NCBI RefSeq assembly: GCF_001428365.1
Contig: NZ_LMSH01000003.1
Coordinates: 1-64,000, forward strand
Direction of reading: 5' to 3'
DNA length: 64,000 nt
From: Arthrobacter sp. Soil763
GTDB taxonomy: Bacteria; Actinomycetota; Actinomycetes; Actinomycetales; Micrococcaceae
Below, one piece after another: positions 1 through 64,000 of this stretch (within the stretch, counting starts at the first letter, position 1; every line of letters begins with the position of its first letter). A model generated the notes under the pieces. The model worked only from the letters and a program-made list of their open reading frames with translations, was not told the origin of the DNA and ran no database searches. Position numbers and translations under genes: made by a program.

Positions 1-598
1 GGAGCAACTTTTCAAACTTACCCGAGTCCGAACCGCTTTGCAAACCGGCGATCCGCCGGAATCCAAAGCAACGAAAGGGTCCCCACCCAAAAACCGGCGC
101 GCACTAATCCGCACCATTTTCCAGGCCGTTTATCAGGGGGTCGGTCGCTATCTTTCCGCTTCAGCGGCGGCGACTCGAATAACTTTACACACCCCCACGA
201 CCCCACGCAAATCCACCCCCAAGCAGGTCGCCGCACCCGAACAAGCGCGGAATGGCGCGGATTTCCGCCGCCCGGACCGCCCACCAACGACCGACAGCCC
301 TGCAACCGACCGATATGCAGTGAGTCACACCCGGCCCACGCTGCTGAATCCCCGGCGACAGATATCCGCAGAGCACGACAGCGGAGCGCTGGATTCCCGT
401 CACCCACTCCCCCGTTGCTCCGCCCGCTCACCCAACGTTCCGCGCGCTCCTCCCCGCCCGCCCCACGTCGTTGCACCGTTCCCCTGCCCGCACTAGGGTG
501 ATTAGTAAGCATGCTTAGCATGCGGCTGACCCACCCGCCGCGTACGCCCAGGGCCTCCCACCGGAGGAACCGGGCGACGCACCAACCGGAGGAGAACC
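1..598. other. Region without a convincing gene, upstream of the SDR gene
   Basis: Open frames exist on both strands here, but their translations are rich in Pro, Arg and Ser without any recognisable domain, and none has a ribosome-binding site. I see no RNA gene. Toward the right end lies a 12-base palindrome (506-517), annotated separately, and a ribosome-binding site for the next gene at about 589-595. The left edge may contain the tail of a neighbouring intergenic region cut by the window. Confidence 0.5.
506..517. promoter_or_regulatory. Perfect 12-bp palindrome upstream of the SDR gene
   Basis: TAAGCATGCTTA is a perfect palindrome, and the hexamer GCATGC recurs at 518-523, so two half-overlapping palindromic blocks sit about 80 bases before the SDR start codon. 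The position fits an operator bound by a dimeric repressor (TetR or MarR type). The regulator is not identifiable from the window. Confidence 0.4.
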
Positions 599-1492
599 AT
601 GACTGACCAGTACACGTTCAGGAACCCCGTCACCGCGTACGAGCAGATCGAGCCGCCGGAGCAGAGCCAGCCGGAACCGGGCCTGGACGCCAAGATGACC
701 CCCAAGGCAGACCTCGGCGAGGACACCTACCGCGGCACCGGGCGGCTGGAAGGCCGGAAGGCGCTCATCACCGGCGCGGACTCCGGGATCGGCGCCGCGA
801 CGGCGATCGCGTTCGCCCGCGAGGGGGCCGACGTCGTCATGTCCTACCTCCCGGAGGAGGAAGAGGACGCAACACGGATCGCGAACCTGATCGAGAAGGC
901 CGGCCGCAAGGCCGTCAAGGTGCCGGGCGACCTCAAGGACTCCGCCGTCTGCCGCGACCTGGTGGAGACCGCGGTCAAGGAGCTCGGCGGCCTGGACATC
1001 CTGGTCAACAACGCCGGCAAGCAGGTGGCGCAGAAGGCTCTCGGCGACATCGAGGATGTGCAGTTCGACCACACGTACAAGACCAATGTGTACGCCATGT
1101 TCTGGCTGACCAAAGAGGCGCTGCCGCACCTGCCGGCGGGATCGAGCATCATCAACACCACGTCGATCCAGGCCTACAGCCCGTCGGAGACGCTGGTCGA
1201 CTACGCCTCCACCAAGGGCGCGATCAACAACTTCACCAAGGGCCTGGCCCAGCAGCTGGCGCCCAAGGGCATCCGGGTCAACGCCGTGGCGCCCGGGCCG
1301 ATCTGGACCCCGCTGCAGCCCAGCGGCGGCCAGCCCACCGAGGATCTGCCGGAGTTCGGCAAGGAAACCCCGCTGGGCCGCGCCGGGCAGCCGGCCGAGC
1401 TGGCGCCGGCGTACGTCTTCCTCGCTTCCTCCGAATCCAGCTACGTGATCGGCGAGACGCTGAACGTCAACGGCGGCATGCCAACCCCGTAA
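599..1492 (+). CDS. SDR family oxidoreductase (YghA/stress-type short-chain dehydrogenase)
   Basis: A 297-residue NAD(P)-dependent short-chain dehydrogenase of the extended-N-terminus subgroup that includes E. coli YghA and Bacillus general-stress dehydrogenases. The first 50 residues form the subgroup's polar extension. The Rossmann motif TGADSGIG is at about 58-65, NNAG at 137-140, and the catalytic triad is Ser189, Tyr202 and Lys206 (YASTK). The C-terminal GETLNVNGG motif is present. The ATG is preceded by GGAGGAG with good spacing. The gene stands alone and ends at a strong hairpin. The substrate cannot be read from sequence; relatives reduce aldehydes or ketones and are often stress induced. 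Confidence 0.93.
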
Positions 1493-1508
1493 GCGCTCCG
1501 CAAGCGCC

Positions 1509-1544
1509 AGTGGGCCCCTCCCGGATTCTCGGGAGGGGCCCACT
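1509..1544. terminator. Strong hairpin terminator after the SDR gene, shared with the convergent PhoD gene
   Basis: Perfect 15-bp stem (1509-1523 with 1530-1544) and 6-base loop GATTCT, followed by GCCGTTTT on the plus strand. The hairpin lies between the SDR stop codon and the convergent phosphatase gene, so it may stop transcription from both sides. Confidence 0.8.
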
Positions 1545-1621
1545 GCCGTTTTGGCGCCGTTGCGGGATGGATGCCGGCGGCGGGGGACCCCGGCGCCGGG
1601 CGCCACGAGGCGTCGCCCGGC

Positions 1622-3241
1622 CTACCGCTGCGGCTGCAGCGCCTTGCTCCACAGCACGGCGCCGTTGGCGTTGCGCAGGCTGACCGTGAAGACGTCGTCG
1701 GCGCCGAGGTCCACGTGGCCGAAGTACTGGCTCTCGCCGCTGCGCGGGGACTCATTGGCGTACGTCCCGGCCTTAAAGAACGCCACTTCCGGGCCGAAGG
1801 TGCCGTCCAGGGCGTTGGGGCCGAAGCTGCCGGCGTTGATCGGTCCGGCGACGAATTCCCAGAACGGGTCGAAGTCCGTGAAGGCGGCGCGCTCGGGCGA
1901 GTAGTGGTGGGCGGCGCAGTAGTGCACGTCGGCGGTCAGCCAGACCACGTTCTTAACCCGGTTGCGCTTGAACGCCGAGAGCACCCCGGCGAGCTCGAGT
2001 TCCTTGCCCAGGGGCGCGCCGGCGTCGCGGTTGGAGATTGACTCCTGGTTGACGGGGCCGTCCGGCACCACCAGTCCGAGTGGGAGGTCGGCGGCGATGA
2101 CCTTCCACGTGGCCTTGGACCTGCTGACCTCGCGGATCAGCCAGTCGGCCTGCTCCTGGCCCAGGATGTGGGTCAGCTGCGTTTCCTTCCCGTCCGTGTT
2201 GGCGTCCTTGTAGGTGCGCATGTCCAGGCAGAAGATCTCCAGCTGCGGGCCGCGGCTGATCTTGCGGTAGATGCGGGCCGGTTCGAACCCGGTGCCGCCG
2301 GAACGGACCCCCGAGATCGGCTGGTACTCCTGCCACGCCTGCCGGCCGCGGGCGGCGAGCACGTCCACGCGGCGTTCGGTGTAGCGGTTGTCGGTGAGGA
2401 TCTGGCCCGGGTACCAGTTGTTGTGCGTCTCGTGGTCGTCCCACTGGGCAATCACCGGGACCTCCGCGTAGAGCGCGCGGACGTTCCTGTCCATCATGTT
2501 GTAGCGGTGCCGGCCGCGGTATTCGTTGAGCGTCTCGGCCACCTTGGAGACTTCCTCGGTGACGAGGTTGCGCCACACTTGCCCGTTCGGTTCGGTCACC
2601 TCCGCGCCGATCGGGCCGTCGGCGTAGATGGTGTCGCCGGAGTGGATGAAGAAGTCCGGCCGCGTCGCGTGCATGGCCGCGTAGCCGCGCATCCCGCCGA
2701 TCTCTTCGTTGATGCCCCAGCCCTGGCCGGCGGTGTCGCCGCTCCAGACGAAGCTTTGGCCGCGGGCGGCGCGGCCGCTGCGGAGCAGCCCGGTTCCAGG
2801 GGCGGTGCTGAAGGATCCCTGCGCGGTCTCGCCGGCGTTCCCGTCGGCGTCTTCGAAGTGCATGGTGACCGCGAAGCGGGTCCCCGCGGGCAGGTGCTCG
2901 GCGTTGATCCTGGCGGTGAAGTCGGTCGCCTCGGTCGCGGGGCTCCCCCGCAGCACCCGCCGGAAGGCGCGTCCGCCGCGGAGCGGGGACCCGTCGTCGT
3001 CGACCGCCAGCAGGTCCGCGACCAGCCGGCCGGGGCCTGACGCGCGGGACCACAACACCCCGGAGCCGGTGGTGACGTCGCCGTTGGCGATGCCGGACGG
3101 CAGCGTCAGGCGGTTGCGGACGAGGGCGATGCCGGCGGGCCAGGCGGCGCTGGCAGCCCCGCCCGTTGCGGGGACGACGGCGGCGGCGCCGGCAGCGGCC
3201 AGGGCACCTTTGATGACATTGCGGCGGGTGAAATCAGTCAT
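1622..3241 (-). CDS. Tat-exported PhoD-like alkaline phosphatase/phosphodiesterase (copy 1)
   Basis: A 539-residue secreted metallophosphatase of the PhoD family, which releases phosphate from phosphomonoesters or diesters outside the cell using Fe/Ca-type metal centres. The N-terminus TRRNVIKG followed by an Ala-rich stretch is a Tat signal. A PhoD N-terminal domain (GIANGDVTTGSGVLWSR) precedes the catalytic core with metal-ligand motifs HSGDT, WDDHETHNNW and TADVHY. The long open frame extends 55 codons further upstream, but the ATG at 3241 was chosen because it opens directly into the Tat motif. It converges on the SDR gene. The family is usually induced by phosphate limitation; no Pho box was recognised. 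Confidence 0.93.
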   Translation of the reverse strand: MTDFTRRNVIKGALAAAGAAAVVPATGGAASAAWPAGIALVRNRLTLPSGIANGDVTTGSGVLWSRASGPGRLVADLLAVDDDGSPLRGGRAFRRVLRGSPATEATDFTARINAEHLPAGTRFAVTMHFEDADGNAGETAQGSFSTAPGTGLLRSGRAARGQSFVWSGDTAGQGWGINEEIGGMRGYAAMHATRPDFFIHSGDTIYADGPIGAEVTEPNGQVWRNLVTEEVSKVAETLNEYRGRHRYNMMDRNVRALYAEVPVIAQWDDHETHNNWYPGQILTDNRYTERRVDVLAARGRQAWQEYQPISGVRSGGTGFEPARIYRKISRGPQLEIFCLDMRTYKDANTDGKETQLTHILGQEQADWLIREVSRSKATWKVIAADLPLGLVVPDGPVNQESISNRDAGAPLGKELELAGVLSAFKRNRVKNVVWLTADVHYCAAHHYSPERAAFTDFDPFWEFVAGPINAGSFGPNALDGTFGPEVAFFKAGTYANESPRSGESQYFGHVDLGADDVFTVSLRNANGAVLWSKALQPQR

Positions 3242-3327
3242 GCGTCCCAGCCTTGACGGTGCGGGTGAACCGGCGGTGGCGGCGGCATGAACTGCGCCGG
3301 GCCAGTGGGTGGGCCCGGCGCCGGGGT

Positions 3328-3522
3328 CTACCGGAACCAGAGGGTGGGCGGGAAACTCCGGTTCGCTGACGCGTACGGCTCGCTCGGCAGGTGGCCGGCG
3401 GTCCACGGCTCATCGGACCGCACCTCCGGGGTGCGGCCGTGCCCGTCCCGGAGGATGGCGGCGAACGTGCCGGGGATCGCGACCAGCGCGGACCCGGCGA
3501 GCAGGATGGTGAGAACTTCCAT
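3328..3522 (-). CDS. Small membrane protein, 64 residues, unknown function
   Basis: A 64-residue protein whose first 23 residues (MEVLTILLAGSALVAIPGTF and on) form one membrane-spanning segment or an uncleaved signal anchor, followed by a charged soluble tail ending in PTLWFR. A GAGGTG ribosome-binding site lies 8 bases before the ATG. It sits between the PhoD gene and the divergent SARP regulator. Similar small proteins occur in related actinobacteria as far as I recall, but I know of no function. The ribosome-binding site and protein-like tail support a real gene. Confidence 0.6.
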   Translation of the reverse strand: MEVLTILLAGSALVAIPGTFAAILRDGHGRTPEVRSDEPWTAGHLPSEPYASANRSFPPTLWFR

Positions 3523-3622
3523 TGGTGATGCACCTCGATGGTGGGTGGTGGGTGGATGGAACCAGTGTCGCCAGGCACCGTGTGAGCAGGCGTGTGAGGG
3601 CGTTCCGGCGGTAAAATTCGGT

Positions 3623-5452
3623 ATGGCCGACACCTGGATTCGGCTCCTCGGCCCGCCCCGGATCGAACCCCCTGACCCAGCACCTACGGACCCCCGCCAA
3701 GGGGACGGCGCTCCCCCGCAGCCCCGCGGCCGCAAGGCGTGGGCGGTGCTCGCCTATCTCGCCCTGAACCCGGCCGGCGCCGGCCGCGCCCGCACCGCCG
3801 CGCTGCTGTTTCCCGACGCGGCGGATCCTTTGGGCGCCCTCCGGTGGAACCTGTCCGAACTGCGCCGGGTGCTCGGCGGGGCGGCGATCGCCGGCGATCC
3901 CCTGCGGTTGGACCTGCAGCCGGGCTGGCGGTGCGACGTGCTGGAGCTCGGCCCCGCCGCCGCCCGGGACCTGGACCCGCGCCGGTTCGAGGGCAAGCTG
4001 CTGGAGGGTCTGGACTTCACGGACAGCCCGGTGTTTGAGTCCTGGCTCGCGGACCAGCGGTACCGGCTGGAGAACGCGGTGCGGGCCCTGCTCTCCGACG
4101 CCGCGCTGGCTGCGCTGGCGGCCGGCGTCCCGGCGGACGCCGCGGCCCTCGCTTCCCGGGCGCTGCAGCGGGATCCGTTCAATGCCGACTGCGCCGCCGT
4201 GCTGGTCAAGGCACTGGTGGCTCTCGGTGACCGGCGCCGCGCCCGCGAGCAGGTCACCAGGTTCGGCGAGCTGTACCGCGCGGAGCTGGGCATGCCGCCG
4301 CCCGAGGAGGTTGGCCGGGCGCTCACGGATCCGGTCACCGCCGCGGATTCCGCCACCCCGGCGAATGCGGCCACGGTCCGGTCCTACCTCGACGCCGGCG
4401 CCGCCTCACTCTCGGCCGGAGCGGTGGACCGCGGGCTCGCGCAGCTGCGCCTCGCCGTCGAGCTCGCCCAGCGGGCGGGTGAGCGGCACCTGCTGGCCGA
4501 GGCGCTGGTCACCCTTGCCGGGGCGGTCATCCACCAGGCGGGCGGCCGCGGCGCCGAGGTGGCGGACTTCCTGCACCGCGCGCTGACGGCGGAAGCGCCC
4601 GACGGCGGCTCCCGCACCGCCGCTGCGGCGTACCGTGAGCTGGGCTACCTCGCCGTGCAGCGCGGGGTGCCGGACCGGGCCGCCGGCTGGCTGGCGAAGG
4701 CGATGGGGGCGGCCGCGGGGTTTCCGGACGAGCAGTCGCGGATCCTGGCGATCCAGGGGATGCTCGCCTCGGACACCGCACGGTACGCCGATGCGGCGGC
4801 TGCGCTGGGCGAATCAGTGAGGCTTGCCGGCGAGGCGGGGAACCGCCGGCAGCAGGCGTTCGGCGAGGCGCTGCTGGGCCGCGTGCACCTGATCCGCGGC
4901 GAGCTCGACCTGGCCGGGACGTGCCTGGACCGGGCGCTGGACGGCGTGGCCGCGGAACACTGGACGGCGTTCGAACCGTTCGTGGCGGGGCTGCGCGGCG
5001 AAACCTACCTCGCTGCCGGAAAGCTCGAGGAAGCGGCGGCATTGATCGACCGGGCCTGGGTGATGGCGGAGTTGGCGGGCGACCACTGCTACATGGCCCT
5101 CGCGGCCGGCGCCGAGGCGCGGCTGTTCCTGGCCCACGGCGACCTGGCGGCCGCCGAACACTGGGTGGGCCGGGGTCTTGAGCCCAGCCCGTGGTACCTC
5201 TGGTATTCGGCGCGGCTGCTGGATGTCGCAACAGAAGTTGCGCTGGCCGCCGGCTCGCCCCGGGCGCCGGAGTTCGCGGACCGGCTGGGCGCGCTGGCCG
5301 GCCGGTCCGGGATGCGCGAGTTTGCGGTGCGGGCGCAGTCGCACCGGGCCGTGCTGGGCGATCCGGACGCCGCGGAATCTGCGCGGTGGCTTGCCAAGGA
5401 AATCGACAACCCCGTCCTGGCCGGGTGGGTGGCGCGGCGGCAGGGCGGGTGA
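3623..5452 (+). CDS. SARP/BTAD-type transcriptional regulator with TPR-like C-terminal half
   Basis: A 609-residue regulator. Residues about 30-110 resemble the OmpR-like winged helix of SARP proteins (RGRKAWAVLAYLAL, then LRWNLSELRRVLG). Residues about 110-230 form the bacterial transcriptional activation domain (BTAD), rich in Ala-Leu helices. The remaining roughly 380 residues are helical repeats of TPR style. The frame is open 112 codons further upstream, but the ATG at 3623 begins the recognisable fold; its ribosome-binding site is weak. The gene is divergent from the 64-residue membrane protein. SARP/BTAD proteins activate secondary metabolism or local operons, but no such cluster is nearby, so the target is unknown. 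Confidence 0.82.
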   Translation: MADTWIRLLGPPRIEPPDPAPTDPRQGDGAPPQPRGRKAWAVLAYLALNPAGAGRARTAALLFPDAADPLGALRWNLSELRRVLGGAAIAGDPLRLDLQPGWRCDVLELGPAAARDLDPRRFEGKLLEGLDFTDSPVFESWLADQRYRLENAVRALLSDAALAALAAGVPADAAALASRALQRDPFNADCAAVLVKALVALGDRRRAREQVTRFGELYRAELGMPPPEEVGRALTDPVTAADSATPANAATVRSYLDAGAASLSAGAVDRGLAQLRLAVELAQRAGERHLLAEALVTLAGAVIHQAGGRGAEVADFLHRALTAEAPDGGSRTAAAAYRELGYLAVQRGVPDRAAGWLAKAMGAAAGFPDEQSRILAIQGMLASDTARYADAAAALGESVRLAGEAGNRRQQAFGEALLGRVHLIRGELDLAGTCLDRALDGVAAEHWTAFEPFVAGLRGETYLAAGKLEEAAALIDRAWVMAELAGDHCYMALAAGAEARLFLAHGDLAAAEHWVGRGLEPSPWYLWYSARLLDVATEVALAAGSPRAPEFADRLGALAGRSGMREFAVRAQSHRAVLGDPDAAESARWLAKEIDNPVLAGWVARRQGG

Positions 5453-5532
5453 GGCGCCGGCGTCGGTGGGGCGGCCGGCGTCGGGCGGTGTGCGGTGCGG
5501 TGGGCGTCGAGGCACACCCGGGTTAAACAAAA

Positions 5533-5560
5533 GCAGGGCCCGTCCGAAGACGGGCCCTGC
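5533..5560 (-). terminator. Rho-independent terminator of the cold-shock gene
   Basis: A perfect 12-bp stem (5533-5544 with 5549-5560) and tetraloop CGAA, followed on the minus strand by TTTTG. It lies about 34 bases after the cold-shock stop codon and also faces the end of the SARP gene. Confidence 0.88.
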
Positions 5561-5593
5561 TCGAAACCTAACGGTCCGTAGATCTCTAGAAAA

Positions 5594-5797
5594 TTAGAGA
5601 GCCTGGATGTTGGTAGCCTGGGGACCCTTGGGGCCCTGCTCGGTTTCGAAGGAAACCTTCTGGTTCTCTTCGAGGGAGCGGAAGCCGGAGGAGTTGATCG
5701 CGGAGTAGTGCGCGAAAACGTCCTGCGAGGAGTCATCGGGGGAAATGAAGCCGAAGCCCTTTTCAGCGTTAAACCATTTGACGGTACCAGTAGCCAT
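5594..5797 (-). CDS. Cold-shock protein (CspA family)
   Basis: A 67-residue single cold-shock domain that binds single-stranded RNA and DNA and melts mRNA structure. RNP1 (KGFGFI, residues 13-18) and RNP2 (VFAHY, 27-31) are intact and the length is exactly that of the family. AAGGAC lies 7 bases before the ATG. The A/T-rich, strongly biased codon choice in the first codons and the strong terminator suggest high expression. A leader of more than 100 bases with a hairpin lies upstream and may be regulatory. Confidence 0.97.
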
Positions 5798-5819
5798 TAT
5801 TTTTGTCCTTCGTGAAGAT

Positions 5820-5849
5820 GGAGGAAAAGTCCCGACTTTCGGGTCCTCC
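5820..5849 (-). promoter_or_regulatory. Hairpin in the 5' leader of the cold-shock gene
   Basis: On the minus strand the leader can fold as GGAGG / CCTCC (5 bp) enclosing CCCGA / TCGGG (5 bp) with a 3-base loop, separated by a short asymmetric bulge. It lies 8-10 bases upstream of the AAGGAC ribosome-binding site (5805-5810). Cold-shock mRNAs commonly carry structured leaders; a role as a thermosensor here is inference. Confidence 0.4.
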
Positions 5850-5984
5850 GGTGTGGGGTGTTCAAAACCGCTACTTCAGAAGAACGCGGACTTTCGACCG
5901 CGCGTACTGCCTGAACTACCAACTGCATAAACACAACAACAGGTTCAACACTACAGGAGATTTCCGCGGCCGTTGACCACACGC

Positions 5985-7208
5985 CTAGGGGACGGGTTGG
6001 TGCGCCCGAGCGACGGTGACATTCGAGGGCGGGGCGGCCGACGGCGCCGCGGCGCGCGGCGCGGCGGTCGCTCCCCCGCCCCGGCGGGCAATGCGCCGGT
6101 CCACGGCGCGCCCGGCGGCGACGGACAGGCGCTGCGCGGGCTGCTCCACGTAGCGGAAGAACAGCTCGGCCGCGGCGAAACAGAGGACCACGGCGACGGC
6201 TAGCGCCAGCGGCAGCGAGACCGACCGCAGCAGCGTGACGGCGGCCAGGATGATGGGCAGGTGCACCAGGTAGAGGCTGAAGGAGATGCGGCCCAGCCAC
6301 TGCGCGGCAGCGGTGTCGCCGAGCTTTTTAGCCGGACCGCAGAGCAGGAACACCAGGACGAGCAGCGTTGCGCCGACGGTGATCAGCGCCTCGACCCCCT
6401 TCACGGGTTTCGCGGGGCTAAGCCATTCGGCGTTGGCCAGGAGAAGGCCGGCGGCCGTCAGCGGAAGCCAGACGAGCCGCGGCCAGGCGCCGGTCAGCTC
6501 GCGGATCCGGTCCCGTTCGACACCCAGGATGGCGCCGATGGCGAAGATGGGCAGGTAGATCAGCCACTGCACCTCCTGCACGGCGCCCACCACGGAAAGG
6601 CCGACGACGAGCGCCAGCTTCAGGTGCCAGATGCGCCGCCACCGCAGGGCCACCAGCACGTACAGCGGAAGCAGCAGCGAGAACAGGACCTCCCAGCGCA
6701 GGGTCCACAACGGCGTGTTCACGGTACTCGCGCCGAGTAGCAGCAGGCCGTCCCGGGCCACGCGGCCCAGCTCCGGATCGACGACGTACATGTCCGCCCA
6801 CGAGCTTTGCAGCGGCGACGCCGTGCGGGGTATCAGCGCGATCAGGGCCGCCGCCAGCACCAGCGACGCCCACGCCGGAAGGTAGAGCCGCAGCAGCCGC
6901 TTCACGTAGTACGAGGCCCAGCCCTTGCCGCGGCCCGGCTTGGTGAAGGGCAGGATGAGGACAAATCCGGAGAGCACGAAGAACACGTGGACCGCGGGCG
7001 TGCCGTTCCAGAGCAGATGCAGCGGCGAGAACACCGCCCAGGACTCCGCGCTGTTGAGCGGGCGGGAGCGTTCGTCGAAGACAACGTGGCCGATGCCGGG
7101 TACGACGGAGAGCACGTGGCAGGCGACGACCACCAAGGCGGCGAGCCCGCGGAGGCCGTCCAGTTGCGTGACTCGGGAGGTTCCAGGCTGTTTCGACATC
7201 ACCTCCAT
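5985..7208 (-). CDS. OafA/YrhL-type membrane acyltransferase (acyltransferase 3 family)
   Basis: A 407-residue integral membrane protein of the acyltransferase 3 family, which moves O-acyl groups from acyl donors to surface sugars or lipids. The family hallmark is near the N-terminus (QLDGLRGLAALVVVACHVLS), followed by about ten hydrophobic segments, FFVLSGFVL, and a conserved ISFSLYLVHLP segment near residue 325. The charged Arg/Ala-rich C-terminus is cytoplasmic. The start at 7208 has no good ribosome-binding site; an alternative ATG at 7199 is preceded by GGAGG at very short spacing. No polysaccharide cluster is adjacent, so the acceptor is unknown. Confidence 0.9.
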   Translation of the reverse strand: MEVMSKQPGTSRVTQLDGLRGLAALVVVACHVLSVVPGIGHVVFDERSRPLNSAESWAVFSPLHLLWNGTPAVHVFFVLSGFVLILPFTKPGRGKGWASYYVKRLLRLYLPAWASLVLAAALIALIPRTASPLQSSWADMYVVDPELGRVARDGLLLLGASTVNTPLWTLRWEVLFSLLLPLYVLVALRWRRIWHLKLALVVGLSVVGAVQEVQWLIYLPIFAIGAILGVERDRIRELTGAWPRLVWLPLTAAGLLLANAEWLSPAKPVKGVEALITVGATLLVLVFLLCGPAKKLGDTAAAQWLGRISFSLYLVHLPIILAAVTLLRSVSLPLALAVAVVLCFAAAELFFRYVEQPAQRLSVAAGRAVDRRIARRGGGATAAPRAAAPSAAPPSNVTVARAHQPVP

Positions 7209-7284
7209 GTTACCAGTTCGTTACATTCGGGAGGGGGTGGAAAGACGCTGCGAGGGGACCCGCTCCGCTATGGGAACTCCCCGG

Positions 7285-7986
7285 TCACCGCAGCCCTGCG
7301 CCCGGTGTTCTCGGCCCGGCGAGGGTTCCCGGCAGTTCGCGCAGGGAAGCGACGGTGTAGTCGGGAGCCGAGAAGTAGCCCGGGTAAGGGACCCCGCTCC
7401 GGTTGATCCACGCCGTGCGGAGGCCGGCCGCGGCCGCGCCGTGGATGTCCCAGGGGTGAACCGCCACCAGCAGCATCTGCCCGGGCTCGCCGGCGCAAGC
7501 CGACGCCGCGTGAAGGTAAGCGGCCGCGGCGGGCTTCCAGCCGGGGGCGTCTTCCACGGACAGAAGCCGTTCAAACCGGTCCCGGATGCCCGCCGTCGTG
7601 AGCAGTTCCTCCGCCACGCGGGTGGCGCCATTGGACAGGGTGACCAGCCGGTAGCCCGCGGCCTGCAAGTCGTGGACCCCGTCCGCAACATCGGGATGCA
7701 GGCCCAGCCCGGCCAGCCCGGCCATGACGTGCTCCACCGCCCGGTCGCGGTCCATACCGGTCCCTGCGTCGGCGAGCAGGCCGCGCAGGGCCTCGGCGCC
7801 GATCTCGGCAAAGGAGCCGTTGCCGCCGGCCGCCGTCAGGGCGAACCCGTCGCGCAGCAGCGTGGCGAACCAGAGTTTCGCCATCTCCGCGGGGGCGCCA
7901 GCTTCGACGAAGCGCTCCGCCATCGGCGCCATGTCCGAGAGCGTTTCATTGACGTCGAAAATGACGATGGAGGGCGCGCTGTTCAT
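7285..7986 (-). CDS. HAD hydrolase, (S)-2-haloacid dehalogenase (type II) family
   Basis: A 233-residue HAD-superfamily hydrolase. Motif I is FDVNETL with the nucleophile Asp; the SNG motif II is near residue 120, the Lys of motif III is in PGWKPAAAAY, and the final acidic motif region appears as HPWDIHGAAAAGLRTAWINR. These match the type II haloacid dehalogenase group, which hydrolyses short 2-haloalkanoates, although many members act on phosphates. The frame is open nine codons upstream, but AAGGAG lies six bases before the ATG at 7986, so that start is chosen. It is a single gene, divergent from the second PhoD phosphatase. Confidence 0.88.
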   Translation of the reverse strand: MNSAPSIVIFDVNETLSDMAPMAERFVEAGAPAEMAKLWFATLLRDGFALTAAGGNGSFAEIGAEALRGLLADAGTGMDRDRAVEHVMAGLAGLGLHPDVADGVHDLQAAGYRLVTLSNGATRVAEELLTTAGIRDRFERLLSVEDAPGWKPAAAAYLHAASACAGEPGQMLLVAVHPWDIHGAAAAGLRTAWINRSGVPYPGYFSAPDYTVASLRELPGTLAGPRTPGAGLR

Positions 7987-8157
7987 CAGTTCTCCTTGGC
8001 CGCCTCGCAGCACCGGTTACAGGGTCCTCTTGGAACCTCGGATTCCCGGGCCTTCGGACCACAGACCTTACTCGGGCCTCCAACCCTTGTCACGCAGTTA
8101 ACGCCTCATTCACGCAGCCCTCAGAAACTGTCAATGCGCCGAAAATACTGTCAGGCC

Positions 8158-9747
8158 ATGGACAACATTTCCCGCAGATCCGTTCTTTCCGCAGGCCTCG
8201 GCGCCGGACTCGTCGCCGCCTGGCCGGGTGCTGCCGTCGCCGTTTCCACCGCGGACGACGCCGGTCTCCGCACCGACCCGTTCCGGCTCGGCATCGCCTC
8301 CGGCGAACCGTGGCCGGACGGCTTCGTGCTCTGGACCCGGCTGGCCGTGGACCCGGTGGCCGAGGACGGCCTGGGCGGCATGCCCGCCCGGAACGTCGCC
8401 GTGGCCTGGGAAGTGGCGGAGGACGAGGGGATGCGCAAGGTCGTGGCCCGCGGCGTCGAACACGCCCGGATCGAGACCGCGCACTCGGTACACGTGGAGC
8501 TGCGCGGACTGAGGCCGGGGCGGGAGTACTTTTACCGGTTCCGCACCGGCCGGCACCTCAGCGCCGTCGGCCGGACCCTGACCAGCCCGGCGCGGCATGA
8601 GACGCCGGCGGCCCTGGCCATGGCGTTCGCCAGCTGCGCGCAGTACGAGCACGGCTACTTCACCGCCTACGCCCGGCTGGCGCAGGACCGCCCGGACCTG
8701 GTGCTGCACCTCGGCGATTACCTGTACGAGTACAAGAAGGACAGCTACGTGATCGGCGGCGGCAACCCCCGCGACCACGAAGGCCCGGAGACGGTGAACC
8801 TGGCCGGCTACCGGCAGCGGCACGCACAGTACAAGGCCGACGCCGACCTGCAGGCCGCGCACGCGGTGGCACCCTGGCTGGTGGTCTGGGATGACCACGA
8901 GGTGGACAACAACTGGGCCGACGACGTGCCGGAAAACTGGGACCCGGGCCAGCTGAACGACACCACCGAGCACTTCCGGCAGCGCCGGGCGGCGGCGTTC
9001 CAGGCGTACTACGAGAACATGCCGCTGCGCGCCTCGTCCGTGCCGGCGGGCGCCGACATGAAGATCTACCGGCGGCTGCAGTGGGGCCAGCTGGCCAACT
9101 TCCACATGATGGATACCCGGCAGTACCGCGACGACCAGCTGGCCGGCGACGGCTGGCGGAAGAACGTCGCCGAGCGGCTGGCCGAGGACCGCACCATCAC
9201 CGGCGCCGAGCAGGAGAAGTGGCTGCTGGAGGGCTTCCGGAACTCCACCCAGCGCTGGGACATCCTGGGCCAGCAGGTCTTCTTCGCCGAGCGGGACCGC
9301 AACCAGGCCCCGGAGATCGACGACGTCTCCATGGACGGGTGGGACGGCTACGCCGCGTCCCGGCGCCGCATCACCCAGGGCTGGGTGGACGCGAACGTGC
9401 GCAACGCCGTCGTCCTCACCGGCGACGTGCACCGCAACTGGGCCAACGACGTCAAGGTCGACTACAAGAACCCGGACGCCCCCGTCGTCGGCTCCGAACT
9501 GGTGTGCACGTCCATCAGCTCCACCGGCAACGGCACCGGCTCCACCACGGACCCCACCATGGCCTGGAACCCGCACCTGAAGTTCTACAACGACAACCGC
9601 GGCTACGTGACCACCCGGATCACCAGGGACGCGATGACCGCGGACTTCCGCACGCTGGACCACGTCACGACGCCGGGCGCCCCCGTGGGCACGAAGGCCT
9701 CGTTCGTGATCCGGGACGGGGTGCCGGGGCTGGCCGCCCGGGGATAG
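8158..9747 (+). CDS. phoD: Tat-exported PhoD-like alkaline phosphatase D (copy 2)
   Basis: A 529-residue secreted phosphatase of the classical PhoD type. The Tat motif SRRSVLSAG is followed by a hydrophobic Ala/Gly stretch ending near AVAV. The N-terminal PhoD domain is FRLGIASGEPWPDGFVLWTR. The catalytic core carries ASCAQYE, HLGDYLYEY, WDDHEVDNNW and TGDVHRNW, which are metal-binding segments of the family. It is closer to Bacillus PhoD than the copy at 1622-3241. The open frame runs far upstream; the ATG at 8158 begins the Tat signal. It hydrolyses extracellular phosphodiesters and monoesters such as teichoic acids, typically under phosphate starvation. Confidence 0.95.
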   Translation: MDNISRRSVLSAGLGAGLVAAWPGAAVAVSTADDAGLRTDPFRLGIASGEPWPDGFVLWTRLAVDPVAEDGLGGMPARNVAVAWEVAEDEGMRKVVARGVEHARIETAHSVHVELRGLRPGREYFYRFRTGRHLSAVGRTLTSPARHETPAALAMAFASCAQYEHGYFTAYARLAQDRPDLVLHLGDYLYEYKKDSYVIGGGNPRDHEGPETVNLAGYRQRHAQYKADADLQAAHAVAPWLVVWDDHEVDNNWADDVPENWDPGQLNDTTEHFRQRRAAAFQAYYENMPLRASSVPAGADMKIYRRLQWGQLANFHMMDTRQYRDDQLAGDGWRKNVAERLAEDRTITGAEQEKWLLEGFRNSTQRWDILGQQVFFAERDRNQAPEIDDVSMDGWDGYAASRRRITQGWVDANVRNAVVLTGDVHRNWANDVKVDYKNPDAPVVGSELVCTSISSTGNGTGSTTDPTMAWNPHLKFYNDNRGYVTTRITRDAMTADFRTLDHVTTPGAPVGTKASFVIRDGVPGLAARG

Positions 9748-9940
9748 TCCCGCGGGAACCGCCGCAGTTGTCGGGCAAGGGCCGCAGCCGCATCCGGCCC
9801 CTGCCCGCTGCTGTCCGGGACAAAATCCACCGGATGGAGCAATCCACCACCGGGCGTCCTCCGAATTGCTGACATGAGCACGGGACCGGCCGGACCATTG
9901 GCCGCTCCATCACCGCACGTCCGCATCGAAGGAGTTCGCC

Positions 9941-10393
9941 ATGACCACCACGAACCACACCCGTACCGCAGTCCGCACCCCCGTCCAGAAGGCCAGCCTC
10001 GCCGTCGGCGCCGTCTTCCTGCTGGTCGGCGTCTTGGGCTTCGTCCCCGGCATCACCACCAACTACGAGTCGCTGCAGTTCGCCGGCCACCACTCCGAGG
10101 CGATGCTGCTGGGCCTGTTCCAGGTCTCGGCACTGCACAACATCGTGCACCTCCTCTTCGGGGCGGCCGGCCTGCTGCTGGCCCGCTCCGCCACCGGCGC
10201 CAAGTCGTTCCTGCTCTACGGCGGCATCATCTACCTGGTCCTGTTCGTCTACGGCCTGGTGGTCCCCGAAGATTCAGCCGGCGACTTCGTGCCGCTGAAC
10301 AGCCTGGACAACATCCTGCACCTGGTGCTCGGCGCCGGCATGATCGCCCTGGCTGTCATCCTCACCAAGGGCCGCGCCAAGGCACGCGTCTAA
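9941..10393 (+). CDS. DUF4383 family membrane protein
   Basis: A 150-residue integral membrane protein with four hydrophobic segments: about residues 18-38, 66-90, 98-118 and 125-142. The conserved HNIVHLLFGAAGL and LDNILHLVLGAGM repeats are typical of DUF4383 proteins in actinobacteria. AAGGAG lies seven bases before the ATG and a strong terminator follows. The function is unknown; the histidines in the repeated N-hydrophobic-H motifs are conserved in the family and could bind metal or haem, which is inference. Confidence 0.9.
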   Translation: MTTTNHTRTAVRTPVQKASLAVGAVFLLVGVLGFVPGITTNYESLQFAGHHSEAMLLGLFQVSALHNIVHLLFGAAGLLLARSATGAKSFLLYGGIIYLVLFVYGLVVPEDSAGDFVPLNSLDNILHLVLGAGMIALAVILTKGRAKARV

Positions 10394-10425
10394 GCTAAAG
10401 CCGGCACGGAGAACCGCACCTCCCC

Positions 10426-10462
10426 AACAACCGCCCCACCGGAACCCGGTGGGGCGGTTGTT
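10426..10462 (+). terminator. Rho-independent terminator after the DUF4383 gene
   Basis: A perfect 17-bp stem (10426-10442 with 10446-10462) with a 3-base loop and a T run at 10459-10464. It separates the DUF4383 gene from the convergent butanediol dehydrogenase gene. Confidence 0.9.
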
Positions 10463-10538
10463 TTGTCTGCGGGAAAGCGGAAATCCCCGAGCGGTGACGT
10501 CATGTCGATGGCGGCGGCGCCACGTCCCGGGAGCCGAA

Positions 10539-11594
10539 CTACGGGTGCACCAGAACCTTCACCGCCGTGTCCTTGTGATTGATGAGGGTGTCGAAGCCCT
10601 GCTCCACCAGGTCGTCCAGCGCGATCCTGCCGGTGATGAACGGCTTGAGGTCCACCTTGCCCTCCTGCACCATTTTGATCACCGCGGGGTGGTCCCGGAC
10701 GTAGGCGATGGTGCCGCGCAGGTCGATCTCTTTGAGCACCAGCTTCTGCATGTCCACGGTGGCCGGCGCACCCCAGATGGACACGTTGACCACCACTCCG
10801 GCGGGCCGGACGGCGTCGAGCATGGTGTCCAGCACCGCGTTCACGCCGGCGCATTCGAAGGCGACGTCGGCGCCGGTGCCGCCGGTGAGATCCAGCACCC
10901 GGGCCGGGACGTTCTCCTGGCTGGGGTCCAGCACATGGTCCGCCACCCCGCTGGAGAGTGCCTTTTCCTTCCGCGCCTGGGTCAGTTCGCTGATGATCGT
11001 GGTCACGCCCATTCCCTTGAGGACGGCCGCGGTCAGCAGCCCGATCGGGCCCGAGCCGCCCACGAGGGCCACGTCGCCGGCCTTGGCGCCGCTGCGTGCC
11101 ACCGCATGGTGCGCCACGGAGAGCGGCTCGATCAGGGCAGCCTGGTCCAGGGGAATGTCGCCGATGGGGTGCACCCACCGCTGGTCCACGACGATCTTTT
11201 CGCTGAGCCCGCCACCGCCGCCGGAGAGCCCGATGAAGCCCATCTGCCGGCACAGGTGGTAGCTGCCCGCCTGGCACATGTCGCAGTCGCCGTCCACAAA
11301 ATAGGGTTCGACGACGACGTTGTCGCCCACCGCGAGCCCCTCCACACCCTCGCCGACCTCCGAAACCGTCCCGGAGAACTCGTGTCCCAGGGTCACCGGT
11401 GCCTCCTCGTGCGAGAGCGGGTGCGGGTGCCCCGGTGCGGGGCAGAAGATCGGGCCTTCCAGGTATTCGTGCAGGTCCGTGCCGCAGATCCCGCACCAGG
11501 CGACGTCGATCTTCACCGCGCCGGCCCGGAGCTCCGGCTCCGGGATGTCCTCGATCCGGATGTCCTTGCGGCCATGGAAACGTGCTGCCTTCAT
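10539..11594 (-). CDS. Zinc-dependent 2,3-butanediol dehydrogenase-like medium-chain dehydrogenase
   Basis: A 351-residue MDR-superfamily alcohol dehydrogenase closest in pattern to (R,R)-2,3-butanediol dehydrogenases, which interconvert acetoin and butanediol with NAD. Catalytic zinc ligands Cys37 (CGICGTD), His71 and Glu72 (GHE) are present, with the structural cysteine lobe near residues 104-115 (CDMCQAGSYHLC). The coenzyme domain has GGSGPIG. The gene lies 70 bases downstream of the monooxygenase gene in the same direction, so the two are probably an operon, controlled from the divergent GAF regulator region. Another polyol or diol could be the true substrate. Confidence 0.87.
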   Translation of the reverse strand: MKAARFHGRKDIRIEDIPEPELRAGAVKIDVAWCGICGTDLHEYLEGPIFCPAPGHPHPLSHEEAPVTLGHEFSGTVSEVGEGVEGLAVGDNVVVEPYFVDGDCDMCQAGSYHLCRQMGFIGLSGGGGGLSEKIVVDQRWVHPIGDIPLDQAALIEPLSVAHHAVARSGAKAGDVALVGGSGPIGLLTAAVLKGMGVTTIISELTQARKEKALSSGVADHVLDPSQENVPARVLDLTGGTGADVAFECAGVNAVLDTMLDAVRPAGVVVNVSIWGAPATVDMQKLVLKEIDLRGTIAYVRDHPAVIKMVQEGKVDLKPFITGRIALDDLVEQGFDTLINHKDTAVKVLVHP

Positions 11595-11664
11595 GATGGT
11601 CCTTCCATTCGTGGAACGGATAGTGGGTTCGCCGGGAAAGCCGGCGGCTGCCGATTGGGCCCGG

Positions 11665-13455
11665 TCAGCGGGTGTGGTGGCTGGGCTGCAGTTCGTAGAC
11701 GGGCGTTTCCAGTCCTTCCATCCGGGCCTTCAACTGCAGGGCCAGGTAGGCAGAGTAGTGCCGGCTCTGGTGCAGGTTGCCGCCGTGGATCCAGAGGTTG
11801 GGCACGTTGGTGGGCTTCCACATGTTGCGCAGCTCCCCCTCCCACGGGCCAGGGTCTTTTGGCGTGTCCGAGCCGTATCCCCAGCATTTTCCTACTTTGT
11901 CCGCGATTTCGGGAGAGACCAGGTCCGCCAGCCAGCCGTTCATCGAGCCGTAGCCGGTGGCGTAGACAATGAGGTCCGCTTCCAGCTCGGTCCCGTCGTC
12001 CATCACGACGGCGTTGCCGGTGATCTTGGCGACCTGGCCGGACTTCAGCTTCACCCGCCCGTCGATAAGCAGCTGGGATGCGCCGACGTCGATGTAGTAG
12101 CCGGAGCCGCGCCGCAGGTATTTCACGAACAGACCGGACCCGTCCACGCCGAAGTCCAGGTCGAAGCCGGCGGCCTCAAGCTGGGAGTAGAACTCCGCGT
12201 CCCGCTCGGCCATCTGCTGGTACACCGGCACCTGCGCCCCGGGAAGCACCCGCATGGGAAGCGAGGCGAACAGCAGGTCCGCCTTCTCGGTGGTGATGCC
12301 GTTAGCGAGCGCCCGCTCCGAGTACAGGTCGCCCAGGGCCAGGTCCATCAACGACTCGCTGCGGGCGATGTGGGTGGAGGACCGCTGGACCATGGTGACG
12401 TCGGCGCCGTGCTCCCACAGGTCCGCGCAGATGTCGTGCGCCGAGTTGTTCGAGCCGATCACCACGGCCTTCTTGCCCGTCCAGTCCCCGCCGCCGGGGT
12501 GCTGCGAGGAGTGGCGCTGCTCCCCCAGGAAGCTCTCAGCGCCGTCGAACGTGGGGATGTTCGGGTAGCCGGAGACGCCCAGGGCAAACACCAGCTGCTT
12601 GGGCCGCAGCGTCACCGGTTCGCCGTTGCGGACGACGTCGACCGTCCATTCCTGCGCGCCGTCGTCGTACGCCGCTCCCACGCATTCGGTGCCGGACCAG
12701 TAGTTCAATTCCATGATCCGCGTGTAGTGCTCCAGCCAGTCGCCGATCTTGTCCTTGGCGGCGAAGACCGGCCAGTCGTCCGGGAACTTCAGGTACGGCA
12801 GGTGGTCGTACCAGACGGGATCGTGCAGGTGCAGGGACTTGTAGCGGTTCCGCCAGGAGTCGCCGGGGTTCTGGTTCTTCTCGATGATGATGGTGGGCAC
12901 GCCAAGGCGCCGCAGCCGGGCGGCGAGGCCGATGCCGCCCTGGCCGCCGCCGATGATCACGCAGTACGGCTGCTCCTCGTAGCCGAGCCGGGCCTCCTGC
13001 TCTTCCTTCAGTTCCAGCCACGACCGGCGGCCGCGGACGATCTGGTGGGCCACGCCCTGTTCGCGGCGCGGGCCCTTCTTCTCCTCGAAGCCCTTCAGCT
13101 CCTGCATGGTGGTCAGCAGCGTCCAGCACTTGCCGTTCCGCAGCCGGAGGTGGCCGTAGCCGCGGGCGTCGCCGGTCTCGAACGTGATCCAGGCTTCCAC
13201 GGCGTCGGCGTCCCCGGTAGCGTCCTCCGCGAGCGCCCAGCCCGCGGGCTGCACGCGTTCCAGCGTCGCCTCCAGCATGCGTCTGATGTCGACCTTGCCT
13301 TCGAGGGTCTTCAGGTTCCAGGTGAACGCCACGAAGTCGCGCCAGTAGCTGTCATCCTCGAAGAGCTCCACGGCCGCGTCCAGGTCGCGCCGCTGCAGCG
13401 CGTCATCAAATCGCGCCAGCCAGGCCTGCGCGGCAGCGGTTGGTGTTCCGGTCAT
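11665..13455 (-). CDS. Flavin-containing monooxygenase with N-terminal SnoaL-like domain
   Basis: A 596-residue protein. Residues 1-130 form a SnoaL/NTF2-like domain. The rest is a class B flavoprotein monooxygenase with FAD motif GGGQGG (169-174) and NADPH motif GSNNSAHD (334-341), the latter close to YUCCA/FMO-type enzymes. The family hydroxylates heteroatoms or performs Baeyer-Villiger oxidation of ketones. The start was set at the ATG with AAAGGAG seven bases upstream, although the frame is open for 75 more codons. With the downstream dehydrogenase it could oxidise an alcohol to a ketone and then insert oxygen; that pathway is inference. Confidence 0.9.
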   Translation of the reverse strand: MTGTPTAAAQAWLARFDDALQRRDLDAAVELFEDDSYWRDFVAFTWNLKTLEGKVDIRRMLEATLERVQPAGWALAEDATGDADAVEAWITFETGDARGYGHLRLRNGKCWTLLTTMQELKGFEEKKGPRREQGVAHQIVRGRRSWLELKEEQEARLGYEEQPYCVIIGGGQGGIGLAARLRRLGVPTIIIEKNQNPGDSWRNRYKSLHLHDPVWYDHLPYLKFPDDWPVFAAKDKIGDWLEHYTRIMELNYWSGTECVGAAYDDGAQEWTVDVVRNGEPVTLRPKQLVFALGVSGYPNIPTFDGAESFLGEQRHSSQHPGGGDWTGKKAVVIGSNNSAHDICADLWEHGADVTMVQRSSTHIARSESLMDLALGDLYSERALANGITTEKADLLFASLPMRVLPGAQVPVYQQMAERDAEFYSQLEAAGFDLDFGVDGSGLFVKYLRRGSGYYIDVGASQLLIDGRVKLKSGQVAKITGNAVVMDDGTELEADLIVYATGYGSMNGWLADLVSPEIADKVGKCWGYGSDTPKDPGPWEGELRNMWKPTNVPNLWIHGGNLHQSRHYSAYLALQLKARMEGLETPVYELQPSHHTR

Positions 13456-13556
13456 CTCCACTCCTTTGTGATGTTGCCAGGTGAGCCCCGTCCCGCCGGT
13501 ACCCTGCGATATGCTGGGGCGGGCGTGAGCTGCATCACTATTGGAGCGCGCCGGGG

Positions 13557-13572
13557 GTAACAGCGGCGTTAC
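13557..13572. promoter_or_regulatory. Inverted repeat GTAAC-N6-GTTAC between monooxygenase and GAF regulator
   Basis: Perfect 5-bp arms separated by six bases lie about 45 bases upstream of the regulator start and about 100 bases upstream of the divergent monooxygenase start. The position suits an operator for the adjacent GAF regulator acting on both genes. The assignment is inference from location and symmetry. Confidence 0.4.
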
Positions 13573-13617
13573 ACGCCCACCGGTCCGGCACTGCCGCCGG
13601 CTGCGGGGAGGAGCTGA

Positions 13618-14919
13618 GTGGACTACGGCCTGAGGTTCTCGGACCCGGCGCGGTATGCACGGACGCTGCGCCGCGCGCACGAACTTGTCATCTCCGGCAT
13701 CCCGCGCCCCGAGATCCCCGCCAGCCTGGCCGATTCATGGCACCGGGCCATGGCCCTGGGCATCAGCCCGGACCAGCACAGCCCGCGGCACCTGCACGAG
13801 GTGTCCGAGGTGCTGGAGCTCCGGCGGGGGCACCGGCTGCAGGGCGTCATGCCGGCCCTGCACGAGCTGCTGGCCGACGATTCGCGGAGCGGCCGGCATC
13901 TGTTGGTGTTGACCGACGCCAGCGGCGAGATCCTGTGGCGGGTGGGCAGCCCGGCAGTCCTGCGGCAGGCCGACCGGCTGGAGTTCCTGGAAGGGGCGGA
14001 CTGGTCCGAGGCGGGCATCGGCACCAACGCCATCAGCGAGGCCCTGGTCACCGGCGGCCCGGTGCAGCTGTTTTCCGCCGAGCACCTGGTCCGCACCCAC
14101 CACGAGTGGGCGTGTTCGGCTGCGCCCATCAGGGATCCGGCCACCGGGCAAGTGCTGGGGGTGCTGGATGTCTCGGGGCCGCTGGACACTATCAGCGCGG
14201 ACACCCTGCGGATGGTGCGGTGCGCCGTGCGGGTGGCGGAGGCGCTCCTGGGGGCGCCCGACGGCGGTACGCCACCAAGGGCGCTGTCGAACCCGGGCGG
14301 GCAGCACCCCCGCGCGGGCCTGCGTGACGCGGTTGAATCGCAGCCCAGGGCGGCGGTCGCGTCCCTGGAACTGCTGGGCGACAAGCCCGCAGCGGTGCTG
14401 GCCGACGGCAGCCGCGTGCCACTGACGCCGCGCCGTGCGGAGATCCTGGCGTTGCTGGACTCCCGCGCCCAGGGCTGGGCGGCGGAGGAACTGGCCTATG
14501 AACTGCACGGCGACGCCGGGACTCCGCAGGCCATCCGCACCGAGATGTTCCGGCTCCGGTCGCTGCTCGGCGAGGCGGTGCTGTCCAACCCGTACCGGCT
14601 GGCGGCGGACGTGGCCGGCCGGTCCGACTCAGGGCGGGTGCTGGGGCAGCTGCGCGAAGGCCGGGTGGCGGACGCACTGGACTCCTACCGGGCGCCCCTG
14701 CTCAGCCGGTCCGGCGTCCTGGCGGTCCAGCTGCTCCGGGACCAGTTGGACCTGGCCGTAGGATCGGCCGTACGGGCCAGCGCCGACCCCGGGCTCCTGA
14801 TGCGCTGGCTGTCCACGGACATGGGTTCCGCCGACGCCGCGGCGGCGGAGGTCCTGGGAGCCCTGCTGGGCCGCGGGGACCCGCGATACCTGGCGTTCCG
14901 TGCCTCCGCCGGCGCGTGA
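13618..14919 (+). CDS. GAF-domain transcriptional regulator (AcoR-like sensor without sigma-54 domain)
   Basis: A 433-residue regulator starting at GTG with GGGGAGGAG just upstream. Residues about 25-220 resemble the N-terminal sensor of AcoR-type activators with a GAF domain (EAGIGTNAISEAL, APIRDPATGQVLGVLDVSG). There is no AAA+ sigma-54 interaction module; instead the C-terminal half carries a winged-helix-like segment (LTPRRAEILALLDS, QAIRTEMFRLRSLLG, about 265-325). This architecture is common in actinobacteria beside alcohol and aldehyde dehydrogenases. Divergence from the monooxygenase-dehydrogenase pair implies control of that pair, with a small alcohol or ketone as likely effector (inference). 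Confidence 0.85.
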   Translation: MDYGLRFSDPARYARTLRRAHELVISGIPRPEIPASLADSWHRAMALGISPDQHSPRHLHEVSEVLELRRGHRLQGVMPALHELLADDSRSGRHLLVLTDASGEILWRVGSPAVLRQADRLEFLEGADWSEAGIGTNAISEALVTGGPVQLFSAEHLVRTHHEWACSAAPIRDPATGQVLGVLDVSGPLDTISADTLRMVRCAVRVAEALLGAPDGGTPPRALSNPGGQHPRAGLRDAVESQPRAAVASLELLGDKPAAVLADGSRVPLTPRRAEILALLDSRAQGWAAEELAYELHGDAGTPQAIRTEMFRLRSLLGEAVLSNPYRLAADVAGRSDSGRVLGQLREGRVADALDSYRAPLLSRSGVLAVQLLRDQLDLAVGSAVRASADPGLLMRWLSTDMGSADAAAAEVLGALLGRGDPRYLAFRASAGA

Positions 14920-15086
14920 CCGGGTCCGGCAGACCAGGTAAACGAAGCCGCCACAGAGAAGAAAGCTCCTGGCTGCTCCGCGACGGCATCGCCATCCTGC
15001 TCAGCGGCCGCGCGCCCCGCTCGTCCCCTGCCGCATGCTTTACTGGGTCCGGCAACTGACCCGCGCGGACCGACGGAGGAGATGGT

Positions 15087-15779
15087 ATGAACCAACGTTT
15101 CAGCGGAGCGGCGGGCCAAGCGTTCGCCGCCGGTTTCAAGGCCCTCAAGGTGCTGCGGCCGGATCGGCCCATCCACTCCGCGGGCGTTGCGCTTAAGGGG
15201 ACTATCGAGCGGCAGCCCGCCGCCGCGGAGAGCGGAATCCTGTGGGTCGATACCAGCGGGAACGCCGCGGTGAGCGCCAGGCTCTCGCGGTCGGTCGGAA
15301 CGCCGCCGGGCTGGCCGGACATCCTCGGACTGGCGTTGCGAATCACCACGGAAACGGGCCCGGCCGACGTGCTGCTGGCATCTACCGGGCTGTCGCGGCC
15401 CGGCCGGCTGGTGCTCACGGCCCACCGGCATGCCAGCAGCAGCAGGCTGACCTCACTCATGCCCTACAAGGGATCCGCTGGCCCGGTCCTGCTGGCGGCC
15501 TGCCCGGAAAAAACCGGCAACTGGCTTCCCGCCGCCCCGGACGCTTTCCGCCGGGCGCTGGGCACCGCACCTTGGACACTGGGGCTCTTCCATGCCCGGC
15601 CCGCGGGACGTTGGATCCGGTTCGGCACCCTCACGCTGACCCTGGACCCGGCAGCGGCGGACCTGCCCACCCGGTTTGATCCCTTGGAGCATTCCCTGCC
15701 CGGCGCCGGCACTTACGGCTGGACGCGCAGGTTGCGGAAGCCCTCCTACGAGGTCGCCCGTCAGCCGGCGCAGGGGTAA
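15087..15779 (+). CDS. Catalase-like (SrpA/haem-peroxidase fold) protein, orphan
   Basis: A 230-residue protein starting at ATG with GGAGGAG upstream. The segment HSAGVALKGTIER (from His30) parallels the distal-histidine motif of catalases (H-x-x-G-V-x-x-x-G), and SARLSRSVGTPPGWPDILGLALRI parallels the catalase 'RFS...G...D..G.A.R' stretch. The protein is less than half the length of a true catalase and I cannot identify the proximal Tyr ligand with confidence. It may be a catalase-fold esterase, peroxidase or carrier. It stands alone between the GAF regulator and a small membrane protein. Confidence 0.55.
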   Translation: MNQRFSGAAGQAFAAGFKALKVLRPDRPIHSAGVALKGTIERQPAAAESGILWVDTSGNAAVSARLSRSVGTPPGWPDILGLALRITTETGPADVLLASTGLSRPGRLVLTAHRHASSSRLTSLMPYKGSAGPVLLAACPEKTGNWLPAAPDAFRRALGTAPWTLGLFHARPAGRWIRFGTLTLTLDPAAADLPTRFDPLEHSLPGAGTYGWTRRLRKPSYEVARQPAQG

Positions 15780-15903
15780 TTTCGCCGGAACCCGCCCCCT
15801 GTTGCCAGTCACCTTGCCGGCCGTGGCCGCAGTCGCGCCCGGCCCTTGCCCGCCCCTCCCGCACCCCCCTAAAATTTGAATAGTCACTTTTAGAAGGTGC
15901 GCG

Positions 15904-15954
15904 ATGGAACCAACCCATGCTGCCCGCACGCCCAGCGCCCACGGCGGCGGTTGA
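15904..15954 (+). CDS. Possible 16-codon leader peptide coupled to the next gene
   Basis: An ATG at 15904 is preceded by AGAAGG at good spacing and opens a 16-codon frame encoding MEPTHAARTPSAHGGG. Its TGA stop (15952-15954) is separated by one base from the ATG at 15956 of the membrane protein. The downstream ATG has only a weak ribosome-binding site, so coupled translation is plausible. It could equally be a fortuitous start. Confidence 0.35.
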   Translation: MEPTHAARTPSAHGGG

Positions 15955-15955
15955 G

Positions 15956-16432
15956 ATGGACTGGCCCGGCTGGGCGCTCTTCGGGCTGCTGGCCACCACG
16001 GCCCTGACCGCGGTGCTGATCGCCTGCCAGATGGCCGGCTGGACCCGGCTCGACCTGCCCCTGGTCCTCGGCAGCCTCGTCACGCCGGACCCGGACAGGG
16101 CCCGGATCGCCGGATTCTTCATCCACCTCGCCGCCGGGCAGGTCTTCGCCCTCGGCTACGCGGCGGTCTTCGCGCTGCTGGGCAGGGCCACCTGGTGGAT
16201 CGGCGCGCTGCTGGGCCTCCTCCACGTGACCGTTGCGCTGACCATCATCCTGCCGCTGCTGCCCGGCATCCATCCGCGGATGGCGAGCACCCGGGCCGGG
16301 CCAACCAGCCGGGCAGCCCTGGAGCCGCCGGGCTTGCTGGGCCTTAACTACGGAATCCAGACGCCCGCGGTGGCCGTCGCAGCCCACCTGGTCTACGGAT
16401 CGCTGCTCGGCCTGCTCCTCACGGTCCGCTGA
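15956..16432 (+). CDS. DUF6789-like membrane protein
   Basis: A 158-residue membrane protein with four hydrophobic segments (about residues 5-25, 50-70, 75-100 and 135-155). The pattern LPLVLGSLVTPDPDRARIAGFFIHL, a central segment ending LLPGIHPRMAS, and EPPGLLGLNYG match what I know as the DUF6789 family. The frame is open 13 codons upstream to an ATG at 15917 that lacks a ribosome-binding site; the ATG at 15956 begins directly before the first helix and is coupled to the short leader frame. The function is unknown. It is followed 23 bases later by a GH15 glycosidase. Confidence 0.75.
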   Translation: MDWPGWALFGLLATTALTAVLIACQMAGWTRLDLPLVLGSLVTPDPDRARIAGFFIHLAAGQVFALGYAAVFALLGRATWWIGALLGLLHVTVALTIILPLLPGIHPRMASTRAGPTSRAALEPPGLLGLNYGIQTPAVAVAAHLVYGSLLGLLLTVR

Positions 16433-16455
16433 CCCGGCGTGAAAGAACGTGCAGC

Positions 16456-18264
16456 ATGAATCCGGCGGCCCCCTCCCCCGCCCTTGCCGGCTACGGGCTG
16501 CTGGGCGACACCCGCACCGCCGCCCTGGTGTCCGCCGACGGCGGCATCGATTGGCTCTGCGCGCCGACCTTCGACGGCGACCCCGTCTTCGGCGCCCTGC
16601 TCGGCGGCCCGAAGGCCGGCACCTTCCGCGCCGGTCCCGCCCGGCCGGCGCACCGGCTCGGCCGCCGCTACCGCCCGCACACCGCCACGCTCGAGACGGC
16701 CTGGACCACCGACGGCGGAACGCTGACCCTCACCGAGGCGATGATCGGGGAAGTCGCCGGGCAACTGCTGCCCACCACCCTCCTGGTGCGGCGGCTGGAG
16801 GCGGCGGACGCGCCGGTGCGGGCCGCCGTCGTCTTTGATCCGCGCCTCGGCGAGCGCCACGGCCGCCCGCGGGTCCGTCCGGGGCCGCACCTGGTCTGCG
16901 AGTGGGGTGCCCTGGCCATGTCGCTGGGCTGCAGCGGCGGGCTGCGGGTGGAGCCGGGCACGACGGCGGAGGTCACCGTGGTGCCCGGGCGTCCGGTGGT
17001 GCTGGTGCTCGCCCTGGCGTACGCGGAACCGCTGGTCTGGGTGGATCCCGAGGCCGCGTGGGAGCTGGTCGACGCCGATGAACGGCGCTGGCAGGAGTGG
17101 ACGTCCGGGGTCAGCAACGGCGTCCCGTTCCGTGACGCGGTGCTGCGCAGCCTGCTGACGCTGAAGCTGCTGACCTATTCCCCGTCGGGCGCGCCCGTGG
17201 CGGCGCCCACGACCTCCCTGCCGGAGGACCCCGGCGGCGTCCGGAACTGGGACTACCGGTACGCCTGGCCGCGCGACGCCAGCATCGGGATCGCGGCGTT
17301 CCTCGCCCTGGGCAAGGACGGCGAGGCCCTGAACTTCCTGAACTGGCTCCTGCACGCCAGCCGGCTGCAACGGCCCCGGCTGCCGGCCCTGCTGACGCTG
17401 ACCGGCGGGCACGTTCCCCGCGAGCGCACGCTGCAGCGCTGGCCCGGGTACGCCTGCAGCGCGCCGGTGCGGACGGGCAACGGCGCCGCGCACCAGCACC
17501 AGCTCGACGGCTACGGCTGGGTCCTGGACGCCGCGTGGAACCTCGTCGGGCAGGGGCACCGGCTCAATTCGGAGACGTGGCGGGCGATGCGCGGCTTCAC
17601 CGACCTCGTGGCGCGGCGCTGGCCGGAACCGGATGCCGGCATCTGGGAGATCCGCGACGACCCGGCCCACCATGCGCACTCGAAAATCATGGGCTGGCTG
17701 GCCCTGGACCGGGCGCTACGGATCGCGGACTCCCACCGGATCAGCGCCCGACGGCGGCGCCGCTGGGACACGGCGCGGGCCGCCCTCACCGCGGACATCC
17801 GCGCCCGGGGATTCGACCCAGCCCGGAACACTTACACCCGCTCCTACGGCTCGCCCGATCTGGACTCGGCGCTGCTGATCCTGCCGGTGACCGGCTTCGA
17901 GGCGCCGGGTTCGGCGCGGTTGCGCGGCACGGTCGATGCCGTCGCCGCGGAACTCTCCGCCGGCTACCCTCTCCTCTACCGCTACCCGCCCGGCCGGGAC
18001 GGACTGCCCGGGGACGAGGGCGCCTTCCTGCCCTGCTCCTTCTGGCTGGTCCAGGCCCTGGCCCTGACCGGAAGGACCGCGGAGGCGGCGGGGCTGTTCG
18101 ACGCGCTGCTGGGTCTCGGCGGCCCGCTCGGTCTGTTCAGTGAGGAAGCCGATCCGGGCACCGGGGCCCTGCTCGGGAACTACCCCCAGGCGCTGACCCA
18201 CGCCGCGCTGGTCCAGGCCGCGCTGGCCCTCCGGGATGCCGCGCGCCAGGTGCCGGAATTGTGA
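16456..18264 (+). CDS. Glycoside hydrolase family 15 (glucoamylase or trehalase type)
   Basis: A 602-residue enzyme with the N-terminal beta domain of bacterial GH15 proteins (YGLLGDTRTAALVSADGGIDWLC) and an (alpha/alpha)6 catalytic domain. Conserved segments are RNWDYRYAWPRDAS (263-276), YGWVLDA (353-359), DAGIWEIR with general acid Glu398, and the C-terminal LFSEEADPGTGALLGNYPQALTH containing the second catalytic Glu. There is no signal peptide, so it is cytoplasmic. Actinobacterial members include trehalases as well as glucoamylases; the exact sugar is undecided. It probably forms a unit with the membrane gene 23 bases upstream. The ribosome-binding site is weak (GAAAG). Confidence 0.92.
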   Translation: MNPAAPSPALAGYGLLGDTRTAALVSADGGIDWLCAPTFDGDPVFGALLGGPKAGTFRAGPARPAHRLGRRYRPHTATLETAWTTDGGTLTLTEAMIGEVAGQLLPTTLLVRRLEAADAPVRAAVVFDPRLGERHGRPRVRPGPHLVCEWGALAMSLGCSGGLRVEPGTTAEVTVVPGRPVVLVLALAYAEPLVWVDPEAAWELVDADERRWQEWTSGVSNGVPFRDAVLRSLLTLKLLTYSPSGAPVAAPTTSLPEDPGGVRNWDYRYAWPRDASIGIAAFLALGKDGEALNFLNWLLHASRLQRPRLPALLTLTGGHVPRERTLQRWPGYACSAPVRTGNGAAHQHQLDGYGWVLDAAWNLVGQGHRLNSETWRAMRGFTDLVARRWPEPDAGIWEIRDDPAHHAHSKIMGWLALDRALRIADSHRISARRRRRWDTARAALTADIRARGFDPARNTYTRSYGSPDLDSALLILPVTGFEAPGSARLRGTVDAVAAELSAGYPLLYRYPPGRDGLPGDEGAFLPCSFWLVQALALTGRTAEAAGLFDALLGLGGPLGLFSEEADPGTGALLGNYPQALTHAALVQAALALRDAARQVPEL

Positions 18265-18417
18265 AACCGGGACGTCCTCAGCTGGGGGCCATGACGACAC
18301 CCAGGGCCGGCCGCAGCACGTTAGGTTCCCGCGTCGCGCAGGCGGTGCAGACGCTCACGCCGGGGTGAGCCCCGCCGTCGCAGCATCCCGGCCGGGGCCC
18401 GGCAACGCTGAAGCCGG

Positions 18418-19266
18418 CTAGAGGCAGCTCGGCTGGTACGCCGGATCGACGGGGCCGGAGGCCTGTGCCAGGGCGCGGGCCACGAACTGGTGCACCACGG
18501 GGTCGTTCGGCGTCTGGTCGTGTTCGAAGACGTCGGCCGGGCACTTGTCCTGGATGGTGATGTTCGTGACCTGTTTCGCCGTGCCGCTAAGGAACTGGCT
18601 GTTGTAGGGAATCACCACCTCGTCGTAGACCGTGGAGAGGATGGTGTACGACGGTCCGGCAACGGTGTCACCGATGGAGTTCAGCTGCTGCATAAAGGTT
18701 GACCCTGCCTGCTGGTCGGCGCAGGACGCGCAGTTCAAGGCGGTGTAGTCCGGCGGCGGGAGGAAATCCGGCGGCGGGACGATCAGGCCTTTCGTGCCGT
18801 GGTTTGAGGGTGCGATGCCCACCAGGTGGTGGACGTACTTGGCTCCGCCGAGGAAGCCCATGTAGTAGCGGGGCATCATGCCGCCCTGGCTGTGGCCCAC
18901 TAGGTCCACCTTCTTGGCGCCGGTGGCGGCGCGGACTGCGTCAACGAACGGGGCCAGTTCCTTCGCGGAGTCGGCCACCGGCGCGGTGGCGTAGACGCCG
19001 TTGGTTTCACCGTAGTTGAGGGCGAACACGCAGTACCCCTGGCTCTTCAGGTAGGGCGAGAGGGTGGACCAGTTCTTGGCCATGCTCTCGAAGGTGCCGG
19101 GCACCAGGATGACGGGATAGGGGTGCTCGGCGGACGGCTTGCAGGTCCAGTCGTTGGCGCCGGGCGGGGCGACATCGAGAGTGTCCGCCTGGGCCGGAAC
19201 GGCGGAGAGTGAAGCGGCGAGGGCCGCGGCGGCGACGATGGACAGGGCTCTGGTGAGCAGCGACAT
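18418..19266 (-). CDS. Secreted lipase (EstA/lipase class 2 type alpha/beta hydrolase)
   Basis: A 282-residue secreted hydrolase. A Sec signal peptide (MSLLTRALSIVAAAALAASL then AVPAQA) is followed by the mature enzyme. HPYPVILVPGTFESM holds the oxyanion region, GHSQGG the nucleophilic Ser, and the YDEVVIPYNSQF and HDQTPNDPVVHQFV segments hold the acid and the catalytic His. Paired cysteines (ALNCASCADQ, CKPS, DKC, SCL) fit an extracytoplasmic protein. The frame is open 140 codons upstream but the ATG at 19266, with AGAGG before it, begins the signal peptide. It cleaves acyl esters of medium or long chains. Confidence 0.92.
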   Translation of the reverse strand: MSLLTRALSIVAAAALAASLSAVPAQADTLDVAPPGANDWTCKPSAEHPYPVILVPGTFESMAKNWSTLSPYLKSQGYCVFALNYGETNGVYATAPVADSAKELAPFVDAVRAATGAKKVDLVGHSQGGMMPRYYMGFLGGAKYVHHLVGIAPSNHGTKGLIVPPPDFLPPPDYTALNCASCADQQAGSTFMQQLNSIGDTVAGPSYTILSTVYDEVVIPYNSQFLSGTAKQVTNITIQDKCPADVFEHDQTPNDPVVHQFVARALAQASGPVDPAYQPSCL

Positions 19267-19706
19267 GGAAACCTCTTTGTTCGTGTCGGTGGGTGGTGCC
19301 AGATGGTGTTCTTTCGCAACCGGGGCTTGGCCTCGGTCTTCAATGCTAGGCAGCCAGCAGGCCGGCAGGACCATGGATTTGCACGGATGTGCAGGATTAT
19401 CGGCACGCGGCCGCGTCCTGCCCGCGCCGCGGAACAGAGTCTCCCGCAGTACGAAGTTACTGGTCAGTAGCTTGAGGCGCGTCCAGAACACGCCCTGCGC
19501 GGACGTGTGAGCTGTTGCACAAACGTTCATGAGGTGCGGTTCGAGGACTTCCGCCATGTCGACGCGGCGAAGCTGCCAGAGGCCGCCCACGCGGTTTACT
19601 TGCCGCCGTGCCTTCCGACCGGTGATGATGTGGCGTAGCGCACGACGCGCGACCGGCTCGGGGCCTGGGGATCCCTCAGCTGGCACAGCGCCCCAGAAGG
19701 CTTCCG
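19267..19706. other. Gap between the lipase and NERD genes
   Basis: No complete gene is supported. One plus-strand frame (about 19507-19641, GTG start) reads like protein (HEVRFEDFRHVDAAKLPEAA) but is only 44 codons with no good ribosome-binding site; it may be a gene remnant or a very small gene. The region also holds the promoters of the flanking divergent genes. Confidence 0.4.
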
Positions 19707-20852
19707 TTGCTGCACTTTCCTTCCGCCAATTCGGCCGCCCACCGACCGTCTCCCCGCGATGTTGCCCGGCTGGAGGAGCTGCTCGATGACGACGTCTGGG
19801 CGTTCAGCAACTGCCGGGTGGACGCACCCGGCAAGCCCGTGGCCGAAGTCGACTGGATCTTCTATGACGTCCGGCAGGGCACCATCATGGTCAGCGAGTG
19901 GAAGGGATTCCCCCAGCGCGTCGCACTCGCGACCGACACCGGCACGCCGTGGCTGCTGGAGGGCGGCATGGCCGTGCCGAATCCGATCGAGCAGGTGTCG
20001 CGGCAGCTCGACGCCGTCCGTGCAGCCCTGCGCGGCGGCATCCTCCCCCAGCACTTCCCAGCGTTCGACGCGCTGCAGTTGCGCATCGTGCAGAGCGTCT
20101 ACTCCCCGCAGGTGGACCGGAGCACCACCATTGAGCGGATCCGCTGGGGCAAGGTGTACGGCGACCTGCCGGAACTGGCTGCGGTGATTGCGAACTCGTC
20201 CAGCCCGGCTCCGCTGTTGCTGCCCGACGACGGCGCCCGGCTTGCGCTGGCCGGGGCGCTGTGTGCACTGTTCCGCACCACTCTCCCTCCCGAGGCAGAG
20301 ACCAGACTGAGCGTTGCACCCAAGGGCGGAGACTCCGACGTCGTCCTCCGCATCAGCGCCATCCACCGGCAGATCGCGGAGCTGCACGCGGAACTCGCCG
20401 ACCTGATCATCATCGCCGCCGGCGCGGTCACCAAGCCGGCACAGCCGCCGGCCGTCGGCACGGCACCCCGGGCAGCGGTGAAGGACGCGCCTCCTAAGGC
20501 GAACGCTGCGCCCGCAGCGGCCTCCAAGACCCCGGCGCTCACCGAGTACCAGCGCATGCAAGCGCATCTGACGCGAAGCTTCCAGGGAGTCAACGGCAGT
20601 GCAGCCGCGGCAACCAAGGCGCTGGAGCAGGCATGGAGGTCGGTCCTGGGCGACCCTCTGCTGCACGGCGAATCGGGCATCAGCGTGTCCCTGTTCGGCA
20701 ACGTGGGAACGCCGCTGGTGAAGGAGCACCATGGGTCCCTTCCGAAGGTTCTCGGCATGCCGCTGCGCAAGTGGTGCGTGCTGCAGGCCGAAGCCGCCGG
20801 CCTGGAGCCGAGGGACGTTCCCGGAAAGCCCTCGAACCTGCGGTTGCGCTGA
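19707..20852 (+). CDS. NERD-domain (PD-(D/E)XK-like) protein with C-terminal OST-HTH/LOTUS-like region
   Basis: A 381-residue protein. The N-terminal 120 residues look like a nuclease-related NERD domain: Asp49 (VDWIFYD) and Glu64-x-Lys66 (SEWKG) give the D...E-x-K catalytic pattern. A long Ala/Pro linker (about 245-280) separates a C-terminal segment (SLPKVLGMPLRKWCVLQAE) that weakly resembles a LOTUS/OST-HTH RNA-binding fold. Start is TTG at 19707, supported by GAAGG seven bases upstream; no ATG is suitably placed. It lies next to an HNH nuclease gene. A nucleic-acid-cleaving or defence role is inference. Confidence 0.6.
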   Translation: MLHFPSANSAAHRPSPRDVARLEELLDDDVWAFSNCRVDAPGKPVAEVDWIFYDVRQGTIMVSEWKGFPQRVALATDTGTPWLLEGGMAVPNPIEQVSRQLDAVRAALRGGILPQHFPAFDALQLRIVQSVYSPQVDRSTTIERIRWGKVYGDLPELAAVIANSSSPAPLLLPDDGARLALAGALCALFRTTLPPEAETRLSVAPKGGDSDVVLRISAIHRQIAELHAELADLIIIAAGAVTKPAQPPAVGTAPRAAVKDAPPKANAAPAAASKTPALTEYQRMQAHLTRSFQGVNGSAAAATKALEQAWRSVLGDPLLHGESGISVSLFGNVGTPLVKEHHGSLPKVLGMPLRKWCVLQAEAAGLEPRDVPGKPSNLRLR

Positions 20853-20987
20853 GCATCGGCGGTCGGCAGCCTGCGCCCTGACAGCTGAGCCTGTCGGGCA
20901 GCCTTGGGCGTTGAACCGGCGGTAGGATTTCCCTGCCCCTTCCAGGGGCAGCAGCTTTCCGGAGCTGAGGATGATGGGGGCAACTCA

Positions 20988-21557
20988 ATGAAGGACTTGA
21001 AGCGCATTTACTGGACCCGCGTGGGACTACGGCTGGCATTCGCAGCCACGATGATGTGGCTGGCCGTGTCGCTTGCTCTGGCCTTCATACCGAAGACAAG
21101 CGCCGGCACCAAAACGTCCACCGTGTCAGAGGTATTCCGTGGGATGGTGGACGGTGTCGTGGCTGCGGTGATACTGCCTGGCCTGCTCGCCATCGTCCTC
21201 ACAGTTATCGCGGGCGTTATCACCGCTCGGGACGTCCGACGCCGGGATCCGGCGCGGCGCTTCACTCGCCAGCAGCGCCGGGAAGGAATGGCACGCGCCG
21301 GCGGCCAGTGCGAGATGGAGGCAGGTCTCGGCCGCCGCTGCTCACGGCCCGCTGAGCACGGCGACCACTTCTACCCGTGGTCTAAAGGCGGGTCCACCAG
21401 CCTGCAAAACTTTGTTGCCTCCTGCGCCAGATGCAACCGGGCCAAGGGTGCCAGGGTTCCGTCGCCGCGCCAGCAGGAACGGCTGGAACGACGACGATTG
21501 GGCTACCTGGCGCCGGGGGCTGCACTAAGCGTCGGCGAACGCCAGCCGCTCCCCTGA
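20988..21557 (+). CDS. Membrane-anchored HNH endonuclease
   Basis: A 189-residue protein. Two hydrophobic segments (about residues 12-34 and 54-80) form an N-terminal membrane hairpin, followed by a basic linker (RDVRRRDPARRFTRQQRREG) and an HNH domain. The nuclease part has paired cysteines (CEMEAGLGRRC), HGDHFYPWSKGG with the catalytic-type His-Asp-His, an Asn (SLQNFV) and the CARCN zinc knuckle. The ATG at 20988 has GGGGG eight bases upstream. The combination of membrane anchor with HNH is unusual and suggests action at the membrane on incoming DNA, or on RNA; this is inference. Confidence 0.8.
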   Translation: MKDLKRIYWTRVGLRLAFAATMMWLAVSLALAFIPKTSAGTKTSTVSEVFRGMVDGVVAAVILPGLLAIVLTVIAGVITARDVRRRDPARRFTRQQRREGMARAGGQCEMEAGLGRRCSRPAEHGDHFYPWSKGGSTSLQNFVASCARCNRAKGARVPSPRQQERLERRRLGYLAPGAALSVGERQPLP

Positions 21558-21677
21558 CGTGCAGTGGCGCCCGAACCACCGCGGGGGTCGGCATTATTGC
21601 TCTCGGCGACCCGCGTAAAGCTCGTCAGGGGCCCCAACTTGCCGACTTTAGTCACGCTTCCAGGCCGCACGAACCCG

Positions 21678-22430
21678 TCAATCGATGGGAAACATCGATC
21701 TCGCGGTACGGCCGATGGCGCCGGTCATGGTCGCGTCCACAGCGCCACCTATCACTCCACCGACCAGCGGCACACCCTTCGCCAAAGTGACGAGCGCCCG
21801 TTTTGAGCCGTACTTGGCTAGCAGCATGAAGCCAGCCTTCTTATTGATCTCGCGGATTAGGGCAATCGGGAGCTGCTTGATCGCCTGAATCAACATCTTC
21901 TCACCGACCTTGATGCCGAAAGTTTTCACGATCTGCTGTGCATTCGAGCCCACCGCGACGAGCGTAGCCACCGTTCGTACGTGCGGATCTTTGGGGTCGT
22001 ACCCGCGCAGGTATGCGATTGCCCCCGCTAGGCGTGCATTGATCACGAGGGCGCCCGCCATATTCGCGGGGACGGTCACGGGCATGGCGATGAACCCACC
22101 CAACCCAGTCACGAAGCCGTTGACCCCGGCCGCTTCGACGGACTCGACGATCAGCCTCTTGATCGCCTTTTCGATGTCGTCAACTTCGTACGGCCTGACT
22201 TTCCGTACTGGGTCGGCGTTGGGCTCGTAGCTGGATCCTTGAACGCGGGACAGCCGATCTTCCGCCCACGCCACCGACCCGGTCAGTGGACCCACGCCCG
22301 TGTCGATCACTTTGCCCACCAACTTCAGGAGCTGCCCCGACGCCTTCTCGGCGGCAGACATCGGCGTCTCATCAGACTGCTCGTTTGGGGACTCTGACTG
22401 GAGCGGTTCGATGTGACCAGAATGGGACAT
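21678..22430 (-). CDS. EcsC family protein
   Basis: A 250-residue protein with the EcsC domain (about residues 75-245), named after a Bacillus ABC-transporter accessory protein. The domain includes VNGFVTGLGGFIAMPVTVPANMAG, TLVAVGSNAQQIVKTFGIKVG and the Gly-rich hydrophobic GVPLVGGVIGGAVDATMT tail that may insert into membranes. The first 60 residues are polar and probably disordered. The ATG at 22430 follows AAAGG; the frame is open a further 18 codons. The function is unknown in actinobacteria, where EcsC proteins are often in accessory regions. It converges on the HNH gene. Confidence 0.85.
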   Translation of the reverse strand: MSHSGHIEPLQSESPNEQSDETPMSAAEKASGQLLKLVGKVIDTGVGPLTGSVAWAEDRLSRVQGSSYEPNADPVRKVRPYEVDDIEKAIKRLIVESVEAAGVNGFVTGLGGFIAMPVTVPANMAGALVINARLAGAIAYLRGYDPKDPHVRTVATLVAVGSNAQQIVKTFGIKVGEKMLIQAIKQLPIALIREINKKAGFMLLAKYGSKRALVTLAKGVPLVGGVIGGAVDATMTGAIGRTARSMFPID

Positions 22431-22651
22431 TGGAGACCTTTCGACGGTGCTGACATGATGCGGGGAATCCCGCACATACCGCACGCGTCGGTGAACGTCC
22501 CCCGCACGAACATACAGCCACGCAGGCAGACCGCGGAGGACGATTGTGGCGCGCCATGAAATTGATTACGCGAGATCAAAGATTGTGTCCCCCTCCCTCC
22601 GTGGGAGGCAGCGCCGTTTGGCGTTTCTCCTCTGTGCGCGAGCACTCGTCG

Positions 22652-23590
22652 TTACAGGTAGTCGCCGGCGCGTTCCCGGGCGATTTCGAGCAGCGTGGAG
22701 TGGAAGGCGACTTCGGCTGGGGCGTAGACCTTGTCCTGGCGTTGGGCCAGGAGCACGCGCCGCAGGGGCGCGGCGGAGCCGAGGCTGATCACCCGGACAT
22801 CCGGGTGCTGCAGGGCCACCGCGGTCTTGGGCACCATGGCCACACCCATGCCGACGCTGACCATCGCCTGCGCTTCCTGGTAGTCGTTGGCCAGGAAGCC
22901 GATGGTCGGCTCGAACCCGGCCTCATGGGCGGAGCGCTGCAGGACCTCGACGACGGGGTGGGCCTCCGCGCGGACGATCCAGGATTCCTTGCGGACCTCC
23001 TCCATCCGGATCTCCTCGCGATCGGCCAGCGGATGGCTGCGCGAGACCAGCAGCACCGTGCTCTCCTGGAACACCTCCGTGATCCGGATGGAATCGTCTT
23101 GAAACCGGTTCCACGGGTAGTCCCAGAGCAGGCACAGCCCCGTCACCCCGGACTGCAGGTCGCTGACCAGATCATCGAAGCGCGCGCTGCGCAGGGACAG
23201 GCCGATCGCCGGGTACCGCTTCTTGAACGCCCGAATGACCAGCGGCAGGAAGGACCCGGCGAGCGTCGGGAAGGTGCCGACGGTCAGGGAGCCGCGCTTG
23301 AGGCCGGCGATCTGGTCCAGGTCCGACTGCGCGGCCCGCATCTGCCCGATAATCTTGCGCGCATGGCCGGCGAGGACCTGCCCAGCTTCGGTGGGCACCA
23401 CGCCGCGGGACCGACGGTTTAGCAGTGGCTGCCCGACTTCCTGCTCGAGTTTCCGCAACTGCTGCGAGACCGCGGAGGGCGTATACATCATCAGCTCGGC
23501 CGCGGCGGTGATGGATCCCTGTTCCACCACCTCCACCAAGAGCGCCAGGCGCCGGATATCGAACAATTCCTGGTCAGCATCGTTAAGCAA
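22652..23590 (-). CDS. LysR family transcriptional regulator
   Basis: A 312-residue LysR-type regulator: winged helix at about residues 10-70 (LALLVEVVEQGSITAAAELMMYTPSAVSQQLRKLE) and a substrate-binding domain from about 95 to the end. The start is TTG at 23590, supported by AGAAGG upstream; no other start precedes the helix-turn-helix. It is divergent from the prpF-like and transporter genes, the classical arrangement in which a LysR protein senses the substrate of the neighbouring pathway, here probably a di- or tricarboxylate (inference). Confidence 0.93.
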   Translation of the reverse strand: MLNDADQELFDIRRLALLVEVVEQGSITAAAELMMYTPSAVSQQLRKLEQEVGQPLLNRRSRGVVPTEAGQVLAGHARKIIGQMRAAQSDLDQIAGLKRGSLTVGTFPTLAGSFLPLVIRAFKKRYPAIGLSLRSARFDDLVSDLQSGVTGLCLLWDYPWNRFQDDSIRITEVFQESTVLLVSRSHPLADREEIRMEEVRKESWIVRAEAHPVVEVLQRSAHEAGFEPTIGFLANDYQEAQAMVSVGMGVAMVPKTAVALQHPDVRVISLGSAAPLRRVLLAQRQDKVYAPAEVAFHSTLLEIARERAGDYL

Positions 23591-23763
23591 CGCTATGCCC
23601 TTCTGTTGAATCGGTTAATTCTATACATTCCCCGCGTGATGCGCGGCACTTAGCGCCCCGTTTCCGACGGAGGCGCTCTCCAAGCAGGGCGCTTGGCCCA
23701 GTAACAGCACTGAATGAAGCGTCACTACAGTCCCGTGCAGATATCCAACCTTGTCTTCATTTG

Positions 23764-23775
23764 TGATCTGGATCA
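23764..23775. promoter_or_regulatory. Inverted repeat TGATC-TG-GATCA upstream of the prpF-like gene
   Basis: Perfect 5-bp arms with a 2-base spacer, flanked by TTTG on the left and CAAA some bases to the right, lie 66 bases before the prpF start in the divergent LysR region. It is a candidate LysR operator. Confidence 0.4.
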
Positions 23776-23840
23776 ATCTCAAATCAAGCCCCTGACACCT
23801 CGGGGCGGAACAGAAGCAGAATCGAAGCTAGGAACAGACC

Positions 23841-24959
23841 ATGAAGATCGAAGCGGAGTGGATGCGCGGAGGCACCAGCAAATGCTGGGTCTTCGAAACA
23901 GGCCAGCTGGACGACACCGGGACCAGCCCGGACGTGCTGCTGCCCCGGCTGTTCGGCAGCCCCGACCACCGGCAGATCGACGGCGTCGGCGGCGCCACCT
24001 CCACCACCAGCAAGGCGATGATCCTGCACCGCCCCGCCGACGCCGGCGTCGACGTCGAATTCACCTTCGCCCAGGTGGGCATCGAGGAAGCCGCCGTGGA
24101 CTGGGGCAGCAACTGCGGCAACTGCTCCGCCGTCGTCGGGCTGTACGCGATCGAAAAGGGCTGGGTGGTCCCCGACGGCGACGTCACCCGGATCGTCACC
24201 CGCAACACCAACACCGGCCAGATCATCATCCAGCGGGTGGCGACACCGGCCGGCGCCCTGCCGATCGTCCCGCAGGCCCAGATGCCCGGCGTCCCCTTCC
24301 CCGGCTACCGGGTGGGCCTCGGATTCCTCGACCCGGCCGGCAAGACCACCGGCCGGCTGCTTCCCACCGGCTCGGCCACGGACACCATCCTCGCCGGCGG
24401 GACCCGCTGGTCCGTGTCCATGGTCGACGCCGGAGCGCCGGTCGTGATGCTGCGTGCGGAGGAGCTGGGCCTGGACCCGGAGCGCCACGCCGGCTGGACC
24501 GCCGGACTGGAACTGCAGCTGGACACCCTGGAACACATCCGCCGCCAGGCCGCCGTGCGGATGGGGCTCGCGGCAACGCCCGGCGAGGCTGCCCGCGCCG
24601 TCCCCAAGGTCGCCGTCGTCGCCGCCCCGGCGCGCACCGACGCGGAGGCCGACGTCGCCGTCGTCATGCTCTCGATGGGCAAGCCGCACCCGGCCCTGGC
24701 CATCACCGGCAGCATCGCCCTGACCCTCGCTGCCCGCACCCCGGGCACGCTGCTGGGCGACATCACCGGCGGCACCGTCGGACCCACGCTGCGGTTGCGC
24801 ACCCCGGCTGGGGTCATTGAAACCTGGAGCGAGGAACGGGACGGGCACCTGCTCGTCGGCGTCGACCGCACCGCCCGCACCATCGCCACCACCACCATCC
24901 ACCTGCCCGAGGCCCTCGGCACCGCCGTCGACGCCTCCCTTGCCAGCGCTACTCGATGA
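23841..24959 (+). CDS. PrpF family isomerase (aconitate/oxalomesaconate-type)
   Basis: A 372-residue protein of the PrpF family, diaminopimelate-epimerase-fold enzymes that isomerise unsaturated tricarboxylates such as 2-methylaconitate or 4-oxalomesaconate. The family start MRGGTSK is near residue 8, GVGGATSTTSKAM follows, and the DWGSNCGNCSA segment carries the catalytic-type Cys. The C-terminal part includes MGKPHPALAITGSIALT. It is 12 bases upstream of the transporter gene and divergent from LysR, so it probably processes an imported tricarboxylate. Which acid is handled cannot be decided here. Confidence 0.9.
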   Translation: MKIEAEWMRGGTSKCWVFETGQLDDTGTSPDVLLPRLFGSPDHRQIDGVGGATSTTSKAMILHRPADAGVDVEFTFAQVGIEEAAVDWGSNCGNCSAVVGLYAIEKGWVVPDGDVTRIVTRNTNTGQIIIQRVATPAGALPIVPQAQMPGVPFPGYRVGLGFLDPAGKTTGRLLPTGSATDTILAGGTRWSVSMVDAGAPVVMLRAEELGLDPERHAGWTAGLELQLDTLEHIRRQAAVRMGLAATPGEAARAVPKVAVVAAPARTDAEADVAVVMLSMGKPHPALAITGSIALTLAARTPGTLLGDITGGTVGPTLRLRTPAGVIETWSEERDGHLLVGVDRTARTIATTTIHLPEALGTAVDASLASATR

Positions 24960-24971
24960 GGAGAAAGCATC

Positions 24972-26447
24972 ATGACTAACATCGCAGAAAAGACTGCAGA
25001 AGAAACCGTAGAAAAGGCACCGGAACAGGCCGCCCCCGGCGACACCCGCGTCGAACCCTCCCGGCGTCCCGACCGCCGCCGCCGTATCCTGCTGGTGACG
25101 GTAGCCGCGATCGCCGTCCTGGGTCTGGTCGCCCTCCTGTTCGGAGGTGGCCTGTTCAACCCCGCGGCCGCCCCTGACTCGGAGCCGACCATGACCGCCA
25201 CCCAGATCATCCCGCTCGTTATCCTCGTGGTGATGTTCGTCGTCGCCACCAAATGGCCGCTGAACATCGGCGTCATGGGGCTGGTGGCGTCCTTCGGCGT
25301 CGGCTACTTCATGCTCGGCATGAGCGACAAGGAAATCCTGGAGGAGTTCCCGGCCAGCATCGTCCTGACGATCATCGGCGTGACCTACTTCTTCAGCATG
25401 GCGCAGCGGAACGGGTCGATCGACATCATCGTCCAGACCTGCGTGCGCCTGGTCCGGGGCAAGACCATGCTGCTGCCCTGGGTGTTCTTCCTCCTGGCCG
25501 CGGCGCTGACCGCGCTGGGCACCTTCTCCCCCGCCGCGGTGGCGCTGCTGGCCCCGGCGGCCCTGGGCCTGGCGTACGAGTCGCGCATCCACCCGGTCCT
25601 GATGGGCGCCTTCGTGATCAACGGCGCCCACGCCGGCGGTTTCTCGCCGCTTTCCGTCGCCGGCGTCCTAGTGCACGACATCGCCCTGAAGAACGGCTTC
25701 CCCATCTCGCAGGGCTCGCTCTTCCTGGCCAGCTTCGCGCTGAACTTCATCCTCTCCGCGCTGACCATCGTGCTGTTCGGCCTGCTGGGCAAGCTGCGTG
25801 ACAAGCACGCCAACGAATACGCCGGGCTGGAGACGCCCCGCACCGGCCGCCCGAGCGGACAGCAGCTCTTCACCCTGGTCCTGATCGCCGCGATCCTCGT
25901 GTGCACGCTGGGCTTCCACATGCCGATCGGCTTCGTGGCCCTGTCCGCCGGCCTGCTGCTGGCGTTCGTCAACATTAAGGAACACAAGACGTTCATCGGC
26001 GGGGTGTCCTGGTCCACCGTGCTGCTGGTGGCCGGCATGATCACCTACGTGTCGCTGCTCCAGCATGTGGGCGTCATCGACACCCTCGCCGAGATGGCCC
26101 TGGCCCTGGGCGCGCCGCTGCTGATCGCCCTGGTGCTCTGCTACGTCATCGGCGTCGGTTCGGCCTTCGCGTCCTCGACGGCACTGCTCACCGCGTTTAT
26201 CCCGATGGCCGGGCCGCTGCTGGCCACCAGCTCGCTCAGCGCCTCCGGCACCGTCGCGGCCCTGGCCATCGCGGCCACCGTCGTGGACGTCTCCCCCTTC
26301 TCCACCGACGGCGCTCTGGTGGTGGCCAACGCCCGCGACAACGACCGCCAGCGCGTCTACCGCCAGCTCATGATGTACGCCGGCGGCGTGGTCCTGGTGG
26401 CTCCCGCGCTGGCCTGGGCGCTGCTGGTGCCGACCGGGGTTATGTAG
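24972..26447 (+). CDS. SLC13/MatC-type di- or tricarboxylate transporter
   Basis: A 491-residue membrane carrier. After a charged cytoplasmic N-terminus of about 40 residues come some 11-12 hydrophobic segments. The two halves carry related motifs: GTFSPAAVALLAPAALG, GAFVINGAHAGGFSPLSVAG and, in the second half, FASSTALLTAFIPMAGPL and DVSPFSTDGALVV, the re-entrant loop type of ion-transporter superfamily dicarboxylate carriers. GAGGAG lies before the ATG. It is cotranscribed with the prpF-like gene and ends at a terminator. Substrate probably a C4-C6 organic acid. Confidence 0.88.
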   Translation: MTNIAEKTAEETVEKAPEQAAPGDTRVEPSRRPDRRRRILLVTVAAIAVLGLVALLFGGGLFNPAAAPDSEPTMTATQIIPLVILVVMFVVATKWPLNIGVMGLVASFGVGYFMLGMSDKEILEEFPASIVLTIIGVTYFFSMAQRNGSIDIIVQTCVRLVRGKTMLLPWVFFLLAAALTALGTFSPAAVALLAPAALGLAYESRIHPVLMGAFVINGAHAGGFSPLSVAGVLVHDIALKNGFPISQGSLFLASFALNFILSALTIVLFGLLGKLRDKHANEYAGLETPRTGRPSGQQLFTLVLIAAILVCTLGFHMPIGFVALSAGLLLAFVNIKEHKTFIGGVSWSTVLLVAGMITYVSLLQHVGVIDTLAEMALALGAPLLIALVLCYVIGVGSAFASSTALLTAFIPMAGPLLATSSLSASGTVAALAIAATVVDVSPFSTDGALVVANARDNDRQRVYRQLMMYAGGVVLVAPALAWALLVPTGVM

Positions 26448-26465
26448 GGGGTCTGCTTAAGCGCC

Positions 26466-26500
26466 AAAGGCGGGCCGGCTTTCGTAGCCGGCCTGCCTTT
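26466..26500 (+). terminator. Rho-independent terminator after the transporter gene
   Basis: A 15-bp stem with one G-U pair (26466-26480 with 26486-26500), loop TTCGT, and a T-rich tail. It closes the prpF-transporter operon. Confidence 0.85.
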
Positions 26501-26503
26501 TGG

Positions 26504-26848
26504 TTTGCTGCGATCTTTGCGGAGTGGGTGGCGGGGCGTGCGGCGGCGACAGTATTCACTCGTGGAACTTCGGCCGCCGGGGCGTCCACCTGCACCGCCG
26601 TTCAAAGGAGCGGACGACGGCGGCCTCGTCCTCAGCGATGACGTCCACGCACACTTCGCCCTGGTGAAGGAGGGATTCGACGCGCGGCTGGGGCGGACGC
26701 CTGTGTCTCATGAGTCCTGACTTATATCCCTCGCCTCACCGAAAGCCCCACTGAACCCAGTAGGGGGCTGCGAGGCTGCGCCACGAGGATACTATTGGGG
26801 TCGCTACTACCGCTTATAGCGGATTTCCGTTTGGGGAGGGGACAAGAA
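26504..26848. other. Gap before the 437-residue unknown gene
   Basis: A plus-strand frame of about 70 codons at 26505-26720 has no good ribosome-binding site and no recognisable domain, so I do not call it. The region marks the change from GC-rich core to the less GC-rich island. A GGGGAGGGG ribosome-binding site for the next gene lies at 26834-26842. Confidence 0.45.
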
Positions 26849-28162
26849 GTGACCACAGAGACCAAGGCACTCGTGCCTGTATGGGCACTCGCAACCGAGT
26901 CCGTGAGCGTGTCGAACGTGCTCGGAGATGCGGGCATGACACCGGAGCGACTGGCTGAACTGAGAACCGTCCTGGCCGCGCTTGCAGATTCCCCTGTCGT
27001 CACTCTGGAAGCACATCCAATCTCCACCAAGCGCGATCGGAACGGCGGGATTGCGCTTCACGCAGCCAGTCCGCTCGCTAGGCAGCTAGCGGAGCTCGTC
27101 ACCAACACTGCAAGGGCCACAACTCCGACGGTAAACGTCGCAGAAACTGGTGACGTGCTCTACCGAATGGTGGTTCCTGCAAAGGTTGCCGCGCAGGTCG
27201 GCAAGGGGCTTGTTAACCCCATGGTTTCCAAGGCAGCTGCCGGCGGCATTCGAGGCGCGTTAGTCAACTCGGCCGGGACCACGGTAGCGCAAGCTTCGTT
27301 TGTGCCTGTTGCTGGAGGCGCCGCTGCTGCAGGTGCTGCTACCGGCTCGGCTGCAACCGCAGGTGTGGCAGTCGTCAGCGCCGGGGCGCTGACAGTTGCG
27401 GCGCCCCTTGTTCTGATGGCCGTCGCGGTCAGCGCGAGCGCCTACGCCGATCACCAACGACAGCAAGCGATCGAGCGGATTACAGACCTCCTGGAGCAGT
27501 TGCACGACGACAACCTCGACAGCGAGCGCAACGAACTGGATGCTTGTCCTGAAGCGATCGACAAGGCGACATCCGTCCTCCTCGACCAAGGCCGAGTCGG
27601 GCTATCGCTGGGACTTGACTCCGCATCGCACGCGATCAGCACGGCGATCGCAGCAACCCGGAGGCGACTCAAGAAGTGGCAAGCAGCGCTGGATGCGCTG
27701 CCCGAAGGGCCGGTCGAAGTAGGTGCGCTGGCGAAATCATTCCCCGGCTTCAATGAGGAGGGCGGCGTATTCCGCGCGCATCTGGAGGTTGCTCGACTCG
27801 CCATCGCCCTCAAACGAAGGGTACTGGTCCTTCAGGCAGTGGAACATGCTCAGCAGGACACGGACAATCCGTTCAAGAGCTTCATCGGGTCGTTGCGTGA
27901 CGACGAACGTGGCATCGACGAGCTGGAATCCGCCATCGCTTCAGTTCTACTTCGGCTGTCGGCTCTTGAGCTGAAGCGTGATGGAGGTTTCCGGATTCCC
28001 GCGTTCACCCCCGGCGAGGTCGACAACCTGCTCGTGGCCGCATATCGCCTTCGCTCAATCGGCGACGGCGTGACTACGGGATTCCACCAGGCTGACGTCG
28101 CGATTGAGATCGAACGAAGCAGGGACGGGTCGCTCGTAGTTTTCCCTGCGGCGGCTGCCTGA
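26849..28162 (+). CDS. Unknown 437-residue protein with a central hydrophobic hairpin
   Basis: Starts at GTG 26849, supported by a strong GGGGAGGGG site; an upstream TTG lacks one. Residues 1-130 are soluble. Residues about 150-200 are an unbroken Ala/Gly/Val-rich hydrophobic stretch long enough for two membrane passes. Residues 200-437 are helical and charged (QQAIERITDLLEQLHDDN, then AATRRRLKKWQAALDAL). I recognise similar proteins in actinobacteria but know no function. A soluble-helix, hydrophobic-hairpin, soluble-helix plan is seen in pore-forming or membrane-remodelling proteins; that reading is inference. The next gene encodes a small basic helical protein. Confidence 0.8.
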   Translation: MTTETKALVPVWALATESVSVSNVLGDAGMTPERLAELRTVLAALADSPVVTLEAHPISTKRDRNGGIALHAASPLARQLAELVTNTARATTPTVNVAETGDVLYRMVVPAKVAAQVGKGLVNPMVSKAAAGGIRGALVNSAGTTVAQASFVPVAGGAAAAGAATGSAATAGVAVVSAGALTVAAPLVLMAVAVSASAYADHQRQQAIERITDLLEQLHDDNLDSERNELDACPEAIDKATSVLLDQGRVGLSLGLDSASHAISTAIAATRRRLKKWQAALDALPEGPVEVGALAKSFPGFNEEGGVFRAHLEVARLAIALKRRVLVLQAVEHAQQDTDNPFKSFIGSLRDDERGIDELESAIASVLLRLSALELKRDGGFRIPAFTPGEVDNLLVAAYRLRSIGDGVTTGFHQADVAIEIERSRDGSLVVFPAAAA

Positions 28163-28291
28163 CCAGCTTTTCTGGTGGCTGGCTCGCCCCAACGTGCCGT
28201 GCGGGATTCCTCCTGCTCCCGGCCAGGCAGGGCAGCATCATCGCTCGGTGCTAACCTCGCTTGACGAAATACTGACGCTACGGAGAAAACT

Positions 28292-28519
28292 ATGTCTGGA
28301 AATGCTGAGAAAGCTGCCGCGCTATTGAAGAACAGCGGAGCCAAGGCAAAGGCCGCCGCTGGCAAGCTGCGCGATCTCGCCACGGACCCAGAAGTGCAAG
28401 CAAAAGTGAAAAAGGCTGCCGATGAAGGCAAGAAGGTCTACGACGCTGTAACAAGCCCGAAAGCTATGGAGTTCTACCGTCAGGCAGCGGAACTCATAAA
28501 AAAGACGCGGAAGAAGTGA
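28292..28519 (+). CDS. Small Lys/Ala-rich helical protein, 75 residues
   Basis: A 75-residue protein of alternating Ala, Lys and Glu (KAAALLKNSGAKAKAAAGKL) predicted by eye to be one or two amphipathic helices with a basic C-terminus (IKKTRKK). GGAGAAAACT precedes the ATG, so translation is well supported. It lies 130 bases after the 437-residue gene and may be functionally linked to it. It resembles small nucleoid-associated or late-embryogenesis-like helices in composition, but I assign no function. Confidence 0.7.
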   Translation: MSGNAEKAAALLKNSGAKAKAAAGKLRDLATDPEVQAKVKKAADEGKKVYDAVTSPKAMEFYRQAAELIKKTRKK

Positions 28520-28874
28520 GCCCGAGCATGCTGTGGTTCGGCAGGCTCTTCGCTCGGCATCGCGTATCGGCGCGGTAACCCTAAGACGGCCAGACGGGGT
28601 TCGACGACGTGCTCCCCACCGCATCTCTTCCTTCCCGTCGGCTACCTTGGAGAGGGCTCGGGAGAACCCATCTCCAGGGGTCACCTAGCGCGCGTGGGGA
28701 CGCCGTAGGCGCCGCTCCGTTCGCAGCATTTGGCTGATCCTTCGCATAAGTGGTGCCTTGCGGTCGTCAAATTCAGATGTTATGTTGCCCAGACCTAAAT
28801 CTTCCCAAGACTCGTCCATGCCGCTTCCGCGGTTTGAACAATAGCGCGGAACTCAACTTTGAGAGAAGGCACGC
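28520..28874. other. Gap with a promoter for the 38-residue acidic protein gene
   Basis: No gene is supported between the 75-residue and 38-residue genes. The notable content is a good promoter at 28758-28786 annotated separately, leaving a leader of about 80 bases before the small gene. Confidence 0.5.
28758..28786 (+). promoter_or_regulatory. Sigma-70-type promoter upstream of the 38-residue gene
   Basis: TTGCGG (28758-28763) and TATGTT (28781-28786) separated by 17 bases match a housekeeping promoter. The expected transcript would start near 28793 and give an 80-base leader to the small acidic gene at 28875. Confidence 0.55.
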
Positions 28875-28991
28875 ATGTCCGATTCCATAGAGGACTGGTA
28901 TCTGAACGGCGAGGACGCGTCGATGGGTGATTCGCTCGATGATGAGTACGTGGAGTCGCAGGAACCCTGGGATCAGACGGAATTCGAGTAA
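28875..28991 (+). CDS. Tiny acidic protein, 38 residues
   Basis: An ATG at 28875 preceded by AGAAGG at ideal spacing opens a 38-codon frame ending at TAA 28989-28991. The product begins MSDSIEDWYLNGEDAS and ends WDQTEFE; 14 of 38 residues are Asp or Glu and there is no Lys or Arg. A promoter with 17-base spacing lies 90 bases upstream. Its size, charge and position just upstream of a helicase-nuclease gene recall small DNA mimics or antitoxins, but function is unknown. It could also be an uncharacterised regulatory peptide. Confidence 0.6.
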   Translation: MSDSIEDWYLNGEDASMGDSLDDEYVESQEPWDQTEFE

Positions 28992-29149
28992 GCCGCAGTT
29001 AGTGGTCCTGAACGAACTCCCTTCGGGACACAGCCCATATGCGACCATAGAGCGGCGAGACGACATCGTCGCCTACCATCGGAAGCGAGCGTCAGCTCCA
29101 ATCGTCCGTGAGCCACCTGGTGGCGGCCTGTCACTGTATTCTCGTCATT

Positions 29150-29470
29150 GTGAATGACGCACTATTTAATCTCGACGCAGAAGAAGTTCCCGGCCAAAGC
29201 GCGGGACCCTCCGAGCAACCCATTCGAGACGACCAAGTGCTCGCCATCCGCGAGGCGTTCACCGTCGCTGGGATCGAGAGCCAAGAACGTCGTCAGGAAG
29301 TCGCGCAAAGCTGTGTAGTGCGGCCCTTGGCCTCGCTTCGCGAACTCACAGCAGTCGAAGCCCATCGGGTTCTCAAGCGCATAAAGGGAAATGCTGCGGC
29401 CAAACCCCGAGCCGTCGGGGCATCTGACTGGGATCTTCGAGAAGAAGATACTTGGATCGATAAGCTCTAA
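29150..29470 (+). CDS. Small protein (106 residues) upstream of the UvrD-nuclease gene
   Basis: A probable leaderless gene: TATTCT (29137-29142) lies seven bases before GTG 29150, and there is no ribosome-binding site. The product has an acidic, flexible N-terminus followed by a helical module (VLAIREAFTVAGIESQERRQ ... RPLASLRELTAVEAHRVLKRI). That module resembles a roughly 45-residue helical segment I have seen at the tails of phage and actinobacterial recombination-related proteins, where it reads 'aGi.dr.eRl...s..vgR.v.S..dLT..EA..vi..l'. The function is unknown. The start could also lie 14 codons upstream at 29108. Confidence 0.55.
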   Translation: MNDALFNLDAEEVPGQSAGPSEQPIRDDQVLAIREAFTVAGIESQERRQEVAQSCVVRPLASLRELTAVEAHRVLKRIKGNAAAKPRAVGASDWDLREEDTWIDKL

Positions 29471-29873
29471 ATCGATTCGAGGATTTAGCCGAGTCAACCA
29501 ATGTGGGGCCGTATTCAGTCTTCCTGCCAACGAATCATCCTTTCGAAGCCCTTGCGGGGCATCCCTTTCCAAGGGTTCAGTCTGTTGCTCGGCTAATCCA
29601 CAGCAGGACTCGAGTCGACTCGGTTCCAATCCTTCCCGGCCGCAGGCCCGGCGACAAGTGCGCCGTCTCGTGCAACAGTGTTGCGGAGCCCGCCGGATGC
29701 GGAAAAGCTCCGAATTGCAGCACGCTGGCCCACAGGTGAGGCCGACGTCAGGCCGAACGGCCATGCAGCAGATAAGATCTGTCAAAGATTGTTCACAGAC
29801 TGCGATTGCCAACGACGAACGACGTCAACGATGATCCGGTCGCGTGGATTTACGGTCAAACAGGGGAAAATAC
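29471..29873. other. Gap upstream of the UvrD-nuclease gene
   Basis: Overlapping frames occur on both strands, but none has a ribosome-binding site or protein-like composition over its whole length, so no gene is called. The region may contain remnants of a lost gene and the promoter of the helicase gene. Confidence 0.4.
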
Positions 29874-32861
29874 GTGAAATTCAAGTGGGTCTCTTCGTCC
29901 AAGGAGAAAAAGGCAGCTACGCCTTCCCCGTTCAGTATCAGACCCACGACGCCGTCTTCGGCCAACGTCGGGTCCCCTCCGATCACACCTCCAGGGTCGG
30001 CGGCTGTCGTGCCGGCGAGAGCGCCCGAGTCCGTGATCCCGACACAGCCTGCTAAGTCCACTCCACTGGAAGCCGACGTACCAGTCACCGCTCCGAGCCG
30101 CCCCAAGCCGTCAACCGCGGAAATTCCGGAGCTCGAAGGAGACGCGGCCGCGGCTGTCGCACATCGAGGCAGCCATATCCAAATCATCGCTGCTGCCGGC
30201 TCCGGTAAGACAGAGGTGGTATCGCAGCGAGTCGCATCACTCCTGGCGGACGGTGAAGCTCCAGAGTCAATCGTGGCGTTTACGTTCACTGAGAAGGCCG
30301 CCGCGGAGCTCAAGGAGCGTATTCGCGAACGCGTGACGGCTATCCAAGGATCCGAGGCGACCGACAAGCTGGGTCGCCTGTTCGTCGGCACGATCCACGC
30401 CTACTGCTTTCGAACGCTCCAGACCTATGTCCCACGCTACGAGACGTACACACCATTGGACACAAACCAGCTGACCAACCTTCTATACCGCGAAAGCTTC
30501 AAGCTCGGCATCAAGAATTTGTCGGCCACGGGCCGCACCTTTCAAAGCATTGAAAAGTTTCAGCGAGGCGTAGACGTCCTCGAGAACGAGATGATCGACG
30601 TCAGTGCCCTGCCAGAAGATGACTTCAAGGCCGCTGTCACGGAGTACTACGCGATGCTCGACCGGTACCAGTTCATGTCCTTTGGCACCCAAATCGTCCG
30701 TGCTGTCGAGGCTCTGCAGGATCCCGAAATCCACGCGAAGGTCACTGAGCCGCTTCGGCATCTGATTGTTGACGAGTACCAGGACGTAAACCCGGCGCAA
30801 GAGTGCCTGATATCGCTTTTGGCGAAGCCATACGGCACTGCCGACATTGTCGTTGTCGGTGACGATGATCAAGCCATCTACCAGTGGCGGGGCTCAGCGG
30901 TCAAAAACATTGTGACTTTCGACGAGCGGTACCCCGCCGTCGAGCAGTTTCGCTTGCTGACGAATCGCCGGTCCCGTCCCGGCATCGTCGAACTCGCCAA
31001 CGCATTTGCCAAGACGGTTCCAGGGCGAATCGACAAGGAGATGCACCCTTTTCGTGAAGGTGTCGGACCGTCTGTCGCCTTCACCAGCAATCCCGGCACC
31101 GAGAACGATGAAGCGGAGGAGATCGCGAGGCAGATCCTCGAATTCCGCGAATTGGGCGTCGAGTACAAGGACATCGCCATTTTGGTACGAGGGAGGGCCG
31201 CTTACCCGGCGATTCTTGAGTCACTCGCAGCCCGCCGGATCCCGGTCCAACCAGGCGGACGCACCGGCCTCTTCGCTCAGCCCGAAGCAGAGGTTTTCGC
31301 GGCTACGTACGCTTGGATCGGAGAAATCGATTGGTCACCCGAGAAGTACGGCACCCCCCGGCAGGCGGTCACTCTGGACCGCCTATTAGATGACTACACA
31401 CGCATCTTCGGCTTGACGCCAGCGAGCTTCACCGCGTTGAAAGAGCGCCTGCTGAGCTGGAAGGTGAAGGCGCTGGCCAGCCAGTTTAACGAGAGCCTAG
31501 TCGGGGACTTCTACGTTCTCGTGGAGATGCTCGGCGTGAATCGGTGGGACCTCACCGAAAGTCTGACGCGGAACCGGCTAGGCACAATTGCACGTTTCAC
31601 TAACGTCCTGGCGGATTACGAGGGCGTCAGCTGGCGGGCCCGGAAGGACCCGAACAACCCCGGAGAGCAGGTCGGGGCCAGGAGCGGCGGGGAGTGGTTC
31701 TACAAGAACTTCGCGATCCTGCTCTCGAACTACGCGGTCGGGAGTTACAACGACTTCGCGGGCGAAGAGGATCTCTTCGAGGACGGAGTCGCACTCGGAA
31801 CTGTCCACGGAGCCAAGGGGCTCGAGTGGCCGGTCGTCTTCCTGCCCTCGCTGGTTAAGACGCGCTTCCCCTCCAGCAAGAGCGGCCAGAGCCAGGAATG
31901 GCCGCCGTCACTAGTCGGCAAATTCGACGTCGCACGCTACCAAGGCACCGACGCAGACGAACGCCGTCTCTTCTACGTCGCCATAACTCGAGCCCGCGAT
32001 GCCGTCCTCCTCTCAAGTCATGCGCGACAGAAGAGCGGCAGGACACGCAATGCTTCCGGGTACTTCGAGTACGCCCGCCAAGTCTTCACGAACCAAGGTG
32101 TGCCAACTTCGGTCTCCGGCAAGGGCGGCACAGCCAATTCCGAACTGTCGATCACCTATAGCGAACTGGCCGCATTCGACTCCTGCCCGCGAAGCTACAT
32201 GCTGAAGAATCAACTTGGCTTCATGCCGACGATCCAGGCGGAACTGGGATACGGCAACGCGGTTCACCACACCATGCGAGTGCTCGCGGAGAAAACGAAG
32301 GCCACCGGGACACTTCCAACCGAGTTGCAGATTAATCAACTGCTCGACTCTGAATTCTTCTTGCCATATGCCAACAAGGCTGGCCACAAAGAGATGCGCG
32401 AAAAGGCCCGCAAGCTAGTTCAGCGATACGTTACCGACCATCCGTCGGATCTCTTGCGCACGTGGGCCACGGAACGCCCATTCGAGCTCTACCTGGACGG
32501 CGTGGTCGTTTCCGGCCGGGCCGATGTGATCTACGACGAGCACGACGGCCAAGTCGGCAGTCTCGCAATCGTCGACTACAAGACTTCTACCGGCGAGCAG
32601 ACCAGCCCGCTGCAACTCCAGATTTATGCCGATGCCGGACGCCGCGAAGGACTCGACGTCTCCGCGGCATTCATTCACGACCTCGGCACGACCCAACGTT
32701 ATGACGTCGATGTCGATAAACGCGCCATTGCCAACGCCGAGGCCTCGGTCATCGCCACGGTAGAGAGCCTCAGGCGACGCGAGTACGAACCGAAGCCCGA
32801 GCGTACGAAGTGCCAAATGTGCGATGTCCGGCGGCTCTGTAACGCAGCGGGAGCCCGATAG
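29874..32861 (+). CDS. UvrD-type SF1A helicase fused to a Fe-S PD-(D/E)XK nuclease
   Basis: A 995-residue ATP-dependent DNA helicase-nuclease. GTG 29874 follows AGGGG at good spacing; an alternative GTG is ten codons upstream. Residues 10-95 are a Pro/Ser/Thr-rich, disordered extension. The helicase has Walker A GSGKT (109-113), VAFTFTEKAAAEL, DEYQD (300-304), QAIYQWRG, GTVHGAKGLEW and VAITRARD. The C-terminal quarter is a RecB/AddB-type nuclease with FDSCPRSY, GRADVIYDE ... IVDYKTS, and terminal CQMCDVRRLC. One early and three late cysteines match the 4Fe-4S staple of AddB-like nucleases. It probably resects DNA in repair or defence. It is convergent with the type III restriction genes. Confidence 0.93.
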   Translation: MKFKWVSSSKEKKAATPSPFSIRPTTPSSANVGSPPITPPGSAAVVPARAPESVIPTQPAKSTPLEADVPVTAPSRPKPSTAEIPELEGDAAAAVAHRGSHIQIIAAAGSGKTEVVSQRVASLLADGEAPESIVAFTFTEKAAAELKERIRERVTAIQGSEATDKLGRLFVGTIHAYCFRTLQTYVPRYETYTPLDTNQLTNLLYRESFKLGIKNLSATGRTFQSIEKFQRGVDVLENEMIDVSALPEDDFKAAVTEYYAMLDRYQFMSFGTQIVRAVEALQDPEIHAKVTEPLRHLIVDEYQDVNPAQECLISLLAKPYGTADIVVVGDDDQAIYQWRGSAVKNIVTFDERYPAVEQFRLLTNRRSRPGIVELANAFAKTVPGRIDKEMHPFREGVGPSVAFTSNPGTENDEAEEIARQILEFRELGVEYKDIAILVRGRAAYPAILESLAARRIPVQPGGRTGLFAQPEAEVFAATYAWIGEIDWSPEKYGTPRQAVTLDRLLDDYTRIFGLTPASFTALKERLLSWKVKALASQFNESLVGDFYVLVEMLGVNRWDLTESLTRNRLGTIARFTNVLADYEGVSWRARKDPNNPGEQVGARSGGEWFYKNFAILLSNYAVGSYNDFAGEEDLFEDGVALGTVHGAKGLEWPVVFLPSLVKTRFPSSKSGQSQEWPPSLVGKFDVARYQGTDADERRLFYVAITRARDAVLLSSHARQKSGRTRNASGYFEYARQVFTNQGVPTSVSGKGGTANSELSITYSELAAFDSCPRSYMLKNQLGFMPTIQAELGYGNAVHHTMRVLAEKTKATGTLPTELQINQLLDSEFFLPYANKAGHKEMREKARKLVQRYVTDHPSDLLRTWATERPFELYLDGVVVSGRADVIYDEHDGQVGSLAIVDYKTSTGEQTSPLQLQIYADAGRREGLDVSAAFIHDLGTTQRYDVDVDKRAIANAEASVIATVESLRRREYEPKPERTKCQMCDVRRLCNAAGAR

Positions 32862-32883
32862 CCCTGGGCCGGCTACCGGGCTC
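32851..32883. terminator. Hairpin between the convergent UvrD-nuclease and Res genes
   Basis: Stem GAGCCCG/CGGGCTC (7 bp) and inner TAGCC/GGCTA (5 bp) separated by an A-C mismatch, loop CTGGGCC. It overlaps the UvrD stop codon and ends eight bases before the Res stop codon, so it can act as a bidirectional terminator. There is no long T run. Confidence 0.6.
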
Positions 32884-32891
32884 CCCCACCA

Positions 32892-35525
32892 TCAGTGATT
32901 CACTGCCTGACTGGGCGCGTGCACCTTTGAACGGTCATAATCCACAGCAAGGTCGGAGTAGTAGAAATCAACTGCCGAGTCGTTTCGGTGGCGCACCGCA
33001 TCTCGAACCGCGGACTCCTGCATATCGAGTACTCGCATGGAGTTGTCCACCTGACTTATCGCTTCTATACGGTAGAAGCTTTCCCCGTACTTTTCGGCGA
33101 ATTCAGCCAGCGCCCTCAGCTTCGTGACTGCGTCCTCAAGGTGATGTCCATGGGGATCAATGATGGATGCTTTGGTTTCACCATTTACTTCGTGGAAGAA
33201 AATGAAATCCGGGTGCATCGACCGCCAGTTGCCCTTTCCGTCACGATACGCGATGCCCAAGGAGTCGACGGCGGCCCGCGACGGGTTGCGATACCACCCG
33301 ACGGCATTCTGACGGGAAAGTTCCGTATTGACGACGCCGCGCTCCCACTTATTGAGCGAGCTCAGCGGGAACTGTCCTTCTTCGTCCGACATCAGATGGA
33401 GGCTAGCCAGTGGCGCGACGCTAAGCTGCTCGTTGTCGTCGACTACCTGATAATCCTCCATGCGGGATCGTGGCCGCCCGAGCATTCCCTGCTGAGGGTC
33501 GATGGTCATCGAACGGATGTCCTCGTACTCCTGCTGTCGCTCGTCCGGCAGGCCCTTCAGGTCCACGCGGCTCTCGGCAAACCACCGATCCACAATCTCG
33601 GTGGCCTCTTGGTCAACCTTTTCACGGACTTCTTTGATCATAGCTAGGGCCGATGCCTTAACGAATGCGTCCCGAAGCCCGTCATCATCCGCCGCATCGT
33701 CGTCTGGGCCAGCCAGATGATTCACGTACGACTGGGCAATGTCGGCGCCGAAGGCTTTCTTCGCGTCTTCGAACGCGGTTCGAATCGCGCGGTCGTCGGC
33801 GCGCTCCGCGAACTCACGATAGCTGAGCTTGGACGAACCCACCTTTCCCGAAATCTCTTGGACGTCGACGCGCCAGACTTGCTCGACGGCTTCATCGAGC
33901 AGCCGCGAGTACCGTGCAGCGTAGCCATCGAGAATGGCGTGCATCTCGCCCTCGGCGTCGCGGAGAGCGTCCGGCCGCAATCCGTCCATGGCGAGTGCCT
34001 GAGCCAGGGCCACGAGGCGCTTCACCGGTCGTGCACCGCGCTTTGGAAGTGTTTCGGTTGGGAGCTCGTCCCACGCATTCCAGACAGCGTCAGAAATGTT
34101 GGGATTGGCTAGCAGTTCCCGGCCGTCGAGCAGAATTTTCTTGCCTGCCGTTCCAGGCATTTCCTCCAGCTGACCGGTGAGGTACTTGACGACCTGCCCA
34201 GCGGTGGTTCGGTCGAAGAACGGCAGGATGCAGTCAACTGAGTTGAGCCGCTCGTCGCCAGGCACCCGGCGCGCAAGGGGGCTGCGAACCATGCGGCCGA
34301 GCAGCTGAGTAATGTGGGTGTTGTCCTTGGCTGGGCGGAATGACACCATGACTTCAGCGCGCGGGCAGTCCCAACCTGTCGAGATCGCATCTTTCGCGAT
34401 GAGCACTCGAACCTTTTCGTTCTCTTCAACGTGTTGGGGTTCGATCCAGTCCACCTCCCAAGCGCCGAATCTCTGAGTTGTGTGATCACCGAACACGTGC
34501 CGAACGTTAAACTCGTTGAGCTGGGGATACTCCTGGGCAATGGCGTCAAGAGCACGTCCAATGTCATCGCCCTCCGGCTTATTCGGCGTCTGCAACACCA
34601 GAAGTGGCTTTACGACCTCGACGGCGCCTTGAGACTGACCGTATCTGGCCCACCGCTCGGTGGACTGGACGAGCTTCCTTGCAGCCAATCGAACGAGGGT
34701 CGTGTCGAAGTTGCCGGCTTCGTGCGGGATGTTCAGGGCAACGACATCCTTGACCAGGCCAGATTCCTGAACGCGAGACGGATCGACCGCGACGGAAGGG
34801 TAGGCACGGCGATCTTTGCTCGCATCAGCTGCCTTCATCGCGTCTTGGAATCGCTCGATCGTCGCCGAAATACCCCAGACAATCGGAGCCCCAGGGTAGC
34901 CCGCGTGCCCGTTCACTAGTTTTCGAACAATCGTGGGCTTGTCCCCAGTAACTCGAGTGTTGAAGCCACGATGCGCTTCATCGAGCACAAGATAGAGCGT
35001 GAGATTGTCGTCTGCGATGGTGTTCGCTATTGTCTCCCAGATCGTCCACCCCTGCATGTCGGGGGTGGCAACATCGGCCAGACCTGCGAGCTGCTCCTCG
35101 AGGTTTTCTTCATGGCCGCGCGTGAGGAGAGAGTTCTTCGTAAGCTTGCCGGTGTTCAAGAAGTACACCTTGCCCGGATCCAGACGCGGCTTCGCGAACG
35201 GCGGCTGGATGGTCACGAGATCCGATGAAGAGAACTTCTCTGACGCGTCCATGAGGCGCATTCGGGTTTGATCATTGAGGTTCGGGTCGTCGGAGAACCA
35301 GATAACGACGGCGCCAGGGTCCGGCTCGAAGTCAAAGCGCTCGCTTCCGTAGAAGAGGGCCTCGATCGCGGCCGCTGCCATCACGGTCTTGCCTGCGCCA
35401 GTCGGTGCGGTCAGAGAAAACGACGACTCTCGACCGTCCCGCTCGTACTCTGTCTTGGCACGTTCGAGATTGGCAAGCACATCCGCGACAGCGTCGTCCT
35501 GATAGTCCTTCAGTGTGAACTTCAC
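32892..35525 (-). CDS. res: Type III restriction enzyme Res subunit (DEAH helicase/nuclease)
   Basis: An 877-residue restriction subunit that with Mod cleaves unmodified DNA after ATP-driven communication between sites. The helicase has PTGAGKT (41-47), DEAH (182-185) and a motif VI region with QLLGRMVRSP. The C-terminal nuclease region has HPDFIFF (771-777) and then IIDPHGHH (788-795) where canonical Res proteins have E-x-K; this D-P-H-G variant recurs, as I recall, in actinobacterial relatives. The start ATG overlaps the end of the Mod gene by four bases, so translation is coupled. It is the last gene of the run. Confidence 0.92.
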   Translation of the reverse strand: MKFTLKDYQDDAVADVLANLERAKTEYERDGRESSFSLTAPTGAGKTVMAAAAIEALFYGSERFDFEPDPGAVVIWFSDDPNLNDQTRMRLMDASEKFSSSDLVTIQPPFAKPRLDPGKVYFLNTGKLTKNSLLTRGHEENLEEQLAGLADVATPDMQGWTIWETIANTIADDNLTLYLVLDEAHRGFNTRVTGDKPTIVRKLVNGHAGYPGAPIVWGISATIERFQDAMKAADASKDRRAYPSVAVDPSRVQESGLVKDVVALNIPHEAGNFDTTLVRLAARKLVQSTERWARYGQSQGAVEVVKPLLVLQTPNKPEGDDIGRALDAIAQEYPQLNEFNVRHVFGDHTTQRFGAWEVDWIEPQHVEENEKVRVLIAKDAISTGWDCPRAEVMVSFRPAKDNTHITQLLGRMVRSPLARRVPGDERLNSVDCILPFFDRTTAGQVVKYLTGQLEEMPGTAGKKILLDGRELLANPNISDAVWNAWDELPTETLPKRGARPVKRLVALAQALAMDGLRPDALRDAEGEMHAILDGYAARYSRLLDEAVEQVWRVDVQEISGKVGSSKLSYREFAERADDRAIRTAFEDAKKAFGADIAQSYVNHLAGPDDDAADDDGLRDAFVKASALAMIKEVREKVDQEATEIVDRWFAESRVDLKGLPDERQQEYEDIRSMTIDPQQGMLGRPRSRMEDYQVVDDNEQLSVAPLASLHLMSDEEGQFPLSSLNKWERGVVNTELSRQNAVGWYRNPSRAAVDSLGIAYRDGKGNWRSMHPDFIFFHEVNGETKASIIDPHGHHLEDAVTKLRALAEFAEKYGESFYRIEAISQVDNSMRVLDMQESAVRDAVRHRNDSAVDFYYSDLAVDYDRSKVHAPSQAVNH

Positions 35526-37642
35526 AGTGAGTTCCTTCCCGTCTCAATCTCAAAGTTGCGCAAGTACGCCTCGTACAGCCGGACGGGTTCTACGTGCTCA
35601 GGTAGCTCCCGCACAACCGACTCGAAGAGCCGGTCCTCGTCGGTCACGATGTACACGAGGCTTACGCCATCGTTCGAGGTGACTTCCTTAAGGAACCCCT
35701 CCGTCTGGTTTAGATCGGCAATGACGCCATAGGTCTCGGCTACATCCCATCCAGCCGTCACGTCGTCGATGCATCGGCCTCGAGATCCTGCGCGCATCCA
35801 AAGCAGAGGTGCGATCTTAGCGAACTCGCGGTTGGAGGAAACGCGGAGCGGAGACTCGTACGTGAGAGTGAAGAACTCGGCGTTCTCCTCGAATCCGTCG
35901 CTCATCGGAAAGACGTCCGTAAACTTGTAATCGCTCTTGATCGGCTGGTCCTCCGGAGTACGACCGGTGACAGCCGCTCGTATACGAGGCTTTGTTATGT
36001 GGTTGCAGATGCCCCACTGCTCCCACTCGGGGTCGCCAGGCCGGAGGCCCTTAGTCCTCAGCGATTTCTGCTCGTCCGCCGACACTTCGTTGTTCGTGAC
36101 GGATATGCACTGGCGCCGACCGCCATCCTGCCTATTGAGCCGCATTACCGCATGGGTGGTGGTTCCCGACCCAGCGAAGAAGTCTAAAACGACGGCATTG
36201 GGCTTGTCCTTGACAAAGAATCGTAGAGCATCTTCGACCGCGTAAAGCGACTTCGGAAAGGGAAAACGCCGGTCCGGGAGCATATACCGAAGCAGCGTGC
36301 TGCCGTAGTCGCCGGCGCTGTGTGACTGCTTTGTCCAAGTTGTCATTGGGCGCACTGGCTTGTTAAGAGTGCCAAGGATCAGCGTGCCATCCCCGTCCGC
36401 ACCCAAGATTTCAATGTCTCCTCGTTCGACTGCGCCTATTGTGCCGGATTGCAGGAAGTACACTGCTCTCCTGCGTGATCCTGGCTGCCACGGGCCAAAC
36501 TTTACGTACCCGGCGCTCACGTAGGCCCGGAATTTGTCGGCAGATATGCCCCAGGTGACTTCGGTCCCGTCTGACCCGATGGGAAAGACCACAAAGGCAC
36601 CGACTGGGCTTTGCACATCTTGACGATCTGCGTTCGGCGCAAGCGGTTGGCCGACCGAGTGGAATGTGCCGTCGGCGCAGTTGAAGAAAATCGGATAGAA
36701 CAGATTTGGTCGAGCCGTCCGCCGTCCGTTGGCACCACGGCGGGCCAGCCCTTCCCATCTAACTTGGCGTCCTTCGACGCTCGGCCTCAGCATGTCCTCG
36801 CCTGACGGAACCAACGAGGCGCTTCCGATGAAGACAACGTAGATGTACTCGTCGGAACGCGAGAACTCGCCTGTCCGGGAGGATCCACTTGGGTTGATGA
36901 CGCTGGTTATCATCTGGATACGTGCGTCAGGAAAGGTTTGCTCCAAGAGCATCCCCAGTCGCAAGTACTCCTTCTCGTCAATGGTGACGATGAGTGCAGA
37001 GTCATCGGGGTTTAGCAATTCCTTGGCTAAGAGCAATCGTCGCTCCATGAATGCAAGCCATTTTGAATGACGATAAAGGTCGTCGCCCTCTACGTAGTCG
37101 TTGTTATACTTCCAGTCCTTCGCCCCCGTGTTATAGGGCGGGTCGATATAGATGCAGTCAACCTTGCCGCGGTGTGTGAAGAGCAGCGTTTGGAGGGCGT
37201 GGAAGTTCTCTGCGTTGATCACCGTGTGGAACGGCTTGTCGCCACCGCGTTCCACCTTGCCGGTCGAGATGAGACCGGGGAAGATTGGATCGCGAAACTC
37301 GGCGACGACGACTAAGTCACTTAGAGAGGCGATCTGGGCCTCCACTCCGTCGAGCGACTCAAGATTCGCTGCTGCCGTCTCGCTTGCTCGGTTGATAGAG
37401 AGGACCCGCCAGAGACGGTCATGCTCCGGCGTTCGTCTCGTGCCGCGCTGTGGCAAGATTCGTACCTTGGAATTTTTGAGTACCTTGCGCCCCGGAAGCT
37501 CGACGGCTTCCGGGGCGTGCCGCTCAAAATTGAGGCCAAAGGCTCGGCGGTCAGCAAGCGCATCTACTTCGCGCTTGAGGTCAGCGGCTAATGCAGGATC
37601 GCTGTTATTCAATCGCCTGAGCAGGTCATTGAGCCGGGACAT
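35522..37642 (-). CDS. mod: Type III DNA methyltransferase Mod subunit (N6-adenine, beta class)
   Basis: A 706-residue methyltransferase that recognises the target sequence and methylates one adenine. Motif order is catalytic DPPYNTG (167-173) first, then S-adenosylmethionine-binding FAGSGTTTHAV (489 on), which defines the beta class typical of type III Mod. Between them lies a roughly 300-residue segment, the variable target-recognition region. ATG 37642 has AAGGA six bases upstream; the longer open frame above it overlaps the helicase gene and is rejected. It overlaps Res by four bases. The sequence is visibly less GC-rich than flanking core genes, consistent with transfer. Confidence 0.94.
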   Translation of the reverse strand: MSRLNDLLRRLNNSDPALAADLKREVDALADRRAFGLNFERHAPEAVELPGRKVLKNSKVRILPQRGTRRTPEHDRLWRVLSINRASETAAANLESLDGVEAQIASLSDLVVVAEFRDPIFPGLISTGKVERGGDKPFHTVINAENFHALQTLLFTHRGKVDCIYIDPPYNTGAKDWKYNNDYVEGDDLYRHSKWLAFMERRLLLAKELLNPDDSALIVTIDEKEYLRLGMLLEQTFPDARIQMITSVINPSGSSRTGEFSRSDEYIYVVFIGSASLVPSGEDMLRPSVEGRQVRWEGLARRGANGRRTARPNLFYPIFFNCADGTFHSVGQPLAPNADRQDVQSPVGAFVVFPIGSDGTEVTWGISADKFRAYVSAGYVKFGPWQPGSRRRAVYFLQSGTIGAVERGDIEILGADGDGTLILGTLNKPVRPMTTWTKQSHSAGDYGSTLLRYMLPDRRFPFPKSLYAVEDALRFFVKDKPNAVVLDFFAGSGTTTHAVMRLNRQDGGRRQCISVTNNEVSADEQKSLRTKGLRPGDPEWEQWGICNHITKPRIRAAVTGRTPEDQPIKSDYKFTDVFPMSDGFEENAEFFTLTYESPLRVSSNREFAKIAPLLWMRAGSRGRCIDDVTAGWDVAETYGVIADLNQTEGFLKEVTSNDGVSLVYIVTDEDRLFESVVRELPEHVEPVRLYEAYLRNFEIETGRNSL

Positions 37643-37755
37643 CGGATTCCTTCGTCGTCGTTGTGTGTAGAAGTAGGCACGCCATAATGGCGAGGTCGAA
37701 ATGGGGACAGGCCGAGTGAGGCTGGCGGCCCCTCGCCCCTGCCCTCCAGCGAACG

Positions 37756-39258
37756 CTAACCGTCGCCAGATACATCGATTCGGCCGCGAGCAAAAGTCGC
37801 AAGTATCCGCTGGTGGGTCTGCCGGGGCAGCTGCCGGTTGCCGGGCTCTCCAAACGGTGTGCCCGGCCGTGCGGGTGCTTGAGCAAGCAGTTCGTCGAGG
37901 CCCGGGCGCGCAACCATGAGGAGCCCATGGGTGGCGCGGGTGCATGTCACGGCTAGCCGCCCGAACGCAGAGTTGAACGTGTCAAGCTCGGCTGCTCCGT
38001 TAAGCGGGTGGACGGCGACTGTGATTCCGTTGGTCTGTCCCTGGTATGAGTCTACCGTCGAGCTCACGATGTCTCGTTCTGTGAGGTCGTACTTCTCTCG
38101 CAATCGAACAACTACTTCTGCCGCATCGTCGACGGCCTGGTTTCGCGTGGCGAGGATGGCCACCAGAGGATTTTCGTGGTCTCCGCCGGGCTTAGCAACG
38201 GCGAAGCTGCCGATCGGCGTTCCGTCAGAGTCGTATTCCTGAGTCTCAAGGCTTGGCCCGGCAGAGAAGAATTCGCCGAGCAACGCTTCGACAAATTCCA
38301 ACAACGGACCGTCGATATCTGCGGCCTCTGGCTCGGGCAAACCATCGACTTCGAGGAGCGTAGGTACGCCCGTACCGACTTGTCCCCAGATCTCAGTAAT
38401 TGGACCGTCCATCGTCCCCAGGTTAAGGACTCGGTCACCGGGCGCCGCGACACAGTCGAGCCTGTCCCACTCAGGATAGAAGGCCCGCCAGAGCCCAAGA
38501 TGCCCGACAGATGGGCGCCAGACCGCAGGCAGTTCTCTGCCCCACGTGTGGGCATCGTCATCGTAGTCGGTCGGCCAAGCACGGTAAGGATTGTATCCAG
38601 GATCCCCCCGCCACGGGTTGTCGCCGATCTCGAGCGGCGGGAGCTGACCGACATCGCCAACAGCCACCCACTTCGGAGCAGCCTTCGTGACCTTGTCGAA
38701 AAGGTGATGCGGTATCTGCCACGCCTCGTCAACGAACATGACGTCGAACGGCGCTTGGCCGTTGTTTCCAGCACCCAAGCGGTCACGAAGCCTACTTATC
38801 TCATTTGGTGCCCCGAGCCGGCTGCAGGTCGCTACGACGACAGAAGCCGTGTCAGGAATGTCAGACGTTCTGGCTACAACTGTGGCTGCGTCGCTTACCT
38901 CCTGAGGTACCTCCCCCCATTGCTGGGCTGAAACCAAGAGGCACACGCGGTCGCGGCCGAGGCCCTTCCCCAGCGAGGTTGCCAGTGGGCGCACCTGCTT
39001 GTTGGTGAACGCAACGACGACGGCCCGCCTGCAGGCAGCGTGGGCATGAGCCTCGGCTACGAGACGCTTCAGGACGTGCGACTTGCCGGCGCCGGCTGCG
39101 GCCTTAAGCAGAATTCGTTCGACGGGGGACGCCCCTGAGAGGACATCGGCAAGTTCGCGACTAGCATCGTCGGAGACTGCAGCGTTGCACGCTGCCGCTG
39201 CAATGTGATGAGCTGCGCCTGTTGCGATGATTTCTGGTGGTGTGAAGTAGCCGGCCAT
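37756..39258 (-). CDS. SF1 helicase/ATPase paired with the RecB-like nuclease
   Basis: A 500-residue P-loop helicase resembling the Upf1/DNA2-like SF1 group. Walker A AAAGAGKSH (about 53-61) and Walker B VDEAW (176-180) precede GDVGQLPPLEIGDN (motif III). The C-terminal half carries SSTVDSYQGQTNGITVAVHP and LAVTCTRATHGLLMVAR, motifs V and VI. ATG 39258 is preceded by GGAG that overlaps the TGA stop of the nuclease gene (39261-39263), so the two are translationally coupled. It has no nuclease domain of its own and most likely forms a split helicase-nuclease with its neighbour, in contrast to fused homologues. It lies 113 bases upstream of Mod. Confidence 0.85.
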   Translation of the reverse strand: MAGYFTPPEIIATGAAHHIAAAACNAAVSDDASRELADVLSGASPVERILLKAAAGAGKSHVLKRLVAEAHAHAACRRAVVVAFTNKQVRPLATSLGKGLGRDRVCLLVSAQQWGEVPQEVSDAATVVARTSDIPDTASVVVATCSRLGAPNEISRLRDRLGAGNNGQAPFDVMFVDEAWQIPHHLFDKVTKAAPKWVAVGDVGQLPPLEIGDNPWRGDPGYNPYRAWPTDYDDDAHTWGRELPAVWRPSVGHLGLWRAFYPEWDRLDCVAAPGDRVLNLGTMDGPITEIWGQVGTGVPTLLEVDGLPEPEAADIDGPLLEFVEALLGEFFSAGPSLETQEYDSDGTPIGSFAVAKPGGDHENPLVAILATRNQAVDDAAEVVVRLREKYDLTERDIVSSTVDSYQGQTNGITVAVHPLNGAAELDTFNSAFGRLAVTCTRATHGLLMVARPGLDELLAQAPARPGTPFGEPGNRQLPRQTHQRILATFARGRIDVSGDG

Positions 39259-39260
39259 CG

Positions 39261-42143
39261 TCACTCCAGGTCATCGATCGTGAGGTCGGCCGGAACCATT
39301 TCGCTTGGCTCAGAGTACGGGTTGCCGACAGGGGCTCCAGAAGGGATGACTTCAAACGCATCGCCATCGCGAACCGGGGGCCAGACCTGTGGGTTTAGTT
39401 GGCCACGGGCGCGGCGGTCGGCGATGACGTCAGACCACTCCCCCTCCCGACTTTCGTGAGAACGGCAGCACCACTGATGGATCTGCGGCGCCTCATCATG
39501 TGAACCGCTCTCACAGTCCGGCCTCGGCGCAGATTGCGCATCGAGTCCCGGCTTAGCAACGTGGAGGTGGCGGTTTCCTTGATTATTTGAGAACCACTCA
39601 AAGTCAGCAACTATCAGCCGCTCCCCGGCGCTCAGGGGAGGAACCACCTGCGGTGACCAAACGAGATGCGTCTTGGGAGCTGCTTCGTCCGCAACGCCTG
39701 CTCGGTGTAGCGGACCAATACTCATGCCGTCGATCTTAAACGCGCTCTTGGGCGCCACATCAACGGAGGTGATTGCGGCTTCGACGCAGGCCTCGTCGTT
39801 GTGAACGACCATGACGACTCTCGAACCCTCCACAATCCGGCGCGAATCAACATCGAGAACAATCGGATCTGTCGATACCACCGTCGCGAATGCGACTTCT
39901 CGCGTTCCGGCCGAAGTCGCAAGGTCGTGCGCGGACTGCGGGTTCGACAGGGCCAGCAATTGGGCTGTGCAGCGTTGGTCACTTTCGATCATCCGGACTT
40001 GCGAGTTTCTCCAAAAGCGGTAGGTGCGCCCGAACCGAACGAGGTCGGACGCGTGCAGCGAAAGACGCCGACGCCAGACTTCCTGGGCCGCGCTTTCGAC
40101 TGTCCGGTATGTCTCGCGGAGCTTTGAGACCGGGAGGGCCTCCAATACGTCCAGAGTTCGGTCTAGAACATCGCACTTGTAGGCGAGTTCATCCCAAACA
40201 AGGTCGTGATACGAGGGCGAATCGGCTGGGCCACTTCCGGCCGACCGAACACGTGTGCCGGTTAGCGACACGTGAATCGCGTCCGAATGCGCGTTCGCAA
40301 GGCGTGCGCCGGGGGTGTGAATGCTCTCCTCAATCTCGTCGGCATAGGCACGCTGATCCAGCGCGCCTCGGCTGACTGCTTCTGCCCATCCGACGAGATA
40401 GTCGAGGCGGCCGGAGTTCGCAGACGGGCCACCGGCGACGAAATGCCTGGCGAGTACGGCGCGCACGTCGATGATGGGACATCGGAGTGAGAAGGCACGT
40501 GCGCGGTCCTCCTCGAGCAGAAATGAGATGGCAGTTCTGTCGGTCTCGCTGATTGCTGCGGGCATCTCGGCCGGCTCGCCATCAAAGGTCAGCGCCGGTC
40601 GGCCCATGTCCTTGTCTCGCTGCCAACGCAGTCGGCTCAACTCAACACCAGCGAGGTTGTCGGCTACGGAAACGAGAACATCGGCGGTAGCCCGGTCAGG
40701 GACGACGATGTAAATCGCGCCCGGCGACGCGGGGTTAGCTATCCGCTGCTCGCGCATTGCAAGGTTTAGGGCCCTTCCAAGGGTCCTCATCACCTGGCGT
40801 CGCGTTTCCGGAGATTGGGGGTCACTGTAAACGTAGCTCTGCCACTCGCCCCGGCCGTCAGGTGTTACCCGCTGGATGGCCAAGCCGTGCACACCGAGCG
40901 CGGCGGCGTCGGACTTAGCCATGACGACGTTCACCGTCCCGGGGAGGCCCACCTGGTCGACACGCAGCTGACCCGTCGGCTGGGCTACGCCGTGAAGTGT
41001 CGCATCGATATTCGCGGCTACAGTCGCCGGGACTCGTCCAACTTCGCTCGAGCCGTCGACCAAGCCCATCGCCTGTGTACGCAGGTCGCGGCTGATTCCC
41101 AGTTCGATCAAGAGATCAGCCGGATCTTCGGACCTGCGGAGTTCGTCGCGGCAGAAGGAGAAGAGCGTACACGTGGTGCAAGTTGCCGGATCGAACGTGG
41201 CCTTTAGGTGAGACACGAACTCGGGCAGCGGAGTTGACTCGTCACGATCGGTCGCAAGGGCCTCCGCGCGGCGCTCCGCAATGCGGAGCAGCACCTCCTC
41301 CCGGTAATCGTGAAGGTTCTCCACCACTGCTTCCGGCTGCAAGAAGGAGTTTCTCGGCACTGCCAGGACGCCATGGGTGTGTACGTCCATTTCCGCTGGC
41401 AGCTGGGACCAGCCCCTGCACGACTCGGCCCCGACCGCGACTTGAAGGAATCCCTTGAGCATTCGGGAGTCCTCAATCCGCGAACGCAGTCGCTCGTAGT
41501 CTTTGGCGTCGCCGACTATGAGCCAGGTCCCCGAACCGTCGCCCTTCGCCTTCCGCGCTACAACGGCGAAGTCCGGCTTCACGTCGGTCGCCCGAGAACC
41601 CTCGAAGCCAACGAACGGAACAGACAGGTCGTAAACAAGTGTGGCCGCCCCGGACAGGACCGCGCGCTCGTGGGCGTCAGCAAGCAGTTTCGCCGTCGTA
41701 CTCACATTGACGTGCGCGTTGACCGTGACAACCTCTGCCGGACGGTCGAGACCGAGATAGCCGACGGCCGTCGTAGCGATCTTGCCGGCGAACGATTCTT
41801 GACGAATCAAGCGCTCAAACGTCATCGCACGCATCCACCGAGCTTGCGGAATTCCACCGGCTGTGTCTGCGAAGCCCACAGCCTTCGCAAGGTTTCGTCG
41901 CGTCAATCCGGTGATAAGCGGGTCGGTGCCTCGGAAACGTGCGCAGGCTGCGTGCGACGAAGAGGCAACCGCCCCCGAGCCGCCCCCGACTGACTTCGTT
42001 GCCAATGAACCTCCCCAAATGCTCGCTGCCAATCCTATAGCTCGAGGAATCTCTCCGGCATGAAGACACGCTTTGGAGAAGGTCTCTACAGGACTGCTCC
42101 ACGTGACGTCCATGCTCCACTGCGGGACAGATGCGTCGGACAT
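39261..42143 (-). CDS. Large RecB-like PD-(D/E)XK nuclease with Fe-S-type cysteines
   Basis: A 960-residue protein of unknown overall family. Near residues 190-215 is a nuclease core: KPDFAVV (Asp191) and IVGDAKD (D-x-K at 212-214). Cysteines 322, 325 and 331 (CTTCTLFSFC), perhaps with Cys242, form an AddB/Cas4-like Fe-S pattern. The middle half is unlike anything I can name. The last 120 residues hold a Cys/His cluster (CESGSHDEAPQIH then CC..SH) that may bind zinc. Starts are uncertain: ATG 42143 is used; TTG 42158 and a later ATG are possible, and none has a strong ribosome-binding site. Its stop overlaps the ribosome-binding site of the helicase gene. Confidence 0.78.
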   Translation of the reverse strand: MSDASVPQWSMDVTWSSPVETFSKACLHAGEIPRAIGLAASIWGGSLATKSVGGGSGAVASSSHAACARFRGTDPLITGLTRRNLAKAVGFADTAGGIPQARWMRAMTFERLIRQESFAGKIATTAVGYLGLDRPAEVVTVNAHVNVSTTAKLLADAHERAVLSGAATLVYDLSVPFVGFEGSRATDVKPDFAVVARKAKGDGSGTWLIVGDAKDYERLRSRIEDSRMLKGFLQVAVGAESCRGWSQLPAEMDVHTHGVLAVPRNSFLQPEAVVENLHDYREEVLLRIAERRAEALATDRDESTPLPEFVSHLKATFDPATCTTCTLFSFCRDELRRSEDPADLLIELGISRDLRTQAMGLVDGSSEVGRVPATVAANIDATLHGVAQPTGQLRVDQVGLPGTVNVVMAKSDAAALGVHGLAIQRVTPDGRGEWQSYVYSDPQSPETRRQVMRTLGRALNLAMREQRIANPASPGAIYIVVPDRATADVLVSVADNLAGVELSRLRWQRDKDMGRPALTFDGEPAEMPAAISETDRTAISFLLEEDRARAFSLRCPIIDVRAVLARHFVAGGPSANSGRLDYLVGWAEAVSRGALDQRAYADEIEESIHTPGARLANAHSDAIHVSLTGTRVRSAGSGPADSPSYHDLVWDELAYKCDVLDRTLDVLEALPVSKLRETYRTVESAAQEVWRRRLSLHASDLVRFGRTYRFWRNSQVRMIESDQRCTAQLLALSNPQSAHDLATSAGTREVAFATVVSTDPIVLDVDSRRIVEGSRVVMVVHNDEACVEAAITSVDVAPKSAFKIDGMSIGPLHRAGVADEAAPKTHLVWSPQVVPPLSAGERLIVADFEWFSNNQGNRHLHVAKPGLDAQSAPRPDCESGSHDEAPQIHQWCCRSHESREGEWSDVIADRRARGQLNPQVWPPVRDGDAFEVIPSGAPVGNPYSEPSEMVPADLTIDDLE

Positions 42144-42180
42144 TGTTGCAAAGCGCAAGGGCGGCGGTAGTGCGCTCTGA

Positions 42181-43413
42181 CTATGCGCTCAGCAACTTCG
42201 AGAGGTAGCTTTCCCCCACCACAGTAATCCCGTAAGCGCGGGCTTTCTTGGCTTTGCCCGACAGGCTGTCGGGATCGGCCGCCACCAAGAGTTTCACTGC
42301 TTTGGTGATCGCCGGATGCGGTACAAAGCCTGCGGCTCTGAGGTCCGCCTCGATTTCGCTTCGATCCCGCGACATTTCACCGGTAAGGACGACCTTGTCA
42401 CCGGCGGCCAGCACCAGCGACTGTCCAACGGCACCGCTGTCTGTGTCTTGTACGGCGATCGGGGCGGCCAGTCCTTGGGTGATCGAATCCTGGCTGATAC
42501 CGAGCAGGCCTGCAACCAGTCGAAGATCAGCTTCCTCCTCCGGCGTGATGACGCCGTCTTGCCAGGCTGCGGCAAGCATCGCGACCATGTAGTCGACGTG
42601 AAGTTGTTCCGCGGAACTACGACTGATTCCGAGCTCATCGGCCAGTGCAACGAGGCTGTTCGCCTCGGATGCGGAGATCTGCCGGTCCATGAGCGCCCGG
42701 TCGAGCATGGCCAGGTAGGCAGTGTGCTCGTCGGTGCCGGCCACTTCGGGCAGCCGGTTGACCAGGCGCTCCAGAAAATGTGGCTGCGGCTCCTCCGTCG
42801 TTGGACGCAGGGCAGGTGGCTGGCGCTTTGGCGTCACAGCCGGCCAGGACGCGAAATAGGCCCGGTCGAGGGCACTGAACCATTCGGGGTTTTCGGAATC
42901 CATGTGCAGGTAGTTGCTCAGCACATGGGCGGCGGCCTCAGCGTCGTCGCCGGCGCTGTGTGCATTGTCGAGGCTCACTCCGAAGCTGTCGCAGCAGTCC
43001 TTCAACGACCGTCCTGCGCCCGGCAGGTACCGCCGTGCCAGCTTCATCGTGCAGAGGCAGTCGTGGACCTCGAATGGAATGGCAAGTCCTGCCCGCCCCA
43101 GCTCATGGGAAACGAAGCGGTAATCGAACTGGACGTTATGGGCGACTAGGACACGCCCCGCGAGGAGGCCCATCACATCGTGGGCGATGTCGTCAAAAAC
43201 CGGGGCGTTCAGCACGTCAGCGGCCCGGATGCCATGGATGTGTTGCGGCCCAAGGTCCCGCTCAGGATTGACGAGCGTCTCCCAGCGGTTGCTGACAGTC
43301 CCATCCGGTTCGACGTGCACGACGGCGATCTCGGCAATGCGGTGACTCCCAGGATAAAGCCCGGTCGTTTCAACGTCAACAACAGCATAACCAGCGCTCA
43401 AATTGTTCCCCAT
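42181..43413 (-). CDS. DnaQ-like 3'-5' exonuclease with TerB-like and BRCT domains
   Basis: A 410-residue three-domain protein. Residues 8-170 are a DEDDh exonuclease: VVDVETTG (Asp13, Glu15), HNVQFDYRF, and HSAGDDAEAA with the late His and Asp. Residues about 220-305 are a helical TerB-like module (DRQISASEANSLVALADELG and DGVITPEEEADLRLVAGLLG). Residues about 335-408 are a BRCT domain (GDKVVLTGEMS ... YGITVVGESYLSKLL). The plan recalls DNA polymerase III epsilon-like nucleases coupled to a damage-signalling fold. ATG 43413 lacks a ribosome-binding site; a TTG four codons later has GGGGAA before it. It is tightly packed between the GmrSD-like gene and the RecB-like nuclease gene. Confidence 0.9.
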   Translation of the reverse strand: MGNNLSAGYAVVDVETTGLYPGSHRIAEIAVVHVEPDGTVSNRWETLVNPERDLGPQHIHGIRAADVLNAPVFDDIAHDVMGLLAGRVLVAHNVQFDYRFVSHELGRAGLAIPFEVHDCLCTMKLARRYLPGAGRSLKDCCDSFGVSLDNAHSAGDDAEAAAHVLSNYLHMDSENPEWFSALDRAYFASWPAVTPKRQPPALRPTTEEPQPHFLERLVNRLPEVAGTDEHTAYLAMLDRALMDRQISASEANSLVALADELGISRSSAEQLHVDYMVAMLAAAWQDGVITPEEEADLRLVAGLLGISQDSITQGLAAPIAVQDTDSGAVGQSLVLAAGDKVVLTGEMSRDRSEIEADLRAAGFVPHPAITKAVKLLVAADPDSLSGKAKKARAYGITVVGESYLSKLLSA

Positions 43414-43420
43414 ATCAGTG

Positions 43421-45211
43421 TTAAAGGCTGCGGTAGTAGTCCCGGATGAAGTGCGACATTAAGAGACGACGCTCGGTAAGGAAGTCACCGTACGACTCTG
43501 CGGTGGTTGTATAGATCGAATCCGGCACCGCGTTCGCAGCTAGGTTTTCCTTGAGTTCATACAACTCTGTGATCTCGCCAAGCCGACGCTCACCGTCGGC
43601 GATCTGCATATTGAGTCGCTCCATGTAGTCGGCGGGCGCCGAGTCTTTGATTCCTATATTGATTGGCGTCTCGGTCAGCGCAAAATTAGCAATTTGGTTG
43701 TAGTCATTTCGATCAGCTACACCGTTCTTCTGCAAGTAGTTCTTCGGGACCAGGTGGTGGATGTCGCCGGACTCCTCCAACATGTTGGCCACGGTAATGT
43801 TCTTGGAGAGAAAACCTCTGGCGCCGGAGTGCACCTGGGCGGCCAAGTACGTCTGAAAGAACGGGCTCCTTACGCTAGGACTTTCCATGGCCATAGGGAC
43901 GGCTACGTCCCAGAAGTTGTCGCTCATTGATGACTTCTCAATGTTGTCCAAAAACTCGCTTGCTCCCAGTTCCGATATTCTCCGGATGTCAGCGTCGAAG
44001 GCTGATTCAAATGAGCCGGTGTATCGAGTCGTGATGAGGGACATTACAAACCACTTCCGGACCACCCGTTTGATGTCGCCTTCGGTCATCCGCCCTTCAC
44101 CGCGTAGGTGGAGATACATGGCATATGCGAAGTTCAGTGCGTTCTTGGAACTGATCATGCTCGGCGAAACGAACCCAGCTGACTTGATCGTCATCGTGAA
44201 CTGCTGAAAGTTGTACTCGTTGACGATTTCGAGGAGAACACTCTCCAATTTTTTGAACGACTCGACAGCGAGCTCTTCGTCGAAGCTCCTGGTCTCGAAG
44301 TCGCGCCCGGAAAGGACGCTAACCAGAGCGGCCACCTTTCCCCGTTTGAAGGCCTTGATTCCCGCCACCCGGATAACATCGGTGTACGTCGGATCGTAGA
44401 GGTCGGAGGTATCCCGACGAAGCCACGCAATCTTCTGCATGTATCCCGAGGCCGCAAAGGCCGAATCGTTCTCCGCGATGTCGTCATAGACGTGAGGGGC
44501 CACCGCAAGGTGGCAAAAGTAGTCGATCAGCTTGCGCAGGTTAGATCCGAACTCGCCGTGGCTCGCGATCTTACTCATGGCGAAGTCAGCGCTACTCAGA
44601 GGCACACCTTTAGAGTTGATTCGAATGAAGATTTCGGTCACCGTGTTGATGTCGAGATCTTCACCGAGCGTGATGATTCCCACTTGTGCCGTCTTAATTG
44701 CCCCCAGCTTGCCGAACGCCTGTTCAACGGCGAGCTCGTCCACGCTTGGATTTGCGGCCAAATAGTCTCGCATGATTCCCAGAACCGACGGCGCACTAAT
44801 GAATTCCGAAACGTCGGAGAGCCACTCGGGGCTCTTTTCTAGGACCGGTGTAAGTGTTGCAAACTCTTCAGAGACGGGGTTGAACGCGATCTTAATCCGC
44901 TTCCGCGCATAGCTCTTGTCCACCACCGGCTCTCCGACTAGCGCCGCAGTCATTGCCGTAATACGTTGCTGACCATCAATAAGGATCTGTTTGAAGTTTG
45001 AAGTGCTGCCATCCTTTAGTCCAACCTCGAGACTCTGCCAGGTGATGAGGTACCCGATAGGAAACCCGTTGTACAAGGAGTCCATGAGGTCACGGACCTT
45101 GGTCGAGTTCCACACGAAAGGCCGCTGCATCTCGGGGATGGCGATCTGTTTGCTGCGGACCCACCCAAGCAGCGTGTCCACTTGCTGCTGCTGAACTGTA
45201 TATTTCGCCAT
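43421..45211 (-). CDS. DUF262/DUF1524 (GmrSD-like) restriction protein
   Basis: A 596-residue single-chain relative of GmrS-GmrD, the type IV restriction enzyme against modified phage DNA, and of SspE. The N-terminal DUF262 domain has the ParB-like motif IDGQQRITAM (Asp79-Gln-Gln-Arg) used for nucleotide hydrolysis. A middle helical region leads to a DUF1524 HNH nuclease with DIHHLVPKNYL (His485-His486) and the Asn pair in DYNQIAN (505, 509). ATG 45211 is preceded by an A-rich stretch with AAGAAACGAAG-type purines. Its stop lies seven bases before the exonuclease start, so it heads a compact operon. It probably senses and cuts modified DNA. Confidence 0.9.
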   Translation of the reverse strand: MAKYTVQQQQVDTLLGWVRSKQIAIPEMQRPFVWNSTKVRDLMDSLYNGFPIGYLITWQSLEVGLKDGSTSNFKQILIDGQQRITAMTAALVGEPVVDKSYARKRIKIAFNPVSEEFATLTPVLEKSPEWLSDVSEFISAPSVLGIMRDYLAANPSVDELAVEQAFGKLGAIKTAQVGIITLGEDLDINTVTEIFIRINSKGVPLSSADFAMSKIASHGEFGSNLRKLIDYFCHLAVAPHVYDDIAENDSAFAASGYMQKIAWLRRDTSDLYDPTYTDVIRVAGIKAFKRGKVAALVSVLSGRDFETRSFDEELAVESFKKLESVLLEIVNEYNFQQFTMTIKSAGFVSPSMISSKNALNFAYAMYLHLRGEGRMTEGDIKRVVRKWFVMSLITTRYTGSFESAFDADIRRISELGASEFLDNIEKSSMSDNFWDVAVPMAMESPSVRSPFFQTYLAAQVHSGARGFLSKNITVANMLEESGDIHHLVPKNYLQKNGVADRNDYNQIANFALTETPINIGIKDSAPADYMERLNMQIADGERRLGEITELYELKENLAANAVPDSIYTTTAESYGDFLTERRLLMSHFIRDYYRSL

Positions 45212-45361
45212 TATCTTCGTTTCTTTCTATCATTTTTTGGCGCCGATGCCCGTGGAGCAAGGCTCCGGCATGCCGGCCATACCAGTGGCCAACGCCCGCC
45301 AAGCTCGCGATCGTTCCTATGCGGTCGAGATTCCAACCTGCGCACCCAACCGGTGCTTGCT

Positions 45362-47692
45362 TCAGTCGTTGCCGCTCAGGATAATCGCGATCTTCTCCAA
45401 CACTGCCGGCAAGATGGCCGGCTGGACGCTTTGCCGGATCTTCTCAGCCAGGTGCGTGGCATTTGATTCAGCAAGCCCAAGCTCGAAGGGTCCGAGCTTA
45501 TCCAATTCGATCCTGCCAAAGGGCGCACGCAGTACGTCTGGATCGGCCTGGTCTGGACCGCTAGATGGGTTGCTTTGTTCCACATTCTCTTCTGACCGAA
45601 CTGAGGGATGCTCTCCTAATTCAGCGGCGTCTCTCTCGGGCATTCCTGGCACCGGCGCTTCGTCCGGTCCACCGAGGAGTACCGGCAGCCGCCCAGCCGG
45701 ATATACAACATCCAAGTACGTTGTCGTGCGGGTTAGCGCGATGTAGAGCATCCGGCCGCCGTGCGGCATATCCAAAATCGCCTGGGGGTCCGCAACAATG
45801 ACAGCGTCAAACTCAAGACCTTTGGAATCCTCCGGGGTAACCAGATTTATGGCGGAGGATAGTCCGCCGTCACTCGACTGGCTCCACTGGAGATCTTTCG
45901 CCTCGAATGCTGTTCGTAGTTCCGGCCACCGTTCCTCACAGGCGACCACACCTACAAATCGCCCGCGTCCGCTGTGTTCGAAGACCGCAGCGACAATAGC
46001 ATCAGCAAAATCCGTTTGAGTAGTTCTTATGAAGCGCGGCTGCTGCCCGGCCTCACGGAGAATCGTGGGGGGTGTGACAGCGGGCGCTGCCGACTTTAGA
46101 ACCGGCAGCGCGACGTCGAAAACCTCTTTAGGCACACGATAACCATGCTCGAGCTCCACTACGGCGGACGGCAACGACGACCCGAGCAAGACTTGAACGT
46201 CATCCCAGGAATTACGGGAGTAAGGTCCGGTGGACTGGGCAATGTCGCCAACGACAGTCATGGAGCCGGTCTTTGACCGTCGACGGATCGCCATAAGCTG
46301 CATCTCTGACAGGTCCTGTGCTTCGTCGACCACTATGTGCCCATAGAGCGTTGGTTCGCCGCGCATGATTTCAGTGGCTTCATCGATCAAGGCCAGGTCG
46401 GCCATGGTCCATGGTTCGTCAGCAATTCGGGGGGCGGAAGGCCGGTGTAGCAGAGAAATTTCTACTGCGCTGAGGAATCCTTCCCCAGCGCGCTGCAGCC
46501 TTTCCGATGATCCGAGTAGTTCGCGGATGAACTGGGGCGGCGTTATCTGAGGCCAAATCTTTTCGACTTCGGCGTCGAGCGACACTGGGTCAAGAGCCGA
46601 TTCCAGAACCGTGCCGCGGGCAGCGCCAAGCTGGGGCCCTACGAGCCGCAGGATTTGTTGGCGGAGGGCAAGACGGCCATCAGCAAAAGTTGCGCTGCTT
46701 ATGGACCTGATGATCTCTGCCAGTTCACCGGCGTTTGCAGTCACCGTTGAACCAGATCCCCTGCGCCGAATCTTGATGTCCGCATTCGGGATTCGTACCC
46801 GCTGCTGGAGTCCAGTGGCGAGTACGTCGCTCATTCTGGATGAGCCCTTTACCGATGCGACGTTGTCGGATTCGCGGCCGCCGACCCGAATGTCAGCAGC
46901 GAGCAGCTGCTGGAGTGCTTGCTGTTGGACGTTTTCGTCACCGAGATCCGGGAGGACCCGCCGGATGTAGCGTGTGAAAGTCGGGTTCGGTCCCACCACG
47001 AGAACATCCTCTGGCGGCAACTCGTCTTGAAAGTTGAAGAGAAGCCAGGATACCCGGTGCAGGGCAACCGCTGTCTTGCCCGTTCCCGGTCCGCCCTGAA
47101 CAACGAGGAGTTGGTCTTTGGCGGCTCGTACCAGCTTGTCCTGGGCGGCCTGTATGGTCCGCACGATGTCGACCATGGCTCCACTTCGACGCCGCTGCAT
47201 GGCCTGCAATAGGGCGTCGCCGCCGTACTTGGCGCTTTCAAGCTCGACGACGGCTGCAGCGATATCACCAAAGACCAAGTCCTCGAAGTCGCGGATTTCG
47301 TTTCCGAGACAGTCGTAGGTCCTTTTCCGAGACAGGCCCAGAGGTTCCTGCGCAGTGGCCTGGCTGTAGGGCTCGGCCGCTTTCGACTGCCAGTTGGTCA
47401 CCAGCAGGTCTTTCTGTTCATTGAGGATTCGCACTTTGCCGATGTAAAGGGGATCTTCACCGTCGGCGTCGATGCGGCCAAAGGCAGCCGGCTCATCCGG
47501 CGCGACGATTGTCCGTCGGTTGGCTTCTAATTGCATGGCGCGGCGCTCTGCGGCTGTCCCCCCAGAGAAATTCGACGGAGCCCAAGATGCTGCGGCGGCT
47601 TCACGATGTTCCTTGGCGGCGTCGAAATAAGCCTGCTCTTGATCTTTCTCGGCGATCTTAGAGAGATCCCTGACTGTCGCTTCCGCGCTCAT
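45362..47692 (-). CDS. HelD/HelR-like RNA-polymerase-associated SF1 ATPase
   Basis: A 776-residue protein with the HelD plan: an N-terminal coiled-coil (residues 10-60), the HelD signature DPLYIGKVRI ... LLVTNWQSKAAEPYSQAT, then UvrD-type ATPase motifs GGPGTGKTAVALHR (200-213), VVDEAQDLS, VGDIAQS, and LYIALTRTTTYLDVVYPAG. HelD proteins remove stalled RNA polymerase from DNA, and some actinobacterial forms (HelR) give rifamycin tolerance. The C-terminal 110 residues after the ATPase are an acidic linker plus a short helical domain, unlike the shorter tails I know. ATG 47692 has AAGGGG before it; the frame is open 84 codons upstream. Its presence inside a defence island is notable. Confidence 0.88.
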   Translation of the reverse strand: MSAEATVRDLSKIAEKDQEQAYFDAAKEHREAAAASWAPSNFSGGTAAERRAMQLEANRRTIVAPDEPAAFGRIDADGEDPLYIGKVRILNEQKDLLVTNWQSKAAEPYSQATAQEPLGLSRKRTYDCLGNEIRDFEDLVFGDIAAAVVELESAKYGGDALLQAMQRRRSGAMVDIVRTIQAAQDKLVRAAKDQLLVVQGGPGTGKTAVALHRVSWLLFNFQDELPPEDVLVVGPNPTFTRYIRRVLPDLGDENVQQQALQQLLAADIRVGGRESDNVASVKGSSRMSDVLATGLQQRVRIPNADIKIRRRGSGSTVTANAGELAEIIRSISSATFADGRLALRQQILRLVGPQLGAARGTVLESALDPVSLDAEVEKIWPQITPPQFIRELLGSSERLQRAGEGFLSAVEISLLHRPSAPRIADEPWTMADLALIDEATEIMRGEPTLYGHIVVDEAQDLSEMQLMAIRRRSKTGSMTVVGDIAQSTGPYSRNSWDDVQVLLGSSLPSAVVELEHGYRVPKEVFDVALPVLKSAAPAVTPPTILREAGQQPRFIRTTQTDFADAIVAAVFEHSGRGRFVGVVACEERWPELRTAFEAKDLQWSQSSDGGLSSAINLVTPEDSKGLEFDAVIVADPQAILDMPHGGRMLYIALTRTTTYLDVVYPAGRLPVLLGGPDEAPVPGMPERDAAELGEHPSVRSEENVEQSNPSSGPDQADPDVLRAPFGRIELDKLGPFELGLAESNATHLAEKIRQSVQPAILPAVLEKIAIILSGND

Positions 47693-47744
47693 GAACGAGC
47701 CCCTTCGCTGAGGACCCCCACGGCCCGGACTGATGTACGAAGAC

Positions 47745-47770
47745 AAATGTAATCTGTGGCACAGACATTT
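47745..47770. promoter_or_regulatory. Dyad upstream of the HelD-like gene
   Basis: TCTGTG-G-CACAGA (47753-47765) is a perfect 6-bp inverted repeat, with an outer AAATG/CATTT pair offset by three bases. It lies about 60 bases before the HelD-like start codon, suiting an operator or promoter-proximal hairpin. No regulator gene is next to it. Confidence 0.4.
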
Positions 47771-47898
47771 CTTTGCAGGTTCGCCGCGACAAGCCAGGCT
47801 TATAGTGCGGGCACATTGCCAGCCACGGGCAAGAGAGGACCATCGAATTTGGAGCTCGGCACGTTCTGGTGCGAGCACGCGCAGCCACCCCTTAGTTG

Positions 47899-48375
47899 TC
47901 AGATGACGCGGCGTACGGACGGTCTGCTCATTCGCCCCGGCCAAGCACTCCTGTCCCGCGCAGAACGCTGTAGCGCCAAAGCCTCTTCATAGAAAGCTAG
48001 TCTCGTAGCGGAACGTCCGAGATTGTTTTGGGTGAGCGCAAAGCTCAGTGCCAGAACCAGACCCAAGGCAGCGACTCCACCCCCGACAATCAAAGGATGA
48101 ATAGGCAGATCGGCCAACTGAAATACCCCCGAAACGATCAGTGGGTAGGCGACCAGGGCGGCACCCGCAAAGACGGCAACCAAAGCACCAAAGCTCCCTC
48201 CACCCAGGTGTGCCGTATCTCGTCGAAGCTCTCTCAATTCTTCAAACTGCAGCAGGGGATCCAGCGCCAGGAATGCGGCTACTTCAGACGGTCGAACACG
48301 AGGATCTAGACGGAACAGCCTTTCCAAGCGTTCGCTACTTATTGTGGGATATTGCCTGGGTTCGTATGAATGCAT
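47899..48375 (-). CDS. Small two-helix membrane protein, unknown function
   Basis: A 158-residue protein. The first 60 residues are soluble and charged (SSERLERLFRLDPRVRPSEV), followed by two hydrophobic helices (about 66-88 and 95-115) and a basic C-terminal tail. This looks like a cytoplasmic domain with a membrane hairpin. The ATG has no clear ribosome-binding site, so the true start could be slightly downstream. It sits between the PLD-DEAD gene and the HelD-like gene in the same direction. I do not recognise the family; a membrane-tethered partner of the neighbouring defence genes is possible. Confidence 0.65.
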   Translation of the reverse strand: MHSYEPRQYPTISSERLERLFRLDPRVRPSEVAAFLALDPLLQFEELRELRRDTAHLGGGSFGALVAVFAGAALVAYPLIVSGVFQLADLPIHPLIVGGGVAALGLVLALSFALTQNNLGRSATRLAFYEEALALQRSARDRSAWPGRMSRPSVRRVI

Positions 48376-48480
48376 GGAGGAAGCCTATTGGTTTGATGTC
48401 TCAGAGATCTGCCGCACCTCCGCGGGTTCCCTGCCCAAACTGCCATAATCTATAGTGCCTACTCGTTCCGCATGGGCCGG

Positions 48481-51400
48481 TTATTGAGCTACCGCAGCCG
48501 CTGTGGCGTAAACATCCGCCGGCATCGGCCGGTGCAGCTTCCAAGTGATCGCAATCGGCTTCTCCCCCGCGTGCTGCACATAGTCCACCTGGCCGAGACA
48601 CGCATACGGAACAGTCAGACCTGTCTCGTCTTCGGCCGCATCCCTGGTGAAGATGAGGATCTTCGAATCGCGCGCAGCCCGATTCAAGTACCTTCTTCCC
48701 GTCGGGCTACCCGGCGAGGTCGCGTTCTGCGATTCCCAGTGGAACAGCTCCGGGCTGATGGCGTAGTCCTTATACATGGTCGTGGCCGAGTGCTTCTTGT
48801 CGTCCTTGTTGAGAGTGACAAAGAAGGCATCGGTGGATGTCGCGGGGCACCAGGCCACACCCTCGCGATGCTGCACACTCTTGCCTAGTTCCAGGGAACC
48901 GTACTGCAGGGCCGAAAGGACTTCCTCACGCCGATAGGTGGCGTGCGAGAGCAGTGGGATGTGCTGCAACCCTGCTCCAAGGCCCTTGGCGGCATGCTTG
49001 GAGGCTGCCACACCGAGTCTCACGATCTGGCGGATCTCGCTGCAGACAAACTTGTAGCCGCGCAGGTGGTCGAGGCCGGCGTCGTAAGACTGGAAGCCGC
49101 CGCCGTCGTCCCAAAGCGTGTAGAACAGCATGCGGGCGAAGGTCTGCTCGCGCATGCCGAGGTCCGCGTAGCGGGGAGCGTCTGCGCCGACGAGCATCGA
49201 GTAGGCATCGGCGCGTTCCGGATCGTCTACATGGATCAGACGCGCCATCCGGCTGAGGAGCTTTTTTTCGTCGGCGTCCGAGAGCTCTTGAATCCTCCCC
49301 GTGATGACTGCCTCCAGCGGAGAGAACCCCTCGATCAAACCGGCCGTGCGCAAGTACCCGGTCCACGAGTCCTTCGTGGACCGGTAAATCGACTTCACGT
49401 CGTTCCCGGACCGCTCGAGATACGCATGCAGCTCGGTCTCCGCGTACGAGGCGATGTCCCGGACGAGCTGCACCCGGTTGAACCGCAGCTGCGCCTTGAT
49501 GTTGTTCAGCACCACCTTCTGCGCCACCCTGTCCAGCACAATCTGAGAGCCCGACGGCAGGTACGGGAACTCGTCCTCGACCGCCTTTTCCAGTTCCTTG
49601 CGCCCGTAGCCGGTGAGGGCCCGGTAGCGCAGATCGAAGCGGAATTCACGGCGCTGCTGGCCGATGAAGTCCATGACGGTCAGCACCGCCTTGCCCTCGG
49701 CTCGACGCAGGCCCCGTCCCAGTTGCTGAAGGAAGATCGTGGCGCTCTGCGTGGGCCGGAGCATCAGGATGGTGTCCACCTGCGGCAGGTCCAGGCCTTC
49801 GTTGAAGAGGTCGACGGCGAAGATGCAGTTGATCTCGCGTGCGGCGAGACGCTTCAGCGCCGCCGCCCGGTCGGCGTCGTCGGTGCTGCCGTCGACCGCA
49901 ACGGACGCGATCCCGGCGCGGTTGAAGACCTCCGCCATGTAGTGGGCGTGCTGGACCGAGACGCAAAAGCCGATGGCCCGCATCTGCTCGGTGCTGGTGA
50001 CCTTGTCGCGGAGTTCGCGGATCACCTTGGCGGAGCGGGCGTCGTTGCCGGTGTAGAGGTTGTTCAGCTGCGCGGTGTCGTAGTTGCCGCGCTTCCATTC
50101 CAGCTGGCTGAGGTCGACGTCGTCCGAGACACCGAAGTAGTGGAACGGCACCAGCAGATCCGCGTCCAGGGCGTCCCAAAGGCGCAGTTCGCTGGCGGTG
50201 CGGCCGTCGAAGAACTGCTGGGCGACGTCGACGCCGTCGCCGCGTTCCGGCGTCGCGGTCAGCCCGAGGAGCTGCTGCGGTTGCAGGTGGTCCAGCAGCC
50301 GGCGGTAGGTGGGCGCCATAGCATGGTGGAATTCATCGATGACGACGACGTCGAAGAAGTCGGGTGCCAGCTGTTCAATGCCGAGGGATGACAGCGACTG
50401 GACGGAGGCGAAGATGTGCTTCCACTGCCTGGGTTTGTGCTCCCCGACGTAAAGTTCGCCGAAGGCGCCGTCCTGCATGACGTCGCGGTAGGTGCGCATG
50501 GCCTGCTTGAGGATTTCCTGGCGGTGGGCGACAAAGAGCAACTTCAGGTTCTTGCCGGCCGCTTCGCAGAGACGCTTGTAGTCCAGCGCGGCGATGACGG
50601 TTTTGCCGGTGCCGGTGGCGGCGACCAGGAGGTTGTGGTTGAAGCCCTTGAGCCGCTCGGCTTCGAGGTCTTCAAGCATTTCCTCCTGGTGGAGGAAAGG
50701 CTGAAGCTCAAGGCCGGTGGCTGCCCCGGGGACCGCTGTGCGCCGGCCGCCGTTTCGTTCCAGCGCGGCGTCCAGCTTTTCGCCGTCGCGTTCGGGATCG
50801 TAGCTCTGGAAGGCGCGTTGTTCCCAGTAGCTGTCGAAGGTGACCTCGAACCTGTTCAGGAGTGCGGGCGTGCCGACGGAGCTGAGCCGGACGTTCCATT
50901 CGAGGCCGTCGAGGAGGGCTGCCTGGCTCAGGTTGGAGCTGCCGACGTAGGCGGTGTCGAAGCCTGAGTTGCGGCGGAACAGCCAGGCCTTGGCATGGAG
51001 ACGGGTGGCCTGGGTTTCGTAATTTATCTTCACTTCGGCGCCGTAACGTGTGACGAGCTCGTCGATGGCACGGCGTTCTGTGGCACCCATGTAAGTCGTG
51101 GTGATGACGCGGAGTTTGGCGCCTCGCTCCCTGAGCTCCTCGAGCGCCGGATGGAGCAGGCGGAGGCCTGTCCAACGGACGAAGGCGCAGAGGAGATCCA
51201 CGGTGTTTGCGGATTCGATCTCGGTTCGGAGTTCCGCGGCGAGGTTCGGATCGTCCTTGCTGTTGGTCAGCAGAGCCGAATCGCCGAGTTTGGTGGTGGG
51301 GCGGCGCAGGTTGCGGCGTTTAAGGGTGTCCGGGCGGTGGAGGGACTGGAGTTGGGTGGGGCCGGGTGCGATGCGGTCCCCGATGTTCAATTCCCGGAGG

Positions 51401-51636
51401 AGCCTATTTGCGAGGGCGACGCGTTCGGTGGGTTTGGCTGTGGCGAGGACTCGCCGGACGGCTTCGGCAACGTGCTGGGAGAGGATATCCGGGCTGTCTT
51501 CGTCATCTATGGCGGCAAAGACGGGTCGCAGATCCGACGCGTTATTCAACAAGCTGCCGAGCGCATCCGTGTTCAGAAGTTCGTACAAGCCCTCGGGCAG
51601 CTGCCCCGCTGCCACTCCCCCAATGGAATTAGTCAC
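48481..51636 (-). CDS. PLD nuclease - DEAD/DEAH helicase - DUF3427 protein
   Basis: A 1051-residue fusion. Residues 120-290 form a phospholipase-D-type nuclease domain with HAKAWLF (His214, Lys216) and GSSNLSQAALLDG (232-244). Residues 310-750 form an SF2 helicase: ATGTGKT (340-346), DEFH (434-437), GLTATPERGDG and QQLGRGLRR. Residues 760-1051 are DUF3427, ending in a segment with LVPF/YPCLGQV-like beta strands (VPYACLGQVDYV). Such fusions are frequent in bacterial defence islands and resemble a restriction factor. ATG 51636 lies at the head of a minus-strand run; the codon use here is more GC-rich than in Mod/Res, hinting at a separate history. Confidence 0.9.
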   Translation of the reverse strand: MTNSIGGVAAGQLPEGLYELLNTDALGSLLNNASDLRPVFAAIDDEDSPDILSQHVAEAVRRVLATAKPTERVALANRLLRELNIGDRIAPGPTQLQSLHRPDTLKRRNLRRPTTKLGDSALLTNSKDDPNLAAELRTEIESANTVDLLCAFVRWTGLRLLHPALEELRERGAKLRVITTTYMGATERRAIDELVTRYGAEVKINYETQATRLHAKAWLFRRNSGFDTAYVGSSNLSQAALLDGLEWNVRLSSVGTPALLNRFEVTFDSYWEQRAFQSYDPERDGEKLDAALERNGGRRTAVPGAATGLELQPFLHQEEMLEDLEAERLKGFNHNLLVAATGTGKTVIAALDYKRLCEAAGKNLKLLFVAHRQEILKQAMRTYRDVMQDGAFGELYVGEHKPRQWKHIFASVQSLSSLGIEQLAPDFFDVVVIDEFHHAMAPTYRRLLDHLQPQQLLGLTATPERGDGVDVAQQFFDGRTASELRLWDALDADLLVPFHYFGVSDDVDLSQLEWKRGNYDTAQLNNLYTGNDARSAKVIRELRDKVTSTEQMRAIGFCVSVQHAHYMAEVFNRAGIASVAVDGSTDDADRAAALKRLAAREINCIFAVDLFNEGLDLPQVDTILMLRPTQSATIFLQQLGRGLRRAEGKAVLTVMDFIGQQRREFRFDLRYRALTGYGRKELEKAVEDEFPYLPSGSQIVLDRVAQKVVLNNIKAQLRFNRVQLVRDIASYAETELHAYLERSGNDVKSIYRSTKDSWTGYLRTAGLIEGFSPLEAVITGRIQELSDADEKKLLSRMARLIHVDDPERADAYSMLVGADAPRYADLGMREQTFARMLFYTLWDDGGGFQSYDAGLDHLRGYKFVCSEIRQIVRLGVAASKHAAKGLGAGLQHIPLLSHATYRREEVLSALQYGSLELGKSVQHREGVAWCPATSTDAFFVTLNKDDKKHSATTMYKDYAISPELFHWESQNATSPGSPTGRRYLNRAARDSKILIFTRDAAEDETGLTVPYACLGQVDYVQHAGEKPIAITWKLHRPMPADVYATAAAVAQ

Positions 51637-51791
51637 TGCGCCAGGCTATTGGGTACATGTCTGGACACCAAACTTTTAGCCCGCTAATGCATCGTGGTCA
51701 TTTTGCCGGTTCCAAACGTGTGCCCACAAAAAACCCGGGTCAGCCGGCAGTCGATTGCATCGAATTACGCGCTGACTGTAGAACAGCCCCC

Positions 51792-51806
51792 TATGCTGGC
51801 TCCATG
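51792..51806 (+). promoter_or_regulatory. Minus-10 box and leaderless start of the 192-residue gene
   Basis: TATGCT (51792-51797) lies six bases before ATG 51804, and there is no ribosome-binding site, so transcription probably begins at or next to the start codon. No convincing -35 is seen. Confidence 0.45.
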
Positions 51807-52382
51807 CCTGTTGGGGATTGTGAGAATGCGTTTCTGGAAGCCGCTCGCTGTGAGGGTTTGGAATTGGCTCGGTGCAAGACTCCGTGGCTCAATCAAAGAG
51901 GGCACTTCGGTTTACCCGATCGAGCTTCTAACGTCACCGGCCCGCTGCATGACATCTTCTTGTCCCTCGGAGGTCAGGCCCCTGAGCAGGCGGCGAAACG
52001 AACGACGGCTTTGCCAGGCGACTTCATCCACGTTGAGACTGGAACGATCATTGAGATCGACGAACTACAGCACTTCACTAGCTTCCGACTGCAGTCATTC
52101 AAGTACTACCCAGCCGGTTATCCCTTGGATTTCGGAGTTAGGGAGTATCAAGAACTCTGCCGCCAGTTCGCTCCGAAAGCCGACAAGTACCGGCAGGCGA
52201 AGACTGCGGCAGCCTTTGGGCCTGGCGGCCGGCAGCGGCAGCGCGCGTATTACGACGCTCTTCGCGATCTCGCCACCCCGGCGATGGGACATCCACCCAT
52301 AATTCGCGTTCCAGCACCCGACGGCAATGGCGCTGCGGCTTTCGAAAGGAATCGAGAACGGATTTTGCGGGCCCTTCAGTAA
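51804..52382 (+). CDS. Putative small nuclease with DELQHF motif
   Basis: A 192-residue protein, apparently leaderless (-10 box six bases upstream). The frame is open 49 codons upstream but that part has no protein-like features. Residues about 70-100 contain LPGDFIHVETG, then IIEIDELQHFTSFRLQ, an acidic-core arrangement like PD-(D/E)XK or Vsr-type restriction folds in which the Asp and Glu residues bind metal. C-terminal region is basic and helical. I have seen the DE-x-QHF pattern in uncharacterised actinobacterial proteins. A defence nuclease is an inference. It is divergent from the PLD-DEAD gene. Confidence 0.65.
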   Translation: MPVGDCENAFLEAARCEGLELARCKTPWLNQRGHFGLPDRASNVTGPLHDIFLSLGGQAPEQAAKRTTALPGDFIHVETGTIIEIDELQHFTSFRLQSFKYYPAGYPLDFGVREYQELCRQFAPKADKYRQAKTAAAFGPGGRQRQRAYYDALRDLATPAMGHPPIIRVPAPDGNGAAAFERNRERILRALQ

Positions 52383-52631
52383 ACGTAGGCCCGGAGGCTC
52401 GTGGTCCAGGCCCCGCATCAAGACAACATGGCGGTCGCCGATCAACTCGTTGGCTCCTTGGCGTGCGATGCTCTGTTCGAGCTCGACTACATTACGGTGA
52501 CAGCCGGCTGCAAGTCGCTGTGGCGGGCGGTGACGCCACTCGGCATGGCGCTTCTTCGGACTGCGACCCTTCGCCCGCCTTGGCGTCATTCGGACGCCGA
52601 TAAGAACAGACCAGAGAATGCAAAATTGCGT

Positions 52632-52660
52632 TTGTTCCGGACATCACCCGCATTTAGGAT
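52632..52660 (+). promoter_or_regulatory. Strong promoter of a leaderless gene
   Basis: TTGTTC (52632-52637), 17 bases, TAGGAT (52655-52660), then six bases to ATG 52667. The spacing is ideal and places the transcription start at the start codon, with no room for a ribosome-binding site. Confidence 0.6.
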
Positions 52661-52666
52661 CGCCCA

Positions 52667-53611
52667 ATGACAACGTATCGCCGCCGCGGTCACTATCGTC
52701 GAGGCCCCAACGGACAGCGAGTTTGGGTTTCCAGCCATACCGTGACGCGATCTCGCCGACAGCAGTATCCATATCGCGCCTCGAAGTCTCCGCGCGTGGT
52801 CGCTCCTAAAGCGCCCCTTCCTTGGTCAATTCGCTGGGCGAAGCCTAACGGTCGCTTTCCCGTTTGTGGCGCTCCTGTCTACTTCTATGCAAACGAGTTC
52901 GGGAGCCGTGTCTATTTTGACGAAATCGGCCCCCCCTGGCCAAAGCATCCGTGCACGCTTGGTTCCCACGCGCAAGGTACGGGAGCGACGCGCGGTCGCC
53001 GCATAGCACCGCTCATCTATTCACCCACTAAAGGTCGTCGGAAACTAGCCGCAGCTCATCGAAGCGATCGCAACCCCCAATTGCGGCCCTCTAGTAGGCC
53101 GCGGACCAGCGCCACATCTCAACCCTTCACGTTGCGGAGGGCACTGCCCGGCACAGGCGGCACTCACCTTCACCTTCAGCGACTTTTTGAGGCGTCAGTT
53201 CCGGAGGTGTGGGAATCGACCGAGAATGTCTCCCTACAGCCCGACCAAGTGGTGTTCCTAGACGAGGGTCATTTGTCGTACATGGACCTGGGCCGGATGG
53301 ACGTTGTGAGATTTCCGGTGCATATCAGCTCAACAGCGCCCGGAATTAGTCAGGCCTATGACCAGCAAGGCAGACAGCCAGCGTCGCAGGCGGATTCGAG
53401 CGCCGGCTGCGGCGGGTGCCTCCTTGTAATCGCCATACCCATGCTCGTGTGGCTCCTGGTCAGCATATGGAACCCTATCAATCACAATTCCAACGGAATC
53501 GGCGCGGCCGTTTTCCTCTTCCTAGTAGCGGCCGGCTGTTTCGTCTCAGGCGTTCGCTTGATCACCCGAGCCCGGCAGCTAAGGCGCAATGACGAAAACT
53601 CAGGCAAGTAG
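52667..53611 (+). CDS. Unknown protein with basic N-terminus and C-terminal membrane segments
   Basis: A 314-residue protein from a clear leaderless promoter. Residues 1-50 are very basic (TYRRRGHYRRG). Residues 55-100 contain RFPVCGAPVYFYANEFGSRVYFDEIG and HPCT, a short domain with two cysteines that may bind zinc. The middle is polar and variable. Two hydrophobic helices near residues 245-265 and 275-298 anchor the C-terminus in the membrane. Similar N-terminal modules occur in uncharacterised actinobacterial proteins. I assign no function; presence in the island suggests accessory or defence use. Confidence 0.7.
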   Translation: MTTYRRRGHYRRGPNGQRVWVSSHTVTRSRRQQYPYRASKSPRVVAPKAPLPWSIRWAKPNGRFPVCGAPVYFYANEFGSRVYFDEIGPPWPKHPCTLGSHAQGTGATRGRRIAPLIYSPTKGRRKLAAAHRSDRNPQLRPSSRPRTSATSQPFTLRRALPGTGGTHLHLQRLFEASVPEVWESTENVSLQPDQVVFLDEGHLSYMDLGRMDVVRFPVHISSTAPGISQAYDQQGRQPASQADSSAGCGGCLLVIAIPMLVWLLVSIWNPINHNSNGIGAAVFLFLVAAGCFVSGVRLITRARQLRRNDENSGK

Positions 53612-54017
53612 GAAAAAGACACAAGAATCACTGCCTTCCCGGCATATAAGGGCCAAAAGCATATGTTGCGGCCCCGCGACCGCTGTCAGTTGTCCGCGTG
53701 TACGTTCAATGCCAGACAGCGTGTTAATCCTCAGCTCCGCAACCTGCTCAAGCGAACTCACGCAGCCTAGCCAGACTCCATCGTTGTGCGGGTTCCGGAG
53801 GAGGACATGGGCGCGGGCCCGCATCTTTGAAACCGCGCTGCACGAAACCCCGGGGATGGAATTACACACTTGGAGGCGCTGGCTCTACTCCGACAAGTGC
53901 TGCCGGGCATGAACCCTGACGCTGCGTTCCTGGCGTTGCTGTGGAATGTTTAGACCGCACCTTAGGCTTAGCAAAAAGTAATTCCGTTTATCTAGGTAAA
54001 AATCGCAGGGGGCAGCA
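53612..54017. other. Gap upstream of the NERD-helicase gene
   Basis: Open frames on both strands (about 90-107 codons) lack ribosome-binding sites and recognisable domains, and they compete on opposite strands, so none is called. The right end holds GGGGG as ribosome-binding site for the next gene. Confidence 0.4.
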
Positions 54018-55691
54018 GTGAGATGCATTCCGGAGGAACCGGACTTCGGTGACGGCCAGGTTGCGGAGAAAGTCGTTTGGGAGGCGCTGAAGAATAGCCT
54101 TCCGGATGACGCAGTCCTTGCCCATTCGGTACAGGTGCGCGACGGAGCACGGGAATTCGAAATTGATCTGCTGGTGTTGTGGCCGAGGGTCGGGATAGCG
54201 GCAATCGAAGTCAAGGGCGGTCAGATCAGCGTCGCTGACGGGCAGTGGTATCAATCGGATCGTTCCGGGAAGCGGCCTCTCAAGAGCCCCGTGGTGCAGT
54301 CCCAGGGATCCACGCACGCCTTCAAGAACTGGATCGAGGCTCAGCTCGGGAGTCGCCTGACTAGCCGCTTCGCTTACATGGTCAGTTTCCCGTACACGGA
54401 CGTCCCTCCGGACTGGGAGATGGCAGGATGCCCCCGAACACTCGTCCTAGACAGGGCCAATACCACTTTCGCGGTCGAACTAGTCCGCGCGGCCATCGAG
54501 CGGGAAGGTGGCGGGTCATCTCCGCTGGCGCCAGCGTTCATGGAGCGAATCGTCCGCGTACTCAGCGGAACTTTGGGAGACGACCGCGCCAAGCCCCAGG
54601 ATCCTAAGGAAGCCGAAGACGCGCAAGATCACCTCACTGAACGGCAGACTGTGTTGCTCCAGGCCACTCGGTCTCTGCCGCGGGTCAAGTTCACCGGCGG
54701 CGCAGGTAGTGGGAAAACGTGGCTGGCCGTGGAAAAGGCTCGGCTCCTCTGCAAGCAAGGCAAACGGGTCGGCCTTTTCAGCTACAACAAGGGCCTCAGC
54801 CAGTACCTGCAGCAGCAGGTGGCGGGCTGGCGGCAAGCGAAGCCCGTCTTCACGGGGGAATTCCACGAGTACGTGCGCGGGCTAGGGGTCCCGGACGGTT
54901 CGGAGCCGAATTACTTCGAGGAGGAAATGCCCCGACTCCTGAAGAACCTGGCGGCCCAGATGGACCCGCACGACCGGCTTGACGCCGTAGTTGTCGATGA
55001 AGCGCAGGACTTTGCCCCGCTGTGGTGGGAGTCCCTGCTCGCCTGCACCACAAATCCCGACGGCGGTGAGGTTTACGCGTTTATGGACGACCGGCAGGAC
55101 GTTTACAGGAGGTGGGGCGCGGCCTCGGACGGTGAGCATCCCACGGCGGATCTAGTGCCCATCCACATCGATGAGAACCTCAGGAACACCAGGAAAATCG
55201 CTGAGACCTTCAAGTCCTTCGCTGGTGACCACTTCACTCCACGGGGTGGCACCGGGCTGCCGGTCCGGAGAGTCGAGTGCTTCACAGACGACGCCCTCAA
55301 CGCCGCCGACGACTGCGTCGAGGCGCTCATGGACGAAGGCTGGTCCAACAACCAGATAGCTCTCCTCACCACCAAATCTCGGCACCCGGCTCACTTGGAG
55401 CATGTCGACGCCGGCACCATTGCTGACTACTGGCTCGACTTCCACGCGAACAAAGACGTCTTCTATGGCCACGTGCTGGGTTTCAAGGGCCTCGAGCGGT
55501 CAGCCGTGGTGCTATGCGTAAACGGATTTAAGGACATGGAGCGCGCCGCGGAACAGCTCTACGTTGGCCTCTCCCGGGCTAGGAGTTTGCTGGTGGTCGT
55601 GGGTGATAGCACCCTGCTGGAGGAAGCAGGTGGCCGAGAGTTAAAGTCCGCGCTCTCAAGGGCAGAGCTTTGGGAGCCCTCTCAGGCTTGA
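54018..55691 (+). CDS. NERD nuclease - UvrD-like helicase fusion
   Basis: A 557-residue protein. Residues 10-125 are a NERD domain, PD-(D/E)XK type, with Asp50 (EIDLLVL), Glu64 and Lys66 (IEVKGG). A linker (about 160-210) joins a compact SF1 helicase: GGAGSGKT (227-234), VVDEAQDFAPLWW (around 325-337), MDDRQDVYRRW and GLSRARSLLVVV (motif VI). Only about 330 residues of helicase are present, shorter than classical UvrD, so insertion domains are reduced. Start is GTG 54018 after GGGGG. NERD-helicase fusions are common in defence islands; the nuclease probably cuts DNA unwound by the helicase. Confidence 0.9.
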   Translation: MRCIPEEPDFGDGQVAEKVVWEALKNSLPDDAVLAHSVQVRDGAREFEIDLLVLWPRVGIAAIEVKGGQISVADGQWYQSDRSGKRPLKSPVVQSQGSTHAFKNWIEAQLGSRLTSRFAYMVSFPYTDVPPDWEMAGCPRTLVLDRANTTFAVELVRAAIEREGGGSSPLAPAFMERIVRVLSGTLGDDRAKPQDPKEAEDAQDHLTERQTVLLQATRSLPRVKFTGGAGSGKTWLAVEKARLLCKQGKRVGLFSYNKGLSQYLQQQVAGWRQAKPVFTGEFHEYVRGLGVPDGSEPNYFEEEMPRLLKNLAAQMDPHDRLDAVVVDEAQDFAPLWWESLLACTTNPDGGEVYAFMDDRQDVYRRWGAASDGEHPTADLVPIHIDENLRNTRKIAETFKSFAGDHFTPRGGTGLPVRRVECFTDDALNAADDCVEALMDEGWSNNQIALLTTKSRHPAHLEHVDAGTIADYWLDFHANKDVFYGHVLGFKGLERSAVVLCVNGFKDMERAAEQLYVGLSRARSLLVVVGDSTLLEEAGGRELKSALSRAELWEPSQA

Positions 55692-55838
55692 CCCCGCTAT
55701 TTCGGCAACCCGTGCTGACGGCCGCGTTGCGCACATAGCGCCGGCCGACCGCCCGTTCACTGCGCCGAAGTCCAGTAACAACATAAAACTATGAACATAG
55801 CGGCCAAACACACCAGGCCAGACTTCAAAGGAGTAACA

Positions 55839-56474
55839 ATGACGGCAAGGATTTCCATAGCGGGCCGCACTTTGTCCGAGCCGATGGCGACGCTTATCGA
55901 CTACGGCAAACGGTACGCAGACACGCTGAAGAAGTACGACTTCGGAGACAAAGGAGATCCGAATATTCTCACCGCGGACGAGATCTGGATGACCCGAATC
56001 ATTCACTCACGATTCTCTCGCGCCGAGCAGACGGAGTTGGAGAGGAAATCCTTGACTTGGAGCAAGTATTGGGCAGCAATCTCTCCAAGCGCCTGCATCG
56101 AAGACGCCGATCCAGCCAGTGATGACGGACTTTATGACGCGATGCAAGATCTCTACTCACTGATGACTGATCTGCGAGGAGTGGGTTGGGCTAAGGCATC
56201 AAAGGTCTTGCACTTCAAACGCCCAGACCTCTACCCCATCTTGGATTCGCGTCTGATGGATCTCTACCGAGTCCCGGCAGCCAATGCGGCACAACAATAC
56301 AAGAAGCGCGGATTCAGAAGGATGTATTGGGCAGCCATCCGCAGCGACGTGATGTCTAACAAGGATAGTCTCAAGCAACTTCGCGAGGACCTGACCATGC
56401 AAGGCAACGAAGCCAGCCTGCTGTCGGCCCTCGGCGATCTACGTATCTTGGACATTCTCAGCTGGTCCCGTTGA
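55839..56474 (+). CDS. DUF6308-like protein with helix-hairpin-helix-like segment
   Basis: A 211-residue soluble protein. ATG 55839 has AAAGGAG at good spacing; an upstream ATG at 55791 lacks one. The centre reads LRGVGWAKASKVLHFKRPDLYPILDSRLMDLY, a helix-hairpin-helix-like turn followed by a short conserved segment as in DNA glycosylases; I recall this pattern as DUF6308. DNA binding is likely but catalysis is not evident. It lies about 150 bases after the NERD-helicase gene. Confidence 0.72.
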   Translation: MTARISIAGRTLSEPMATLIDYGKRYADTLKKYDFGDKGDPNILTADEIWMTRIIHSRFSRAEQTELERKSLTWSKYWAAISPSACIEDADPASDDGLYDAMQDLYSLMTDLRGVGWAKASKVLHFKRPDLYPILDSRLMDLYRVPAANAAQQYKKRGFRRMYWAAIRSDVMSNKDSLKQLREDLTMQGNEASLLSALGDLRILDILSWSR

Positions 56475-56526
56475 GTAGGGAGAGACCTCTCGATTCAACA
56501 CCTCACCAGGCCTGCCATTCTTTGTT

Positions 56527-56853
56527 GTGGAGTCGACCTCGAATTGGGATAAGGAAGCGGGTGGACCTACTATAGTGCTATCGAACATTCACCTTGGATC
56601 TAGGTGTTGGTGTTCGCTAGCTGCGAGTTTCGTAGCCGGTTCGATTCCGGGGCTGCCTCTATGGTTTTTCGTCATGGTTGTTGGTCTGCTAGTGGTTGCA
56701 GTGTTTTTCATTCCCTTCTTTGTTGCAAAAATCAGAGTCCTAACAAAACTTCTATCTAACAAAGTAAGCGCGGACGGAAAGGTGGTTATTATGGGGGTAA
56801 TATCCTGTTTTGCCTACGATGCAATCAAGTCTCTGGTGAGCCTCAGCACCTAG
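56527..56853 (+). CDS. Possible small membrane protein, AT-richer than its surroundings
   Basis: A 108-codon frame from GTG 56527, with a possible later GTG start near 56575. Two hydrophobic segments (about residues 28-45 and 46-70: WFFVMVVGLLVVAVFFIPFF) are followed by a basic stretch and IMGVISCFAYDAI. The bases are distinctly A/T-rich compared with neighbours, which suggests recent acquisition. There is no convincing ribosome-binding site. The remaining gap to 57142 shows nothing else. Confidence 0.4.
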   Translation: MESTSNWDKEAGGPTIVLSNIHLGSRCWCSLAASFVAGSIPGLPLWFFVMVVGLLVVAVFFIPFFVAKIRVLTKLLSNKVSADGKVVIMGVISCFAYDAIKSLVSLST

Positions 56854-57130
56854 ATCCAAGGCGTCGTAGGACCGACACTGATCACCCCGGCGCGCCTCTA
56901 TGGCGTTGCCCATTCACGCTTACCATGGCCGACTCGGCACAACAGACGGAAGAGGGCCCGTCCGGTCAGCCCGGAGGGGACGATTGCACCCACCGCTGAG
57001 CCTCGTCGGTCTGCGGTGTTTCCGGACTTTCAGGCCCGGCGGAGCCACGGAGCGACCACGTCCTCCCATGCCCTACGGCGAATGGCCCTGCGCTGTCGAG
57101 CCGCAACCGCACGATGTCGGCGGCTTCTGC

Positions 57131-57145
57131 TAGTTTCTGCTCATG
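57131..57145 (+). promoter_or_regulatory. Possible minus-10 box and leaderless start of the DUF6994-like gene
   Basis: TAGTTT (57131-57136) lies six bases before ATG 57143, repeating the spacing seen at 51792 and 52655. There is no ribosome-binding site and no clear -35. Confidence 0.35.
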
Positions 57146-57838
57146 GACGAGTTTGAAGACTTTGACGTCGACTATAACTTCTTCGACGACACACCGGAGG
57201 GCAAGGACCCCGATAGTCACAGCCGCACGCTCAGGCGGTACCACCAGCTCCTATGGAGCAAGCCGCTTCCTGACGGCCGACCGTTTGAGCTTCACGCGGG
57301 GCGAGCTCTCTTTCCCTATCTCGTGTACGAAGCGGATGGCACAAGAATTGTCCTTGGCAGCGACACAATTGCGACGCGGCATAGAAAGAAACTGCACCAC
57401 CTCTATTCGCAGCTTCCGGACGAAGTGAATGACGCGTTCCTCCAACGCTCCTACACCATCTGCGGTTTCATGATCTTCCCGGTCTCACAGGGCAGCCTCA
57501 ACCAGAATCGCGGCACTCATCCACGGATCCAAGATCGCTGGGATTTGACCCTGGAGGCGATTCGGCGGTTTTACGAGGGTGGCACGAGTCCTTTGACGTC
57601 GACCATGGATCGACATGCGGACTTCTTTGAGCTGTTCGGCTCTTTTGCCGGATACATCGAGCATTTTCATCTCGAAGACTTTGTAAACGCGGACGGCGCC
57701 GTGCGGTTCCTGCTTCCCTTCGAAGACTTCGAATCGCCCGCGCTGCCTTCCGATCTGCCGACCTACGCTCGCTACCGTTTGGACAGTTTGAAATTATTCG
57801 AGGCCCGCCGCCTGCGCATCCTGAAGGCGATCAAGTAG
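57143..57838 (+). CDS. DUF6994-like protein
   Basis: A 231-residue soluble protein with an acidic N-terminus (MDEFEDFDVDYNFFDD). The segment GKDPDSHSRTLRRYHQLLWSK and, further on, YTICGFMIFP, DRWDLTLEAIRRFYEGGTSPL and FLLPFEDFESPALP match a conserved family I recall as DUF6994. The function is unknown; members occur singly in many phyla and are often in accessory DNA. It marks the right end of the island before the GC-rich permease gene. Confidence 0.78.
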   Translation: MDEFEDFDVDYNFFDDTPEGKDPDSHSRTLRRYHQLLWSKPLPDGRPFELHAGRALFPYLVYEADGTRIVLGSDTIATRHRKKLHHLYSQLPDEVNDAFLQRSYTICGFMIFPVSQGSLNQNRGTHPRIQDRWDLTLEAIRRFYEGGTSPLTSTMDRHADFFELFGSFAGYIEHFHLEDFVNADGAVRFLLPFEDFESPALPSDLPTYARYRLDSLKLFEARRLRILKAIK

Positions 57839-57922
57839 CGGCAAGGACAACTTTCAACCTTGCCACTATGCCCCTGCAACACTCCTCCGCACCAACCAGC
57901 GCCACCATGGAACCAGAACGGA

Positions 57923-57953
57923 AAGGGCGCGCCCGGTCAGACCGGACGCGCCC
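57923..57953 (-). terminator. Terminator of the amino-acid permease gene
   Basis: A 14-bp stem (57924-57937 with 57941-57954, approximately) with one C-A mismatch and a 3-base loop. It lies 45 bases after the permease stop codon on the minus strand and faces the DUF6994-like gene. There is a short T-rich tail only. Confidence 0.6.
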
Positions 57954-57996
57954 TCCGCGTGCACCGAACCCGCTAGCCGGGTCAGCAGCACCTGAT

Positions 57997-59409
57997 TCAG
58001 TCGACGAACACCGGCTCCTTGGCACGCTCCGAGGATCCGACAACCGGCGCAACCTTCCGGTTCCGGTGATTCATCCAGTTCGCCACCGCCAGCAGCGCCA
58101 CGAGGGCAAAGGTACTCAGGAGCTGGGGACGGGAATCCTCGCCAATGAAGCCCACCGTGAAGATCGCCGCGAGGATCACCAGACCAAACACCGTGAGCGC
58201 CGGGAAGCCGGGCATCCGCAGGGGAAGCTCGGTGCCCGCACGGTCTGCGCGGAGGCGCAGCGCGAGCTGGGCCAGGAGAGCGGAGGTCCACACCAGCAGG
58301 CAGGTCGAGCCCACGATGTTGAGCAGGACGGGAAGGACCATCTCCGGGAATGCCAGCTCCAGCACCACGGTGACGATGCCGAAGGCGACGCTGGCCAGGA
58401 CGGCAACCACCGGGACGCGGGCCTTGGACACCGAGGCAAGCACGCGCGGGGCTTCGCCTCGCTCTGCGAGGGAGTACGCCATCCGGGACGCGCCGTAGAG
58501 GTTGGCGTTCAACGCCGAGAGCAGAGCGGCAACGGCCACCAGGGTGATCGCGGTGGCGGCACCGGGCATGCCGGCGGCGTCCAGCACGGCGGCGAACGGG
58601 CTCTTCAGCCCGTCCGATCCCACGGGGACCACGGCCGCGATAATGAAGATGGCGCCGATGTAGAAGACTAGGATGCGCCACAGCACGGTCCGGACGGCCT
58701 TCTTCACGCTGCGGGCAGGCTCGGCCGTCTCGGCGGCAGCGACGGACACAATCTCGGTGCCGCCGAACGCAAAGGCGACCACGAACAGCGCCGTCGCAAT
58801 CCCGGCGAAGCCGCTGGGTGCGAAGCCCTCACCCCTGAAGTTGGACAGGCCCGGCGACTGCACGCCCGGCAGCCAGCCGAAGAGCAGTGCGAAGCCCACC
58901 AGCAGGAATCCGATGATCGCCGCCACTTTGAGCAGGGCGAACCAGAACTCGAACTCGCCGAAGTTCTTCACGCTGGTCAGGTTCACGGCCGTGAGCACGA
59001 CAATGAAAATAAACGCCATCAGCCACACCGGCAGGGCCGGGAAGATCGTCGCCAGCAGGCCGGCCGCACCGAGCGCCTCTGCCGCGATGACCACCACCAG
59101 CTGGATCCACCACAGCCAACCGACGGTGGCACCGGCCACCGGGCCGTAGGCCTTGGCGGTGTAGACGGAGAAGGCGCCGCTGTCCGGGTTGGCGGCAGCC
59201 ATCTCGCCGAGCGCCCACATCACCAGGATGATCAGGGTGCCGGCGACGAGGTAGGAGATCAGCACCGCCGGGCCGGCGGCCTGGATGCCGGCGCCGGAGC
59301 CGATGAACAGGCCCGCGCCGATCGCGCTGCCCAGGCCCATCATGGTCAGCTGCCGGGGTTTTAGGGCCGCGCCGAGCGCGCGGGCAGACGTCTTTGTCTG
59401 TTGTTCCAT
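57997..59409 (-). CDS. APC-family amino-acid permease
   Basis: A 470-residue transporter with twelve hydrophobic segments. The first, MGLGSAIGAGLFIGSGAGI, contains the unwound GSAIGAG substrate-binding helix of amino-acid/polyamine/organocation carriers; the AFAFGGTEIVSVAAAET stretch is TM6 with E-V-S, as in proton-coupled AAT-type permeases. AGAGG precedes the ATG. It lies 55 bases downstream of the aminotransferase gene in the same direction, so they probably form an operon. The combination suggests import of an amino acid, perhaps aromatic or histidine, for catabolism. Confidence 0.92.
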   Translation of the reverse strand: MEQQTKTSARALGAALKPRQLTMMGLGSAIGAGLFIGSGAGIQAAGPAVLISYLVAGTLIILVMWALGEMAAANPDSGAFSVYTAKAYGPVAGATVGWLWWIQLVVVIAAEALGAAGLLATIFPALPVWLMAFIFIVVLTAVNLTSVKNFGEFEFWFALLKVAAIIGFLLVGFALLFGWLPGVQSPGLSNFRGEGFAPSGFAGIATALFVVAFAFGGTEIVSVAAAETAEPARSVKKAVRTVLWRILVFYIGAIFIIAAVVPVGSDGLKSPFAAVLDAAGMPGAATAITLVAVAALLSALNANLYGASRMAYSLAERGEAPRVLASVSKARVPVVAVLASVAFGIVTVVLELAFPEMVLPVLLNIVGSTCLLVWTSALLAQLALRLRADRAGTELPLRMPGFPALTVFGLVILAAIFTVGFIGEDSRPQLLSTFALVALLAVANWMNHRNRKVAPVVGSSERAKEPVFVD

Positions 59410-59464
59410 GGGTATTCCTCTGGTTGTAGGCGGAACGGAGTTAGGGATTGGGGTAAGTCAGGTG

Positions 59465-60562
59465 TCAGCCCGCGTGGGCTGCCAGGAGCCGGAGCACGCG
59501 GTCGTTGGCGGCGGGGTCGGCCACGGTGATGCGCACGCCGTCGCCCTGGTACCCGCGCACCAGGATGTCGGCGCGGTCGAACGCCTCCACCAGCGCCTCC
59601 CGGAGGGTGTCATCGGCACGGATCCACAGGAAGTTGCCCTGGCTGGGCTGCAGTTTCCAGCCCTGCGCTGCCAGCTCCGCGGCCATCCGAGCGCGTTCCT
59701 GCTTGACGGCCGCCACCCGGGATTCCATCTCGTCCCCGGCAGCCAGCGACGCGATCGCAGCTTTCTGGGCCAGCGCGCTCACGGAAAAGGGAAGGGCGGT
59801 GCGGCGCAGTCCCTCGGCGATGGCCGGCGCGGCCACGGCGTAGCCCACGCGCAGCCCGGCGAGCCCGTAGGCCTTCGAGAAGGTGCGCAGGATGCAGACG
59901 TTCGGGTACTGGCGGTAGAGCGCCAGGGAATCGGGGCCGCTGCCCGCTTCGGCGTACTCCACGTAGGCCTCGTCGACCACCACGAGGATGTCGGAACGGA
60001 CGGACCGCAGAAACGCCTCGATGCGCTCGTGGCTGATCGGCACACCGGTGGGGTTGTTGGGGGTGCAGAGGAGGATCACCTTGGTGCGGTCGGTGACGGC
60101 CGCGGCCATTGCCTCCAGATCGTGGCCCTCGGCGTCGTCCAGCGGGATGCGGACCGGCCGGGCGCCGGCCAGCTCCACCAGGATGGGGTACGCCTCGAAG
60201 GAGCGCCAGGCGAAGATCACTTCATCGCCGGCGTCGCACAGCCCGGTAATAATCTGCTGGAGGACGCCGACGCTGCCGGGTCCCACCGCGATTTCCCCGG
60301 CGGTGACGCCCAGGTGCCGTGCCAGCCGTTCACGGAGTTCGACGGCGGCGCTGTCCGGGTAGCGGTTCATGGTTCCGGCCGCTTCGGTCACGGCAGCGGC
60401 GGCCGCGGGGAGGGGTGCGTAGTGGCTTTCGTTGCTGGCGAGGGCAGCAATGTCCAGGCCGGCGCTCCGGCGTCCCGGGACGTAGGACGGAAGTCCGGCC
60501 ACCGCGCCCCGAAGGGCGGGAAGTGCTGTGGCCGGTGCGGTCAGGAGCTGATCAGAGGTCAT
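59465..60562 (-). CDS. Histidinol-phosphate/aromatic aminotransferase (class I, PLP)
   Basis: A 365-residue PLP enzyme of the HisC/Pat family. Residues include NNPTG (169-173), DEAYVEYAE (197 on) and the PLP lysine Lys230 in TFSKAYGLAGLR. The pattern GPGSVGVLQQII and SNESHYAPLP is typical of Pat/HisC from actinobacteria. Because it is divergent from an AsnC regulator and cotranscribed with a permease, a catabolic role on aromatic amino acids or histidine seems likelier than histidine biosynthesis; that is inference. The 6-bp inverted repeat just upstream may be its operator. Confidence 0.88.
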   Translation of the reverse strand: MTSDQLLTAPATALPALRGAVAGLPSYVPGRRSAGLDIAALASNESHYAPLPAAAAAVTEAAGTMNRYPDSAAVELRERLARHLGVTAGEIAVGPGSVGVLQQIITGLCDAGDEVIFAWRSFEAYPILVELAGARPVRIPLDDAEGHDLEAMAAAVTDRTKVILLCTPNNPTGVPISHERIEAFLRSVRSDILVVVDEAYVEYAEAGSGPDSLALYRQYPNVCILRTFSKAYGLAGLRVGYAVAAPAIAEGLRRTALPFSVSALAQKAAIASLAAGDEMESRVAAVKQERARMAAELAAQGWKLQPSQGNFLWIRADDTLREALVEAFDRADILVRGYQGDGVRITVADPAANDRVLRLLAAHAG

Positions 60563-60576
60563 GAGGACCGATCATG

Positions 60577-60596
60577 ATTGTGACCCGCCGCACAAT
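60577..60596. promoter_or_regulatory. Inverted repeat ATTGTG-N8-CACAAT between aminotransferase and AsnC genes
   Basis: Perfect 6-bp arms (60577-60582, 60591-60596) lie 14 bases from the aminotransferase start and 60 bases from the divergent AsnC start. It is a good candidate for AsnC/Lrp binding over the aminotransferase promoter. Confidence 0.5.
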
Positions 60597-60655
60597 GCAA
60601 GATACCCTCATGCCAATGGGACTTCTGCTCAACTTCAACTGACTGCGGTGAAAAT

Positions 60656-61159
60656 ATGACCATGCCGAACCCTCGTGCCCTGGATTCCCTCGACGGCCGG
60701 ATCATCCTGGCCATGGACAAGGATCCCGAGGCCAGCGCCCTGGCACTCTCGCGGACCCTCGGCGTCGCGCGGAACACTGTCCATGCCCGGCTGGCGCGGC
60801 TCGAGCGCAGCGGCGCCCTCCGGTCCTTCAGCCGCCGACTGGACCCCGCCGCGCTGGGCTATGAGCTCATGGCCTTCCTGTCGCTGTCCATCAGCCAGAC
60901 CCGGACCGGGGCGGTGGAGGACGGGCTCGCCGCGATCCCGGAGGTCATCGAGGTGCACGCCACCACCGGGGATGCGGACCTCATGGCCAAGGTGGTGGCC
61001 CGCGGCACGGCCGACCTCTACCGCATCACCAACGAGATCCTGGGCATCGACGGCATCCAGCGGACCAGCACCGCGATTTCCGTGCTGGAACTCATGCCTC
61101 CGCGCTACGACGGCCTGCTCGCCCGGCTCTCTGAGCAGGACTCCCGCCCCGCCGACTAG
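60656..61159 (+). CDS. AsnC/Lrp family transcriptional regulator
   Basis: A 167-residue regulator with an N-terminal winged helix (DSLDGRIILAMDKDPEASAL, TLGVARNTVHARLARLE) and a C-terminal RAM ligand-binding domain (VIEVHATTGDADLMAKVVARG). The ATG at 60656 has a weak GGTG site; an ATG two codons on is equally possible. It is divergent from the aminotransferase-permease operon and upstream of the thiamine-diphosphate enzyme, consistent with amino-acid-responsive control of both. Confidence 0.93.
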   Translation: MTMPNPRALDSLDGRIILAMDKDPEASALALSRTLGVARNTVHARLARLERSGALRSFSRRLDPAALGYELMAFLSLSISQTRTGAVEDGLAAIPEVIEVHATTGDADLMAKVVARGTADLYRITNEILGIDGIQRTSTAISVLELMPPRYDGLLARLSEQDSRPAD

Positions 61160-61227
61160 GGCTCCTGACCCAAGGGCTTCGAGTGGGCAAATTTTCACTA
61201 TAACCGGTGCTCTACTGCCAAAAATCC

Positions 61228-61242
61228 CATCGAGATTCGATG
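61228..61242. promoter_or_regulatory. Inverted repeat CATCGA-GAT-TCGATG upstream of the ThDP enzyme
   Basis: Perfect 6-bp arms with a 3-base spacer lie 38 bases before the start codon at 61281. A wider 7-bp pair TGGGCAA ... TTGCCCA flanks the region. Candidate operator for the adjacent regulator, unlike the ATTGTG repeat in sequence. Confidence 0.4.
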
Positions 61243-61280
61243 CTCTTGCCCATTCGTGACCCAGCCCACAAGCTTTCCGC

Positions 61281-62954
61281 ATGACTACTCTCACCGTCTC
61301 GGGCCGCGTGGCGCAAGTTCTCGGCAGCTACCTCACCGACCTCTTCGGGGTCATGGGCAACGGCAACGTCCACTTCCTGGACGCCGCCGAGCAGCTGGGC
61401 CTCCGCTTCACCGCCGTCCGGCACGAGGGCGCCGCCATCGCCGCGGCCGACGCCTACTACCGGACGTCGGGTCGCCTCGCGGCGGGCACCACCACCTACG
61501 GCCCCGGCTACACCAACGCGCTCACCGCCCTGGCCGAGTCCGTGCAGGCGCAGATCCCCGTAGTGCTGGTCACCGGGGACGCCCCCACCACCGGCGCCCG
61601 CCCCCAGGACGTGGACCAGGCGGCCATCGCCGCGGGCCTGGGCGCGGCCACCTTCACCGTCACCCGCGAGGCCGCGGGTTCGATCACGCAGCAGGCGGTG
61701 GAGTACGCACTCACCAAGCGCACCGCCGTCGTGCTTGCCATCCCCTACGACCTCGCCGCGCTCGAAGCGGCCGATGAAGAGCTTCCGGCGCCATTGGCAC
61801 CGGCCGTGCGTGACGACGTCGACGGCGGTCTGGAGCAGGTGGCCCGCCTCCTCGCCGGGGCGAAGCGGCCGTTGATCCTCGCCGGCCGCGGCGCCCATCT
61901 GGCCGGCGCAGGACCCGAGCTCCGGCAGCTCGCCGACCGGCTCGGCGCGCTGACCGCCGGTACCGCGCTGGCGCTGAACCTCCTCGAGGGCGACGGCTAC
62001 CTCGGCGTCGCGGGCGGCTTCGGCACCGACACCGCGGCCGGGCTCATGGGCGAGGCCGACGTCGTCCTCGTGGCGGGCGCGAGCCTGAGCCCCTTCACCA
62101 TGCGGTTCGGGCACCTGCTCGGCCCCGACAGCACGGTCATCCAGATCGACGCCGCCCTGCAGCCGACGCACCCCCGGGTGGACACGTTCGTCAGCGGGGA
62201 CGTGAAGTCCGGGGCGGAACGCCTCCTGACGCTGCTGGAGGACCCGGCCGCATCGGCCGCCAGCCCCTCCGAAGCCTGGCGCGCGGAAGCCCGCAAGCGC
62301 CTGGCCGAGGGACCGGCCCACCACCCCGGCGCAGCGGAGACCCCGGACGGCCGGCTGGACCCGCGTTCCCTCGCTAAGGCGCTGGACGCGGTGCTGCCCG
62401 AGCGCCGCACTGTGGTCCAGGACGGCGGGCACTTCGTCGGCTGGGCACCCATGTACTGGCGCATCCCGCGGCCGCAGGACCTGGTCATGGTGGGCACGGC
62501 CTACCAGACCATCGGGCTGGGCCTGGCCAGCGCCGTCGGCGCAGCCCGCGCGGTGGAGGAGGGCCGCACCCTGGTGCTGGCCTCCGGTGACGGCGGTTTC
62601 CTGATGGGCCTGTCCGACCTCGAATCCGTGATCGGCGCCGCCCGCAGCGCCGTCGTCGTGATCTACAACGACGCCGCCTACGGAGCCGAAATCCACCAGT
62701 ACGGGTCCCAGGGCCTGACCGAAAAACCCATGCTGATCCCCGAGGTGGACTTCAGCGGCGTCGCCCGGGCCCTCGGTGCCGAATCGGCGATCATCCGTTC
62801 GCTGGAGGACCTGTCCGCGCTCAGCGACTGGATCGACGCCGGCGCCAGGGGAACCTTCGTGGCCGACTGCCGGATCACCGCCAGCGTCCGGGCACCGTGG
62901 CTGAGCGAGTGGATGGCGGCCTCGCGGGCCGCCAAGGCGGCGGTGGCCAACTAA
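61281..62954 (+). CDS. Thiamine-diphosphate-dependent enzyme (acetolactate synthase/2-oxoacid decarboxylase-like)
   Basis: A 557-residue ThDP enzyme with PYR, central and PP domains. The catalytic Glu49 is in VRHEGAA; TYGPGYTNAL follows. The PP-domain ThDP motif is GDGGFLMGL ... VVIYNDAAYG (about 435-470). The C-terminal EIHQYGSQGLTEKP lacks the classical Trp/Pro pattern of true acetolactate synthases, so a 2-oxoacid decarboxylase or benzaldehyde-lyase-like role is possible. With the aminotransferase it could decarboxylate the resulting 2-oxoacid, but this is inference. There is no good ribosome-binding site. Confidence 0.86.
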   Translation: MTTLTVSGRVAQVLGSYLTDLFGVMGNGNVHFLDAAEQLGLRFTAVRHEGAAIAAADAYYRTSGRLAAGTTTYGPGYTNALTALAESVQAQIPVVLVTGDAPTTGARPQDVDQAAIAAGLGAATFTVTREAAGSITQQAVEYALTKRTAVVLAIPYDLAALEAADEELPAPLAPAVRDDVDGGLEQVARLLAGAKRPLILAGRGAHLAGAGPELRQLADRLGALTAGTALALNLLEGDGYLGVAGGFGTDTAAGLMGEADVVLVAGASLSPFTMRFGHLLGPDSTVIQIDAALQPTHPRVDTFVSGDVKSGAERLLTLLEDPAASAASPSEAWRAEARKRLAEGPAHHPGAAETPDGRLDPRSLAKALDAVLPERRTVVQDGGHFVGWAPMYWRIPRPQDLVMVGTAYQTIGLGLASAVGAARAVEEGRTLVLASGDGGFLMGLSDLESVIGAARSAVVVIYNDAAYGAEIHQYGSQGLTEKPMLIPEVDFSGVARALGAESAIIRSLEDLSALSDWIDAGARGTFVADCRITASVRAPWLSEWMAASRAAKAAVAN

Positions 62955-62976
62955 GGGAGTACACAGGTCCGCGTCC

Positions 62977-62992
62977 TAGCATGGTGTAAATG
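62977..62992 (+). promoter_or_regulatory. Minus-10 box and probable leaderless start of the lipid-kinase gene
   Basis: TAGCAT (62977-62982) lies seven bases before ATG 62990 with no ribosome-binding site between them, so the transcript is likely leaderless. Confidence 0.4.
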
Positions 62993-63934
62993 AAGACTGC
63001 CCGGGACGCACACTCTGCCGCCATTGTGATCAACGCCGGATCCCGCCGGGCAGCCTCACACGAACTAGCCGTGGAGGCGATGCGCAAGGCCGGCGTGCCA
63101 ATCTCAGCCGTGCACCTCGTGCAGTCCGGAGCAGACCTGTCCGGGACGCTTGACCGGGTGCTTGCGGACGGGCATGACCTCGTGGTTGTCGGCGGCGGCG
63201 ACGGGACACTTTCCTACGCCGCCGGCCGGGTTGCAGGCACCGACGTCATGCTCGGCGTGCTTCCGCTGGGCACCGCCAACGACTTCGCCCGCACCCTGGA
63301 GATACCGAACAATCTTGCCGAGGCGTGCGCCACCGTTGCCGACGGCAAGGTGGTGGACATCGACCTTGGCCGGGCTAACGGTGAACCGTTCCTCAACGTC
63401 GCATCCGTGGGTATCTCGGTGGCGGTTACCGAGGCGCTGAGCCCCCGCCTGAAGCGGTTCATCGGGCCGCTGGCCTACAGCATCGCAACGCTTCAGGCCT
63501 ACGTCCGGCACAAGCCGTTCCGGGCCCGCCTCGAGTTCCCGGACAACGACCACGAGCCGCTGGACCTGGACGATCTGCTTCAGCTGGCGGTCGGCAACGG
63601 CAGGCATTACGGCGGCGGCAACACGGTCTCCCCCACCGCCGGGATCGATGACCACACCCTTGACGTCTACGCCATCCTGGCGGGGCCCCTGCGGGAGCAC
63701 GTGAGCATCGCACGGCTGCTCAAGGACGGAAGCTTCATCAAACACGACCGGGTGTACCACCTGACCACCCGGCGGGTCCGGGTGGTCACCGACCAGCCCT
63801 TGCCGGTGAACCTCGACGGCGAGATCGCCACCACAACGCCCACCGACTTCACCGTCCAGCGCAATGCCGTCCACGTGGTGGTGCCCCAGGGCAGCACCAC
63901 CGCAATGTTCGACGGTCCGGGTGCCAGCACATGA
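62990..63934 (+). CDS. Diacylglycerol/sphingosine kinase family lipid kinase (YegS/DgkB type)
   Basis: A 314-residue kinase-like protein. The N-terminal nucleotide-binding segment has VVVGGGDGTLSYAAG (about 65-79) and LPLGTANDFARTLEI; the C-terminal half has VNLDGE near residue 277, all typical of DAGK-catalytic-domain proteins. It phosphorylates diacylglycerol or a related lipid. Its ATGA stop overlaps the start of the next gene. Start is probably leaderless. Confidence 0.92.
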   Translation: MKTARDAHSAAIVINAGSRRAASHELAVEAMRKAGVPISAVHLVQSGADLSGTLDRVLADGHDLVVVGGGDGTLSYAAGRVAGTDVMLGVLPLGTANDFARTLEIPNNLAEACATVADGKVVDIDLGRANGEPFLNVASVGISVAVTEALSPRLKRFIGPLAYSIATLQAYVRHKPFRARLEFPDNDHEPLDLDDLLQLAVGNGRHYGGGNTVSPTAGIDDHTLDVYAILAGPLREHVSIARLLKDGSFIKHDRVYHLTTRRVRVVTDQPLPVNLDGEIATTTPTDFTVQRNAVHVVVPQGSTTAMFDGPGAST

Positions 63935-64000
63935 GCGTGTCGGAGGAAACCGCCCTGGCGCCGGCCGACTGGTGGGAGTCCGCGGTCATATACCAGGTGT
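63931..64000 (+). CDS. Start of a GH13 alpha-amylase/alpha-glucosidase family gene (partial)
   Basis: The window ends after 23 codons. The visible sequence begins MSVSEETALAPADWWESAVI and continues YQV, the highly conserved start of GH13 oligo-1,6-glucosidases, alpha-glucosidases and related enzymes (W-W-x-x-A-V-I-Y-Q-V). ATG 63931 overlaps the stop codon of the lipid-kinase gene by four bases, so translation is coupled. The rest lies outside the window. Confidence 0.8.
   Translation, partial: MSVSEETALAPADWWESAVIYQV

Follow-up and report, generated by a model that had tools for sequence, protein, structure and literature searches.

The fate of foreign DNA after ATP-dependent restriction is usually left to housekeeping exonucleases. 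The locus considered here, in a stretch of 64,000 nucleotides from Arthrobacter sp. Soil763 (hereafter the window), raises the question of whether the genes lying next to a type III restriction-modification system could take over this task, and which of them belong together. A preliminary description had read an exonuclease, a nuclease and a helicase gene as one three-gene module. The genes are real and the trio does not look like a unit; judged from sequences and predicted models, the nuclease and the helicase look like a two-gene counterpart of Dna2 and of the fused bacterial enzyme Bad.

The minus strand of the window carries the three open reading frames where they had been placed, with a GmrSD-like gene before them and Mod and Res after them (Pfam, PADLOC), and the third gene is indeed an SF1 helicase by its SF1-type Pfam matches (Table 1). 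The nuclease reading frame is likewise real but had been read as 960 residues long. The aligned homologues start about 51 codons inside the long frame, where the window has a TTG codon preceded by a ribosome-binding site, so that the protein is about 914 residues long. The GGAG of the helicase abuts the nuclease stop codon (39263-39261) and is followed by the helicase ATG, as previously observed. The three genes had been described as one packed run, which holds for nuclease and helicase but not for the exonuclease: between its stop and the corrected nuclease start there are 175 bp, and its other end is close instead to the GmrSD-like gene, 7 bp away (43413/43421). A tRNA scan found no tRNA gene, and a scan for promoters and terminators gave sites no more frequent than in shuffles.

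Table 1. Positions of the genes, domains and signals of the locus in the window.
Feature	Position	Strand	Basis
DEDDh exonuclease-TerB-BRCT (PDC-S48), judged outside the module	42181..43413	-	PADLOC
Nuclease, about 914 aa, TTG start	39261..42005	-	start by homology and ribosome-binding site; 52-row alignment
Nuclease ribosome-binding site GGGGAGG	42010..42016	-	sequence
Nuclease residues 1-305, Cas4/MGME1/Dna2-like domain	41091..42005	-	alignment and fold matches of the model
Nuclease residues 351-634, predicted RNase H-like fold similar to DEDD exonucleases	40104..40955	-	VIA-align of the model
Nuclease residues 831-850 (C831, H843, C846, C847, H850)	39456..39515	-	invariant in 52/52 rows
Helicase ribosome-binding site GGAG, running into the nuclease stop codon	39264..39267	-	sequence
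SF1 helicase, 500 aa, Upf1/Dna2-like, start coupled to the nuclease stop	37756..39258	-	Pfam AAA_19/AAA_30
Type III Mod methyltransferase, 706 aa	35522..37642	-	PADLOC MTase_III PDLC03645, 898 bits
Type III Res, 877 aa	32892..35525	-	Pfam ResIII E 2.1e-10
UvrD helicase fused to RecB/Cas4-like nuclease, convergent to Res	29844..32861	+	UvrD 178.9, PDDEXK_1 84.9 bits

The exonuclease is a full-length member of the PADLOC family PDC-S48 (549.8 bits, 403 of 411 positions). The reading as a DEDDh exonuclease with TerB and BRCT domains stands for RNase_T (E 3.2e-27) and for BRCT, which lies just above the cut-off, but TerB was found below cut-off only. The three genes are adjacent on one strand in the window, and an exonuclease homologue was found somewhere within five of the 58 other nuclease loci, the closest of them, in L028, being on the opposite strand about 0.6 kb upstream. 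Nevertheless, the exonuclease was not seen elsewhere at the place that it has in the window, directly upstream on the nuclease strand, among these 58 loci, three of which (L009, L021, L034) have less than 1 kb upstream and allow no verdict. Conversely, neither nuclease nor helicase was present in the 15 other PDC-S48 regions. These two neighborhood counts, together with the gap and the separate nuclease start, make a three-gene unit highly improbable and it was rejected. The co-occurrence search across genomes that the preliminary description had proposed, and in which finding the three genes mostly apart was to count against the module, thus found the exonuclease mostly apart and the nuclease and helicase together. 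PDC-S48 is rather a candidate of its own; no open-licence paper naming it was found.

The pairing of nuclease and helicase is conserved. Both genes are read to a stop, as two separate genes, in 53 of the 58 other loci, and their junction measures -14 to +14 bp in 50 of those 53; in the remaining five loci, three copies stop at a contig end and two are broken. Evolutionary distances of the two proteins are correlated (r 0.91, equaled by none of 2000 permutations), although shared host ancestry can raise such correlations between genes of a locus. Together, gene coupling, folds and profile comparisons support the view that the pair is conserved and, as had been suggested, looks like a fused RecB-type nuclease/helicase protein divided over two genes. 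No description of such a split pair was found in the titles and starts of abstracts of the open-licence literature.

The nuclease is composed of an N-terminal iron-staple-like PD-(D/E)XK domain, an RNase H-like middle domain and a C-terminal region with invariant cysteines and histidines. Its predicted structure has a pLDDT of 88.7, with low confidence for residues 1-20. C21, D145, K168, Q188, C276, C279 and C285 are invariant in all 52 rows of the alignment and D166 is kept in 51, so that the PD-(D/E)XK residues (D145, D166, K168) are present; both this motif and the CxxC had been recognized beforehand, D145 and K168 having been numbered Asp191 and Lys214 in the longer frame. The four cysteines follow the pattern of Bad/DNA2-type nucleases, one early and three late, and would form an 'iron-staple' holding an iron-sulfur cluster. 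In VIA-align, the N-terminal domain is matched by the Cas4/Cas1/Cas2 entry 7mi5_A (Z 10.9, rmsd 4.3 over 198 residues), with Dna2 (Z 7.3) and MGME1 also matched. The middle domain, whose first strand carries the invariant K364 at its end, is matched by RNase T (3ngy_C, Z 8.7, rmsd 3.8 over 164 residues), a score little above the level of VIA-align for a common arrangement. This domain reading rests on VIA-align Z scores, as the Foldseek E-values are weak (best E 4.2e-3 for the whole model). The invariant residues near the C-terminus possibly form a metal site. The nuclease has no match at E 0.1 among Pfam, PADLOC and NCBIfam models, and its profile retrieved nothing up to E 1 from PDB sequences. 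The earlier statement that the trio matches no known defense system is supported for the nuclease.

For the helicase, all 51 rows agree at 16 of the motif residues checked, and at a seventeenth, S60, they have S or T. Foldseek ranks Dna2 first for its predicted model (5eax, 5ean and 5eaw, E 5e-14 to 2e-13), then Ighmbp2 and Upf1, which places it in the SF1B class (Upf1/Dna2-like). In VIA-align, nsp13 comes first and UvrD, an SF1A helicase, scores near the Upf1-like folds, so the polarity of the motor stays a prediction.

Among the closest known systems is Bad from Geobacillus stearothermophilus, described as a fused iron-staple RecB-type nuclease-helicase with single-stranded DNA endonuclease and 5'-3' helicase activities; in Geobacilli, its gene has a type III Mod-related neighbor (PMC7430649). 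Going by that description, Bad resembles the window pair in its iron-staple RecB-type nuclease, its SF1B helicase, its extra central domain and its type III Mod-related neighbor. Bad is a single polypeptide, as are DNA2-type enzymes, whereas the window and the 53 complete loci each have two genes; type ISP partners and partner exchange, both seen for the window pair (see below), are not mentioned for Bad in the available text of its description (PMC7430649). Compared with eukaryotic DNA2, the pair is split, rare and island-borne and carries an RNase H-like middle domain. TM0106 (TIGR03491), a fused RecB-like nuclease with one copy at G000:C3:121585-122919, is related to the pair in its helicase. 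The window helicase matches it directly at E 3e-5 over 85 columns; the helicase of an intermediate family matches both the window helicase (E 4.9e-40, profile comparison) and TM0106 (E 3.3e-18 over 371 columns), so that the relationship runs mostly through the intermediate family. The window nuclease has no match to the TIGR03491 model at E 0.1, and neither it (hhalign) nor the intermediate nuclease has a domain match to the G000 protein; TM0106 membership of the window nuclease was rejected.

Mod and Res, first taken for mere flanking genes, are recurrent partners of the pair. Among 53 labelled rows, 16 have Mod-Res beside the pair, 14 a type ISP enzyme, two another type III-like pair (III-variant) and 21 none; partner domains were tested on L030 (ISP) and L042 (III-variant), the other labels coming from clustering. 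Mod-Res lies directly downstream of the pair in 15 loci and in the window, where Res overlaps Mod by 4 bp. The window Res scores only 34 bits against PADLOC REase_III. The background rates in actinobacterial genomes are low, 23/198 for ISP_C and 4/198 for the window-type Mod. Partner labels change on the tree: its Mod-Res half contains two ISP rows and its ISP half contains the III-variant, the tree being a quick one with SH-aLRT support only and one of the swapped ISP rows (L051) being flagged as a long branch. Nuclease distances are correlated with those of Res (r 0.59, n=15) and of ISP (r 0.88, n=11), both unequaled in 2000 permutations, and not significantly with those of Mod (r 0.18, 140/2000 permutations); host ancestry bears on these values as well.

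The pair could also be a defense system sufficient in itself, found in the same islands as restriction-modification genes but otherwise unconnected with them. The varied defense neighbors in the scanned loci (GmrSD, SMC-type, BrxHI-like, Old/GajA-like) are in line with this, as are the 21 rows without adjacent partner, a label meaning no Mod-Res, ISP or III-variant neighbor by clustering, with a partial domain scan. However, island sharing alone would scatter the partners, and their positions are fixed: Mod follows the helicase at a distance of 4-175 bp in every one of the 15 loci having it, and the ISP enzyme is directly beside the pair in all 14 ISP loci. We consider this explanation unlikely.

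Alternatively, the pair might unwind and cut the DNA within a new restriction enzyme whose Mod (with Res or ISP) only recognizes and marks it, an idea raised for Bad by its authors (PMC7430649). The window Res family has His at the catalytic Lys position (PD...D-x-H) in 16 of 16 rows; the two III-variant Res proteins have E-V-S at the nuclease motif. This would leave cutting to the pair, but the same D-x-H is found in Res proteins that occur without it (L141, L142), so that the missing Lys was rejected as an unspecific reason for the pair's presence. The single ISP partner examined (L030) retains its Mrr nuclease domain (159 bits), and in 21 rows the pair has no Mod, ISP or III-variant next to it. 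Such a role as cutting arm is improbable.

The reading that we favor, with a probability of about 0.5, is that the two genes encode an exchangeable helicase-nuclease, which breaks down DNA that ATP-dependent restriction enzymes have recognized or cut. Nuclease and helicase would act as one enzyme, in which the iron-sulfur-stapled domain cuts single-stranded DNA exposed by the Upf1/Dna2-type SF1B motor moving 5' to 3'. Type III Mod-Res in the window, or type ISP elsewhere, would recognize unmodified DNA and cut it; the pair would then load on ends or flaps and degrade the DNA beyond repair or replication. Against a restriction accessory stand the partnerless rows, 21 of 53: a type ISP enzyme was found elsewhere in the genome for only three of the 21, so the pair can do without a restriction partner. 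N6_N4_Mtase was found in nine of the 21 genomes (eight over cut-off). The partners also occur alone: window-family Mod-Res lacks the pair in the three other regions examined, and a type ISP enzyme in the window's own genome has no pair within the 13.6 kb read. If the favored reading is true, it is perhaps this pair, associated in actinobacteria with dissimilar restriction-modification enzymes, that destroys foreign DNA once it has been recognized. A dedicated helicase-nuclease that swaps type III and type ISP partners would open the fate of restricted DNA to direct testing.

Beyond Res lies a further helicase-nuclease, a UvrD-Cas4 fusion identified by its UvrD and PDDEXK_1 domain matches; it scores 39 bits against Cas4 TIGR00372, below the cut-off of 65. 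UvrD-Cas4 is near 8 of the 15 other Mod-Res loci, and the published account places it most commonly beside Mod-Res (PMC5704561). An SF1 helicase-nuclease adjoining Mod-Res is common to that account and to the window. The favored reading would join this neighborhood and that of Bad with type III Mod in one picture. Close kinship of the two helicases was rejected: that of UvrD-Cas4 is UvrD-type, and the profile of the window helicase aligns with it over the Walker A stretch only (45 columns). Distances of nuclease and UvrD-Cas4 are correlated (r 0.86, n=10; 0/2000 permutations as high), those of Mod and UvrD-Cas4 not significantly (r 0.31, 117/2000), again subject to shared ancestry. With its expected 3' to 5' movement, UvrD-Cas4 would take the other strand, and the two enzymes together would resemble RecBCD in combining opposite polarities. 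It can be proposed tentatively that some ATP-dependent restriction systems carry such a bipolar machine for destroying DNA, made of a split Dna2-type 5'-3' enzyme and UvrD-Cas4, and that type III and type ISP enzymes can exchange the split enzyme since its substrate is the restriction product and not the recognition site.

Resection of breaks ahead of repair is an established function of DNA2 and AddAB. The pair might accordingly protect the host, processing ends left by accidental self-restriction and feeding them into repair, with no destruction of phage DNA. Its sporadic spread (2 of 396 genomes), its copies on plasmids and the low-GC defense island that holds the window locus argue against this, and we give it little credence. 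Among viral contigs, 89 stretches fit a pattern and none proved to be a relative. The intermediate family mentioned above consists of relatives organized as a nuclease-X-helicase operon, found on Streptomyces plasmids (L064, L065), in Nonomuraea (L066) and in other genomes. In favor of host protection, those in the other genomes, most of one genus, sit among recurring chromosomal neighbors, which fits housekeeping as well as defense. None of their 14 commonest neighbor clusters matched Mod, Res or ISP. The nuclease of this operon matches the window nuclease at E 9.4e-8 (probability 94%) as a profile with its own alignment; by single sequence, the intermediate nuclease gave a weak match (E 0.0092, probability 4.4%). 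The top matches of the intermediate nuclease profile, designed repeat proteins, were judged to be chance. The operon genes mostly overlap, and nuclease and X are separate genes, unlike in the window. X stands in its operon where the window nuclease has its second half, and the similarity between them is weak (E 0.44 for X by itself, E 0.024 with a profile); a PDB search with its profile gave no match. On the Streptomyces plasmids, both operons are followed by Wadjet JetABCD.

Of 396 genomes of the phylum that were searched, two contain the nuclease, the window's genome counted. Scanning a one-genome-per-species collection with a three-row profile recovered 56 distinct loci, and a plasmid collection contributed two Rhodococcus plasmids; viral contigs were the source of none of the relatives. 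Judging by organism names, we take all 56 loci and both plasmids to be actinobacterial. One Dermacoccus locus bearing two numbers (L007 and L050) was entered once, for a total of 58 loci outside the window. Both genes could be read to the stop codon in 53 of the 58; the contig runs out in three (L021, L037, L062) and the pair is broken in two (L055, L063). The nuclease-helicase junction measures -14 to +14 bp in 50 of the 53 loci, the exceptions being L027, L039 (whose helicase is broken close to its end) and L050. The pairwise distances of the two proteins are correlated with r 0.91 (n 53 with the window; 0 of 2000 permutations as high). The nuclease and the helicase are therefore a unit.

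The nuclease gene was confirmed, although not the 960 residues first attributed to its product. The first-aligned homologues start about 51 codons inside that reading frame, where the window carries GGGGAGG and then a TTG at 42005. The protein is thus about 914 aa long and 175 bp separate its gene from the exonuclease stop. The helicase starts at ATG 39258 and its GGAG directly precedes the nuclease stop. Mod, the type III methyltransferase, starts at ATG 37642, 113 bp past the helicase stop and at the point where the PADLOC match begins, and overlaps Res by 4 bp.

Gene order around the nuclease-helicase pair in the window
Feature	Position	Strand	Remark
Type IV-like enzyme	48481-51636	-	first in transcription order of the minus-strand series
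HelD-like gene	45362-47944	-	between type IV-like enzyme and GmrSD-like gene
GmrSD-like gene	43421-45211	-	before exonuclease
Exonuclease (DEDDh-TerB-BRCT)	42181-43413	-	followed by nuclease, helicase, Mod and Res
Nuclease	39261-42005	-	
Helicase	37756-39258	-	
Mod	35522-37642	-	
Res	32892-35525	-	
UvrD-nuclease fusion (UvrD-Cas4)	29844-32861	+	converges on Res

In an alignment of 52 nuclease rows, residues C21, D145, K168, Q188, C276, C279 and C285 are invariant and D166 is kept in 51. One early and three late cysteines (C-x2-C-x5-C) are placed around the PD...D-x-K centre, which suits the iron-staple layout known from AddB, DNA2 and Cas4 (PMC7430649). In the predicted model (pLDDT 88.7), residues 1-305 resemble 7mi5_A, a Cas4/Cas1/Cas2 entry (Z 10.9, rmsd 4.3, 198 residues), MGME1 (5zyu_A, Z 9.6) and Dna2 (5ean_A, Z 7.3); Foldseek matches to the whole model are weak, the best being MGME1 (E 4.2e-3). 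Residues 351-634 of the model resemble DEDD exonucleases (RNase T, Z 8.7, rmsd 3.8, 164 residues). This middle domain may be inactive because, from the strand order in the model, Lys364 sits where DEDD enzymes have their first Asp. The invariant C831, H843, C846, C847 and H850 could form a putative metal site. For the helicase model (pLDDT 84.7), the top three Foldseek matches are to Dna2 (E 5e-14 to 2e-13), and Ighmbp2 and Upf1 come next. VIA-align places coronavirus nsp13 first (Z 22.3) and gives UvrD up to 20.7, with fewer residues aligned than for Upf1-like folds. Since UvrD scores this high, SF1B membership and 5'-3' polarity are likely, rather than proved, for the modelled helicase.

Clustering of neighbour genes and family searches identified three kinds of restriction-modification partners beside the pair. 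In 15 loci a Mod-Res of the window's family begins 4-175 bp downstream of the helicase, and a UvrD-Cas4 fusion lies near 8 of these 15. A single-chain type ISP enzyme adjoins the pair in 14 loci (domains Type_ISP_C, ISP_coupler, Mrr and helicase tested on L030, other loci assigned by clustering). It is divergent from the nuclease start in 12 of the 14; in L051 it shares the strand of the pair and lies 4 bp upstream, and in L017 it takes Mod's usual position, 136 bp downstream of the helicase. Short type ISP reading frames occur in L049 (577 aa, contig end), L057 (1254 aa) and L058 (945 aa). Another type III-like pair, hereafter III-variant, is found in L031 and L042 (domains tested on L042). 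The 53 labelled rows of the nuclease tree, window included, comprise 16 Mod-Res, 14 ISP, 2 III-variant and 21 without partner; rows L021, L034 and L059 carry no label, their contigs ending too near, and L037, L055 and L063 are outside the tree. As background, 23 of 198 genomes of the phylum hold an ISP domain and 4 of 198 a Mod of the window's family, so direct adjacency to the pair by chance would be very rare.

Partner labels require 15 changes on the tree, against a shuffled mean of 28.8 (0 of 200 as low). Mod-Res rows occupy one half and most ISP rows the other; the ISP rows L017 and L051 are found in the former, III-variant in the latter. As the tree is a quick one and L051 is flagged as a long branch, partner exchange is a claim carried by L017 and III-variant. 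Nuclease distances are correlated with those of Res (r 0.59, n 15), type ISP (r 0.88, n 11) and UvrD-Cas4 (r 0.86, n 10), as are Mod and Res distances with each other (r 0.49, n 15); in each case 0 of 2000 permutations were as high, and shared host ancestry can contribute. The correlations of Mod with the nuclease (r 0.18, 140 of 2000 permutations) and with UvrD-Cas4 (r 0.31, 117 of 2000) are not significant, which would fit an exchange of target-recognition parts.

The association is optional on both sides. Besides the 21 partnerless rows, Mod-Res stands without the pair in all three other Mod-positive regions examined (L141-L143). The window's genome also encodes a type ISP enzyme at G000:C6:62332-63459 (L144), with 64% identity to the pair-associated ISP of L030 across the matched stretch; the 13.6 kb read there, up to the contig end, contain neither nuclease nor helicase. 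Among the 21 partnerless genomes, just 3 hold a type ISP elsewhere and 9 an N6_N4 methyltransferase (8 over cut-off). In L029, from the Mod-Res half of the tree, a short Mod-like remnant (14241-14468, 68% identity) follows the helicase, an apparent Mod-Res loss; some partnerless rows may thus be losses.

The best-supported reading is that the pair is an exchangeable Dna2-like end-processing helicase-nuclease of ATP-dependent restriction enzymes, which would act after them or jointly with them. That the mechanistically different type III and type ISP enzymes have the same neighbour suggests action on the product of restriction and not on recognition sites. The main rival, that the pair itself is the cutter, stays in play through the nuclease motif of Res (D-x-H), which in all 16 Res rows, window included, reads PD...D-P-H-G, His replacing Lys. 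D-P-H is however also present in the Res of L141 and L142, both devoid of the pair. A published counterpart of a helicase-nuclease with such neighbours is Bad (PMC7430649), a DNA2-like fusion protein that carries an iron-sulfur cluster, cuts ssDNA as an endonuclease, acts as a 5'-3' helicase and has a central domain of unexplained role. In all Geobacilli instances inspected in that study, a type III Mod-related methyltransferase adjoins the Bad gene, and the authors propose a new class of restriction enzyme. For UvrD-Cas4 fusions, type III Mod and Res are the commonest neighbours (PMC5704561). Both kinds of helicase-nuclease, Bad-like and UvrD-Cas4, occur at a single locus in the window. Among the open-licence papers listed by the literature searches, no description was found of the split pair, its type ISP partners or partner exchange.

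The exonuclease, proposed in the preliminary description as third member of a trio, is a full-length PDC-S48 (549.8 bits), already listed as a candidate by PADLOC. Homologues occur in 5 of the 58 loci (L028, L044, L050, L051, L057), in varying places and on varying strands; the closest, that of L028, is encoded on the opposite strand some 0.6 kb upstream of the nuclease, and a small ORF intervenes. None was seen directly upstream on the nuclease strand among the 58 loci, of which L009, L021 and L034 have less than 1 kb upstream, too little for a verdict. PDC-S48 is present at E <= 1e-80 in 14 of 149 genomes of the order, the window's counted, and none of the 15 regions around copies in the 13 other genomes holds the nuclease or the helicase. 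The exonuclease was consequently rejected as a member and looks like a roaming island gene. In L181 and L182, a type ISP match on the same strand begins 76 and 49 bp after the end of the exonuclease match. In L044 (6991-13971), one minus-strand run beside the pair comprises GmrSD-like, SMC/Lamassu-like and PDC-S48 exonuclease genes as well as an intervening small ORF.

Two Streptomyces plasmids and Nonomuraea carry distant relatives, retrieved by tblastn with the helicase, that belong to an operon of a nuclease (~380 aa), a middle gene X (~500 aa) and a helicase (~450 aa). In profile comparisons the operon helicase matches that of the window (E 4.9e-40, 416 columns), the operon nuclease matches the window nuclease with catalytic and cysteine regions aligned (E 9.4e-8, probability 94%), and X is only weakly similar to the latter. 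Among 396 genomes of the phylum, 15 have the operon's nuclease, most of them from one genus. Twenty loci were examined (both plasmids, Nonomuraea and 17 further genome regions): 17 have all three genes, including L090, whose nuclease contains a stop. Junctions of -13 to -4 bp join nuclease and X in 15 of 18 loci and X and helicase in 12 of 17. Three neighbour families each recur in 10-11 of the 20 loci, suggesting that many of these occupy a fixed site in the chromosome; the operon possibly serves genome maintenance. In L093-L104 it lies amid chromosomal neighbours that recur, with families present in as many as 11 of the 20 loci. On the Streptomyces plasmids (L064, L065) a small gene, nuclease, X and helicase are directly followed by Wadjet JetABCD; the remaining 18 loci showed no Jet genes. 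The fused TM0106-type protein of the window's genome matches the operon helicase (E 3.3e-18, 371 columns) and, directly, the window helicase (E 3e-5, 85 columns); in the control, the window's UvrD fusion, the Walker A stretch alone aligns. Neither the operon nuclease nor the window nuclease matches the TM0106-type protein. The initial view of the pair as fused RecB/helicase proteins in split form hence holds as an architecture and, by sequence, for the helicase only.

The window belongs to contig 3 of a 3.54 Mb genome, which is probably actinobacterial, as are the relatives and the genomes of the phylum-wide searches. Across about 32 kb (28001-60000) its G+C is 0.58-0.63, against 0.65-0.71 in the rest, and defence-type genes abound in this stretch; a tRNA scan of the window found none. 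Within this island, the HelD-like gene is HelD/HelR-like, related to RNA-polymerase-recycling motors, with a score under the NCBIfam cut-off, and a NERD-UvrD gene lies at 54018-55691. The island also carries a DUF6308 gene (55791-56474), and on both Rhodococcus plasmids the nuclease is immediately preceded by a DUF6308 gene (L005, 14180-14848; L006, 14178-14846).
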